Assembly (NCBI GenBank): GCA_011959285.1
Contig: BLLW01000031.1
Span: 1-40,455 of the forward strand
Origin: Lachnospiraceae bacterium
GTDB taxonomy: Bacteria > Bacillota > Clostridia > Lachnospirales > Lachnospiraceae
Length of the DNA: 40,455 nt
Reading direction: 5' to 3'
A model generated the notes under the pieces. The model searched no databases, was not told the DNA's origin, and was given only the letters and a program-made list of their open reading frames with translations. Shown piece after piece: positions 1 through 40,455 of this stretch. Both the position numbers and the translations under genes were made by a program. Numbering within the stretch: position 1 is the stretch's first letter; each line of letters starts with the position of its first letter.

Positions 1-1901
1 GGTGAATTAATATAGTAAAGGATTTCTATTGCTTTCAAAATCTTATTTTTTATAATGTCAATCATACTTCTGTCTTGATGTTCACATTCCATAAAAAAGA
101 CAATGATTTGTATTCTCTTATAGAACTCATACTCTATATAACTGTTTTTTAACTGTATTGTCCTCTTAATTACATCATTGACATCTGCTCCTTTATACGA
201 ATTTAATGTTGCATCAACAACAGATTTTATATTAGGTCTCGGATGTATTAAATACAACAGCCTGTTAATAATATATGTCTGGATTTTTTTGTTATATTTA
301 TCTTTACTAACAATGTCGTATAATCTTCTGATTAATTCTAACCTACCAACACTGTCATTAGTTAATTGGCGATATATTTCAGCAAATAATTCTTGTTTTT
401 TGGAAATATAGTTTCCATATAAGAATAAAACTGTACCAAATCTACATTTTGATGCAATTTCATGTTTATATGTGTCATAATCAATATGAAGTTTTTCCAA
501 AAAATCAATAAACTCCACATGCTCTTGGTAATTTCCATTGTTAATATCTATATCAATACTGTCCGTCGTCAACTCAAATTCAATCGATTTTAAAGCTTCT
601 TCCTTTAGGTATTCTTTATCATCTGGTCCTTTAATATAATAAGCCGTACCTAAACAATGTTGAAATAGTCGACCTGTTCTTCCAACCAAATTATAAAAAT
701 CGAATGCATCAAAATTTTCTCCAAATCTTCTGGCAGGTTTTGTTATAATTATATTCTCTGCCGAGGTATTTACTCCTTCCAACAATGTCGATGTACATAA
801 CATTCTTTGATAGAACTTTTCATTTTTATCATTAAATAAATCCAATTCCAGCATTCTTATTCCAAGCGGAAGCTGTCCATGATGAACTAAATATCCACAT
901 TCCATTGCATGTAAAATGGACCACTCCTCATGAATTTCCATTTTTGCCCAGCTAACAAACTCATCAAGCAATGGATTGGATGGCTGTTCATTGTTATATG
1001 GCTTTTGAATCTGTTGTATATACCCATCAAGCTCTCTTACCGTTGGAAAATAAATAAGTGTATTTCCACTTAATTTATTTAATAATTCATTTGTTTTAAA
1101 AATTCGGTCTTCCTCCCTCAAAACAGGATATGTCTTTACCTCATTCACTACTGGTGAAAAATTAGTACCATAAAAGACAGGTACATCATCCAGTTTATCT
1201 AAATTCTCTATACCTTTAATAAAAGGTGCTAATAATACATACTTTTTGCTTATTTCCACCAAATTGTAATATGCCAAATTTAGTATTAGTACCCTATCAT
1301 CCTCTTCATCTCTTTGTAACTTGTATATCTCATCAATAACAAGGAAATCAATACTTTTTATAATCTCATGAATCTCCACATCTACAACCCGATCATGTGT
1401 AACTAAAAAAATATTTTTCTGAGCGGAATCATACTCTTTATCCTTTTCAATTGATAAATAAACATTATATTCCCCATACACATTCTTATATTGATTTATT
1501 ATTTTTCTCTTATATTCATCAATCAATGCAAGTGTAGGTACAACCAATACAATATTTTGAGGCTTATATCTCGCTATATATTCAAATATTACGAATGTTT
1601 TACCAAAACTAGTAGGCGCACTAAAAATCAATCCTTTATTCTCACAAATAAGCTGAATAATTTTTAATTGCTCCGGATGTAAAGAAATTTCCTTATCCAA
1701 GCAGCTAACAGCAAACCCATTATATATAGCTGAATTTAATGAGAAAACATTAGAATACATTGTCAAGCCCAATGCATATAAGGATTCTGCATTTTCTTCA
1801 GCGAATTTTGTTTGATTTTCACTATTATTCATTTCACGAATATATAATTCTCTATAAACTTGTGGATCGACTAATTCATATTGCTCTTCTTTGATATTCA
1901 T
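1..1901 (-). CDS. hamB: HamB-like SF2 helicase of Hachiman defence (partial, C-terminus beyond left edge)
   Basis: This is an ATP-dependent superfamily 2 helicase, the expected partner of the HamA nuclease in the Hachiman anti-phage system. The frame from an ATG at 1901 stays open to the left edge, giving about 633 residues. Visible motifs are Walker A SAPTSFGKT near residue 95, Walker B VIDEIYK near residue 190 (DEIY rather than DEAH or DEAD), and motif VI LVGRTGRL near residue 405. The start overlaps the end of hamA by 26 nt in another frame, indicating translational coupling. The assignment rests on the helicase motifs plus the adjacent DUF1837 protein. The missing C-terminal part cannot be judged. 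Confidence 0.85.
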   Translation of the reverse strand, partial: MNIKEEQYELVDPQVYRELYIREMNNSENQTKFAEENAESLYALGLTMYSNVFSLNSAIYNGFAVSCLDKEISLHPEQLKIIQLICENKGLIFSAPTSFGKTFVIFEYIARYKPQNIVLVVPTLALIDEYKRKIINQYKNVYGEYNVYLSIEKDKEYDSAQKNIFLVTHDRVVDVEIHEIIKSIDFLVIDEIYKLQRDEEDDRVLILNLAYYNLVEISKKYVLLAPFIKGIENLDKLDDVPVFYGTNFSPVVNEVKTYPVLREEDRIFKTNELLNKLSGNTLIYFPTVRELDGYIQQIQKPYNNEQPSNPLLDEFVSWAKMEIHEEWSILHAMECGYLVHHGQLPLGIRMLELDLFNDKNEKFYQRMLCTSTLLEGVNTSAENIIITKPARRFGENFDAFDFYNLVGRTGRLFQHCLGTAYYIKGPDDKEYLKEEALKSIEFELTTDSIDIDINNGNYQEHVEFIDFLEKLHIDYDTYKHEIASKCRFGTVLFLYGNYISKKQELFAEIYRQLTNDSVGRLELIRRLYDIVSKDKYNKKIQTYIINRLLYLIHPRPNIKSVVDATLNSYKGADVNDVIKRTIQLKNSYIEYEFYKRIQIIVFFMECEHQDRSMIDIIKNKILKAIEILYYINS

Positions 1902-2832
1902 CCTGTTTCATCACCGCTTTCTTTATTGCTACCTCAACAAACCTATTTTTGTCAATTACTGGCAACGAAATAAAAATATAACTGACATTTAATCCAAAAA
2001 AATTCTTTTTGGTAATTTTGTCCAATAATTCATTAATATAATGTTCTGGAGAATTTTTCCCTTTCCCATTTCCATGTGCAATAAAAATCGGAACTCCAAT
2101 TGTCTTTATATCTGCAATTTCTATCAATTTTTGAAAAGATATACATAATTGTTTTGCTTCTCCAAATATTTCCTCAAATTCTCTTGATAATTTAAAAGCA
2201 TCCTCATCTGCCAATACTATCCTATATTCCTCCCGTATTTGCTGCTCGTAATTTTCCAATGAACGGTTCGCCAATATTATTCCATTATTAATATCTTTGC
2301 TAAATTTTGACTCACCAAAATAAATAATTTTATTAGAAGTATCCAAAAATAGAGTATCGATTCCAAATACACTCATATTTCTGTCTGTTGTACATCTAAA
2401 TTTGGGTAAAATGCAATCCAACTCAAAAAATTTTGTCAGCAAAATATGGAATATATATTCACCTATTTTTCCAACTTTATCATTTTGTACTAACAAATTT
2501 CCATTATCATCTATTAAATGATATTCCTCTCCTAAAACAGTTTCTATTTCTTCATTAATATCTCCAACTGTCAACAATTCTAGTTTTTCATTTAAAAATA
2601 TACTGATGTTATTATATAATTTTGCATATTGCTTTTCATCTCCAGTAAATGGTATCTTAGAGGCCCTCTTAGCATAGTTAAGCAAATTATCCTCGTCAAA
2701 TATGTAATCTGTAAGGCCATCCACTAACTTCTCCGCATCATAAAAATCTGCATATACAAAGGAATACGCGTCTTTTTGATAATATACATTAAATCCATCA
2801 AATATTTTTATCTGCACTGTATCATTTGCCAA
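1876..2832 (-). CDS. hamA: HamA-like DUF1837 nuclease of Hachiman defence
   Basis: The protein has about 318 residues. It is the effector nuclease expected to be held in check by HamB until phage-related DNA damage is sensed (knowledge of the Hachiman family). The PD-(D/E)xK-like core is visible as GIDTLFLD followed by IIYFGESKF, giving the D...ESK pattern of HamA. I start it at TTG 2832, which has a GGAGGTGA ribosome binding site 8 nt upstream. A longer reading reaches 2889, almost touching brxC, but has no such site. It sits 62 nt behind brxC on the same strand and overlaps hamB, so it is probably transcribed with the BREX genes. A Hachiman pair directly after brxC, where pglX is usual, is odd. 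Confidence 0.85.
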   Translation of the reverse strand: MANDTVQIKIFDGFNVYYQKDAYSFVYADFYDAEKLVDGLTDYIFDEDNLLNYAKRASKIPFTGDEKQYAKLYNNISIFLNEKLELLTVGDINEEIETVLGEEYHLIDDNGNLLVQNDKVGKIGEYIFHILLTKFFELDCILPKFRCTTDRNMSVFGIDTLFLDTSNKIIYFGESKFSKDINNGIILANRSLENYEQQIREEYRIVLADEDAFKLSREFEEIFGEAKQLCISFQKLIEIADIKTIGVPIFIAHGNGKGKNSPEHYINELLDKITKKNFFGLNVSYIFISLPVIDKNRFVEVAIKKAVMKQDEYQRRAI

Positions 2833-2894
2833 ATAATTCACCTCCGATTTTTTCCACAATATTATGATAGCATCAGCATTGGTGCACATTATTG

Positions 2895-5800
2895 TTAAAA
2901 CTCAATATTTATAATTGTGCCCGCATCCATCTCTGATATCAAGTTCATTCTTAATTCTGCTAAATATCGGTCCAAATCTTCCACTGATTCAATCCTCCAT
3001 GATGAGGATTTACTAATTTTTTTGAATGTCACATTTTTAATATGTTGTGAATGATATCCATTTTCTTCTGCAACCTTGTTTACCTGCTGCTCTATCAAAT
3101 CTGTATCATACCGTCCGTTTTCTTTTGCTTCTACTTCAAGTTTCTTTCTGACTTCCTCAGCTTTTTTCAATGCAATATCCTGATCCATCTTATCCATTTC
3201 ATTCAGAAGACGGATTTTTAATGCTTCTGCTCGATCTGCATAACCTCTTAGTGTAGATACATTGGTACAACTTTCTGCGCCGTTCTGTATTTCAAAGAAC
3301 ATATCATTATATGGATTGATTTTGCTTTCCTTATATTCTTTTGTATTCAATACCTCAAACACTCGTTTCTGGGACTCTGCCACAGACGCAAGTACAGGTG
3401 CAAGCTGTTCGTCCAATACCTTGGAATAAGAATCTGTAAACTGTTTTAAAAGTTCCGGCAGTTTTGGAATATCTGCAAATGGCTTATTTTTCTTTACAAT
3501 CGTCCGGATTGCGTCTACAACACTCTCCAGTTTTGCATCTACAATGTACGTTTTGCTGTCATCATATTTTTCCAAATACAACAGCGCTTTATCAAAAATA
3601 CCTTTCTGCTCTCCTGCGAAAAATGCCTTAATTGGTTCATAGTCTTCTGCAAAATCAAGCAAATCATCCTGCTTCTTTGATACTGTTTGGAAAAACTCTA
3701 CCGGAGACTGAATCTGCACAATATCAGACATTATCCTGATACCTTCTTCAATCACTTTTAATCCCGGATACTTAGCTCTGTCATAATCCTTTTTCATAAC
3801 CCTAAGTTCTGTAATAAGTTTATTTGCAAAGGATATGAAATAATTCATAACTGCATCCTCATCATCAGATGGGCTGCTTGTATGGAACAGCTCTTTAAGG
3901 ACGTCCCTGACTACTTTTTTATCTTTATCTTGCACACGGACACGTTCCTCCATCATCAGCTTTTCAACAAATGCTTTCTTAGTTATATAGTTGATGATTT
4001 CCTCTACAGCTTTATTCATCATGGTAACGCTTGCACCATTAACAGTGAAAGACAGTTCTCCCCTCTTAAAGAGCTTTGCCACAAGCCACTGAACATCATC
4101 TTCCACAAATCCATAAGGTGCTCTCATAAATCTGTCCTTGATGGATTTCATAGATGTCTTCACGTGCATCCGACTATTACCTGCAACATACTGTAATACA
4201 TCATCAAGTGCATGGATATTAGGCTCTGTACCACCTTCCAGATTAAGGGTAATCTGATTGCTGGTCTTTAAAAGCTTTCTAATTTCATCCTCTCCCATAG
4301 CTGCATCAATATAATCTAACTTATGATATACAGTCTTTACTAATCTGCCAAGAGCTTCATTCATTCTTGCAGAGACTTCTTTTGCGCTTATCTGCGCCCG
4401 ATCCCCATTCACATAGATAACAGCATCCTTTAACGATTCTGTCAGGAACAGTTTGGCATTCGCGTTACGCTCTCGCATTTCAAGTCTCTTTGCTTCCTTG
4501 ATACTCTCATACTTGGATAATGCAGAAGATGTATTTAAACGTAAGAATTTTTCAATCTTTAAATATCTCTGTATCTCATCCATGAAAGTACGGTCATCCG
4601 GTAAAACAGCCAAAACTTCCCTGCCCTGTCCGGATACCATTCTAAGTGTTGTTTCGTCCGTACCATAATCAGATGCGGGGGTAAGAATACGCACTCCAAC
4701 ATCAAAATTCTGTGTAGGCTTATAAGGTCTGTCATCTACGATCTGATTAAAATTAAATGAGTATCTGCCATTGAATGCAGGGTATTTATATTTCTTATCT
4801 GTAAAAATATTCTCAAAAATCATTTCAGATACTTTATTGATAATCTCTGCCATCTCTACACTCTGGCTTTCAATCTCTCTATTGATTTCCTGTTCTTCGT
4901 CAGTAAGGAATATGTAAATATCCCCGTTCTTCTGTACAAGGTTTTGGCGCATCAATACTTTCAATGCATCTTCCACTTTTTCCTTCAGGGCAATTCTATC
5001 ATCATCAATACTGGATGCCATAAGACTTGTGATATTGTCAATATTCGCCACGACTACTTTATCAACATATTTAATCATGAAAAGTACTTTTAAGACATCC
5101 ACGGCAAATACGTTTTCTTTATGTTCCGGATTGATCATGTCATTTTCATATGCCCGGATAATAACTCCACGGTGGCTGTGGTCTAAAAAATTTTCAAGTG
5201 CATCATAAAATGCATAAAATGGAATAATTGTTCCAACTTCACATTCCTTATATTCCATAGCTGACTCTTTGAACATTGCCAACATGGAACGCTCTCCTTC
5301 AGACAAGTGCTTTCCGGATGCACCGTGGGTACGAATGGATGTTAGTACACTTGCAAGCAAATTGAACTGATAAGGTACAAACGGATAAACGCACGCAAAA
5401 TCATTTTCATCTACATACAGCTTCTTTTCCACTCCATCATTGAATGTAATCAGGTTCTTGATAATGGTAGTCTTCTGACCGTATAACAGGCGTAAGGTCT
5501 GTGCAGGAGTCTCTTTCTTTTCCAAAATTCTTTTCTTGATTACTTCATCCACATTAGCAGACGATAAAGACAACCTTGTATCAAAACGTCCCTGAATTTT
5601 TGAAAAGTCATTGCCCTTAACCATTGTTACCGAATCAATATCCTGCTGGCTGGTCACGATAACCCATGCCTTACCCATACATTCCTTGCCAAGTTCTTCG
5701 GTCACGGTCTGTAAATTTAACATGAGTTTTGAGTCTTCTCCAATATACTGACCAATTTCATCTACCAAAAATACTACATGATGATTATTGCCCTTACGGT

Positions 5801-6569
5801 CAATGTATGCTTTCACTCGTTTTGCAAAATCTTCAATACTAATCTGATATGGTTCAGCTGCTTTTTCACACCAGTTACGCGCAGCTGCCTCACTCATGAA
5901 ATCCATCCCAGTAAGGACTTCCACTACATCATCCTGAATGAAATCAAAGTCCTGTCTGGAATCTTCCCATGCCTCTCCATACACTTCTTCAAACTTCCGT
6001 TTGAACTCGTTGTATTGTCCTTCCTCTGTCAGCTTTCTTTCCAAATCTGCCAAGAAAGGCATTGCTCCACAAAAGCCCTGCATTTCATTAAATACTTTTA
6101 AGAATACATTAACGATTGCATCCTTATTCTGCTTACTATTTGAGCCACTTTTAGCGTCGATATTAAAAAGTACAACATCCGTATCTGTATCAGCAGCCAG
6201 CTTCATATCTGCTAGCACTATTCTGTCTACAATCTTTGGCTTACCTTCGGTAAGGCTGTCATCTGCAAAATAATCTATGGCTTTTTTATCACCCACAGAT
6301 TTATTTGCCAGCAAATAAGAAAGAATTTTTAAGAAGTGAGATTTACCACTTCCAAAGAAACCGGAAATCCATACACCCATTTTAGGAGTAGTTCCGACAA
6401 TACCCTTTTTATATGCGGAAAAGAAATCTGCAAAGTACTTCTGCAATTCCTTTGTTACTACATATTCATCCAATTCCTGCGCTACATTTTCTGCTTCGCT
6501 TTGACCAACAATGATTACACCCTGTATATCACGGTCAATCTCTTTTTCAAACATTTCTTTCATTAACAT
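2895..6569 (-). CDS. brxC: BrxC, large BREX P-loop ATPase
   Basis: BrxC/PglY-type ATPase of the BREX phage-exclusion system, 1224 residues, close to the usual family length of about 1200. Walker A GFFGSGKSHFLK lies near residue 70, after the family-like opening in which the protein is predicted to bind DNA or partner subunits. VFLVDEIGQYIG, around residue 270, fits Walker B. The C-terminal third is charged and probably coiled coil. The ATG at 6569 has AGGAGG 10 nt upstream. It is the third BREX gene, after brxA and brxB, but is separated from brxB by 116 nt holding two hairpins, unlike the 4-nt overlap between brxA and brxB. In most BREX loci the next gene is pglX; here it is hamA. Confidence 0.93.
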   Translation of the reverse strand: MLMKEMFEKEIDRDIQGVIIVGQSEAENVAQELDEYVVTKELQKYFADFFSAYKKGIVGTTPKMGVWISGFFGSGKSHFLKILSYLLANKSVGDKKAIDYFADDSLTEGKPKIVDRIVLADMKLAADTDTDVVLFNIDAKSGSNSKQNKDAIVNVFLKVFNEMQGFCGAMPFLADLERKLTEEGQYNEFKRKFEEVYGEAWEDSRQDFDFIQDDVVEVLTGMDFMSEAAARNWCEKAAEPYQISIEDFAKRVKAYIDRKGNNHHVVFLVDEIGQYIGEDSKLMLNLQTVTEELGKECMGKAWVIVTSQQDIDSVTMVKGNDFSKIQGRFDTRLSLSSANVDEVIKKRILEKKETPAQTLRLLYGQKTTIIKNLITFNDGVEKKLYVDENDFACVYPFVPYQFNLLASVLTSIRTHGASGKHLSEGERSMLAMFKESAMEYKECEVGTIIPFYAFYDALENFLDHSHRGVIIRAYENDMINPEHKENVFAVDVLKVLFMIKYVDKVVVANIDNITSLMASSIDDDRIALKEKVEDALKVLMRQNLVQKNGDIYIFLTDEEQEINREIESQSVEMAEIINKVSEMIFENIFTDKKYKYPAFNGRYSFNFNQIVDDRPYKPTQNFDVGVRILTPASDYGTDETTLRMVSGQGREVLAVLPDDRTFMDEIQRYLKIEKFLRLNTSSALSKYESIKEAKRLEMRERNANAKLFLTESLKDAVIYVNGDRAQISAKEVSARMNEALGRLVKTVYHKLDYIDAAMGEDEIRKLLKTSNQITLNLEGGTEPNIHALDDVLQYVAGNSRMHVKTSMKSIKDRFMRAPYGFVEDDVQWLVAKLFKRGELSFTVNGASVTMMNKAVEEIINYITKKAFVEKLMMEERVRVQDKDKKVVRDVLKELFHTSSPSDDEDAVMNYFISFANKLITELRVMKKDYDRAKYPGLKVIEEGIRIMSDIVQIQSPVEFFQTVSKKQDDLLDFAEDYEPIKAFFAGEQKGIFDKALLYLEKYDDSKTYIVDAKLESVVDAIRTIVKKNKPFADIPKLPELLKQFTDSYSKVLDEQLAPVLASVAESQKRVFEVLNTKEYKESKINPYNDMFFEIQNGAESCTNVSTLRGYADRAEALKIRLLNEMDKMDQDIALKKAEEVRKKLEVEAKENGRYDTDLIEQQVNKVAEENGYHSQHIKNVTFKKISKSSSWRIESVEDLDRYLAELRMNLISEMDAGTIINIEF

Positions 6570-6599
6570 TTGCCGTTATCCTCCTAATTATCATAAGTT

Positions 6600-6625
6600 G
6601 AAAAACGCCGCCCTTTGCGTTTTTC
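6600..6625 (-). terminator. Terminator- or attenuator-like hairpin between brxB and brxC
   Basis: A perfect 9-bp stem GAAAAACGC/GCGTTTTTC with an 8-nt loop lies 31 nt before the brxC start. On the minus strand the descending arm ends in TTTTT, so it looks like an intrinsic terminator or attenuator inside the operon. It could let brxA-brxB be made in excess of brxC and the genes behind it. Confidence 0.5.
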
Positions 6626-6639
6626 CAAACATTTAGAAC

Positions 6640-6670
6640 CTCTAAGGATGCGTCTTTTGCAGCCTTAGAG
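6640..6670 (-). repeat. Second hairpin in the brxB-brxC gap
   Basis: An inverted repeat CTCTAAGG/CCTTAGAG of 8 bp is extended inward past a mismatch by TGC/GCA. It lies directly upstream of the terminator-like hairpin on the minus strand. Two adjacent hairpins in a 116-nt gap suggest RNA-level control or protection of the brxA-brxB message from 3' decay. Confidence 0.45.
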
Positions 6671-6685
6671 ATTCTTAATGTTTTG

Positions 6686-7279
6686 TTATCGCACCAATCG
6701 GAATGCCCGGTAATAATTATCTTCCGGATATTCATTAAATATGATTAGCTCCTGTTCAGTGTAAGTACCCGGATAGAATAATACCATTGGTACACTGGCA
6801 AAAGTCTGGGGCATATTGTAGAGAATTTTGTTAAACACTTCCGGAGCTTGCAACAATGGGAAGCACTTTCCCACACCAGTCAGAAACACGACAGCATTCT
6901 CTGATGTATTCTCTGCAATATATTTTACTAGCAGGTTTTCCTTGTCAGTAATTTTTAGCGTATGCTGGATTGCGTCCTGCAATTTCTTAATGCCACGCTT
7001 TTCTTCCTGTGCGTAACACTTTTCCATAAAGTTCTTGCTCTGTAGATGTTCTATGATTAAATCGTACAGATCATATACCACCAACTCAAAACCATCTGTT
7101 CCTTTGATGTTCTTATTTTTCAAATAGAAAATTCGATTTCTTACTGTCAGTTCATCCTCCGGTGCATAATCAAATACCCAATAATTGACCTCATTTGCTT
7201 TTCCCTTTGTCTGTCTGAAAGATGGTTTCTTTATCAGCACTTCCATCTGATCTAATCGTTCTTCTATATTTGTCATCAT
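6686..7279 (-). CDS. brxB: BrxB (DUF1788) BREX protein
   Basis: DUF1788 protein of 197 residues, the usual size for BrxB. It is a conserved BREX component of unknown biochemical role, needed for defence in studied type I systems. Recognised from the overall sequence: an N-terminal segment with ERLDQMEVLIKKPSF, a central VVYDLYDLIIEHL, and a C-terminal LFYPGTYTEQEL followed by a tail ending YYRAFRLV. The start ATG overlaps the brxA stop as ATGA, so the pair is translationally coupled. It has no membrane segment and is expected to be cytoplasmic. The identity is strengthened by BrxA and BrxC on either side. Confidence 0.92.
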   Translation of the reverse strand: MMTNIEERLDQMEVLIKKPSFRQTKGKANEVNYWVFDYAPEDELTVRNRIFYLKNKNIKGTDGFELVVYDLYDLIIEHLQSKNFMEKCYAQEEKRGIKKLQDAIQHTLKITDKENLLVKYIAENTSENAVVFLTGVGKCFPLLQAPEVFNKILYNMPQTFASVPMVLFYPGTYTEQELIIFNEYPEDNYYRAFRLVR

Positions 7280-7878
7280 CTTACCCCCGAAAGAGCTTTT
7301 ATTATCTGCTCCATATCATTGTCAATAAGCCATCTTTCCATATCCGGTTCCATTATCGGTTTAAAGATTTTTCTGACATCCTTACCCTTGTCTGTCACAC
7401 CTGCCTCAAATAAAAATGTCTTGTAATTCTTTCCCAATCTCGCAAATGTAGCATCTGTCCATCCAGCTACTTTCTCACTCTGTAACTTCTTGTCCTTAAA
7501 GAAAATATTTAAATCACTTGGCTTATACTCATTGCTTCCAATGATCATTTTCTCTCGTATTACCTCATACACAAAATCAAAAAATAAAGTGTCATTCACC
7601 ATAATAGCTGCAAGATTAAAAATCTTTTGTGTCGATACATCTCCGTCTAAAAACACTGGATAGAAACTATCCCCTATCGCTTTTATTCTTGACGATACCG
7701 TATTAAAAATCTGTGTAGCTCTCTCTGGGGTAGATGCCGCAAATATATTTTCATTTCTGCATAACTCTTTAATTTCTTCAAATCTCTTTCCTTCAGATAG
7801 CAGCTTTACCTCATTACGAAATTCCATAAACCAAAAAGAATGCTTTACTGCTCCAGCACTATATTCTTTTCTTTCCAT
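7276..7878 (-). CDS. brxA: BrxA (DUF1819) BREX protein
   Basis: About 200 residues matching BrxA (DUF1819), a small mainly helical BREX protein with NusB-like folds that binds DNA in characterised homologues. Typical segments are YSAGAVKHSFWF at the start and MVNDTLFFDFVYEV in the middle. I place the start at ATG 7878, with AAAGGTG nearby; an in-frame GTG 12 nt upstream (7890) is the alternative. It follows the small XRE-type regulator by 19 nt and overlaps brxB by 4 nt, so regulator, brxA and brxB form one transcript. It is the first effector gene of the BREX block. Confidence 0.92.
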   Translation of the reverse strand: MERKEYSAGAVKHSFWFMEFRNEVKLLSEGKRFEEIKELCRNENIFAASTPERATQIFNTVSSRIKAIGDSFYPVFLDGDVSTQKIFNLAAIMVNDTLFFDFVYEVIREKMIIGSNEYKPSDLNIFFKDKKLQSEKVAGWTDATFARLGKNYKTFLFEAGVTDKGKDVRKIFKPIMEPDMERWLIDNDMEQIIKALSGVR

Positions 7879-7897
7879 GTGTATTTGCACCTTTCCA

Positions 7898-8134
7898 TTA
7901 TGATTCTATACTCTTATCTATTCCATAATCCGGACTCGGTACAATATCTAAAATATCATCTACTGTACAATTCATTTTCCGGCATATTTTTACAATTACA
8001 TCCATTGATACATTTTCATTACGTGACAGCTTTGCAAGCGTACCCTCACTGATACCTACCTGCTTACGAAACTCTGTCTTTTTCATCCCTTTATCAATCA
8101 GCATCTTAAATAATTTGTTATAACAAATATCCAA
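7898..8134 (-). CDS. Cro/C1-type HTH regulator leading the BREX operon
   Basis: A 78-residue protein made up almost entirely of a Cro/C1-type helix-turn-helix, seen in MKKTEFRKQVGISEGTLAKL with a recognition helix around GTLAKLSRNE. The start is TTG at 8134, supported by AGAGGAG 6-7 nt upstream. It lies first in the operon, 19 nt before brxA, so it probably controls its own promoter and the BREX genes. Well-known BREX loci often use the larger WYL-domain regulator BrxR; this small XRE protein would be a substitute. It could also belong to the mobile element backbone, but element B has no copy at the equivalent place. Confidence 0.85.
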   Translation of the reverse strand: MDICYNKLFKMLIDKGMKKTEFRKQVGISEGTLAKLSRNENVSMDVIVKICRKMNCTVDDILDIVPSPDYGIDKSIES

Positions 8135-8219
8135 TTTTCTTCTCCTCTAAACCTATAAACTCCCCAAGCAAAATTCCATAGCTTTCTTTTCGCAAAAAGC
8201 AAACACTCCAATATTATAA

Positions 8220-8225
8220 ATTATA
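8220..8225 (-). promoter_or_regulatory. Extended -10 box of the BREX operon promoter
   Basis: On the minus strand TGA-TATAAT forms a consensus extended -10, about 85 nt before the regulator start at 8134. The -35 is poor (TGTCAT at 17-nt spacing), as is common with extended -10 promoters or regulated ones. It is the best promoter in the 397-nt gap (8135-8531), which otherwise holds only the tnpV terminator. Confidence 0.5.
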
Positions 8226-8486
8226 TCACATACTCCCTAATAATGACATAAAAATATGCAAGTTCTCATAGTTTTCTTCATATTCTTATATTGCAACATT
8301 GCTTGTCTATTTTAACTTCTCAATTAAACAATTTAAAAATACCAAGATTTCCAAGTGAAACAGCAAATAACTCCCTATTCTTGTTTATTCTATAAAGTCA
8401 TATGTACTTTTCTGCATCGGACGCCCTCACTTAAATCATAATTAATACATAATACTCTTTTTCTAATGACAAACCTGCATATATAA

Positions 8487-8521
8487 TAAAAAGTAGCAAG
8501 AACCTTTTATTTTGTTCTTGC
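8487..8521 (-). terminator. Terminator after tnpV of element A
   Basis: Stem GCAAGAAC/GTTCTTGC with a 10-nt loop, followed on the minus strand by TACTTTTT. It lies just after the tnpV stop, separating backbone transcription from the BREX cargo promoter. Confidence 0.75.
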
Positions 8522-8531
8522 CACTCTTTGT

Positions 8532-8885
8532 TCATAAGCAATAAATGATTTCTTCTCTTACAATCTCCTCTGCCCTCGCCCTAATGCTATTCATTCTCTG
8601 TACCCAAAGCATCTGATTCTGTGCCTTTAACTGCTCCGTCACTCCCTCCCGCTTTGCCATCTGCTCCACTAGCAAATCAAATCTTTCCTCTGCCTGTTCC
8701 TGTATCATCAACAAATGTTTCTTCAATTCGCCCGATAACAGTAATCCCGAATAAATACCTCTCCTATGATTCTCCAAATAGGATTTCCTCATCAGTCCAA
8801 ATTTCCTCAACTCTCCCTCCGGCTCCGGATCAGGAATTAAGTTCGGAATCAAATAATCTCCACATTTTTCATATGTTAAATTCAT
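8532..8885 (-). CDS. tnpV: TnpV family mobile-element protein (element A)
   Basis: About 117 residues matching the TnpV family, small proteins common on Clostridia transposons and mobilizable elements whose function is not known. The start is MNLTYEKCGDYLIPN at ATG 8885, with AGAGG nearby; a longer in-frame reading lacks a ribosome binding site. Conserved stretches are LLLSGELKKHLLMIQEQA and a tail ending EEIVREEIIYCL. It starts 16 nt after the relaxase stop and so belongs to the mob operon. Element B carries a close homologue at 29465-29815 in the same position, which makes it a backbone marker. Confidence 0.88.
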   Translation of the reverse strand: MNLTYEKCGDYLIPNLIPDPEPEGELRKFGLMRKSYLENHRRGIYSGLLLSGELKKHLLMIQEQAEERFDLLVEQMAKREGVTEQLKAQNQMLWVQRMNSIRARAEEIVREEIIYCL

Positions 8886-8901
8886 AATATTGTCCTCTTT
8901 C

Positions 8902-10296
8902 TTATAAGCTAATATCATGCTTTTTAATAGTTTTTTCTTTTTCCTGCGTATCTCTCTCAAACCCTAAATACTGCCTTATGTTCTTCAACTGCTTATCCGT
9001 TTCCATTGCCTCCTTTTCTGCTGTCTGGTATGTTTTCTTCAACTTTGCTTTTTGCACTGTCATTGCATCATATTCCACCTGCATCTTTTCCACATCTAGT
9101 GAAGAAGTCTTTATCCCATATCGCTTCAACATATTTTCAGCGCCGCCAAAGAGAATAATCTGTGTTTCATGACTCCGGAAATAGGCATCCTGATCCTTCG
9201 CTTTCTCATATCCCCTCTGGTATTTTCTGTTTGCCATATACTGTTTTGCGTATTTTAGGATTTCTGCTTTGGCTTTCATCTCATGCTCCAAATCCACAAT
9301 CGCACTTCGTGCCGCTTTTGCTGTAGCATTTCTCTCTGATATTTTCTGTTTCAGTTCCTCTACCGAACCGCCCTCTGCATAACTCGCCGCAGCAATCTTT
9401 AAATTCTGTATATCCGCCCAATGCTTTAACGCACCATTTTCTTGAAACTTCTCCTTGTCTGTATCAATCAAAGTCCGCTTTGCATCCGGTCGCTTTGGAA
9501 AGGGAAATTTCCTTTTTACAGGGAATCTTTCCTGTGCCTTTACACGTTTTTCGATTCTCTCTCTGATTAATTCTTTCGTATATCCCACACCGAAATTCTT
9601 TTCACTGACACGTGTAAAACGTGTCTGCCCTGAAGCAGAAAAAAATAAATATTTCAGCGCATTGTCTCCAAAAGTTTCCCCTTTTACCTCATATTCTTTT
9701 GTCTGCATCCGGCTGATAAAATCTTCATAGCTGTGTGCTTCACGAATAGCATTGTCCATATCAGATTTCATCCGCGCTTTCCAAGAAGTTCCCGCCTCTG
9801 CCATCTGCCACTCATAATATGTCTTTCCTTTTTGTCCCGATGGAATAATGACCGACAATCCATGTTCCCTGCACAGTTCGTCTGACAAATTCCGTATCTG
9901 CCTGTATGTACGCTTACAGTCATTGTATTTTTTATGTTCCACATTATCAACCGCACAGAAAATGATATGATTATGACAGTGTTCCTTGTCTACATGCGTT
10001 GCAATGACATAACTGTATTTATTTTCTAACAGCTTGTCCGCAAGCTCTATCCCTACCTGATGAGCCGTATCAAAATCCACTTCTCCCGGCGCAAATGACT
10101 GAATCAGGTGGAATGCCTGCTTATTCCCAACACCGGAAGATTTTGATAACGCATCCATGAAATCATAATGCGCTGTCTCTATCCCACAGGCAAACGAATC
10201 TATCAAAATCTGTCCGTCAGTTTTCTCCGGATTGCAGATATATTTTAATGCTTTCTGTACGGTTGCTTTGACAGCATGGATTCGTGTGTACGCCAT
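8902..10296 (-). CDS. HUH relaxase (pfam03432-type), element A
   Basis: Relaxase of 464 residues that should nick the element's oriT and stay covalently bound through a tyrosine. The N-terminus AYTRIHAVKATVQKALKYI carries candidate tyrosines, and the HUH metal site is visible as HVDKEHCHNHIIF near residue 120. The C-terminal half is charged and probably coiled coil. The start overlaps mobC by 52 nt, typical for mobC-relaxase pairs. There is no coupling protein or type IV secretion gene nearby, so the element is mobilizable rather than self-transmissible. Element B has an unrelated MobV-type relaxase at this place. A general-purpose symbol would be mobA/nikB-like, but I leave it blank. Confidence 0.88.
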   Translation of the reverse strand: MAYTRIHAVKATVQKALKYICNPEKTDGQILIDSFACGIETAHYDFMDALSKSSGVGNKQAFHLIQSFAPGEVDFDTAHQVGIELADKLLENKYSYVIATHVDKEHCHNHIIFCAVDNVEHKKYNDCKRTYRQIRNLSDELCREHGLSVIIPSGQKGKTYYEWQMAEAGTSWKARMKSDMDNAIREAHSYEDFISRMQTKEYEVKGETFGDNALKYLFFSASGQTRFTRVSEKNFGVGYTKELIRERIEKRVKAQERFPVKRKFPFPKRPDAKRTLIDTDKEKFQENGALKHWADIQNLKIAAASYAEGGSVEELKQKISERNATAKAARSAIVDLEHEMKAKAEILKYAKQYMANRKYQRGYEKAKDQDAYFRSHETQIILFGGAENMLKRYGIKTSSLDVEKMQVEYDAMTVQKAKLKKTYQTAEKEAMETDKQLKNIRQYLGFERDTQEKEKTIKKHDISL

Positions 10297-10586
10297 ACCT
10301 GTTTTATCAGCTCCTTTACTTCTTCCATATCTTCTCGATAAATATTACCTGTAGAACTTATCCTTGCCGCTATCTGGTTCAAGCTTTTGCTGGTTCTGCT
10401 TAGATTGACATTGTAGACATGCAGTTCCGAGTAATCTACAAAATAAGTATATCCGTATAAAATTAAATGTCGAAGATAATCGTTTTTGTTCCTATATTCT
10501 GCATTTTTACACTTGGTATCTAAAATATACTTTTCATCATCACTCAACCGTAAAATAAGCTGATTGCTTCGTTTTCGTTTTTCCAT
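10245..10586 (-). CDS. mobC: MobC-like mobilization accessory protein
   Basis: A 113-residue MobC-family protein that helps the relaxase bind and open oriT. The N-terminus has the ribbon-helix-helix-like pattern NQLILRLSDDEKYILDTK, and the later part has the family-typical LNQIAARISSTGNIY. ATG 10586 is chosen because GGAGG lies 6 nt upstream; a TTG two codons earlier overlaps that site. The 3' end overlaps the relaxase start by 52 nt. No counterpart exists in element B, where MobV-type mobilization does not need MobC. Confidence 0.85.
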   Translation of the reverse strand: MEKRKRSNQLILRLSDDEKYILDTKCKNAEYRNKNDYLRHLILYGYTYFVDYSELHVYNVNLSRTSKSLNQIAARISSTGNIYREDMEEVKELIKQVWRTHESMLSKQPYRKH

Positions 10587-10689
10587 TCTCAACCTCCATT
10601 ATTTTATTGACTAAAAATTGATACTATTGTTTTCTTGCTCTGCATTCCGTTCTATATGCATTTCATAAGGGGTTAGAGGATTTTTCCCC

Positions 10690-10940
10690 TACAAGCGGAT
10701 TGGATATCCATTTTGCAAACGTGTAAATGGTGCAAAATCGTCATTTGGATATCCGAATCCAGTGCTTGATATTCTACTTTTTAGCAAATTTTCCAAGAGT
10801 CATTACTGCATATTTTCTATCACTGCGCCTGCGCTTCATTTTTTGTACACAGAAAAGCTTCTGCCATCCTGCTCCTAATACGGTTCCCAATTGGCACCCA
10901 AAATCACTTTACCCCATTAATCGGGTGCCAACTCGGTACC
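10690..10940. other. Candidate oriT / regulatory region of element A
   Basis: The 378-nt gap upstream of mobC (10587-10964) holds no gene. It contains two inverted repeats: GGATTGGATATCC near 10697 against GGATATCCGAATCC near 10754, and an 18-nt pair near 10878-10895 (GGTTCCCAATTGGCACCC) against GGGTGCCAACTCGGTACC near 10923, with 15 of 18 positions matching. Inverted repeats directly upstream of mobC-relaxase genes are where oriT usually lies. The nick site cannot be identified by eye. Confidence 0.45.
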
Positions 10941-10964
10941 ATTTACGCTCTATTCTTTTGCAAT

Positions 10965-11366
10965 CTACTCTCCCATTGAAAAAGCAAAATCCAACATATC
11001 TTCTGCAATCTCCTCTTCCTGCTCCGGTTTGGATACTTGCGTTTCATCAAGTCTTTGTTCTGCACCTTGAAAAACAGCTTTGTCGGCAAAATAATTGGTT
11101 ATGTCCTCCAACACAACTCCCGCAACCTTATTTGCAAAGGCGCTAAATTCATTAGTTGAATCTTCATGCAATTCTCCTAAAAATCGTTTTCTCTCCGCAT
11201 TTTGAGCATTATTTTGCCTATCTATCACTGCAATAAGCGCATCCGCAAGTACTTTTCCATAAGAACCATCCCTGCGGTTCAACCCATGCAGATATTCCCA
11301 TGCCCTGCGCTGGTTCTCATCTTCCATGCAAAATTTTACATTGGTACAGCGATATGTTCCTCTCAT
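10965..11366 (-). CDS. Small protein paired with ParM-like ATPase (ParR candidate), element A
   Basis: About 133 residues starting MRGTYRCTNVKFCMEDENQR, with AAGGAA upstream of ATG 11366. The homologue in element B (31526-31975) also begins MKKAYKCSNIKFCMEDENQR, which supports this start over an in-frame ATG 27 nt upstream. The N-terminal 50 residues are strongly conserved between the two copies, while the C-terminal part differs apart from its last residues, AFSMGE/AFAMGE. It lies 60 nt behind the ParM-like gene. That position and the conserved basic N-terminus fit a DNA-binding adaptor such as ParR, but I see no clear ribbon-helix-helix, so the role is inference. Confidence 0.7.
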   Translation of the reverse strand: MRGTYRCTNVKFCMEDENQRRAWEYLHGLNRRDGSYGKVLADALIAVIDRQNNAQNAERKRFLGELHEDSTNEFSAFANKVAGVVLEDITNYFADKAVFQGAEQRLDETQVSKPEQEEEIAEDMLDFAFSMGE

Positions 11367-11426
11367 AAAACTTATTCCTTTCCTAAAACTCAATCTATGT
11401 CTTATCGGATATGGAAACAGTGCTGT

Positions 11427-12344
11427 CTATCTGCGTAATTTCTTCTCCGCCAAAGTCTCATATCCCTTTGCATTGGCGCAAATATCCGTAATAAAAGTCA
11501 CTCCTGCCTTCTCCGCTAAATCCGAATAATTTCGGAGCAGACAGCCGCCTCCGCCAATCACATACAGATGTACCAACCCTTCCTTATATCCATAATCCAC
11601 CAAACGCCTTCTGATATTTTCTGTATACCTCGTTGCAATATGTTCTACTTTCTTAGCGGTACTATCTGTTCTTTCCTGTAAACCGTTCCGAAGAAGCGGT
11701 TCTATCAGCATTTCAGGAATATCCTCTCCGTTTTCTTTTGATAATTCTTTCTGTATCTCTTTCATACAGATGCCCACACCAAATTTGTCCGTCACAAGGC
11801 TCTTTTCCAACGGTTTATTGTCAACAATCTGCATAACATTCATAGTCCCGTTTCCAATGTCCGCCAGCATATTCATTCTCTGCATTGCTCCTAAATTAAC
11901 AACAGCCGCAAATCCCTGTGGAAATATTTCTACGCCGCACAAATGCACATGATATCTCTCTTTTCGGAACTCAAAATGCAGTTCCTGTTCTTTCATCAAA
12001 TAGCGCTTAAAGTCTGCTCCCTGACTTTTCATCCATGCAAGTGGAAGTCCAACTGCCAATATCACATTTGCCTCATGAAGTCCTCTGAACTTCAATTCCT
12101 CCGCAAATGCCGCCAGTGTCAGAATATAAAAGGCTTCGGAATCTGTTTTATTCCCCTGATATACCAAGTGCGACTCTCCAATTACATAAAACTTACTCTT
12201 ATATTTCACAAAATTCTTACTGACAATCGGCTCTTCCTCCATACATTCCACGCCTGTCCGGAATACCCTGTGTGCGGTCTTCATATTTCCATATCCATGA
12301 TCCACACCGACAATTATTCTTGTATTGCTGTTAAATTTCTGCAT
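11427..12344 (-). CDS. ParM/StbA-like actin-type ATPase, element A
   Basis: A 305-residue actin-fold ATPase of the ParM/StbA family. Such proteins polymerise to segregate low-copy plasmids; on an integrative element it would stabilise the excised circular form. Phosphate-binding loops are visible as VGVDHGYGNMKTA at the N-terminus and ADIGNGTMNVMQI near residue 160, and the adenosine site as YVIGGGGCLLRNY near the C-terminus. AGGAGG lies 9 nt before the ATG. A close homologue sits at 31991-32917 in element B, with long identical stretches such as AHRVFRTGVEC. Both copies have a cysteine/glycine-rich GGGGCLL motif. Confidence 0.87.
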   Translation of the reverse strand: MQKFNSNTRIIVGVDHGYGNMKTAHRVFRTGVECMEEEPIVSKNFVKYKSKFYVIGESHLVYQGNKTDSEAFYILTLAAFAEELKFRGLHEANVILAVGLPLAWMKSQGADFKRYLMKEQELHFEFRKERYHVHLCGVEIFPQGFAAVVNLGAMQRMNMLADIGNGTMNVMQIVDNKPLEKSLVTDKFGVGICMKEIQKELSKENGEDIPEMLIEPLLRNGLQERTDSTAKKVEHIATRYTENIRRRLVDYGYKEGLVHLYVIGGGGCLLRNYSDLAEKAGVTFITDICANAKGYETLAEKKLRR

Positions 12345-12441
12345 ATAGCTTGTCCTCCTGATTTTTTATATCTTTTCTATAAATATTTTTCATCTATCTT
12401 TCCATTGCAAAATAAATCTCCATAATACATAAAAATCTCTT

Positions 12442-12580
12442 TTGCTCAAGACAAGCCTCTGCTATAATAAATTTGCAAGATTTACATAGAAAGGCTTATC
12501 CTTTTTATGTCGCAGATTAAATTGTTCCACCAATTTAATCTGCATCCAAAATGTCCCTGTTTCCGGCAGGGGCATTTTCA
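12442..12580 (+). ncRNA. Putative antisense small RNA across the integrase stop codon, element A
   Basis: On the plus strand an extended -10 (TGC-TATAAT, 12463-12468) with a TTGCTC-like -35 precedes about 100 nt ending in a terminator hairpin at 12551-12575 (9-bp stem ATGTCCCTG/CAGGGGCAT, then TTTT). It runs antisense to the integrase 3' end. A perfect 13-bp inverted repeat (12512-12524 with 12531-12543) lies inside it and covers the integrase stop. Element B has the same promoter core (TGCTATA-TA-ATTTGC) and terminator at the same place. Confidence 0.45.
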
Positions 12581-13644
12581 TTTGATGCCTCATTCCTCTT
12601 CCGGTTCAGCATATCCGCAACTTTCTTCTGCTCGTTGGGATATAAATGCCCATATGTATTCAGGGTAATCTTGATATCCTTGTGTCCCATGCGTTCCTTG
12701 ATGACCATAGGCGCTACTCCCTGATGCGCTAGATACGCACATGCGGAATGTCTTAGATCATGCACCCTGATTCTTTTTACTCCCGATTTCTGAATGTGTC
12801 TTATCATCTTATGCTGCACAGCTTCACATACAATGGGGAAAAGCCTTTCGCTGTCGGGAAATTCACACAGTTTATCACAATACGCCTTGATTTCCTGCGT
12901 CAAAAATTCGGGAATATCTATTGTTCGGACTGACTGTTCCGTCTTAGGCGTTGTGATGACATCTTTTCCCCCTGTACGGTAATAAGTTTTTGAAATGGAT
13001 ATTTTGTTCTCCTGAAAATTTACGTCACTTTTTAATAACGCAAGTAATTCTCCAATGCGCATACCCGTCCAGAATAAAATTTCAAACAGCACATAATATC
13101 TGCTTCCCACTTCAATCGTATTAATGAACTGCTGGTACTCCTCATAAGTCCAGAAATCCATTTTATCCGCATCTGACTTCCCCATTTTCTTTACTTTCTT
13201 GCAGGGATTGTTTGTCAGGTTGTAGATATTGGAAGCATGGGTAAATAACGCTGTCATCTGATTCTGAAGCATCCGCAGATATGTCTGCGAATATCCAGCC
13301 TCCCGCATTTTGTTCTGCCACTGGATAATGTCTGCCGGTGTAATTTCATTCATGGACTTATTTTCAAAGTACGGAAGGATATGCCGTTCAATCATATATC
13401 TCTTATTTTTGATTGACCGTTCCTTTAACTCTCCCTGCTTATCCCTGAAATAAGTCTCAACAAAAGCTCCCACTTTCATATTCATGTCTGCTTCTGTTGT
13501 CTGCATAAACTGTTCCTCATACTCTTTCGCCTCCCTCTTTGTTTTGAAACCTCTTTTGCACTTTTGTTTCTGTCTGCCCGTCCAATCATTGTAACGGAAC
13601 ATACAATACCATGTTCCCCTCTGCTCATCTTTATAGACTGACAT
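12535..13644 (-). CDS. int: Tyrosine recombinase (integrase) of element A, predicted tuf target
   Basis: Site-specific tyrosine integrase of 369 residues. The N-terminus (YKDEQRGTWYCMFRYNDWTG) is an arm-binding domain of the AP2-like kind, then comes a core-binding helical domain around residues 60-160. The catalytic residues are visible: R in TGMRIGELLAL, HxxR in HDLRHS, and the H and nucleophile Y in GHKDIKITLNTYGHLYP. AAAGGAG lies upstream of the ATG. Since the element ends in tuf 3' sequence, this enzyme probably recombines that site. The close relative in element B (35181-36290) shares domain order and the ENAPAGN tail. Confidence 0.93.
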   Translation of the reverse strand: MSVYKDEQRGTWYCMFRYNDWTGRQKQKCKRGFKTKREAKEYEEQFMQTTEADMNMKVGAFVETYFRDKQGELKERSIKNKRYMIERHILPYFENKSMNEITPADIIQWQNKMREAGYSQTYLRMLQNQMTALFTHASNIYNLTNNPCKKVKKMGKSDADKMDFWTYEEYQQFINTIEVGSRYYVLFEILFWTGMRIGELLALLKSDVNFQENKISISKTYYRTGGKDVITTPKTEQSVRTIDIPEFLTQEIKAYCDKLCEFPDSERLFPIVCEAVQHKMIRHIQKSGVKRIRVHDLRHSACAYLAHQGVAPMVIKERMGHKDIKITLNTYGHLYPNEQKKVADMLNRKRNEASNENAPAGNRDILDAD

Positions 13645-13770
13645 AAAATCTCCTTTCCTCTCAGGACAGTCTGCGGCTTATCATAAAATCAAGCCTACAG
13701 TACCGCCCCTAAATTTGCTTTTTGTTTCAGCCGCATATCCTGTATATCTGAATATTGTGCCGACCGTCTG

Positions 13771-13968
13771 TTACGCTGTTGTCACTCCGCTTTGATACCC
13801 GTAAAACTTCTTGTCCCAATATGCTCTGGGAATCTTGCCTGACACGACAATATAGCCGTTATCTTCTAGTTCCTTGTTCAACTGCCTGATAATCTTATAT
13901 GCGTGTCCTTTAGAAACGCCAAGCATATCAACGACATCCTGTGCCGTTACCATATAATTGTTATTCAT
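13771..13968 (-). CDS. xis: Excisionase-like small HTH protein, element A
   Basis: A 65-residue DNA-binding protein with a helix-turn-helix in DVVDMLGVSKGHAYKIIRQL and a wing-like GYIVVSGKIPRAYW. It lies 126 nt upstream of the integrase on the same strand, the usual place of an excisionase, and is preceded by GGAGGGAGG. Element B has a clear homologue (36308-36508). Its role would be to bend DNA at the attachment site and favour excision; it could also repress the divergent promoters. Confidence 0.8.
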   Translation of the reverse strand: MNNNYMVTAQDVVDMLGVSKGHAYKIIRQLNKELEDNGYIVVSGKIPRAYWDKKFYGYQSGVTTA

Positions 13969-14048
13969 CTACCTCCCTCCTCCTGCACTGACGCTGTATA
14001 TTGTCAAGTTTTTATTCTTAGCATGCATTTTATCTTGACTTATTCTCC

Positions 14049-14077
14049 ATGATAAAACATCACCGGATATTTGTCAA
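14049..14077 (-). promoter_or_regulatory. Promoter of the xis-int operon, element A
   Basis: On the minus strand TTGACA (14072-14077), a 17-nt spacer and TATCAT (14049-14054) make a near-consensus sigma-A promoter reading into xis. GTCAAG/CTTGAC (14003-14008, 14034-14039) form a spaced inverted repeat just downstream, a possible operator. The -35 lies only 10 nt from the -35 of the divergent plus-strand promoter; element B has the same spacing. Confidence 0.75.
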
Positions 14078-14087
14078 GATAATTTTA

Positions 14088-14116
14088 TTGATTTCTTTTT
14101 TATCTTGTGATAGTAT
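14088..14116 (+). promoter_or_regulatory. Divergent promoter of the zinc-finger-like gene, element A
   Basis: TTGATT (14088-14093), a 17-nt spacer and TAGTAT (14111-14116) with an upstream TGA (extended -10) read into the gene at 14192. It is arranged back to back with the xis promoter. Confidence 0.7.
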
Positions 14117-14191
14117 TGTATCTATAAGAAAAGAAATGAGTTTCAGAGAGACTATTTTACGCCGTTCAGCTGATAGAAAGGAATTTTAAGT

Positions 14192-15424
14192 ATGAATTTA
14201 TATTCGCCGGACATCATCAAAAATGATTTTCACTTTAGTGTTGCAACCTACAGCATTAACCATCATACCCACGAAGAAACGTTTTCTTCCATTTATGATG
14301 ATGAGAATACGCACAAAAGCAGTGCCGCCTATTTTATAAAAAAAGCGCCTATCCATACCAACATTATGGAAATTCTTGATTATGATATGCCTGAAAAGGA
14401 ATCCGCTGTTGTAGCATTTCAGAAATTGAAGTCTGTTTTGCCATTACTCGGCATTGACTGCCCCTTTCACAAAGAAACCTTCAATTTATATTGCAGCAAA
14501 CACACACCAAAAGATGTCGAGACTTCTGCTGGACAAATCATGCCGATATTGCAGTCCTGCTTTGAAGGACATCCGGCACTGTCTTATCTGTATCCTTTAT
14601 TTCATATGATAATGTGCTCCTGCTATCAGCAAGCCGGAAAATCAGCCGATGCGCAACTGCTTCAAAGCGCCAAACTATTATCCGAAGAAGTCAGCAGTCT
14701 TGAGACCTTATATACACATGCAAGAGATTATTTAGATGAAGTTATCGTAGAGCCGACAAAACAAGATGTACAACTGCCTAGCAGTACAATAGCTGAAATA
14801 TACCATTCTTATTGCCTGTATGCTAGTAAGCAGGATTTTCAATCGGATGCATTATCCGCCATGGCAATAAAAGAAACTTTTCTGCCTAACATTCATACCC
14901 ATACAGATGCTCATTCCAATACACAAGATTGGATAGAATATTTAAACCATGCCTCTAACCTTATTACAGATAATGTAATCGGGAAATACCCTGTTACATC
15001 ATTCAAACAGTTCTTATATATAGGCATCCGACTACTGCTTGAAGACGAACTCGTTATCAAAAGATGCAGACTATGCAATGGATATTTCCGCGTGAAGTAT
15101 ACTTCCAACCAAGAATACTGCACAAGAATATACAGAGACACTTCCACTACCTGTAATGAATACGCCAGCCGGAAATCCTATAAGGAAAAGTTATTCAGCC
15201 ATCCGATTCATACGGAATTTACGAAATCATATAACAGGCTGTATGCACGCATCCGCAGAGGGAAACTCCCTGCTGACACGCCGCTCATGGATCAGCTTAA
15301 GACACTCCATGACGAATATACCGAAAAATATGAGAACACACACCAGAAAGACCGAGAAGCTATTTGGAAAGAATATATAGAAAAAAATAAAGAATTGCTC
15401 AAGTTAGATTCTTCAAAATCTTAA
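14192..15424 (+). CDS. Backbone protein with C-terminal zinc-binding motif (possibly DUF6076), element A
   Basis: A 410-residue protein of unknown function. The N-terminal 280 residues have no motif I recognise. The C-terminal part has KRCRLCNGYFRVKYTSNQEYC followed by a further Cys (STTCNEY), a CGNR-like four-cysteine zinc site, then a basic helical tail (KSYNRLYARIRRGKLP). The homologue in element B (36680-37900) is nearly identical over this C-terminal region and diverged at the N-terminus. It is the only backbone gene on the plus strand and is divergent from xis, so it may regulate excision or sense a host signal. The DUF6076 label is from memory and not certain. AAGGAA lies 9 nt before the ATG. 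Confidence 0.8.
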   Translation: MNLYSPDIIKNDFHFSVATYSINHHTHEETFSSIYDDENTHKSSAAYFIKKAPIHTNIMEILDYDMPEKESAVVAFQKLKSVLPLLGIDCPFHKETFNLYCSKHTPKDVETSAGQIMPILQSCFEGHPALSYLYPLFHMIMCSCYQQAGKSADAQLLQSAKLLSEEVSSLETLYTHARDYLDEVIVEPTKQDVQLPSSTIAEIYHSYCLYASKQDFQSDALSAMAIKETFLPNIHTHTDAHSNTQDWIEYLNHASNLITDNVIGKYPVTSFKQFLYIGIRLLLEDELVIKRCRLCNGYFRVKYTSNQEYCTRIYRDTSTTCNEYASRKSYKEKLFSHPIHTEFTKSYNRLYARIRRGKLPADTPLMDQLKTLHDEYTEKYENTHQKDREAIWKEYIEKNKELLKLDSSKS

Positions 15425-15518
15425 TGAAATAACACAGCAAACATTTTTCTTAGAATTAGCGAATTTTTGTTATCATTCTGTTATCACGACTTATCAATCC
15501 CACCAAACATCGAAAAAA

Positions 15519-15546
15519 GGACTTTCCGAGAAACCTCGGAAAGTCC
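15519..15546 (-). terminator. tuf-type terminator at the right end of element A
   Basis: A perfect 12-bp stem GGACTTTCCGAG/CTCGGAAAGTCC with a 4-nt loop, followed on the minus strand by TTTTTT. It lies 22 nt after the tuf stop codon copy, so the element end supplies both the last codons and a terminator to whichever tuf gene it joins. Confidence 0.9.
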
Positions 15547-15568
15547 CATAAATTCAATGAATTTTCGA

Positions 15569-15622
15569 TTACTCAATAATCGTAGCCACACGACCAGAAC
15601 CTACTGTACGTCCACCCTCACG
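15569..15622 (-). other. Attachment site: tuf 3'-end copy (A/B junction)
   Basis: On the minus strand the 18 codons REGGRTVGSGRVATIIE-stop are the exact C-terminus of bacterial EF-Tu. Homology stops abruptly upstream of CGT GAG (the next codons in frame include a stop), so this is not part of a full tuf gene. 34 nt (15568-15601) are identical to the copy at 39105-39138. The remaining codons differ only at synonymous positions (GGA CGT ACA GTA here against GGT AGA ACT GTT). It is the junction between elements A and B. Confidence 0.9.
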
Positions 15623-15722
15623 TTGCTACGGTGCGTTTGTCTATATCGCAAACCATAATAAAATGGGGATTTTTTTATTTATATTGTTCTCAATATCAGC
15701 TTATTTTTCTGGTTATCGAAAA

Positions 15723-15820
15723 TTTTAGAAGCATTTTAGAAGCACGAGCTTGAATAATTCTTGAATAAACCTTGGATAATCTTGTTTAAACCTTGTTTAA
15801 TTTGAAACAAATTTATTCAA
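15723..15820. repeat. Arm-type repeats at the left end of element B
   Basis: Two 11-bp copies of TTTTAGAAGCA (15723-15744) are followed by five tandem 10-11-nt units: CTTGAATAAT, CTTGAATAAA, CTTGGATAAT, CTTGTTTAAA and CTTGTTTAAT (15749-15801), then an inverted unit at 15812. Helically phased short repeats just inside att are what tyrosine integrase arm sites look like. The TTTTAGAAGCA pair recurs at the right end (39000-39021). Confidence 0.6.
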
Positions 15821-15904
15821 CCCCCTCTAAAACATAACTCGCTTAAAACACCTGATTGTTTGCTTATAAGCGATATATTCGCCTCAAATAACTTTTGAAT
15901 AAAT

Positions 15905-15955
15905 CTTGAGTAACCTTGAGTAAATTTACCCAAGATTACTCAAGATTTACTCAAG
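15905..15955. repeat. 40-nt palindrome built from CTTGAGTAA units
   Basis: 15905-15944 is a near-perfect palindrome with only two mismatched pairs, made of CTTGAGTAAC and CTTGAGTAAA followed by their reverse complements. A third inverted unit follows at 15945-15955. It lies between the arm repeats and the stop of the 95-aa gene. No T-run follows, so a protein-binding site (integrase, excisionase or replication initiator) is likelier than a terminator. The remainder of the 15623-16031 gap shows no gene. Confidence 0.6.
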
Positions 15956-16031
15956 CTATCGCTTCAATACCCAATGCAAATGCTGCTGACTCACTGAATC
16001 CGTATCAATAACATGATTTTCTATTGACAGA

Positions 16032-16319
16032 TTATTCTGTGTCCCATATTTCACGATATGCATTAATCTGATATGCTATCATTTCCGGATAAATATCAAA
16101 ATAATGTCTGCATATATCCTTAAATAATCCTAAAACCGCATCATCACCGCAAAAATCAAGCATCCTATCTAATGTATATTCAACTTCGCGTAATGATGCA
16201 GCTCTACTACACAGGTCAGATGCAATAGGCTTATATTGATTATAGGCAATCTCATTTAGTTTTTTCAATTGTAATGCCATTTCCTGTATTGCATCAACCA
16301 TATTATCCATTTTCACCAA
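16032..16319 (-). CDS. Small hypothetical protein behind the DUF1016 nuclease
   Basis: About 95 residues, not recognised. The sequence is helical, acidic and has no signal peptide or membrane segment; it contains LQLKKLNEIAYNQYKPIASD and ends REIWDTE. It begins about 9 nt after the DUF1016 gene with AAAGGA upstream. TTG 16319, GTG 16316 and ATG 16310 are all possible starts, with GTG best placed. Tight spacing suggests it is co-expressed with, and may modulate, the nuclease. I cannot assign a function. Confidence 0.7.
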   Translation of the reverse strand: MVKMDNMVDAIQEMALQLKKLNEIAYNQYKPIASDLCSRAASLREVEYTLDRMLDFCGDDAVLGLFKDICRHYFDIYPEMIAYQINAYREIWDTE

Positions 16320-16328
16320 AATTTTCCT

Positions 16329-17450
16329 TTATTCCTGCACTTCACTAACCAACAGTTTTCTCAAATCATCCACATCCGGCAAAGCTTTTTTCATTTCATC
16401 AGACATATCTTTATATGTTTTATAAGTTGCAACTCCCAGCGGCTTCTCATAATCTCTTATTACATAATCTACAAATGCTTTGTTCATATCCTTACACAAT
16501 ATTAACCCTACCGAGGGATTTTCATGTTCCTTCCTTACCTTGTCGTCTAAAATTGTCAGATAAGTATTTAATTGACCTAAATATGACGGTTTAAATTTAC
16601 CTGTTTTCAGTTCCACTGCAACAAGGCAATTCAGTTCTCTATTAAAGAATAAAAGATCAATGAACATTTCTTCACCTGCTACTTCGATTCTATATTGATT
16701 ACCCATAAAGATAAAGTCTGTTCCAAATCTTACAATAAATTCTTTAATATTGTTTACAATCTGATTCTCAATTATTCGTTCGTCAATGTCCTCACTTGCT
16801 TCACCAAGATTTTCTGTATTTATGAAATCCAACAAATAGTTATCCTTGAACGCTTTTGTTGCTTTTACAGCAAACTTTGCATCATTAAGTGTATCAGAAA
16901 AGTTATTTGGTAGATTTCCCTGTTTGTGATACAACCCTGACTTAATATATTCTCTTAAAGTATACTTATCCCACGCTCTGACCGCACATTCATGGATATA
17001 AAATAAACGTTCAGAAATATCCTTCGTTTTTGACAATATTTCCATATGATGCGTAAAACCCAGTGATATAAATTCATTCCAATCTATATCGCCAGCCAGC
17101 GGCTGGCGAATTGCTATCAGCAAGCCTTCACCATTCACATCTAAATCGTCAGCCATTGGCTGGCGATTTACGTAAGGACTCCACTCATCATAAAATAAAC
17201 GCATATTTTTAATATTGCTTTCTGAAAAGCCTCTGATTCCCATCAATTCCGACTTTAGTCTGCCGGAAATGGTCTTAATCGCATCTGTGCCCCAAGCACC
17301 ATTTCTTGTATTTTTCGAAACATACTTTCCGATTCCATAGTAGAGAGATAATAATTCCGCATTCCCCACTTTAGCAGCCCTAAATCTACTCTTTTCAACA
17401 GCTTGTTTTATGGCAACAACTGCATATTCATACTGATTTTTTGAATCCAT
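16329..17450 (-). CDS. DUF1016 / YhcG-type PD-(D/E)xK nuclease
   Basis: About 373 residues. The N-terminal DUF1016 domain has ELLSLYYGIGKYVS, a GTDAIKTISGRLK segment and the helical GFSESNIKNMRLFYDEW. The C-terminal half carries the PD-(D/E)xK site: D in EEMFIDLLFFNRELNCLVAV and ELKTG directly after. Such proteins are found in defence islands and mobile elements; their target is not settled. ATG 17450 has AGGTGA just upstream; an in-frame GTG lies 9 nt earlier. Oddity: residues around 110-135 contain two repeats of RQPMADDLD/RQPLAGDID encoded by two DNA palindromes, looking like an inserted segment. Confidence 0.88.
   Translation of the reverse strand: MDSKNQYEYAVVAIKQAVEKSRFRAAKVGNAELLSLYYGIGKYVSKNTRNGAWGTDAIKTISGRLKSELMGIRGFSESNIKNMRLFYDEWSPYVNRQPMADDLDVNGEGLLIAIRQPLAGDIDWNEFISLGFTHHMEILSKTKDISERLFYIHECAVRAWDKYTLREYIKSGLYHKQGNLPNNFSDTLNDAKFAVKATKAFKDNYLLDFINTENLGEASEDIDERIIENQIVNNIKEFIVRFGTDFIFMGNQYRIEVAGEEMFIDLLFFNRELNCLVAVELKTGKFKPSYLGQLNTYLTILDDKVRKEHENPSVGLILCKDMNKAFVDYVIRDYEKPLGVATYKTYKDMSDEMKKALPDVDDLRKLLVSEVQE
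17089..17167. repeat. Two palindromes inside the DUF1016 gene
   Basis: TCGCCAGCC-agc-GGCTGGCGA (17089-17109) is a perfect 9-bp hairpin. ATCGTCAGCC-att-GGCTGGCGAT (17145-17167) is the same palindrome with one mismatch. They lie 35 nt apart and are read in frame as RQPLAGDID and RQPMADDLD. They look like REP-type palindromic units tolerated within a coding sequence. Confidence 0.8.
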
Positions 17451-17550
17451 TCTTTTCACCTGCTTTCCATGCCTATCATTGACCGCATCATAACAATACG
17501 ATATATATTAATCACTGATATCTGCCTAACTATACTCCCCTTTATCAATT

Positions 17551-17576
17551 CTTGTTTAAATTACATTTTAAACAAG
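17551..17576. repeat. Inverted repeat downstream of the DUF1016 promoter side
   Basis: CTTGTTTAAA/TTTAAACAAG, a perfect 10-bp inverted repeat with a 6-nt spacer, flanked by TAACTATACT at 17527 and 17586. The half-site matches the CTTGTTTAAA unit in the left-end arm repeats (15781-15790), so it may be an operator or an extra recombinase site. Confidence 0.4.
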
Positions 17577-17863
17577 ACATCATTAACTATACTACCGTTT
17601 TGGTTTAATCCATTCGAGCAAAGAATTAGACTTTCATTGGTAAATAATACCACTGCATTTGTCAATTCTCCATATTCGTTTATCAGTCCAAAAGAAATCA
17701 AATCCTTGTTGTCAAGGCAATTCCCAGTTCACTTTTTATAGCTTTCCTTAATCTTTAAAAAAGCAAAATCCTCCACCTTAAAAGTAGAATTCCGTGAATT
17801 ATAGGATGTATTCTTTCCTCTAAGAACAAGGCACTTTAATTCATCCGCATTTGTCTTTACACT
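17561..17863 (-). pseudogene. Remnant of an AlbA_2 / Schlafen-type ATP-binding regulator
   Basis: In one minus-strand frame the gap reads KCLVLRGKNTSYNS, then FKVEDFAFLKIKESYKK-stop-TGNCLDNKD, then LISFGLINEYGELTNAVVLF and on to a terminal TAA at 17561. The LISFGLINE...GELTNA block matches the C-terminal side of the AlbA_2 (Schlafen-like) domain in COG2865-type proteins. The in-frame TGA (17729-17731) sits where family members have Trp. Upstream a TAA closes the frame at 17864-17866. Both sides are missing, so it is a decayed internal fragment between the NERD helicase and the DUF1016 gene. Family recognition is from memory. Confidence 0.65.
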
Positions 17864-17905
17864 TTAGATTCTTTTCTTACAGTACAGGCTTTTTGTCATT
17901 TTCAA

Positions 17906-19774
17906 TTAATCAGCTATTTCGGTTGCAAAAACTGCACCTAATGTTCTTCTCAACTTTTCAGTAGTTCCTCCAGTAGGTGCATTCACATCCAATTTCCTTA
18001 TTAACTCTGAATAATCATTTTCATCCAAATTACATACAATGTCTAATCTTTGCTTAGCACGTGATGATCCAACATAAAATTCCATTCCGTTTTTCCCAGT
18101 AAATGATTCTTTATTTAAATCCACCATAATTACCGCTTCAGACTCTAACCCTTTAAATTTTCTACATGTGGTTATTTTATATTCACTACCATTGTATTCA
18201 TATAGGTAATATCCAGAGTTTTCTCCTTCTCCCTGTTTTATATTATCTGCCAGACAACAAAATTCTATTTTACCAGGTGTCAATATAACAATATCTTCAA
18301 CTTGATTTTCTTTATACTTGTCTAGGATAGTATGTACCTTTTGAATAGACTCATCTTCATCTTTTGCAATATGTAATACTGGCTTAATTGGCTCATACCA
18401 TACACTTGCAACAATAGGTTTAATTGCTTTATTTTTTTGGTCCTTCAACGGTGTCACCGATGTCCTAGCAATTTCCTTTGTATTTCTACAATTTTTCTTT
18501 AGAGTCAATCGACAATCACTATTCAAAATACAATCAGGAAGCCTATAATATACATTTGTACTTCCCTGAATCATCTGATATTTATCATAGAACAAATAAA
18601 ATGTTCCAGAATTCGACAGCACCACCTCTTGCAGTGTATCAATTATGGAGCAATTTTTCTCAGCATCAGATGCAGAAATTCCAACTAATATGTCTATTAG
18701 TCCAAAATCCTGTCCCTCATCAACAATAATATGTTTATATCCAAATTTCTCTGGATCATCAACGCAATCATACAACCATTCCATAAGGCCATCATAATCT
18801 TTGTAGTTTCCGGTTGCTTTCTGTGTAAGCTGTGAAATAGTCATAAAATCAACATTCTTATACTCATCTCTACGAGATTTTATAGGGTTGGACTTATATA
18901 TCTTAATCAAATTATCACAAAGAAGTCGATTATAACATAAGAATAGAACTTTTTCTCCTTCAATACTATGTAGTTTTGCTTTATAAGCAGCTATCATTGT
19001 TTTACCTGTTCCCGCCGCGCCATTAATAACAGCAGTCTCCTGATCTTCTAAAAAATCCAGCAAGCGATACTGCTCATATAACAACTGATTCATCTGTTCT
19101 TCCATAACAATACTTTTAGCAGATGGTGATGGTACAAGATTAAACGTCGGACACAAAACAGAATCAATAAGTAACTGAAACTCTTCCTCTGTTAATTTTG
19201 TTTCTTCTACAGTATTTCTAATCTGGCTCGGCAATTTTAAAGAAAAAATCTCTGCAATCTTTTTTGTCGGGTTAATTAAATCCTCTGCTACCATTGTAAA
19301 TTGAGAATCTGCATTTTCTGGCAATCCATTATTCGCTATTTCATCAAAGTCAATTTGGCTTACCTTAAAGAAGAAAACTGCATGCATAACTTTACACTTT
19401 TTAAATAGTTTTTGAACTTCTTCATTAGGGTGCGACTTTATCTTTGCAATGATAGCTCTTTTAGCTGTTGCAATTTGATTATAAGGTCCGTCATGGTCCA
19501 TTATTCTTCCTGATGAATATTTCCACGCACGCATTGTCCCATCATAATTTATATTAGAGCCATTTTTAGCTTCTATACACAGTATGCCCTTTTTAGAATT
19601 TGCCACAACAAAATCCAATTCTCGTTCGTACAAAACACCATTTTCGACAACCGTTGCACTTACACTATGAAAAACATAATAATCATCCGGTAATTTTTTT
19701 AACGCATTAAAAACTACACCTTCATCACTTTTAGGATCAAATTCCTTTGGTACAGGCGGTATCATATGTGCCAT
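17906..19774 (-). CDS. NERD-domain SF1 helicase-nuclease
   Basis: A 622-residue fusion. The N-terminal NERD (nuclease-related) domain has ERELDFVVANSKKGILCIEAK, with the D...EAK catalytic pattern of PD-(D/E)xK enzymes. A UvrD/Rep-like superfamily 1 helicase follows: Walker A AVINGAAGTGKT near residue 256, Walker B HIIVDEGQDFG near 353 (DEGQ), CRKFKGLESEAVIM, and motif VI YVGSSRAKQRLD near 568. It starts 3 nt after the DUF1998 helicase stop, so the two are co-translated. It probably degrades or unwinds DNA as part of the same defence system. Annotated Druantia loci do not require such a gene, so it may be an accessory. Confidence 0.88.
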   Translation of the reverse strand: MAHMIPPVPKEFDPKSDEGVVFNALKKLPDDYYVFHSVSATVVENGVLYERELDFVVANSKKGILCIEAKNGSNINYDGTMRAWKYSSGRIMDHDGPYNQIATAKRAIIAKIKSHPNEEVQKLFKKCKVMHAVFFFKVSQIDFDEIANNGLPENADSQFTMVAEDLINPTKKIAEIFSLKLPSQIRNTVEETKLTEEEFQLLIDSVLCPTFNLVPSPSAKSIVMEEQMNQLLYEQYRLLDFLEDQETAVINGAAGTGKTMIAAYKAKLHSIEGEKVLFLCYNRLLCDNLIKIYKSNPIKSRRDEYKNVDFMTISQLTQKATGNYKDYDGLMEWLYDCVDDPEKFGYKHIIVDEGQDFGLIDILVGISASDAEKNCSIIDTLQEVVLSNSGTFYLFYDKYQMIQGSTNVYYRLPDCILNSDCRLTLKKNCRNTKEIARTSVTPLKDQKNKAIKPIVASVWYEPIKPVLHIAKDEDESIQKVHTILDKYKENQVEDIVILTPGKIEFCCLADNIKQGEGENSGYYLYEYNGSEYKITTCRKFKGLESEAVIMVDLNKESFTGKNGMEFYVGSSRAKQRLDIVCNLDENDYSELIRKLDVNAPTGGTTEKLRRTLGAVFATEIAD

Positions 19775-19777
19775 AAA

Positions 19778-22700
19778 TCACGTTCCCTCTTTCCTTATGT
19801 GTTGCAGTATGTTTGCCGCATTTATATCTTCATCTAACAAATAGCAATACCAATTGTACTTCTTCAATGTCTTATATTGCTTATAAGTACTCTTTGAAAA
19901 TAACGCAACATGGCTCTTAGGCCAAAAAATTCTAGGCCAAATATCACCCTCAATAGCAGGAAGTTGTTCGTCAATAATAGGATTCTCATATATTCCCTTC
20001 TGAGCTACTTCAAGAAGCTTATTAAGTGCATCAATATCACTTTGATCATCCAAATTAGAAATCAAATCTTCCAATTGAGATAATGTATCCGGATATGATG
20101 AAGTATCTGGTTCTTCATAGTTTAGCGTCTTAACACCAATTTTCTCATCAATATTTTCAACAACTTGTGATTGTTCAACCGTAACAGCCACCTCATCAAC
20201 TTCCACATTTAATAACCAGTCAAGATACCTGAATGCCAAACCTCTGGATATCTCATCGTGAAAATACTGATTAGAATAATTTCTTAAACATCCGTAACAA
20301 GATGTTTCTTCCGCGCAACCACATCTTCCTGAAACTTTATTTCTTGCTTCTCTAAGTACTTTCTCGAAGTTCTGATAAATATGTTTAACAAAGCCTGATC
20401 CACCAGCGGTATCATCAAACAATACTAGTTCAAGATTTTCCGTTACACATCCACTAATATCATCTCTGCTTATATCTAAGGCTTTGCTTGCTCCCTCCAA
20501 TATTGCATACAATACAGAAAGCAATTGATCCTTTTGTTGAACCTCATTCAGTATATCTAATACAATATCATGCTTGGGCAGCGATATTTTCATAATATCT
20601 GTTGAAAACTCATGACCTAAAGATACATTAATCATGCTTCTATTAGAACATGGTTTATTATACTTTGTATTATGCTTATTCCCCTTCAATATAGTTGCCG
20701 GATCGTTAGCAAAGCCACAGCTAGGACACACTCTCAAACCTCGCCCATTAATACCCTGATTCAAAACAAATAACTTTCCACCAGGAGAATATGTAATATG
20801 GACATTTTTCCCTTTAATATTGAGAACAGTGTCTTTTGCTTCTGCCTTTTGCTTTTCAGTCAATCCATCTGTTCCCCAAAATTGTGTTTGAGTTGCATAG
20901 TATGTGCTTGGCCTAGCATCACCTACTTGCTTTGGTTTATAATCTACTTGAGTTGAAAAACCAAATAGCGGAATAATAAATATTCTTGGATTCATCAGAG
21001 TTCCACAGAAGTCACACTTTTTCTTTGGCTCTTCTGCAAGATTAGTGTTTGCCGCTACCATTTTACCTTCTGGATGATATATCTTTTTACATGTCGGGCA
21101 TTCATAATAAACATATGCAGGCCATCCCTTATCTGGAATTGTATTTACAGCATAACTTTCCCAGATCTTGCCATTTGCTACAATCTTTGCTGGTGGTGCA
21201 AATTCGCTAATTGCCATTTTTAGATCTCTTGATAAGTCAATTTTCTTCGCTTCCTCATCACTTCCGCTAATTATATCCAAAGAAACAGTATCAACTGGGA
21301 AACCATATTTAGGCAATACACCTTTCGCACTCAGGAAGCTTATTGAAGCCTCATCCTCAAGTGTTGTCACCAATTTTTCAGCGAAAATCGCTTTATATAA
21401 CATCTTCGATCTATTAGTGTCATCTTTTATATCATCTGCAAATTTTTTCAAACCCTCAATATCAGCACGACGTTCGGCGATTGCACGCGTCAATGTACCT
21501 TCATCCCCTGCGATATTTGAAATAAATTTCCACTCATCTACTCCGAGTTCCTCGCACACTTCAACAGGAATAACTCGATGTATACTCTCTAATAATTCAC
21601 TAGGATGATTGCTTAAATCTTTTACTAATTCTGTTGCCATATTAGTATTGTCATTATACGAAACAATCTTCTTTGTATTTTCTGCAAAAAACTCTGGATA
21701 ACGCTTGAAAAACCACGCAACCACCATGGAATTAAGGTGACGTTCGGCAATCTTCTCGTTATCTATCTCTAATATCGGTGGTGCTATTTTTCCTGCAATG
21801 ATCTTGGCTGGATCATGATAAAATGTCATATCATGACTACTTCTTCGTGAAAACGTTACAGAAAATGCAGCAGATGATGTACGTCGACCTGCACGTCCTG
21901 CCCTCTGAATATAATTTGCTGTTTCAGGTGGTACATTTCTTTGGAATGTTGCTTCTAATTCTCCAACATCAACTCCCATTTCAAAAGTAGTAGAACAACT
22001 AAGAACATTTATTTTTCCTTCTTCGAAATCCCTTTGATATTCTCCTGCTGTTTTAGATGCAAGTTGCGCTGTATGTTCCCTCGCAGTCATAGGAATCAGT
22101 TTATTATCTTTAAATAAATTACTGTAGTATGGTTCACTCTTTGCCTCGTCCGCTGTTATTAGTACAAGGTGGCCATCACATTTCATTTCTGGACAAAATC
22201 CTTTTAAAGAATAGCCAAATATTTTTCTACATTTTTGACATCTATATAATTTATCTGAATCCTTAACCAACTTAAATTTCCACTTGGCATAATTCAATTG
22301 ATAAACAGTTCCATGAGAAGAATCCTTTGTATTTACAACATATTTTTTCGTCTTAAGTTGTAGTATTACCTTATAAATTTCTTCCAAATTCTTTCTTGCT
22401 AAACTGTCCTTTTGCTCCGCGTCCAAAGAAGAATCTTCTATTAATTTTAACATCAATGCTAATCGACGATTCCCCGTTTTCTCCTGTGGAACAAACCCGT
22501 AAATATATCCATTACGTTCTGTTTTAGATCCACTCTGTCTAAAGTATCCCGCATGATTTCTTGGCGCAAAAAAGTCATTGGTTGCTCGTATATTTTCCGG
22601 ATATGTTACAGCACCTTTTTGTCTCAATGTATCCATCATATATCTAAGCAAATTCCATAAATCATTGCCTGATAACCCAGCTCTTACTATATCTTCTTTA

Positions 22701-25069
22701 AACTTTATATACTCCGGCTCGATTTGTATATATCCCATTCCTTCAAGCCCTGTCTGTAAATCAGGTGTAGCGAATTCTTGCATTACATACAATGCTGCTA
22801 ATTCCTTTTTCTGATCATCAGTGAGCTCATCTTTTCTTTCCGCATCAAATGAATAGAGCCCCGACCTATCAGCAGAAATCATAACTCTATTAACAAGATC
22901 TGCGACATTTAACTCATTATTATCAGCTTCCTCAAGGCATTGTAATATTACTTTTCTCCACATAATAAGATTGTATTTTTTTTCAAAAAATCCTGCAAAA
23001 AATGCAGCTTCTTGTCTATTATCAGAGAAAATAAGGAGTTTTCTTCCGCTCTCATCTGTTAATGTTGAAGAACAAGATTTTTCGGAAACTTCATCAAATA
23101 AATCATCAAACAAATCAGTAGCAAAGATATCATCAACATTACCTTGACCATTACTTTCTATTGGTCTAGGAGGAATGGCATCATAAAGGCTCTTTGCCAC
23201 TGCAAAAGTTGCTGGTTGATTTGCAGTAAGAAATCTCTTTATTAATCCCTTTCTAGTTGCACCACAACATGGACAGCAATTTGATTCACTATCCTTTCCT
23301 CTATATGCCAGATTATAAACAGTTACTATCTTTTTTGAATCAGAATTATCACAGCAATTTTGTGGATGTACCTCTGCAAAAGGAGTTATTCTTCCGCAAC
23401 ATAGGCAAAGATGATACTTTTCTAAATCCTTTATTTTTTCTGTTTCCTCTACTGCATCATCCTCATCAAACTCACTCAAATTTACGTTATCATCATTTGC
23501 GATAAAAAAGTATTCTGGCTTATCATAACTGCTTGTTTGAACGAAGTAGTTACCCTTTTCAGCAAACATAGTTTTTCCTACCAAATATTCCTGAGTACAC
23601 TTCTGGCAGTTCGCAAGTTCAAATACAGCATATGATCTATTACCTATCCAGACTTTCTCCTTACGATCCAAATACACTCTTTTTTCCGGATAATATTGTG
23701 CAAACATTCCCTCAAGAGATTTAACAAATAAATGATATCTAGCTGGTAACAAGGCCGCTTCAAAATCGCTTTTTTTAGCAGCCGATGCTAGTTCTATTAA
23801 ATTAATCAACGCACTTTCTCTCTCTACTTTTGACTCTATATCATCAAAAACGTAATCTGCAACTGTTTCTATCTTTTCCGGTTTACCTTTCAGAGCATTA
23901 TAAACCTTAAAAAGGCGCAAATCCTTTGATAGTTTTTCATATAAATATATTCCTTTTTCACTTTCTGACAGAGACTTTATATCTTTATGTAGCTCAATAT
24001 AATCAATAGGCCAAAAAGCTCGACTACCATCACCTTCTGTTCTTTCTTCTCTTTGCGTTGTTATAATATCTTCCGCTGAAAATGGTTCACCAAATAAGTT
24101 CTCTGCAAATTGTGCCAGTCCTTCCTTTCCATCTTCGCTACCCAGTGTAGCGGATGTTGCAATACACCTAAATGTATCATGCATATTATGACTTATTCTC
24201 TCTTTTATACGTCTTAGAAGATACGCGATTTCTGTTCCAGTAGCTCCCTTATATGTATGAGCCTCATCTATAACAATAAATCTCCAATTAGCTGCAGATG
24301 TATTATCAAAAAATGGAGCTGTATCTGGTCTTAACAACATATATTCCAGCATTGCATAGTTTGTCAAAAGAATATGCGGTGGTTTTTCCGCCATCATTTC
24401 TCTGCATAGCATTTCATTCGGAATCGATTTTCTATACACCTCTTCAGAGTCTGACATGTGAGCTATATCGTATTCTTCATGCAAACGTTTTTCTGCCTGC
24501 GCCGCTGTTTCCTTACTTCTTTTGTGTTCCGTTTCACCTGTATATCTCCCAAAAGTAATATCGGGATAATCTTTCAGCAATCTTCTAAGTTTTTTCTGCT
24601 GATCGTTTGCCAACGCATTCATCGGAAAAATAAGCAGCGCACGCACACCAGCATTCAGCGTTCCTGCTTCTTTTTCTCTCATTAATGCATTAAATATAGG
24701 ATACAGATAGCACTCTGTTTTTCCAGAACCAGTTCCAGTAGATACTACCATATTCCGTTTTTTTTCAATGATATGTCGAAGTGCATTTTCTTGATGTATA
24801 CGGAGTTTCCAATCATCATAATGTGCTGCTTTCCCCATTTTTTGAAACTCTTTACTTACTAAACCTTCCTCTGCAAGTTCTCTCAAACTACTACCGCTAA
24901 CAAAAGGTAGCGTTGTCTCAAGATATGGACCTTTTACAAATTCTGTTTTTGTTACAGCCTTGTGCGCTAAATCTGTTATTTGTGGATCCTTAACGCTCAA
25001 GATGGATGCAATATAGTCCTGGTAATCTGTTCTTATCTTATCCGTTGTCACACGTGGATTCATCGACAT
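19778..25069 (-). CDS. druE: DruE-like DEAD/DEAH helicase with C-terminal DUF1998
   Basis: Very large SF2 helicase, 1763 residues. Walker A VVSTGTGSGKTECYLYP lies near residue 110, DEAH in FIVIDEAHTYKG near 268, SATLGSEDG in motif III, and QRAGRAGRRTS in motif VI near 1060. Several CxxC pairs (CQKC, CLCCG, CCPCCG, CPTC, CDFCG, CPSC) suggest zinc knuckles. The DUF1998 site is GRCGCAEETSCYGCLRNYSN near residue 1586. Size and architecture fit DruE, the shared helicase of Druantia systems. DISARM DrmB also has DUF1998, but no DISARM methylase or PLD gene is present. The start overlaps the upstream stop by 10 nt. Confidence 0.85.
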   Translation of the reverse strand: MSMNPRVTTDKIRTDYQDYIASILSVKDPQITDLAHKAVTKTEFVKGPYLETTLPFVSGSSLRELAEEGLVSKEFQKMGKAAHYDDWKLRIHQENALRHIIEKKRNMVVSTGTGSGKTECYLYPIFNALMREKEAGTLNAGVRALLIFPMNALANDQQKKLRRLLKDYPDITFGRYTGETEHKRSKETAAQAEKRLHEEYDIAHMSDSEEVYRKSIPNEMLCREMMAEKPPHILLTNYAMLEYMLLRPDTAPFFDNTSAANWRFIVIDEAHTYKGATGTEIAYLLRRIKERISHNMHDTFRCIATSATLGSEDGKEGLAQFAENLFGEPFSAEDIITTQREERTEGDGSRAFWPIDYIELHKDIKSLSESEKGIYLYEKLSKDLRLFKVYNALKGKPEKIETVADYVFDDIESKVERESALINLIELASAAKKSDFEAALLPARYHLFVKSLEGMFAQYYPEKRVYLDRKEKVWIGNRSYAVFELANCQKCTQEYLVGKTMFAEKGNYFVQTSSYDKPEYFFIANDDNVNLSEFDEDDAVEETEKIKDLEKYHLCLCCGRITPFAEVHPQNCCDNSDSKKIVTVYNLAYRGKDSESNCCPCCGATRKGLIKRFLTANQPATFAVAKSLYDAIPPRPIESNGQGNVDDIFATDLFDDLFDEVSEKSCSSTLTDESGRKLLIFSDNRQEAAFFAGFFEKKYNLIMWRKVILQCLEEADNNELNVADLVNRVMISADRSGLYSFDAERKDELTDDQKKELAALYVMQEFATPDLQTGLEGMGYIQIEPEYIKFKEDIVRAGLSGNDLWNLLRYMMDTLRQKGAVTYPENIRATNDFFAPRNHAGYFRQSGSKTERNGYIYGFVPQEKTGNRRLALMLKLIEDSSLDAEQKDSLARKNLEEIYKVILQLKTKKYVVNTKDSSHGTVYQLNYAKWKFKLVKDSDKLYRCQKCRKIFGYSLKGFCPEMKCDGHLVLITADEAKSEPYYSNLFKDNKLIPMTAREHTAQLASKTAGEYQRDFEEGKINVLSCSTTFEMGVDVGELEATFQRNVPPETANYIQRAGRAGRRTSSAAFSVTFSRRSSHDMTFYHDPAKIIAGKIAPPILEIDNEKIAERHLNSMVVAWFFKRYPEFFAENTKKIVSYNDNTNMATELVKDLSNHPSELLESIHRVIPVEVCEELGVDEWKFISNIAGDEGTLTRAIAERRADIEGLKKFADDIKDDTNRSKMLYKAIFAEKLVTTLEDEASISFLSAKGVLPKYGFPVDTVSLDIISGSDEEAKKIDLSRDLKMAISEFAPPAKIVANGKIWESYAVNTIPDKGWPAYVYYECPTCKKIYHPEGKMVAANTNLAEEPKKKCDFCGTLMNPRIFIIPLFGFSTQVDYKPKQVGDARPSTYYATQTQFWGTDGLTEKQKAEAKDTVLNIKGKNVHITYSPGGKLFVLNQGINGRGLRVCPSCGFANDPATILKGNKHNTKYNKPCSNRSMINVSLGHEFSTDIMKISLPKHDIVLDILNEVQQKDQLLSVLYAILEGASKALDISRDDISGCVTENLELVLFDDTAGGSGFVKHIYQNFEKVLREARNKVSGRCGCAEETSCYGCLRNYSNQYFHDEISRGLAFRYLDWLLNVEVDEVAVTVEQSQVVENIDEKIGVKTLNYEEPDTSSYPDTLSQLEDLISNLDDQSDIDALNKLLEVAQKGIYENPIIDEQLPAIEGDIWPRIFWPKSHVALFSKSTYKQYKTLKKYNWYCYLLDEDINAANILQHIRKEGT

Positions 25070-28000
25070 AGTTTGACCTCTTTTCTTTTTAGATAAATAT
25101 ATGTAGCCGCCATTAAGATATCTCTCTGAGACATACGTGGAGATAATTTGCTTGCATCTGACATAAATTTAATTCCAAGATGTCTGTAGTCATCTAAATC
25201 GGCTCTGTCTGCAGGTAGCTTTGCCAAATACACAGCTAATCCCTGCGTCATAAAATATAGCGGATAACTAACATTATTTGGCTGTGTTACAGCAATATAA
25301 CCTGTACATCTTTTATTTAGAGCCTTCTTGTATTGCTTTGTAATTTCTCCCATTTCTTCATCTTTTTCTAGCATCAAAATAGCACTTATTATTTCTGTAT
25401 AATATTTTTTTACAATACCATCTTTTATTTGCTTAAATTTAGGATACATTTCTTGCTTTTTGTCATGTGTATTCTTATACCAATTTACAAACTGGTCAAC
25501 ATACTTAATACGAGCAAAATACACTCCGTAATCCGGTTTCTTTGAGATGTCAAAGATTGGATTATAACGTTTATCGTATCCAATCATTCCCTGAATTGCT
25601 TCTTCATTTCCTGAAATTTCATCGTCCAATTGTATTCTTACCCTACAACCACTCTGCTCTCTCAAAAACTTTTTTTGCTCAAAAGTAATATTGTCGGCAT
25701 CTTCCTCTCCAGGAACTGAAATCAATTTTTTTATAGCATCCTTCCCAATTAAATCTCTGAATTTATCCCTTAAAACGCAGTCTTTGATTTGTGAATCACA
25801 ACCAACTAATAATAAAAATGCCAACTCCGTAGAATACTCTTCGACCTCTCTCGCAATTTGCTTAACATTTCCTGCACTCTCATCAAACAACAATAACGAA
25901 TACTCTTTTAAACAAATATCAAACACTTCCTGAGAACATTTTAAAACTACTAGCAACGAAATAATTTCATACCTATCTCCACGCCCTAAACAATACCTAG
26001 ATATATAATTCATGACATCAATGATGAGTTTTTTCTTTTCATTTGAAATCTTAGATGCTGCAAAATAAGCAATTGCAACCAACTTTTCTATATCACATTT
26101 ATCAAAAGCAGATTTTTCTAATTGCCTCATAAAATCATCCGATTGGAAGATTTTGACTGAACGACACATACTAAAATCGCTATTGTTATCAGTCATAATT
26201 ACATCACTTATAAATAGATCCAACCACTGCTTTACCGTTACAATATCTTTCTGTTCTCTACTTCTACAAGAAACCAACATGATATTATTATCCAAGTTCA
26301 AGTCGATGATATTCTCGTCCTCATACTCAAATAATGTATCCTTTTTATTACCCTGAATTATGTATATTCCTTGTGTTAACCTATCAGGATATATATAACC
26401 TCTAGTCTTTCCTGACTTTCCAAGGATTGAATTTTCATACGGCAAATGCTGTTTTATTACAGGATTTCCAAATCTTATAATATCCAAATCCTTCTCATCA
26501 TCCTTTATATCCAAGACAATGTAATCTTTTACATTACCGCATTGATATTTAGGTCTGCTCTCCAATGCTGTTGTTTCATTAATAAATAATATCCGTCCAA
26601 TTTTATCCTCATCTTGATCTCTCAAAATAATCCATACAGGCATAGGACAATTTTTTAATGTATCATTAAAAACTCCCAGATCAATATTTGCAGCACCGCT
26701 AATATTTAAGCGTACATCTTCAATCTGTTCTAATCCATTTACCGATGTTAATTCTAATTGAAAATGATGATCTATAAATTTTCCATATACTTTTAAGGAC
26801 ACCCAATAATGTTTTTCTTCTATATCCCTACTGGATATTTTAAAGTTTTTATCAACAATGGTTCCAACATTATTTCCATCAGAGTCCAACAATTCTATTT
26901 CATAAGGATTGATTGGTAATTCTGTAGAGCAACTGAATCTTACATTTTCATCAATCATCTTCAACTGCATTACTATGGAACCACAATTAGGTGAACATTC
27001 TATACTATATTCATTTTCATCTTCTGTCACTAGACAATTATTGAACTCATATTCCCATCCAAATAATTTTTCAAATTTATATTCTTTCTTCTTTCTCTGA
27101 TTATTTTCAGACCAACTAAAAGCAGATGAATAATTTGTTTTGATATATGGGACAAAAGAAAACTCTACCTGTTTCAAAAACCTGCCGAACTGATATAATC
27201 TAACACTATGCAATCCGTATTTTAATTTCTCAACGCCTAAAAAATCTGCAAAAGAGCACGAATATGTGTTATCTCTACATTTTTCTTTTGAAACCATCTG
27301 AGAAATTCCATCAACTCTTATTTCCAAACTATCAGCACTGATATTATCATCAAACTCTAGCAAAACTTTAGGTTCTTCAACAAATAAATTTATTTGCGAA
27401 AACGACTCTTCAAGAGAAAACAATTTTTCCCCAATTAATAGCATATTAATTTGTGGTTTTGTAACAATTTTCTCTATATATGTTCCATTTTTATAAGAAA
27501 CATATGCATCACTTCCAAGAATATTTATTGCAGATATCCTATAGTCATTTGAATTCGTTGGATAAAATTGATCACAAAACTCAACATTATTTGCAGCTTC
27601 AATACTAACTGTATTTGGTATAATTGCAATGCTAAACGGTGCAGGAAGGTATGTAGAATTAATCTGTCTTCCATTCTGATTAAATATAAGGACTTTATCT
27701 TCTGCCACACCTTCTAAATCCCATGCTCGTGCAGAAGATTTATCCAAATCTTCCATGTCAGTTAATGTAATAGTGTATTTTGTATCCGGAACAACCGGAA
27801 TCAACATTGAATCAATAAATCTAGTACCTTCATCCCCTAGTACCATGGCATTTATGCTTTTATTAAATCCACTCTTACCAACTATCGTCCATACCACCTC
27901 CTCAACCCATTCATTTTCCATTACAACACGTGGTAAAATAATACAAAGGCCTTTTTTACCATTATCAAAATAAAGATATGGCTTTATTTGAAATTCCTGC

Positions 28001-28713
28001 TTTTTTCTATTCTCTATGGTTGCCTTGCTTTTTTCATTTTGTTTCCATTCTGAATAATTATTGGAATACCTTGATACCTGCATTGTATTTTGCTCTGCCG
28101 CTACAATGGCATCACGTATATCAATAAGAAAATCTAATGCTCGATCCTCCTTGAAACGTCTCAAGAATCGTAGCAATGGTTTTCTAATGGTATATGACCT
28201 CATATCTATCAGTTCTTCTATTACTATTCGAGGATCAAACATCCCATATGAGTCATAACTAAATACATAAAACAAATCATCTAGGCAACTCTCCGGAGGC
28301 AAACATGCTTCATAGATTATCGGTGCAATATTAATTCTTGATTCTTCTTTTGTCTCTGAGTAATCAAATCCATACTGCTCAAACATCTTTCGTGCACATG
28401 CACCTAAATATGCCTGATAATACTGTGGCATTGCAATTCCTAATTCTTTGGAAAATGAACCCCAAAAGTTTGTATTGTATTTATATCGGGCATAAAAGAC
28501 TAGCGACGTGGTAATTGCATGAGGATATTTCTTGCATATGTATTCTATGTCGACTCCATCAACAAAAAGAATATCTTTCACTCTCTCCATTAAAGCTTCA
28601 AATTCCTCGAATGAAATCCCCAAATCCCCCCAAAACTCAAAGCCAGACATTTCCGCAGCAATATTCTTTTCCATAACGTTCAGCGATAGACCTTTTGTAA
28701 TCCGATTTATCAT
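25060..28713 (-). CDS. Large unrecognised protein upstream of the DruE-like helicase (DruH-position candidate)
   Basis: 1217 residues starting MINRITKGLSLNVMEKN; ATG 28713 is chosen because AAGGAG lies 5 nt upstream, rather than a GTG 24 nt earlier. I see no nuclease, ATPase or methylase motif, no signal peptide and no membrane segment. The N-terminal quarter is helical; the centre (about residues 250-780) is rich in alternating hydrophobic residues and likely beta, with Ig-like character; the C-terminal third is helical. It is first in a three-gene operon and overlaps the helicase gene by 10 nt. In Druantia type III a single large protein, DruH, accompanies DruE, so this could be a diverged DruH. 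That is inference from position and size. Confidence 0.75.
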   Translation of the reverse strand: MINRITKGLSLNVMEKNIAAEMSGFEFWGDLGISFEEFEALMERVKDILFVDGVDIEYICKKYPHAITTSLVFYARYKYNTNFWGSFSKELGIAMPQYYQAYLGACARKMFEQYGFDYSETKEESRINIAPIIYEACLPPESCLDDLFYVFSYDSYGMFDPRIVIEELIDMRSYTIRKPLLRFLRRFKEDRALDFLIDIRDAIVAAEQNTMQVSRYSNNYSEWKQNEKSKATIENRKKQEFQIKPYLYFDNGKKGLCIILPRVVMENEWVEEVVWTIVGKSGFNKSINAMVLGDEGTRFIDSMLIPVVPDTKYTITLTDMEDLDKSSARAWDLEGVAEDKVLIFNQNGRQINSTYLPAPFSIAIIPNTVSIEAANNVEFCDQFYPTNSNDYRISAINILGSDAYVSYKNGTYIEKIVTKPQINMLLIGEKLFSLEESFSQINLFVEEPKVLLEFDDNISADSLEIRVDGISQMVSKEKCRDNTYSCSFADFLGVEKLKYGLHSVRLYQFGRFLKQVEFSFVPYIKTNYSSAFSWSENNQRKKKEYKFEKLFGWEYEFNNCLVTEDENEYSIECSPNCGSIVMQLKMIDENVRFSCSTELPINPYEIELLDSDGNNVGTIVDKNFKISSRDIEEKHYWVSLKVYGKFIDHHFQLELTSVNGLEQIEDVRLNISGAANIDLGVFNDTLKNCPMPVWIILRDQDEDKIGRILFINETTALESRPKYQCGNVKDYIVLDIKDDEKDLDIIRFGNPVIKQHLPYENSILGKSGKTRGYIYPDRLTQGIYIIQGNKKDTLFEYEDENIIDLNLDNNIMLVSCRSREQKDIVTVKQWLDLFISDVIMTDNNSDFSMCRSVKIFQSDDFMRQLEKSAFDKCDIEKLVAIAYFAASKISNEKKKLIIDVMNYISRYCLGRGDRYEIISLLVVLKCSQEVFDICLKEYSLLLFDESAGNVKQIAREVEEYSTELAFLLLVGCDSQIKDCVLRDKFRDLIGKDAIKKLISVPGEEDADNITFEQKKFLREQSGCRVRIQLDDEISGNEEAIQGMIGYDKRYNPIFDISKKPDYGVYFARIKYVDQFVNWYKNTHDKKQEMYPKFKQIKDGIVKKYYTEIISAILMLEKDEEMGEITKQYKKALNKRCTGYIAVTQPNNVSYPLYFMTQGLAVYLAKLPADRADLDDYRHLGIKFMSDASKLSPRMSQRDILMAATYIYLKRKEVKLCR

Positions 28714-28765
28714 AGCAACTCCTTCTGTAAAAATCACTTTGCAATATTATATAGTTATCTCTATT

Positions 28766-28999
28766 TTACTCCCCTACCTGTCCCATTTTCCGTACCCATC
28801 TAGGATTGCCCACCTTTTATACATTTTCTGGTTGCAACCATACATTTCCCTTTAATCTCGCACCCTCTATACAATTCCGGGTTCACAACAACGATACCCT
28901 TTTTCTTGAAATATTCCACGTTTCTGCCATTTCGCTTGCAGTTAAAGTTCTCCATGATTTTACAAAAACTGCCTTATTTCTCTGTCCATTATTATATTC
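28766..28999 (-). pseudogene. Broken HTH DNA-binding protein gene
   Basis: One minus-strand frame reads TLTASEMAETWNISRKRVSL, then L-stop (TGA 28883-28885), TRNCIEGARLKGNVWLQPEN, V-stop (TAA 28817-28819), and KVGNPRWVRKMGQVGE to a final TAA at 28766. The pattern (EMAETWNISRKRV, then GA--KGNVWLQPEN) matches small MerR/excisionase-like HTH proteins with WGIS-RRV and W-IP motifs. Two in-frame stops and a stop upstream at 29000-29002 show it is dead. It sits between the cargo operon and the backbone, as expected of debris from earlier cargo exchange. Confidence 0.6.
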
Positions 29000-29082
29000 C
29001 TACAGAGGGATATTTTCAACCACAAGAGAGAATTGAACTAACTGATTCTACTATAAGTTTCCGGCGAATAACAAAACAAAGG

Positions 29083-29124
29083 CTGTCGCTTTGATGATTT
29101 GAAAATCGTAAAGCAACAGCTCCA
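29083..29124. terminator. Bidirectional hairpin in the cargo-backbone gap of element B
   Basis: GCTGTCGCTTT and AAAGCAACAGC form an 11-bp stem with one mismatch, and an inner GAT/ATC may pair too. A-rich and T-rich stretches flank it. It could terminate transcription from either side. The rest of 28714-29464 holds the broken HTH gene, a doubtful 65-codon ORF and the tnpV terminator. Confidence 0.45.
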
Positions 29125-29218
29125 TTTTTGCTGTTTTCATAGTAAAAATGGCTTGATATTTCGTTTAAAATTCTCAAAGTTCATTTCTTTTCAGCAGAAA
29201 TAAACGTCTCCCTCTCCT

Positions 29219-29416
29219 TCATCCCAACGACTGCCCTTTTTTGTTGCTTTCATGCAAATAAAACAATGTGGAATATCCAAATACACAGAGCTTCTTGTTG
29301 TTAAATTCAATCCGCAACACGAAGTATTTACCACAATACCAGTTTCCGTTCCGCTCATGAAGAAACATATTGCCGAATTTGAAAAGGAACATGGTAAAAT
29401 ATCTTTTGATTAACAT
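29219..29416 (-). CDS. Doubtful 65-aa ORF downstream of tnpV terminator
   Basis: The ORF reads MLIKRYFTMFLFKFGNMF and has an internal HERNGNWYCGKYFVLRIEFN segment with coding-like composition. AGGAG ends only 2-3 nt before the ATG, which is too close for normal initiation, and no promoter is obvious after the terminator at 29438-29459. It may be a gene remnant like its neighbour. I do not recognise a family. Confidence 0.3.
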   Translation of the reverse strand: MLIKRYFTMFLFKFGNMFLHERNGNWYCGKYFVLRIEFNNKKLCVFGYSTLFYLHESNKKGQSLG

Positions 29417-29437
29417 TTCTCCTGTTAAACTCTAAAA

Positions 29438-29459
29438 GTGGAGCAGTCGCCCACTCCAC
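29438..29459 (-). terminator. Terminator after tnpV of element B
   Basis: On the minus strand the stem GTGGAG/CTCCAC with a 10-nt loop is followed by TTTT, 5 nt after the tnpV stop. It is the counterpart of the element A terminator at 8487-8521, with unrelated sequence. Confidence 0.65.
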
Positions 29460-29464
29460 CTTTA

Positions 29465-29815
29465 TCAGCAGTATACTATCTCATTTAACACTATTTCCTC
29501 AGCCGTATTCCTAATATTGTTCATTTTCCTTACCCAAAGCATCTGATCCTGCGCCTTTAACTTTTCCGTCACTTCCTCCTGCTTTGCCATCTGCTCCACT
29601 AACAAATCGAACCTTTCCTCTGCCTGCTCCTGTATCATGAGCAGATGTTTCTTTAATTCACCTGACAGTAGCAAGCCTGAATAAATACCTCTCCTATGGT
29701 TCTTCAAATAAAATTTCCTCATTAGGCCAAATTTCCTCAACTCTCTCTCCGGCTCTGGATCAGCTATTAAATTCGGAATTAGATAATCTCCACATTTTTC
29801 ATAGGTTATATTCAT
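29465..29815 (-). CDS. tnpV: TnpV family mobile-element protein (element B)
   Basis: About 116 residues starting MNITYEKCGDYLIPN, with GAGGAA upstream of ATG 29815. It is nearly identical to the element A copy over GDYLIPNL, KFGLMRK, HRRGIYSGLLLSGELKKH and EQAEERFDLLVEQMAK. It ends EEIVLNEIVYC. It starts 26 nt after the MobV relaxase, although in element A the same gene follows an unrelated relaxase. It therefore stays with the backbone while transfer genes are swapped. The function of TnpV proteins is unknown. Confidence 0.88.
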   Translation of the reverse strand: MNITYEKCGDYLIPNLIADPEPERELRKFGLMRKFYLKNHRRGIYSGLLLSGELKKHLLMIQEQAEERFDLLVEQMAKQEEVTEKLKAQDQMLWVRKMNNIRNTAEEIVLNEIVYC

Positions 29816-29841
29816 TGTCTGTTCCTCACTTTCCATAAAAT

Positions 29842-31206
29842 CTACATTTCCTGTTGCCACTGCCTATTTTTTCTTGCTTTGTCCTGCTGGCTGATCTTTC
29901 TTTGTTGGTTATGTTCCACAGCATCGGTTTTTGCCTCCTCCAGCTTCTGCTTCATGGTCTTTGGCACAAGCGATTTTACAAATTCCACAAACGCCTCTCC
30001 AAGTCCTTTTGATGCTATAAAACGCTTTAACTTTTCAACCTGGTCAGTAAGCATAGCTATTGTTTTCTCCAAATTGGAAATCTTCTTCTCATATTTCTCC
30101 AAGAGATGATTTCTTGATACTGCTTTGTTGAAAGCATCCAATATTTTATTCCAGTCGTTTTTCTTTACTTTGACATATTCCTCACTGCCAAAAAGACTTG
30201 TCATTGGAACAGCAGCGCTTTTCATATCTTTTGTTTCTGCCGCCACTGCCTTTGAAATCATTTTAAATGTTTCCGCCCTTAGATCATGTTTGGCGAGAAC
30301 CTCCTGCACCGCTTTCTCTTTCGCCTCTGCTTCCTCGATCTGTTCTGTAAGCTCCTGCGCCTGCAAAACCAGTTCATTGTTATGCGCTTCCATTTCCTGC
30401 ACCTGTCCATGCAGGTCAGATGCTCGCTTCTGCAAACTTTCATTACACTGTTCCAGAGTTTCATTCCGCTTATCCAGCTTTTCCGCCTCTGCCTCAAGAC
30501 ACTCCACCTTCCGCATTACAGCTTTGTACTCCGGCAGGGTAAGATTATCTCGTTTATCGCCCTTTATCTCTACCTCAATCCCGCGTTCCTGACATAATCC
30601 CATTAAATAATCCCGTTCTCTTGCCTCCCAGTCGATAACTTCATTATCGTATCTGCCTTTGCCCTTTTCAAATCCCATCTGCTGTAAGGCTTTAGAAATG
30701 CTGTTCCTTGTTTTCATGCCCTTTTTATAGCCATCAGCCACAGGGATATAATCGATATGCAGATGCGGCGTTGCCTCGTCCAGATGCATGACACAGTTAA
30801 ATAAATATAAATTTGGATTTCGCTCTTGAAAAGTCCTGACATACTCGTCCAGCAGATCGACCGCCTCCTTTGCCGCCTGTGTCAGATTTCCGTTTTCATC
30901 CACAACGGGCGTATCGTCCTTTGTACCAAGCTGTACGATATTTTCATAAAACACCTTTTCCCCATTATCAGAGTTCTCTATCTTCTTCACATAATTGTTG
31001 ATCTTTCTGTCGTTACGTTTCTGCCCTGCATTGTACTCCCTGACAGCTTCCCCAAAGCATTTCTCATAAGCATCTGCTATGGATTCCCTGATATAGGTTT
31101 TGTTCCAGCCTGTTCTTTCCTGACAGACATTATTGGCTATAAATTCCCTGTTGTTGTGCGTAAGACTCCCGTCGCCTTTGGGAAAAGATATGGTTCTCCC
31201 CGCCAT
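29842..31206 (-). CDS. MobV/Pre-type relaxase, element B
   Basis: A 454-residue relaxase of the MobV (Mob/Pre, pfam01076) family that nicks oriT for mobilization by a helper. The metal-binding motif is visible as FNCVMHLDEATPHLHIDYIP near residue 140, with the HxDE...PHLH pattern of MobV. The N-terminal AGRTISFPKGDGSLTHNNRE is usual for Clostridia members. The C-terminal half (from residue 230) is a long coiled coil. ATG 31206 is supported by AAGGAGG 6 nt upstream; an in-frame ATG 33 nt earlier lacks one. It replaces the mobC-relaxase pair of element A at exactly the same backbone position. Confidence 0.9.
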   Translation of the reverse strand: MAGRTISFPKGDGSLTHNNREFIANNVCQERTGWNKTYIRESIADAYEKCFGEAVREYNAGQKRNDRKINNYVKKIENSDNGEKVFYENIVQLGTKDDTPVVDENGNLTQAAKEAVDLLDEYVRTFQERNPNLYLFNCVMHLDEATPHLHIDYIPVADGYKKGMKTRNSISKALQQMGFEKGKGRYDNEVIDWEARERDYLMGLCQERGIEVEIKGDKRDNLTLPEYKAVMRKVECLEAEAEKLDKRNETLEQCNESLQKRASDLHGQVQEMEAHNNELVLQAQELTEQIEEAEAKEKAVQEVLAKHDLRAETFKMISKAVAAETKDMKSAAVPMTSLFGSEEYVKVKKNDWNKILDAFNKAVSRNHLLEKYEKKISNLEKTIAMLTDQVEKLKRFIASKGLGEAFVEFVKSLVPKTMKQKLEEAKTDAVEHNQQRKISQQDKARKNRQWQQEM

Positions 31207-31249
31207 TCCCTGCCTCCTTTCTGTTTTTTCTGTGTACATCTGCTAGCTA

Positions 31250-31525
31250 CGGCTTTGTTACTTTTGTCAAAAGTAACGCCTTATTACTTCTGACACTGGC
31301 GTATCAGAAGTAAGGCGCTCTCCGAGGGTAGTATTTGCCGCTGGCAAATACCGTCTGCCTGGCGGCATCCGTGGTCTGTCGCAAAACACATCCGCCAGAC
31401 TGCTCATTCCGGCAAAATACCGCCGTCATTCGCTATGAGCGACGGTACTGGATAAAGACTTTTCGGCACCGTTCCATAGGCTTCCTTTTCGAAATTGAGT
31501 ACCGAATATAAAAATTCGGAACCGC
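31250..31525. other. Hairpin-rich candidate oriT upstream of the MobV relaxase
   Basis: The 319-nt gap between the ParR candidate and the relaxase has no gene but at least four hairpins: GTTACTTTT/AAAAGTAAC (loop of 3), TTACTTCTGA/TCAGAAGTAA (10-nt loop), GTATTTGCC/GGCAAATAC (loop of 3), and CCGTC/GACGG near 31414-31445. MobV relaxases act at inverted repeats directly upstream of their own gene, so this is the likely oriT. The TTACTTCTGA repeat is the best candidate for the nick-proximal hairpin; the nick itself is not identifiable by eye. Confidence 0.6.
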
Positions 31526-31975
31526 CTATTCGCCCATTGCAAATGCAAACGCCATCATATCCTCGGATAATTCTGTCTCCTGCATCTGCTCCATTTCCTC
31601 CGCATCAGTCTTTTCCATAAGTTTTTCTGCTTTGAAATGAACTGCGGAAACATATTCACTGAAGTTGTTGTTGATCTGCTCTGTTAAGACTCTCTGTAAC
31701 TCTTTGAGCATCTCATGAAATTTTTGATCCAACACCCTGTCCAGCATCTTCTCAAGAATATCCATATCCTGATCCAGCGGAATAACAGAATCACTCACCG
31801 CCCTATCAGTTACAGCCTGTATCTGCCTGTCAAGAGCCGCCACAAACGCATCAGAAAGTATCTTCCCGTAAGAACCGTCTTTTCGTGTAATACCCTGCAA
31901 ATATTCCCACGTCCTGCGCTGGTTTTCATCTTCCATGCAGAATTTTATGTTGCTGCATTTATAAGCCTTTTTCAT
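31526..31975 (-). CDS. Small protein paired with ParM-like ATPase (ParR candidate), element B
   Basis: 149 residues. The first 50 (KKAYKCSNIKFCMEDENQRR and on through YLQGITRKDGSYGKIL) match the element A protein at 10965-11366, the middle differs, and both end in a methionine-acidic tail (DMMAFAFAMGE). It starts 15 nt after the ParM-like gene with GAGG upstream. A DNA-binding adaptor linking the ParM-like filament to a centromere-like site is the natural guess, but no ribbon-helix-helix is evident. Confidence 0.7.
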   Translation of the reverse strand: MKKAYKCSNIKFCMEDENQRRTWEYLQGITRKDGSYGKILSDAFVAALDRQIQAVTDRAVSDSVIPLDQDMDILEKMLDRVLDQKFHEMLKELQRVLTEQINNNFSEYVSAVHFKAEKLMEKTDAEEMEQMQETELSEDMMAFAFAMGE

Positions 31976-31990
31976 TCCATAACCTCATTT

Positions 31991-32917
31991 CTACACCGCC
32001 TTCCTGCGCTGTTTCTGCATTGCGAGGTACTCATAACCTTTTGCGTTTGCACAGATGTCCTCAACAAAAGTCACATTTCCCTTTGAAGCAATATCGCTGT
32101 AATGTCTGAGAAGACAGCCGCCTCCGCCAATAACATATAGACGCACCAGATTTTCTTTATATCCGTAATCAACCAATCGTTTCAAGATATCCTCTGCATA
32201 TCCTGTAGCAATACGCCCTACAGTCTTTGCAGTTGCATCTGCTCTGCCCTGCAGTCCGTTTATCAGCATTGGCTCAATCAGAACCTCCGGTATGTTTTCC
32301 CCTGCTGATTTGGACAGTTCTTTTTGTATTTCCTTCATACAGATTGAAACGCCGAACTTGTCCGTCACAAGGCTTTTTTCCAATGGTCTGCCATCAACAA
32401 TCTGCATCACGTTCATAGTTCCATTGCCAATATCCGCTATCATGTTAAAGCCTTTCATCGCTCCGGCATTACATACCGCCGCAAAGCCCTGCGGAAACAC
32501 TTCCACTCCGCACAAATGCACCCTGTAACTTTCTTTACGGAACGAGAAAAATAATTCCTGCTCCTGCATCAGATATTTCTTAAAATCTGCCGCCTGACTT
32601 TTCGCCCATGCAAGGGGAAGTCCGACCGCTAAAACTACCTTTGCCTCATGCATCCCTCTAAATTTCAATTCCTCCGCCAATCCTGCCAGGGTAAGAATAA
32701 AGAAGTCCTGCGAATCCGTTTTGTTGCCCTGATAAATCAAGTGATTTTCTCCGATTACATAATACTTATCCTTATACTTGATGTAATTCATACTGACTAT
32801 CGGTTCCTCTTCAAAGCATTCCACCCCTGTCCGGAATACCCTGTGCGCCGTTTTCATGTTGCCATAGCCATGATCCAAGCCAATAATTATTTTTGTACTG
32901 TTGTTATATTTCTGCAT
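31991..32917 (-). CDS. ParM/StbA-like actin-type ATPase, element B
   Basis: A 308-residue actin-fold ATPase, a close homologue of the element A protein. Motifs are IGLDHGYGNMKTA (phosphate 1), IADIGNGTMNVMQI (phosphate 2) and YVIGGGGCLLRHY (adenosine). GGAGGG lies upstream of the ATG. Upstream is the GTTTACA repeat cluster, which might be its centromere or the replication origin. It would help maintain the excised circle, which in this element may also replicate thanks to the primase-like and VapE genes. Confidence 0.88.
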   Translation of the reverse strand: MQKYNNSTKIIIGLDHGYGNMKTAHRVFRTGVECFEEEPIVSMNYIKYKDKYYVIGENHLIYQGNKTDSQDFFILTLAGLAEELKFRGMHEAKVVLAVGLPLAWAKSQAADFKKYLMQEQELFFSFRKESYRVHLCGVEVFPQGFAAVCNAGAMKGFNMIADIGNGTMNVMQIVDGRPLEKSLVTDKFGVSICMKEIQKELSKSAGENIPEVLIEPMLINGLQGRADATAKTVGRIATGYAEDILKRLVDYGYKENLVRLYVIGGGGCLLRHYSDIASKGNVTFVEDICANAKGYEYLAMQKQRRKAV

Positions 32918-32971
32918 AATAAATTCCCTCCATATCGTTATTAATCTTATTTTTGCGTTTTCTTATTTTTC

Positions 32972-33065
32972 TGTTTACACCGTTTACAAATGGCGGAAAT
33001 CCTTGATTTTCCTACATTCCACTGTAAACTCACCGTTTACAAAAATGTAAACGCGCCATGTAAAC
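32972..33065. repeat. GTTTACA repeat cluster (iterons or centromere) between vapE and parM
   Basis: Six copies of GTTTACA occur within 94 nt: direct at 32973, 32982 and 33035, inverted (TGTAAAC) at 33023, 33046 and 33059. CGTTTACA-aaaa-TGTAAACG (33034-33053) is a perfect palindrome. The cluster lies directly downstream of the VapE gene and upstream of parM. Element A lacks both the cluster and the replication genes, so an origin bound by the primase/helicase module is somewhat likelier than a parM centromere. Confidence 0.65.
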
Positions 33066-33097
33066 CGGATAAAAAAGAGTTCAAAACATACATCCAT

Positions 33098-34453
33098 TTA
33101 CTTAAAAGGCAACTGCACATTATCTGGCAGTGCTGTAAATCCCTGTGCATCCGTTTCACGTTTCCAGCCGCGCTGCAATCCATACCTGTCAAACCTATGG
33201 GAACTGATCTTTTCCCACCCTGCAATACAGGTGTTCATGATACTGTTGATTTCCTTAATCTCCCATTGCTTCGGTTCTTCATACTCATGCCGCAGTGCCT
33301 CCCTGTAGATCATCTCGCTACATACATATTCTTCCGTACAATCGTCCAGCCAAGCCTGAATAATGCCCACTTTTGTATCTTCTGGCATGAACTGTTTCTG
33401 CATCTCTTTCAGATATTCTTCCATTTCTCTTGACAGTTTCAGCTCATGCGGACAGTTTTTATAGATAACCATTGCCTCAGCCCATGCCTGCACAATATAC
33501 TCCCTCGACTCCGTTTCGTCCTCTAAGATATGTTTTTCCACACGTTCCTGATGAACCAGAACAGGTGCAAACCTTCTGTTTCCCGTCCTGTCCAGCGGAA
33601 GAAAATCAAGATTATTTGATGTGCCGACAAAGATACACTGCCTTGGTCTGTCCTCTGCATAAGTCTGATACGGAATACGGTATGTCTCTTTCTGCCTGCT
33701 CAGAAACGATTTAATATCCTCAATGCTTTTTGCATTGACAGTGGCAAGCATTTCCGACATTTCAATGATCCAGTGCCCCTGCATCTTGCTATAAACATTT
33801 TCATCATCCATACGCTTCAGATCGTCCGTAAACCACTCATCATTGACAGCAAGAAAACGGAAGAATGTAGACTTTCCTGCACCTTGACCACCCACAAGGC
33901 AGACCATGATTTCAAACTTACAGCCCGGCTCATAAATCCGGTGGACTGCCGCCAGCATCAAAAGCCGCATGATCTCTCTTGTATATTCATTATCATCTGC
34001 ACCGAGAAACCGCGGGAGCAGACTTGCAATTCTGTTTTTCCCATCCCATTGCAGGTTTTCAAGAAATTCCCTTATAGGGTGATAACTTCTCTCACTGGCT
34101 GCGATACTGACAGCTTTGTTAATAGCTTTATCATTGGAAATGCCATAATTTGTTTCTATGTAGCGCTGTATCTGGTACATATCCACATCGGTGACACAGC
34201 TTCTATTTCGTTTCCATAATAGCGGCTTTACAATATCAGTTTTGTTTGTCAGTTCATTTTTACATATGGCATCTTTCAGCACCGGATCTCTGTATAAAAT
34301 AGTCATACAGTTCTCGATGGAAGATTTCACATTCCCTTTCTGCGTTCTCGCAAGCGATTCCAGCACATCCTCTACTGTACTCATTTCTGTATCAAGCGCT
34401 TCCCCGACTGCATTCCATAATCCGTTTTCTGCCTGCGCAGACTTTTCCTGCAA
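33098..34453 (-). CDS. VapE-type (virulence-associated E) helicase, element B
   Basis: 451 residues with the VapE fold, a superfamily 3-like helicase often used by plasmids, satellites and integrative elements to replicate. Walker A is GGQGAGKSTFFRF near residue 190, Walker B is WIIEMSEM near 240, and a sensor-like FVGTSNNLDFLP lies near 290. The C-terminal DCTEEYVCSEMIYREA region is winged-helix-like. The start is taken as TTG 34453, overlapping the primase-like gene by 62 nt, with GGAGG just upstream but close (3 nt). A later ATG is possible. It suggests replication after excision. Element A has no counterpart. Confidence 0.85.
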   Translation of the reverse strand: MQEKSAQAENGLWNAVGEALDTEMSTVEDVLESLARTQKGNVKSSIENCMTILYRDPVLKDAICKNELTNKTDIVKPLLWKRNRSCVTDVDMYQIQRYIETNYGISNDKAINKAVSIAASERSYHPIREFLENLQWDGKNRIASLLPRFLGADDNEYTREIMRLLMLAAVHRIYEPGCKFEIMVCLVGGQGAGKSTFFRFLAVNDEWFTDDLKRMDDENVYSKMQGHWIIEMSEMLATVNAKSIEDIKSFLSRQKETYRIPYQTYAEDRPRQCIFVGTSNNLDFLPLDRTGNRRFAPVLVHQERVEKHILEDETESREYIVQAWAEAMVIYKNCPHELKLSREMEEYLKEMQKQFMPEDTKVGIIQAWLDDCTEEYVCSEMIYREALRHEYEEPKQWEIKEINSIMNTCIAGWEKISSHRFDRYGLQRGWKRETDAQGFTALPDNVQLPFK

Positions 34454-35039
34454 TTTCCTCCACCTTCTTTCTATCTTTTAGGAATAACTCCTGCCTCTCT
34501 GACACATCTCCCATACACAGAATATCCAGCCAGTAATTGATAAGCGGCTCTGCATGGAGCATCTGCGCATAATCCTCTGAAAAAATAATGTCAGGCGGTT
34601 TCCCAATGAGGAAACGGTTTACACTGTCAATCTCCGAAATACACTCCCTCAATATATCAACAGTCTGATTGCACCATTTTTCAAAGCGTTCCTGAATGCG
34701 TATTATTCTTTCACGCTCTGCTTTTTCCCTGCGGATTCGCTCTTTTTCCTGCACACTTAACTCCACATTTCCCTTCGCATCAATAGGCAGAGTAAAATCC
34801 TCTATCAGCTTTAACGCTGCATCATACTGTGACAGCCCAAACATACGCGAAACATAATCAACCGCATCTCCACCGACACCACAGGAAAAACAATGATAAT
34901 TTTTATCAATCTTCATGCTTGGGTGCTTATCGTTATGGAAAGGGCAACATGCTAAACCGTTTCTTTTAACCTGCAAACCATAACTCTCCGCTGCCTGTCT
35001 TGCTGTCAGATATTCCTTTACTTCACTAAAAATGGACAA
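34392..35039 (-). CDS. CHC2 zinc-finger primase-like protein, element B
   Basis: About 215 residues. The N-terminal half is a DnaG-type CHC2 zinc finger: LACCPFHNDKHPSMKID followed by YHCFSCGVGGDAVDYV. No Toprim catalytic domain follows; the rest is helical and charged (QEKERIRREKAERERIIR). It is therefore the DNA-binding part of a primase working with the VapE helicase. I choose TTG 35039, which has AGGAG 9 nt upstream and begins MSIFSEVKEYLTARQAAE; a longer frame to 35084 lacks support. Confidence 0.82.
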   Translation of the reverse strand: MSIFSEVKEYLTARQAAESYGLQVKRNGLACCPFHNDKHPSMKIDKNYHCFSCGVGGDAVDYVSRMFGLSQYDAALKLIEDFTLPIDAKGNVELSVQEKERIRREKAERERIIRIQERFEKWCNQTVDILRECISEIDSVNRFLIGKPPDIIFSEDYAQMLHAEPLINYWLDILCMGDVSERQELFLKDRKKVEEIAGKVCAGRKRIMECSRGSA

Positions 35040-35113
35040 AATAATAGCTCCTTCCTTTGATTTTAGGTACAAAAAGCAGTCCATAAAAAATTATGGAAAT
35101 TGCACTTGCACCA

Positions 35114-35220
35114 TTGTCGAAAGACCGGAGCTTTGCTATACTATATTTGCTAGATAGAGTATAGGAAAGCTCAGCTTTCACTACTCGGAGATGCCCTTGT
35201 TACCAGCAGGGGCATTTTCC
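35114..35220 (+). ncRNA. Putative antisense small RNA across the integrase stop codon, element B
   Basis: Plus-strand promoter TTGTCG (35114-35119), 17-nt spacer, TGC-extended TATACT (35137-35142). About 70 nt later an intrinsic terminator forms from ATGCCCTTG/CAGGGGCAT (35191-35215) followed by TTTTCCTTTTTCC. The RNA would cover the last codons of the integrase in antisense. Promoter core and hairpin are shared with element A (12463-12575), while the sequence between them is not. Confidence 0.5.
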
Positions 35221-36290
35221 TTTTCCTCACTGTTATCTGCAATCAGATGATCCAGTAAAGAAGCAACCTTTTTCTGTTCACTTGGATATAAATGACCATA
35301 TGTATTGAGCGTAATCTTGATATCCTTATGCCCTAACCGTTCTTTGATAATCAACGGCTGTACACCTTGCTTTATGAGATACGCGCAATGACTATGTCGA
35401 AGAGAATGGACATCGATTTTCTTGACACCAGCCTTATCAATATGCCTTTTCATTGTATGCTGCACTGCCTCTGCAACCACTGGAAACAGTCTTTCATTTT
35501 TTGGATACTGATACAGCCGCTTCCAATAAGACTGAATTTCATTTGCAAGAAATACAGGAATTTCTATTGTCCTCACAGAATTATCCGTCTTAGGTTCCGT
35601 AATCATATCTGTCCTGTTCATACGATAGTATGTTTTTGTAATATGAATCTGGCAATTCTCCAAATCAATATCTTCCATAGAAAGTGCAAGCATTTCGCCT
35701 TCACGCATCCCTGTCCAAAACAAAAGCTGGAACATTAGATAAGATCGACTCCCTTTTTCAAAGGTTGCTATAAACTTCTGATATTCCTCGTAAGTCCAAA
35801 ACTCCAACCGCCTCACATCTGAACGTCCTATCTTCTTTACCTTTTTACATGGATTGTTCCATAAGTTATAGATTTTCTGTGCATGAGTGAATAAAGCAGT
35901 TACTTGGTTTTGAAGCATTCTCTGATAACTTTCAGAAAAGTTCTTGTTACGGATTTCATTCTGCCACGCAATAATATCTGCCGGAGTAATCTCATTCATT
36001 TTCTTCTCCCCAAGATAAGGAATTACATGGGACTGTATCATGTACCTCTTATTCCGCTGTGAACGCTCTTTTAACTCTCCACTTTTATCGTTAAAATAAA
36101 CCTCCACAAACGAAGCAACTGACATATCCATATCTGCATTTGCTACACGCTTAAATTCACTTTCGTAATCCTGCGCTTCCTTCTTTGTCCTGAAACCTCT
36201 TTTGTACTTTTTCTTCCTCTTTCCTGTCCAATCTTCATAATAGAATTGGCAGTACCAGCTTCCACGCTCTGCGTCCTTATAAACAGGCAT
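35181..36290 (-). CDS. int: Tyrosine recombinase (integrase) of element B, predicted tuf target
   Basis: A 369-residue integrase, same length and domain order as that of element A. Arm-binding N-terminus YKDAERGSWYCQFYYEDWTG, core-binding region, then catalytic R in TGMREGEMLAL, HxxR in HSLRHSHCAYL, and H plus Tyr nucleophile in GHKDIKITLNTYGHLYP. AAGGAG is 8 nt before the ATG. It lies 17 nt behind the excisionase. The two integrases are clearly related but well diverged, in keeping with both using tuf 3' ends while the elements arrived independently. Confidence 0.93.
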   Translation of the reverse strand: MPVYKDAERGSWYCQFYYEDWTGKRKKKYKRGFRTKKEAQDYESEFKRVANADMDMSVASFVEVYFNDKSGELKERSQRNKRYMIQSHVIPYLGEKKMNEITPADIIAWQNEIRNKNFSESYQRMLQNQVTALFTHAQKIYNLWNNPCKKVKKIGRSDVRRLEFWTYEEYQKFIATFEKGSRSYLMFQLLFWTGMREGEMLALSMEDIDLENCQIHITKTYYRMNRTDMITEPKTDNSVRTIEIPVFLANEIQSYWKRLYQYPKNERLFPVVAEAVQHTMKRHIDKAGVKKIDVHSLRHSHCAYLIKQGVQPLIIKERLGHKDIKITLNTYGHLYPSEQKKVASLLDHLIADNSEEKENAPAGNKGISE

Positions 36291-36307
36291 CTTAACTTCT
36301 CCTTTCT

Positions 36308-36508
36308 CTATACTGTTTCAATTTGTGTCCTGTTGCCATAAAACTTTGTTTCCCAAAAAGCTCTTGGAACTCTGCCGGAAATCACAATAAATCCAGCCTC
36401 TTTTAACTCTTGGTTCAGTTCCTTAATGATTTTGTATGCATATCCTTTGGAGATACCTAACTCTCTTGAAATGTCCTCCGCATACATCATGTAATTATTG
36501 TCTTTCAC
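36308..36508 (-). CDS. xis: Excisionase-like small HTH protein, element B
   Basis: 66 residues, homologous to the element A protein: ISRELGISKGYAYKIIKELN as helix-turn-helix, then GFIVISGRVPRAFWETKFYG. The GTG start at 36508 is supported by AAGGTGG upstream. It is expected to direct excision by the adjacent integrase, 17 nt downstream. Confidence 0.8.
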   Translation of the reverse strand: MKDNNYMMYAEDISRELGISKGYAYKIIKELNQELKEAGFIVISGRVPRAFWETKFYGNRTQIETV

Positions 36509-36535
36509 CTTGCCACCTTCTTCCTTGATTCTTTC

Positions 36536-36568
36536 GCAAGATATAATTGTTCGCTATTCATATCTTGC
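36536..36568. promoter_or_regulatory. Inverted repeat between xis and its promoter, element B
   Basis: GCAAGATAT (36536-36544) and ATATCTTGC (36560-36568) form a 9-bp perfect inverted repeat just downstream of the xis promoter. A two-turn-sized operator for the excisionase or for the divergent zinc-finger-like protein is plausible. Confidence 0.5.
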
Positions 36569-36578
36569 TTACAGTTTT

Positions 36579-36607
36579 ATCATACACGTTGCTCGAAATA
36601 ATGTCAA
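36579..36607 (-). promoter_or_regulatory. Promoter of the xis-int operon, element B
   Basis: On the minus strand TTGACA (36602-36607), a 17-nt spacer and TATGAT (36579-36584). Layout and spacing match the promoter in element A, although the spacer sequences differ. Confidence 0.75.
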
Positions 36608-36617
36608 GCTATTTTTA

Positions 36618-36646
36618 TTGATATTTTTATATCTTTATGATAAAAT
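36618..36646 (+). promoter_or_regulatory. Divergent promoter of the zinc-finger-like gene, element B
   Basis: TTGATA (36618-36623), a 17-nt spacer ending TGA, and TAAAAT (36641-36646). Its -35 lies 10 nt from the -35 of the xis promoter, exactly as in element A. Confidence 0.7.
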
Positions 36647-36679
36647 ATTATTTGACGAAATCAAAAGGGAGGCAATCAC

Positions 36680-37900
36680 ATGAATTTATATTCTATTAAT
36701 ACAATAAAACAAGAGCTTTCATTTTCTCCTCTTGTATACCGCATGAAAAAATCCGATTATTCAGAATCACTTATATTGACTTACAGTGACATAGACGGAA
36801 ATCCGCATCAGGAAATTTTGGGTTCAAATCGTTCTATGCTTTCTAATTGGCTGGAAATTCTTGATTATGATACGGAAAACAAAGAAACGCTTGACAAAAC
36901 GTTTGACCTGCTATTATCATCTATTCATTTATTTGGAATAAAACCTGATATATCAAAAGATAATCTCATCAATAAGATAGACAGCTTTATTAAAGATTTT
37001 AATGGTAACGCATTTAGTGATATCGCTAGCTCTGTTTTGGACATTTTAAAAGAGTGCTTTGATCCACACCCTGTACTTGCTTATCTTTATCCACACTACT
37101 ATGCGTTGCTCCATTCATTATATCTTTATACTGAAAAATCCTGTTCGTATGAAGAAACTAAGTCACTGTTTTCAGCCAAAATAGCAGTTCTCCTGCAAGA
37201 ACTGCTACACTTAAAATCTTCTTATGAACAGGCAAGGGAATATACCCAATCCGTATTTATTGAACCATATGCTGACAATGCTTCTGTACCAAGCACTACC
37301 TCGGCAGCTTTATACCATTCATACTGTAAAATGTTGAACAAATCCAATTTTTATATGGAAGCATTTGATTTTCCGATTGCAGAAGATTACTTAAAGAATT
37401 TTTTGGGTAATAATACTCCTGCATGGAGTTCCTACTTTGATTTGTTTTCAGAAAAGTTACTGGATACAGATACACAGGATTACCATATCACATCGTTTGC
37501 ACAATTCCTTCATACTGGACTGTCTATTATGATGTCTGGTGAAATGGTAATCCGGAAATGTAAATTATGTAATGGATATTTTCAGACCAAGCACTCTTCC
37601 GATCAGATGTATTGCAGCCGTATTTATAAAAATACCTCCGCAACCTGCAGCGAAGTAGGTGTGAGAAAAACTTATAAAGAAAAATTGTTCCAGCACCCAA
37701 TCCATCAGGAGTTCACCAAATCCTACAACAAACTTTACGGACGCATCCGGCGTGGCAAAGTTCCAAACGATACACCACTAATGGATCAATTGAAAAAGTT
37801 ACATGATGAATACACAGAAAAATATGAACACACACATAAGAAAGATAGAGAAGCTGTCTGGAAAGAATATATTCAGAAAAATAAGGAATTGCTTGGATAA
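36680..37900 (+). CDS. Backbone protein with C-terminal zinc-binding motif (possibly DUF6076), element B
   Basis: 406 residues, homologous to the element A protein at 14192-15424. The C-terminal region shares RKCKLCNGYFQTKHSSDQMYC, a fourth Cys in SATCSEVG, and the tail KLYGRIRRGKVPNDTPLMDQ; the N-terminal 250 residues are diverged. GGGAGG lies upstream of ATG 36680. No function is known to me. Its divergent placement from xis-int in both elements argues for a role in the integration/excision decision. Confidence 0.8.
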   Translation: MNLYSINTIKQELSFSPLVYRMKKSDYSESLILTYSDIDGNPHQEILGSNRSMLSNWLEILDYDTENKETLDKTFDLLLSSIHLFGIKPDISKDNLINKIDSFIKDFNGNAFSDIASSVLDILKECFDPHPVLAYLYPHYYALLHSLYLYTEKSCSYEETKSLFSAKIAVLLQELLHLKSSYEQAREYTQSVFIEPYADNASVPSTTSAALYHSYCKMLNKSNFYMEAFDFPIAEDYLKNFLGNNTPAWSSYFDLFSEKLLDTDTQDYHITSFAQFLHTGLSIMMSGEMVIRKCKLCNGYFQTKHSSDQMYCSRIYKNTSATCSEVGVRKTYKEKLFQHPIHQEFTKSYNKLYGRIRRGKVPNDTPLMDQLKKLHDEYTEKYEHTHKKDREAVWKEYIQKNKELLG

Positions 37901-37910
37901 GAGAACAAAA

Positions 37911-37938
37911 GCGTAGAAAATTTCGCGTAGAAAATTTC
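37911..37938. repeat. Perfect 14-bp tandem duplication
   Basis: GCGTAGAAAATTTC occurs twice without spacing, between the zinc-finger-like gene and the promoter of the next unit. It may be a junction scar or a binding site. Confidence 0.6.
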
Positions 37939-37960
37939 ATTACAAAAGATATTTTAAATA

Positions 37961-37988
37961 TTGACATTTAATGGATATATGATATTCT
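37961..37988 (+). promoter_or_regulatory. Promoter of the nucleotidyltransferase-like unit
   Basis: Consensus TTGACA (37961-37966), 16-nt spacer ending TGA, and TATTCT (37983-37988), about 57 nt before the start at 38045. A separate strong promoter indicates an independent cargo unit. Confidence 0.65.
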
Positions 37989-38044
37989 ATAACGATACAA
38001 TTATTAAGATTGTATGGAGGCATGGGCGAAAGGAGAAATAGAAT

Positions 38045-38692
38045 ATGTACGAATATGTTAAAAAATCCGAGTATGCCCCTGTCAGAAAAGAACTTGAGCA
38101 GATTATTAAGCGTACTCAAATTGAGATGCGGAAAAACTATGGACTAACATTTCAGTTCCACCTAATTGGAAGCGGAAAAAGACATCTTGTAACTAGAATT
38201 AAGGGTGGGAATAATGGATACGATTTCGATTATAATTTAATCCTTTCCCCTCCTGGCAATGGTTATCGTTATGATGCTAAGATTATCAAGCAAAATTTTA
38301 TGACAGCTTTAAAAACAGCTTTGCAAGGAACAAAATACTCATTTCCAAAGGATTCAACATCTTCTATTACCATAAAGGTAATTGACAAAGAAAAAAAGAA
38401 AATACGTTACCGTTGCGACTTTGCTATTATATATTATGGAAGCAATGACAGCAATAATGGATATTATTATCTAAGAAACAATAAAGAGCAACAATCTTAT
38501 CAATTCGTTTTTCGATCATTATCATCTGATATAGACGAAAAAGTGCATGATATTATTGAAGATGATGGATGGTCTTACATTAAAGAAGAATATCTACTAC
38601 TGAAAAATATTAATGAGGGAAATAAAAAACATTCATTCTCCCTTTATGCTGAGGCAGTCAATAACGTGTATAATCAAATGTATTTACAATAA
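38045..38692 (+). CDS. Nucleotidyltransferase-like protein
   Basis: 215 residues. IGSGKRHLVTRIKGGNNGYD followed by FDYNLIL gives the GS and DxD signature of the Pol-beta nucleotidyltransferase fold, and RYRCDFAIIY could supply the third carboxylate. The C-terminal part (DIDEKVHDIIEDDGWSYIKE) is helical. AGGAG precedes ATG 38045. Such enzymes act as toxins, cyclic-nucleotide synthases or RNA-modifying enzymes in defence loci. No effector gene of CBASS type is next to it, only a tiny Met-rich protein, so the role is open. The family is not certain. Confidence 0.6.
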   Translation: MYEYVKKSEYAPVRKELEQIIKRTQIEMRKNYGLTFQFHLIGSGKRHLVTRIKGGNNGYDFDYNLILSPPGNGYRYDAKIIKQNFMTALKTALQGTKYSFPKDSTSSITIKVIDKEKKKIRYRCDFAIIYYGSNDSNNGYYYLRNNKEQQSYQFVFRSLSSDIDEKVHDIIEDDGWSYIKEEYLLLKNINEGNKKHSFSLYAEAVNNVYNQMYLQ

Positions 38693-38721
38693 TTCATTAC
38701 AATAAACAGGAGGTAACTTTT

Positions 38722-38901
38722 ATGGGAAAAATGTTTTTCGATTATGACAATGGTGGATTTGGATTTTCTATTTCCAATAATATGGGAATGGACTCCGATG
38801 GAAATATGATGATGAGAATGTCCGACAACATGGCAATGGATATGGACTCAGGTGATATCCATATGATTTCATCATGGTCTGAAGATGAAGATAATGAATA
38901 G
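38722..38901 (+). CDS. 59-aa methionine-rich acidic protein
   Basis: Short gene with an ideal AGGAGG 8 nt before the ATG, 29 nt after the nucleotidyltransferase-like gene. The sequence has 12 Met and 10 Asp in 59 residues, no Cys, a Gly-rich start (MGKMFFDYDNGGFGFS) and loose repeats of the NMGMDSDG / NMAMDMDSG type. It is not a coiled coil or membrane protein. Co-expression with the enzyme before it suggests an antitoxin, a metal-binding partner or a substrate. I recognise no family. Confidence 0.7.
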   Translation: MGKMFFDYDNGGFGFSISNNMGMDSDGNMMMRMSDNMAMDMDSGDIHMISSWSEDEDNE

Positions 38902-38999
38902 ATCAGGCACAAATATTCAGAGATAAACTATTGTGAATCTATCAAAAATACTAATTCAATAATAGAAGCACAATTCTACAATTTATCATTTCTCGAATA

Positions 39000-39021
39000 T
39001 TTTAGAAGCATTATAGAAGCA
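39000..39021. repeat. Arm-type repeat pair at the right end of element B
   Basis: Two 11-bp units TTTTAGAAGCA and TTATAGAAGCA in the same orientation as the pair at 15723-15744 near the left end; a further partial copy (AATAGAAGCA) lies at 38961-38970. They are probable integrase arm sites. Confidence 0.6.
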
Positions 39022-39053
39022 TACGCACCTTATAAAGTAATTTTTCATGTAAA

Positions 39054-39083
39054 AAGGCTTTCGGAGAAATCCCCGAAAGCCTT
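39054..39083 (-). terminator. tuf-type terminator at the right end of element B
   Basis: Stem AAGGCTTTCGG/CCGAAAGCCTT of 11 bp with an internal loop, then TTTTT on the minus strand, 22 nt after the tuf stop copy. Structure and placement match 15519-15546, but the stem sequence is different. Confidence 0.88.
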
Positions 39084-39105
39084 GATTTTACTAAATAAAT
39101 TATAA

Positions 39106-39159
39106 TTACTCAATAATCGTAGCCACACGACCAGAACCAACAGTTCTACCACCCTCACG
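39106..39159 (-). other. Attachment site: tuf 3'-end copy (B/C junction)
   Basis: Minus-strand codons REGGRTVGSGRVATIIE-stop, as at 15569-15622. 34 nt are identical and the remaining codons differ by synonymous changes. Homology to EF-Tu ends before CGT GAG (the next codons read FPKA rather than EF-Tu sequence). It marks the right end of element B and the left end of a further element. Confidence 0.88.
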
Positions 39160-39300
39160 AGCTTTTGGAAATGAAATCTGAATGTTTTTACTACGTTTTC
39201 CTGCTTGTTTTTCTTTATATTATCCAGTTTATCCCTACATTTTTACTGTTCTGAAAAATTTTAGAGCCAAAATAGAGCCAGTGGTAAAATACAGATTTTC

Positions 39301-39354
39301 TCCTTATCCGCCCTTATTACATGGTGCTAGCACCATGTAGTAAATGTGAATAAG
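39301..39354. repeat. Long nested palindrome near the left end of element C
   Basis: The core CATGGTGCTAGCACCATG is a perfect 18-bp palindrome, extended to 30 nt (39314-39343) with one mismatched pair. Outer arms TCCTTAT/ATAAGGA bring it to 54 nt. It lies 46 nt after the methyltransferase stop on the minus strand. It could terminate that gene or be a recombination or transfer structure. Confidence 0.6.
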
Positions 39355-39399
39355 GAAAACCGAAAGTCTCTGCTTACGACAAATGGAAATTTAATATTT

Positions 39400-40182
39400 T
39401 TATAATGATATGAACATTCCATATTCTTTTGGTACGTTTAAAACTCCATCTATTGTATTTTTCATCAGAATATCTTTTATTACTTGTTCAGGCACACTAT
39501 CTCTCAAAGATGTCATACTAGAAAGCGAATAAATATAATCCATCATATCATCTATATTAGTAACTGCCAATGAATCTATATATTCTCTTTTTTCTACTTT
39601 TGAAAAAGTTTTACTTAAAATCTCATATCCATTTTGAAGCGTAAAATTCTTATTTATGTTATCTTCAACACCATATGCCGATAAAATTTTGGAAAGATAT
39701 TCAATAATTCCATGTTCTCCATATGTCGCACAATAAAAACGACCTTCTCGCTTTAATACTCGTCGCACCTCCGCCAGACCTTTATTTATATCAGGCACAT
39801 GATACAACATCATATTTGCAATGACAACATCAAAAGTCGCATTTTCATAAGGTATCTCTTGAATATCTAAAACCTTATATTCAATATTATCATAGCCTCC
39901 TATATTATTTTTTGTCATTGCAACCATTCCTTCTGAAAAATCAGAAAGTATTATCTTGGAACAAGTACAAATTAATGACTCTCTATTTTTCCACATATCT
40001 CCTGTTCCACAGCCTAACTCTAATACTTTCGCCCCTTTATCAATTCTGTAATTTGAAAATATCCAATTCCCAAAACCCAGTTTATTCGTTGAATATTTAT
40101 CATGAAATGATATTCTTGTATCTAAGTTATTTGCAGTAGCATATTGTTCTAATACAACTGACATATCATTTATCTTGCTCAC
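39400..40182 (-). CDS. Class I SAM-dependent methyltransferase
   Basis: 260 residues with a Rossmann-type methyltransferase core: motif I VLELGCGTGDMW, motif II KIILSDFSEGM, then VLDIQEIPYENATFDVVIAN and LYHVPDINKGLAEVRRVLK, the usual UbiE/Methyltransf_11 layout. The GTG start at 40182 has GGAGG 6 nt upstream; an ATG 15 nt earlier overlaps that site and is less likely. The substrate cannot be told; small molecules, rRNA and antibiotic-related targets are all possible. No DNA methylase motif (NPPY, PCQ) is seen. It probably is cargo of element C. Confidence 0.85.
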   Translation of the reverse strand: MSKINDMSVVLEQYATANNLDTRISFHDKYSTNKLGFGNWIFSNYRIDKGAKVLELGCGTGDMWKNRESLICTCSKIILSDFSEGMVAMTKNNIGGYDNIEYKVLDIQEIPYENATFDVVIANMMLYHVPDINKGLAEVRRVLKREGRFYCATYGEHGIIEYLSKILSAYGVEDNINKNFTLQNGYEILSKTFSKVEKREYIDSLAVTNIDDMMDYIYSLSSMTSLRDSVPEQVIKDILMKNTIDGVLNVPKEYGMFISL

Positions 40183-40286
40183 AATTAACCTCCACAAATT
40201 TTATTTCATTTTAATCTTACCACTTTTCTCACGCCCTTGCAACCATAAAACACCGAAGCAAAACAACCGCCACACCATATATTATT

Positions 40287-40455
40287 TATCGTTCCAATGA
40301 TTTCTCTATCTTCTGTTTCTGCCCTTTCAAATCGTTCTGCTTTTCATAAAGATTGTTCCGCTCCTTGCAAAGTTCTTTCATACGTTCCAACTGCGCCCGT
40401 ACTCCCTCCCGGCAATCCGGCTCTATCTTCTTATATTCCCCGGTCAGATTGCGGA
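40287..40455 (-). CDS. C-terminus of a coiled-coil protein, possibly a relaxase (partial)
   Basis: The minus-strand frame is open from the right edge to TAA at 40287-40289, about 55 residues: LTGEYKKIEPDCREGVRAQL followed by MKELCKERNNLYEKQNDLKG, ending KSLER. It is highly charged and helical. The tails of mobilization relaxases in related elements look like this, and a relaxase behind the cargo gene would match elements A and B. The catalytic part is outside the window. Confidence 0.5.

Follow-up and report, generated by a model that had tools for sequence, protein, structure and literature searches.

Does a run of BREX genes that passes directly into a Hachiman pair represent a new composite defence system, or one defence system inserted into another? 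We investigated this in a stretch of 40,455 nt from a Lachnospiraceae bacterium (the window), which is the whole of contig C31, from first to last base, in an assembly of 317 contigs. The order brxA-brxB-brxC-hamA-hamB of the original prediction is real: the five genes lie on the minus strand and their families were confirmed by Pfam and PADLOC (Table 1). The 62-nt gap reported between brxC and hamA is exact when hamA begins at TTG 2832, its likely start, which has GGAGG at 2845-2841, 8 nt upstream; the longest hamA ORF runs from ATG 2889, 5 nt after brxC. A 26-nt overlap joins hamA to hamB, and brxA has an alternative in-frame start at ATG 7878, the end given for it originally. The PADLOC BrxC model has its sole match of the genome in this brxC. 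The Hachiman assignment is based on a DUF1837 HamA with the D-GEXK motif and an adjacent SF2 helicase, HamB, with intact motifs. By alignment, D178...G192-E193-S-K195 of HamA (numbering from 2889) fits D-GEXK, described as the HamA catalytic motif in the relevant part of PMC12799240. HamB carries SAPTSFGKT (94-102), DEIYK (190-194) and GRTGR (407-411), and its matches in PDB are 8zue_B (3.1e-41) and 8vx9_B, a HamB (7.2e-6), whereas HamA compared with PDB by sequence gave 0 matches at E 0.01.

Table 1. Features of the window and of the adjoining operon end (window positions unless a contig is named).
Feature	Position	Strand	Evidence and remarks
Contig-end overlap	1..13	-	Reverse complement is the first 13 nt of C139, bearer of the hamB end and pglX
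hamB	3..1901	-	SF2 helicase, first 633 codons, open at contig edge; PADLOC HamB 9.2e-96
hamA	1876..2832	-	DUF1837 nuclease; PF08878 1.6e-15, 58 bits, cut-off 25
brxC	2895..6569	-	1224 aa; PADLOC BrxC 1470 bits; NF033441 1338.6 bits, cut-off 400
brxB	6686..7279	-	197 aa; PF08747 1.5e-33, PADLOC BrxB 4.7e-58
brxA	7276..7890	-	204 aa from GTG 7890; PF08849 7.7e-57, PADLOC BrxA 1.3e-74
TnpV-like protein, mobile backbone	8532..8960	-	PF14198 3e-42
MobA/VirD2-type relaxase	8902..10296	-	PF03432 3.4e-36
NikA-like mobilisation protein	10245..10592	-	PF21983 1e-06, 29.2 bits, cut-off 27
ParM-like actin (ALP)	11427..12344	-	PF17989 2.8e-12
Tyrosine integrase of island	12535..13644	-	PF00589 2.4e-23
tuf 3'-end copy, island right boundary	15568..15622	-	Reads REGGRTVGSGRVATIIE*
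brxL	C109 3542-5596		PF13337 and PF20442 over cut-off; operon end

The original prediction placed hamAB where pglX and pglZ would be expected, and this is wrong: the left end of the window cuts hamB, and the operon very probably continues on two further contigs, C139 and C109, where a pglX-pglZ-brxL set would follow hamB beyond that end. A whole-genome profile search gave one PglX match over the cut-off, full-length, on C139 (BREX-1 type methyltransferase, NF033452, 1423 bits, cut-off 500), its start 22 nt from the hamB stop. The whole-genome search for PglZ likewise gave one match, on C109 (BREX-1 phosphatase, TIGR02687, 526.9 bits against a cut-off of 270.35; also PF08665), and brxL adjoins it. 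C139 supplies the remaining 60 codons of hamB and its stop (positions 12-194); of the 10 nearest HamB loci, 9 match the encoded tail immediately after HamB, the exception being L090, whose HamB is cut. The ends of C31 and C139 have exactly 13 nt in common and those of C139 and C109 exactly 20 nt; reading frames run on through both joins, the second of which divides the ATPase gene named below, the 20-mer occurs in the genome at those two ends only, and comparison of the six ends of the three contigs gave no further overlap of at least 9 nt. Neither join is spanned by any contig, the basis for adjacency being the short overlaps, the frames and homology, and a 21-nt pattern built over the junction of C31 with C139 had no match in the genome even with 3 mismatches, as expected for split contigs. 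Read across the joined contigs, the predicted order is brxA-brxB-brxC-[hamA-hamB]-pglX-[ORC/CDC6-like ATPase and 2 small ORFs]-pglZ-brxL, in which brxA, brxB and brxC in order, a BREX-1 PglX, a BREX-1 PglZ and a final brxL make up type I BREX. Family searches with the two small ORFs gave only a sub-threshold HEPN match and a weaker one (280-aa protein).

Judged by its gene content and ends, the operon sits on an integrase/relaxase element of ~29.5 kb flanked by copies of a 3' end that we take to be that of tuf (EF-Tu). The left boundary is a more diverged copy at C109:1660-1714; a 25-nt pattern of the repeat with up to 3 mismatches missed it, and it was found by eye and then measured. Family searches with the 1225-aa protein of a second element led to no assignment. 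Because their GC (0.289 in hamA, 0.295 in hamB) differs from that of the BREX core (0.354-0.400), hamAB looks inserted, with the qualification that composition can also vary gene by gene; other extra genes are near the core value (orf230 0.348, orf150 0.369, the DUF1016 gene 0.352). From brxC to pglX the genes are tightly packed on the same strand. A promoter and terminator scan stayed near its shuffles (44 versus 39.1 and 4 versus 3.3) and is uninformative on transcription.

We then compared the gaps between BREX core genes in 101 loci from 99 genomes, some of them closely related, of the genus, family, order and phylum to which the window belongs. The survey left out BrxC-positive genomes G067, G135, G753, G826, G969 and G1110 and the second fragments of split matches, and counted mechanically called same-strand ORFs of at least 60 aa; the brxC-pglX gap was unmeasured in seven loci (L063, L073, L122, L126, L144, L147, L157), of which L144, L147 and L157 had no pglX or brxC ORF called. 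The gap was filled in 21 of the 94 loci measured, that between pglX and pglZ in 45/81, and that between pglZ and brxL in 11/60. A Pfam scan of the brxC-pglX cargo, covering 13 of the 21 filled gaps (L059, L095, L142, L150, L151, L156, L161 and L163 were omitted), and the survey together include TIR/SEFIR proteins, a GmrSD/HEPN pair, a type IIG enzyme and a PsyrA/ShosA-like protein with a phosphoribosyltransferase. L113 gave a DUF932 match, L039 and L049 sub-threshold zinc-ribbon matches only, and L103 no Pfam match; some of this cargo is not recognisable as defence genes. Hachiman occupied none of the 94 measured gaps, having been sought by custom HMMs alone, without PF08878, in 27 loci of the survey and 3 genus loci. 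Recurrent pairing of brxC with hamA was accordingly rejected, the window's own being the sole adjacency among the sampled, by no means all, genomes: PF08878 identified HamA in 3/39 and 3/36 BrxC-positive genomes, beside brxC only in the window. The nearest other pairing is in G226 (L069), where a Hachiman pair lies ~1 kb downstream of brxL with one 299-aa ORF between. Among 273 BrxC plasmid records, six were examined besides pEFER, with an incomplete gene table.

At the ten nearest HamB loci hamA is present in 10/10 (in L088 called as a 173-aa ORF only), and tblastn found no BREX gene near these pairs in the sampled stretches, which span only 8.9 kb in L081 and 7.9 kb in L090, where BREX may lie farther off; L086 and L087 give identical matches, and L089 is apparently the same contig as L078, with equal length and the same matches. 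A HamA protein search of 392 genomes of the order hit four including its own; when the proteins encoded here were compared by blastp with the other three (L078-L080), no BREX gene emerged. A search for related loci with HamA alone gave 31 stretches, none confirmed. HamA had no match on plasmids, and HamB matched 27 plasmid records, each at <60% identity. Among the open-licence PMC articles listed in literature searches, no title, opening of an abstract or excerpt reports Hachiman inside BREX, though such a report may exist.

We are confident in one reading: a self-contained Hachiman pair was inserted as cargo between brxC and pglX, within a type I BREX that is complete and is carried by a mobilisable island. 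Most likely the two are layered, autonomous and co-expressed defences. Insertion of Hachiman inside a BREX operon, one of the two options of the original prediction, is supported by pglX, pglZ and brxL on contigs with overlapping ends. A pglX-pglZ-brxL set next to hamB, with no other genome placing brxC beside hamA, had been named beforehand as the mark of an ordinary insertion; this is what we found as far as we sampled, so the insertion stands and the new composite falls. The locus adds one more instance to an arrangement already known rather than founding a new kind of composite. The operon would yield one polycistronic transcript. BREX would mark the host by PglX adenine methylation and block replication of unmarked phage DNA; HamAB would patrol DNA separately, and HamB, on meeting damaged DNA, would release HamA, which would degrade DNA non-specifically (the HamAB mechanism, with HamB as sensor of DNA damage, is treated in part of PMC12278908). 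The two would act as layered, autonomous defences, as reported for BREX and BrxU of pEFER, and would be inherited and expressed together, so that phages escaping BREX would still meet Hachiman. In the sampled type I loci the gaps between BREX core genes are regular cargo slots and Hachiman is one cargo, which makes reading BREX slots a way to find defence genes.

The other option of the prediction, a new methylation-free composite in which HamAB has recruited BrxABC, was rejected. In the window alone brxC does run into hamA with no pglX, and L144 has brxC followed by pglZ with pglX not beside brxC, though without hamA; but a full-length BREX-1 PglX directly behind hamB, with pglZ and brxL in the same genome on directly joining contigs, leaves this option with virtually no credence unless both joins are wrong. 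The hybrid appeared methylation-free because a contig end hid the rest of a normal BREX, a tempting misreading that is hereby corrected. Wrong binning, by which C139 and C109 would belong to a different strain and the BREX of the window itself would be broken after hamB, draws on the fragmentation of the genome and on joins without a spanning contig. It is very improbable, since the ends match with frames continuing at both joins, the HamB tail on C139 is homologous to the HamB C-terminus of relatives, BrxC, PglX and PglZ each have one match over cut-off in the whole genome, and tuf 3'-end copies lie on both far sides.

Hachiman might also be coupled to BREX as a guardian, a last-resort nuclease set off by BREX-blocked replication intermediates or by phage inhibition of BREX. 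The co-directional, tightly packed position of hamAB within the operon fits this, as do damage sensing by HamB, covered in part of PMC12278908, and the guardian systems for restriction described in a portion of PMC12707154. However, the pairing recurs in none of the measured gaps, close HamAB pairs lack a BREX gene in the stretches searched, and unrelated cargos use the same gap, which makes a guardian unlikely. We similarly doubt a wired-in fail-safe, in which co-expressed HamAB would be restrained while BREX works and triggered by DNA ends or unwound DNA upon BREX stalling or inhibition. The brxC-pglX gap would then be where effectors of last resort dock, namely TIR, SEFIR, PsyrA/ShosA-like with phosphoribosyltransferase, GmrSD/HEPN and Hachiman. 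Where this slot holds effector-like cargo, coupling to BREX becomes a testable question.

In the StySA BREX of Salmonella, a pair that we presume to be PARIS-like is placed between pglX and pglZ. The present locus shares an accessory ATPase with StySA; the passages on StySA in PMC9009780 give its partner as a DUF4435 gene, place both on a transcript with pglZ, and most likely also with brxL, separate from brxABC-pglX, and describe no brxC-pglX cargo, whereas the ATPase here is ORC/CDC6-like. The Hachiman pair resembles that treated in part of PMC12278908 in its PF08878 HamA with D-GEXK, its SF2 helicase HamB and its adjacent, overlapping genes, and differs from it in lying inside another defence operon and in a HamA without a solved-protein match by sequence. 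In the pair of Lachnospiraceae RUG13856 (L081), HamA is 64% and HamB 67% identical to ours (60% in the C139-encoded tail), and both HamB proteins have 693 aa, counting here the 60 codons from C139; unlike the present locus, L081 has no BREX gene by tblastn within 8.9 kb. A close parallel in arrangement is the type I BREX of pEFER from E. fergusonii (PMC8565348), which shares the complete brxABC-pglX-pglZ-brxL set and has a foreign defence gene in the same gap, the DUF262 gene of BrxU, 16 nt from brxC and 15 nt from pglX. BrxU is alone enough for defence, according to the section concerned in PMC8565348, and works independently of BREX, as part of PMC12707154 states. In pEFER one type IV restriction enzyme makes up the cargo and pglX is directly followed by pglZ, whereas here the cargo is a nuclease-helicase pair and a second module lies between pglX and pglZ.

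We established that the five genes at the left of the window are arranged brxA-brxB-brxC-hamA-hamB, as the original prediction held: all lie on the minus strand and their families are clear. The candidate TTG start of hamA has GGAGG 8 nt upstream and fits the 62-nt spacing from brxC. HamA retains D178 and G192-E193-S-K195, D-GEXK being its catalytic motif (PMC12799240), and HamB retains SAPTSFGKT, DEIYK and GRTGR.

The same prediction took pglX and pglZ to be missing, and proposed either a Hachiman insertion in a BREX operon or a new BrxABC-HamAB composite working without methylation. The absence is an effect of the contig end, since the window is contig C31 from first base to last (40,455 nt). 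In the same genome, PglX has one match over the cut-off, on contig C139 (two weak others score 27.4 and 25.3 bits), the single PglZ match lies on contig C109 with BrxL adjoining, and the single BrxC match is the window's own. The reverse complement of the left end of C31 shares exactly 13 nt with the start of C139, and the right end of C139 shares exactly 20 nt with the reverse complement of C109; other pairings of these six contig ends gave no overlap of at least 9 nt. The 20-mer occurs genome-wide only at those two ends, and no contig spanning the C31/C139 join was found in the genome. The HamB reading frame passes from ...YYINS on C31 to INSPARKMLKDMG... on C139, giving a joined protein of 693 aa, the length of HamB in L081, the HamAB pair of Lachnospiraceae RUG13856. 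Searched alone, the C139-encoded tail matches directly behind HamB in nine of the ten nearest HamB loci; in the tenth, L090, no tail match was found and HamB is cut. The hamB stop lies at C139:192-194 and pglX starts 22 nt further on, at C139:217, while the ORF after pglX runs on into C109. The overlapping ends and continuing frames therefore give the order brxA-brxB-brxC-hamA-hamB-pglX-ATPase-orf280-orf230-pglZ-brxL-orf150-DUF1016. As read across these joins, the locus is predicted to hold a full set of type I BREX genes, with Hachiman nested among them. Insertion into a BREX operon is thus upheld, with pglX close behind hamB and pglZ and brxL further along, and the methylation-free composite is rejected, PglX, PglZ and BrxL being encoded in the same genome on joining contigs.

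Base composition sets hamAB apart from the BREX core. The GC content of hamA (0.289), hamB (0.295), the ATPase gene (0.303) and orf280 (0.319) is below that of brxA (0.354), brxB (0.377), brxC (0.377), pglX (0.375), pglZ (0.379) and brxL (0.400), whereas orf230 (0.348), orf150 (0.369) and the DUF1016 gene (0.352) lie close to it.

Main features of the locus, of related BREX loci and of the second element (L008 is C139 and L002 is C109; other L numbers are related loci; plain positions refer to the window)
Feature	Position	Strand	Match or remark
brxA	7276-7890	minus	PF08849 7.7e-57
brxB	6686-7279	minus	PF08747 1.5e-33
brxC	2895-6569	minus	BrxC model, 1470 bits
hamA	TTG start 2832	minus	PF08878 1.6e-15
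hamB	3-1901, open at contig edge	minus	HamB model 9.2e-96
ORC/CDC6-like ATPase	L008:4012-5448 continuing in L002:9805-10077		PF24389 7.6e-13; zinc-ribbon/HHH-like tail, sub-threshold
orf280, 280-aa protein	L002:8966-9808		sub-threshold HEPN, 0.012
orf230, 230-aa protein	L002:8157-8849		without matches
PsyrA/ShosA-like protein + phosphoribosyltransferase	L096:6211-7701		brxC-pglX cargo
GmrSD_N (NsnA/PD-T4-2_A-like) protein + HEPN gene	L091:6255-8089		brxC-pglX cargo
Type IIG restriction-methyltransferase + 226-aa gene	L128:12331-15934		brxC-pglX cargo
NERD-helicase	17906-19774		second-element cargo
DruE-like (Druantia-like) helicase	19778-25069		second-element cargo; PADLOC 1.5e-191
DUF1016/YhcG nuclease	16329-17459		second-element cargo
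1225-aa protein	25060-28737	minus	overlaps start of DruE-like gene

We assessed the recurrence of this arrangement in relatives. The order sample had BrxC in 39 of 392 genomes (E 1e-100); at E 1e-80 the counts were 38/398 (phylum), 4/37 (genus) and 40/397 (family). These samples overlap, with the window's genome counted in them, and one of 14 control genomes matched in each. HamA (PF08878) occurs in 3/39 and 3/36 BrxC-positive genomes and in none of the 14 controls. A recurrent brxC-hamA adjacency did not emerge, and Hachiman does not regularly adjoin brxC: of those 39 + 36 genomes, the window's alone has PF08878 next to brxC. Each of the ten nearest HamB loci (48-67% identity), of which L086 and L087 are not independent, has hamA, and no BREX genes were found in the flanking DNA examined. 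Genome G226 has a HamA-HamB pair (L069:15367-18519) outside the core of a different type I BREX operon, ~1 kb past brxL.

The survey of gene gaps covered 101 BrxC loci in 99 genomes. The brxC-pglX gap, measurable in 94, holds no same-strand ORF of at least 60 aa in 73 and cargo of at least 100 aa in 21; pglX-pglZ is filled in 45/81 (42 of these with an ORF of at least 100 aa), pglZ-brxL in 11/60, and the first two gaps together in 10 loci. None of these slots contained HamA or HamB in the related loci measured. Matches in the 13 brxC-pglX gaps scanned include TIR, SEFIR and DUF1883-TIR proteins, a DUF3990 ADP-ribosyltransferase-like protein, a nucleotidyltransferase and a DUF932 protein, besides the cargo in the table; the cargo of L103 gave no match, that of L039 and L049 sub-threshold matches only. 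In L144 (G820:C36), pglZ comes directly after brxC, and no pglX ORF separates them; a BREX locus without pglX at this place thus exists, though without hamA. Of 273 BrxC plasmid records, six were read in addition to the E. fergusonii plasmid pEFER, and in all six pglX follows brxC. The ATPase-orf280-orf230 module was not found in the 101 loci with single-sequence HMMs, and may be an undescribed accessory defence. Between pglX and pglZ, L099:6034-9830 (minus strand) and L101:9853-13649 encode a Ppl-like ATPase of 881 aa and, after it, a protein of 387 aa; in L099, the one of the two scanned, this second protein matches pAgo models (3e-17). Four loci (L040, L041, L043, L045) have two consecutive pglX genes, the second of 869-891 aa, and four others (L098, L105, L124, L142) have pglX as two split ORFs; such doubling or splitting may reflect specificity switching or decay.

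The operon lies on a mobile island, whose genes to the right of brxA encode a TnpV-like protein, a relaxase, a NikA-like protein, a ParM-like actin and a tyrosine integrase. A 55-nt repeat occurs at window positions 15568-15622 and 39105-39159 (50/55 identical), with a more diverged third copy at C109:1660-1714 (42/55 and 47/55 identical to the window copies), which a 25-nt pattern search with up to 3 mismatches misses; by chance, 20 shuffles of C109 gave at most 30/55. All three copies translate to REGGRTVGSGRVATIIE*, which we take to be the EF-Tu C-terminus (tuf 3' end). Two of these copies bound the BREX-Hachiman island, giving it a length of ~29.46 kb. A second element (15568-39159) stands in tandem behind it, also between tuf 3'-end copies, and carries Mob_Pre, ParM-like and CHC2 zinc-finger genes of its own. 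The position of its 1225-aa gene suggests a DruH-like partner of the DruE-like helicase; the protein has no PADLOC, Pfam or NCBIfam match over cut-off, the best being a weak BfiI_DBD (0.0087).

The published account of Hachiman has HamB scanning DNA, sensing damage and releasing HamA, with non-specific clearance of DNA (PMC12278908). From this mechanism we infer that HamAB would here be an autonomous second defence layer expressed from the BREX operon, presumably co-transcribed with BREX and acting independently of it. Parallels exist. BrxU, a type IV enzyme, sits between brxC and pglX in pEFER, with spacers of 16 and 15 nt, and works independently of BREX according to a review (PMC12707154). 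For Salmonella, the accessible text describes ATPase and DUF4435 genes co-transcribed with pglZ, most likely also with brxL; removing the ATPase and DUF4435 genes leaves methylation unaffected (PMC9009780). In the available part of a 2026 survey of BREX diversity (PMC12839542), Hachiman comes up for HamB, a Ski2-like helicase, and in a reference, and the open-access literature searched yielded no report, in the text available, of Hachiman inside BREX. The combination of BREX with a nested Hachiman is new but of a known kind. In this locus the slots of both kinds, brxC-pglX and pglX-pglZ, are occupied.
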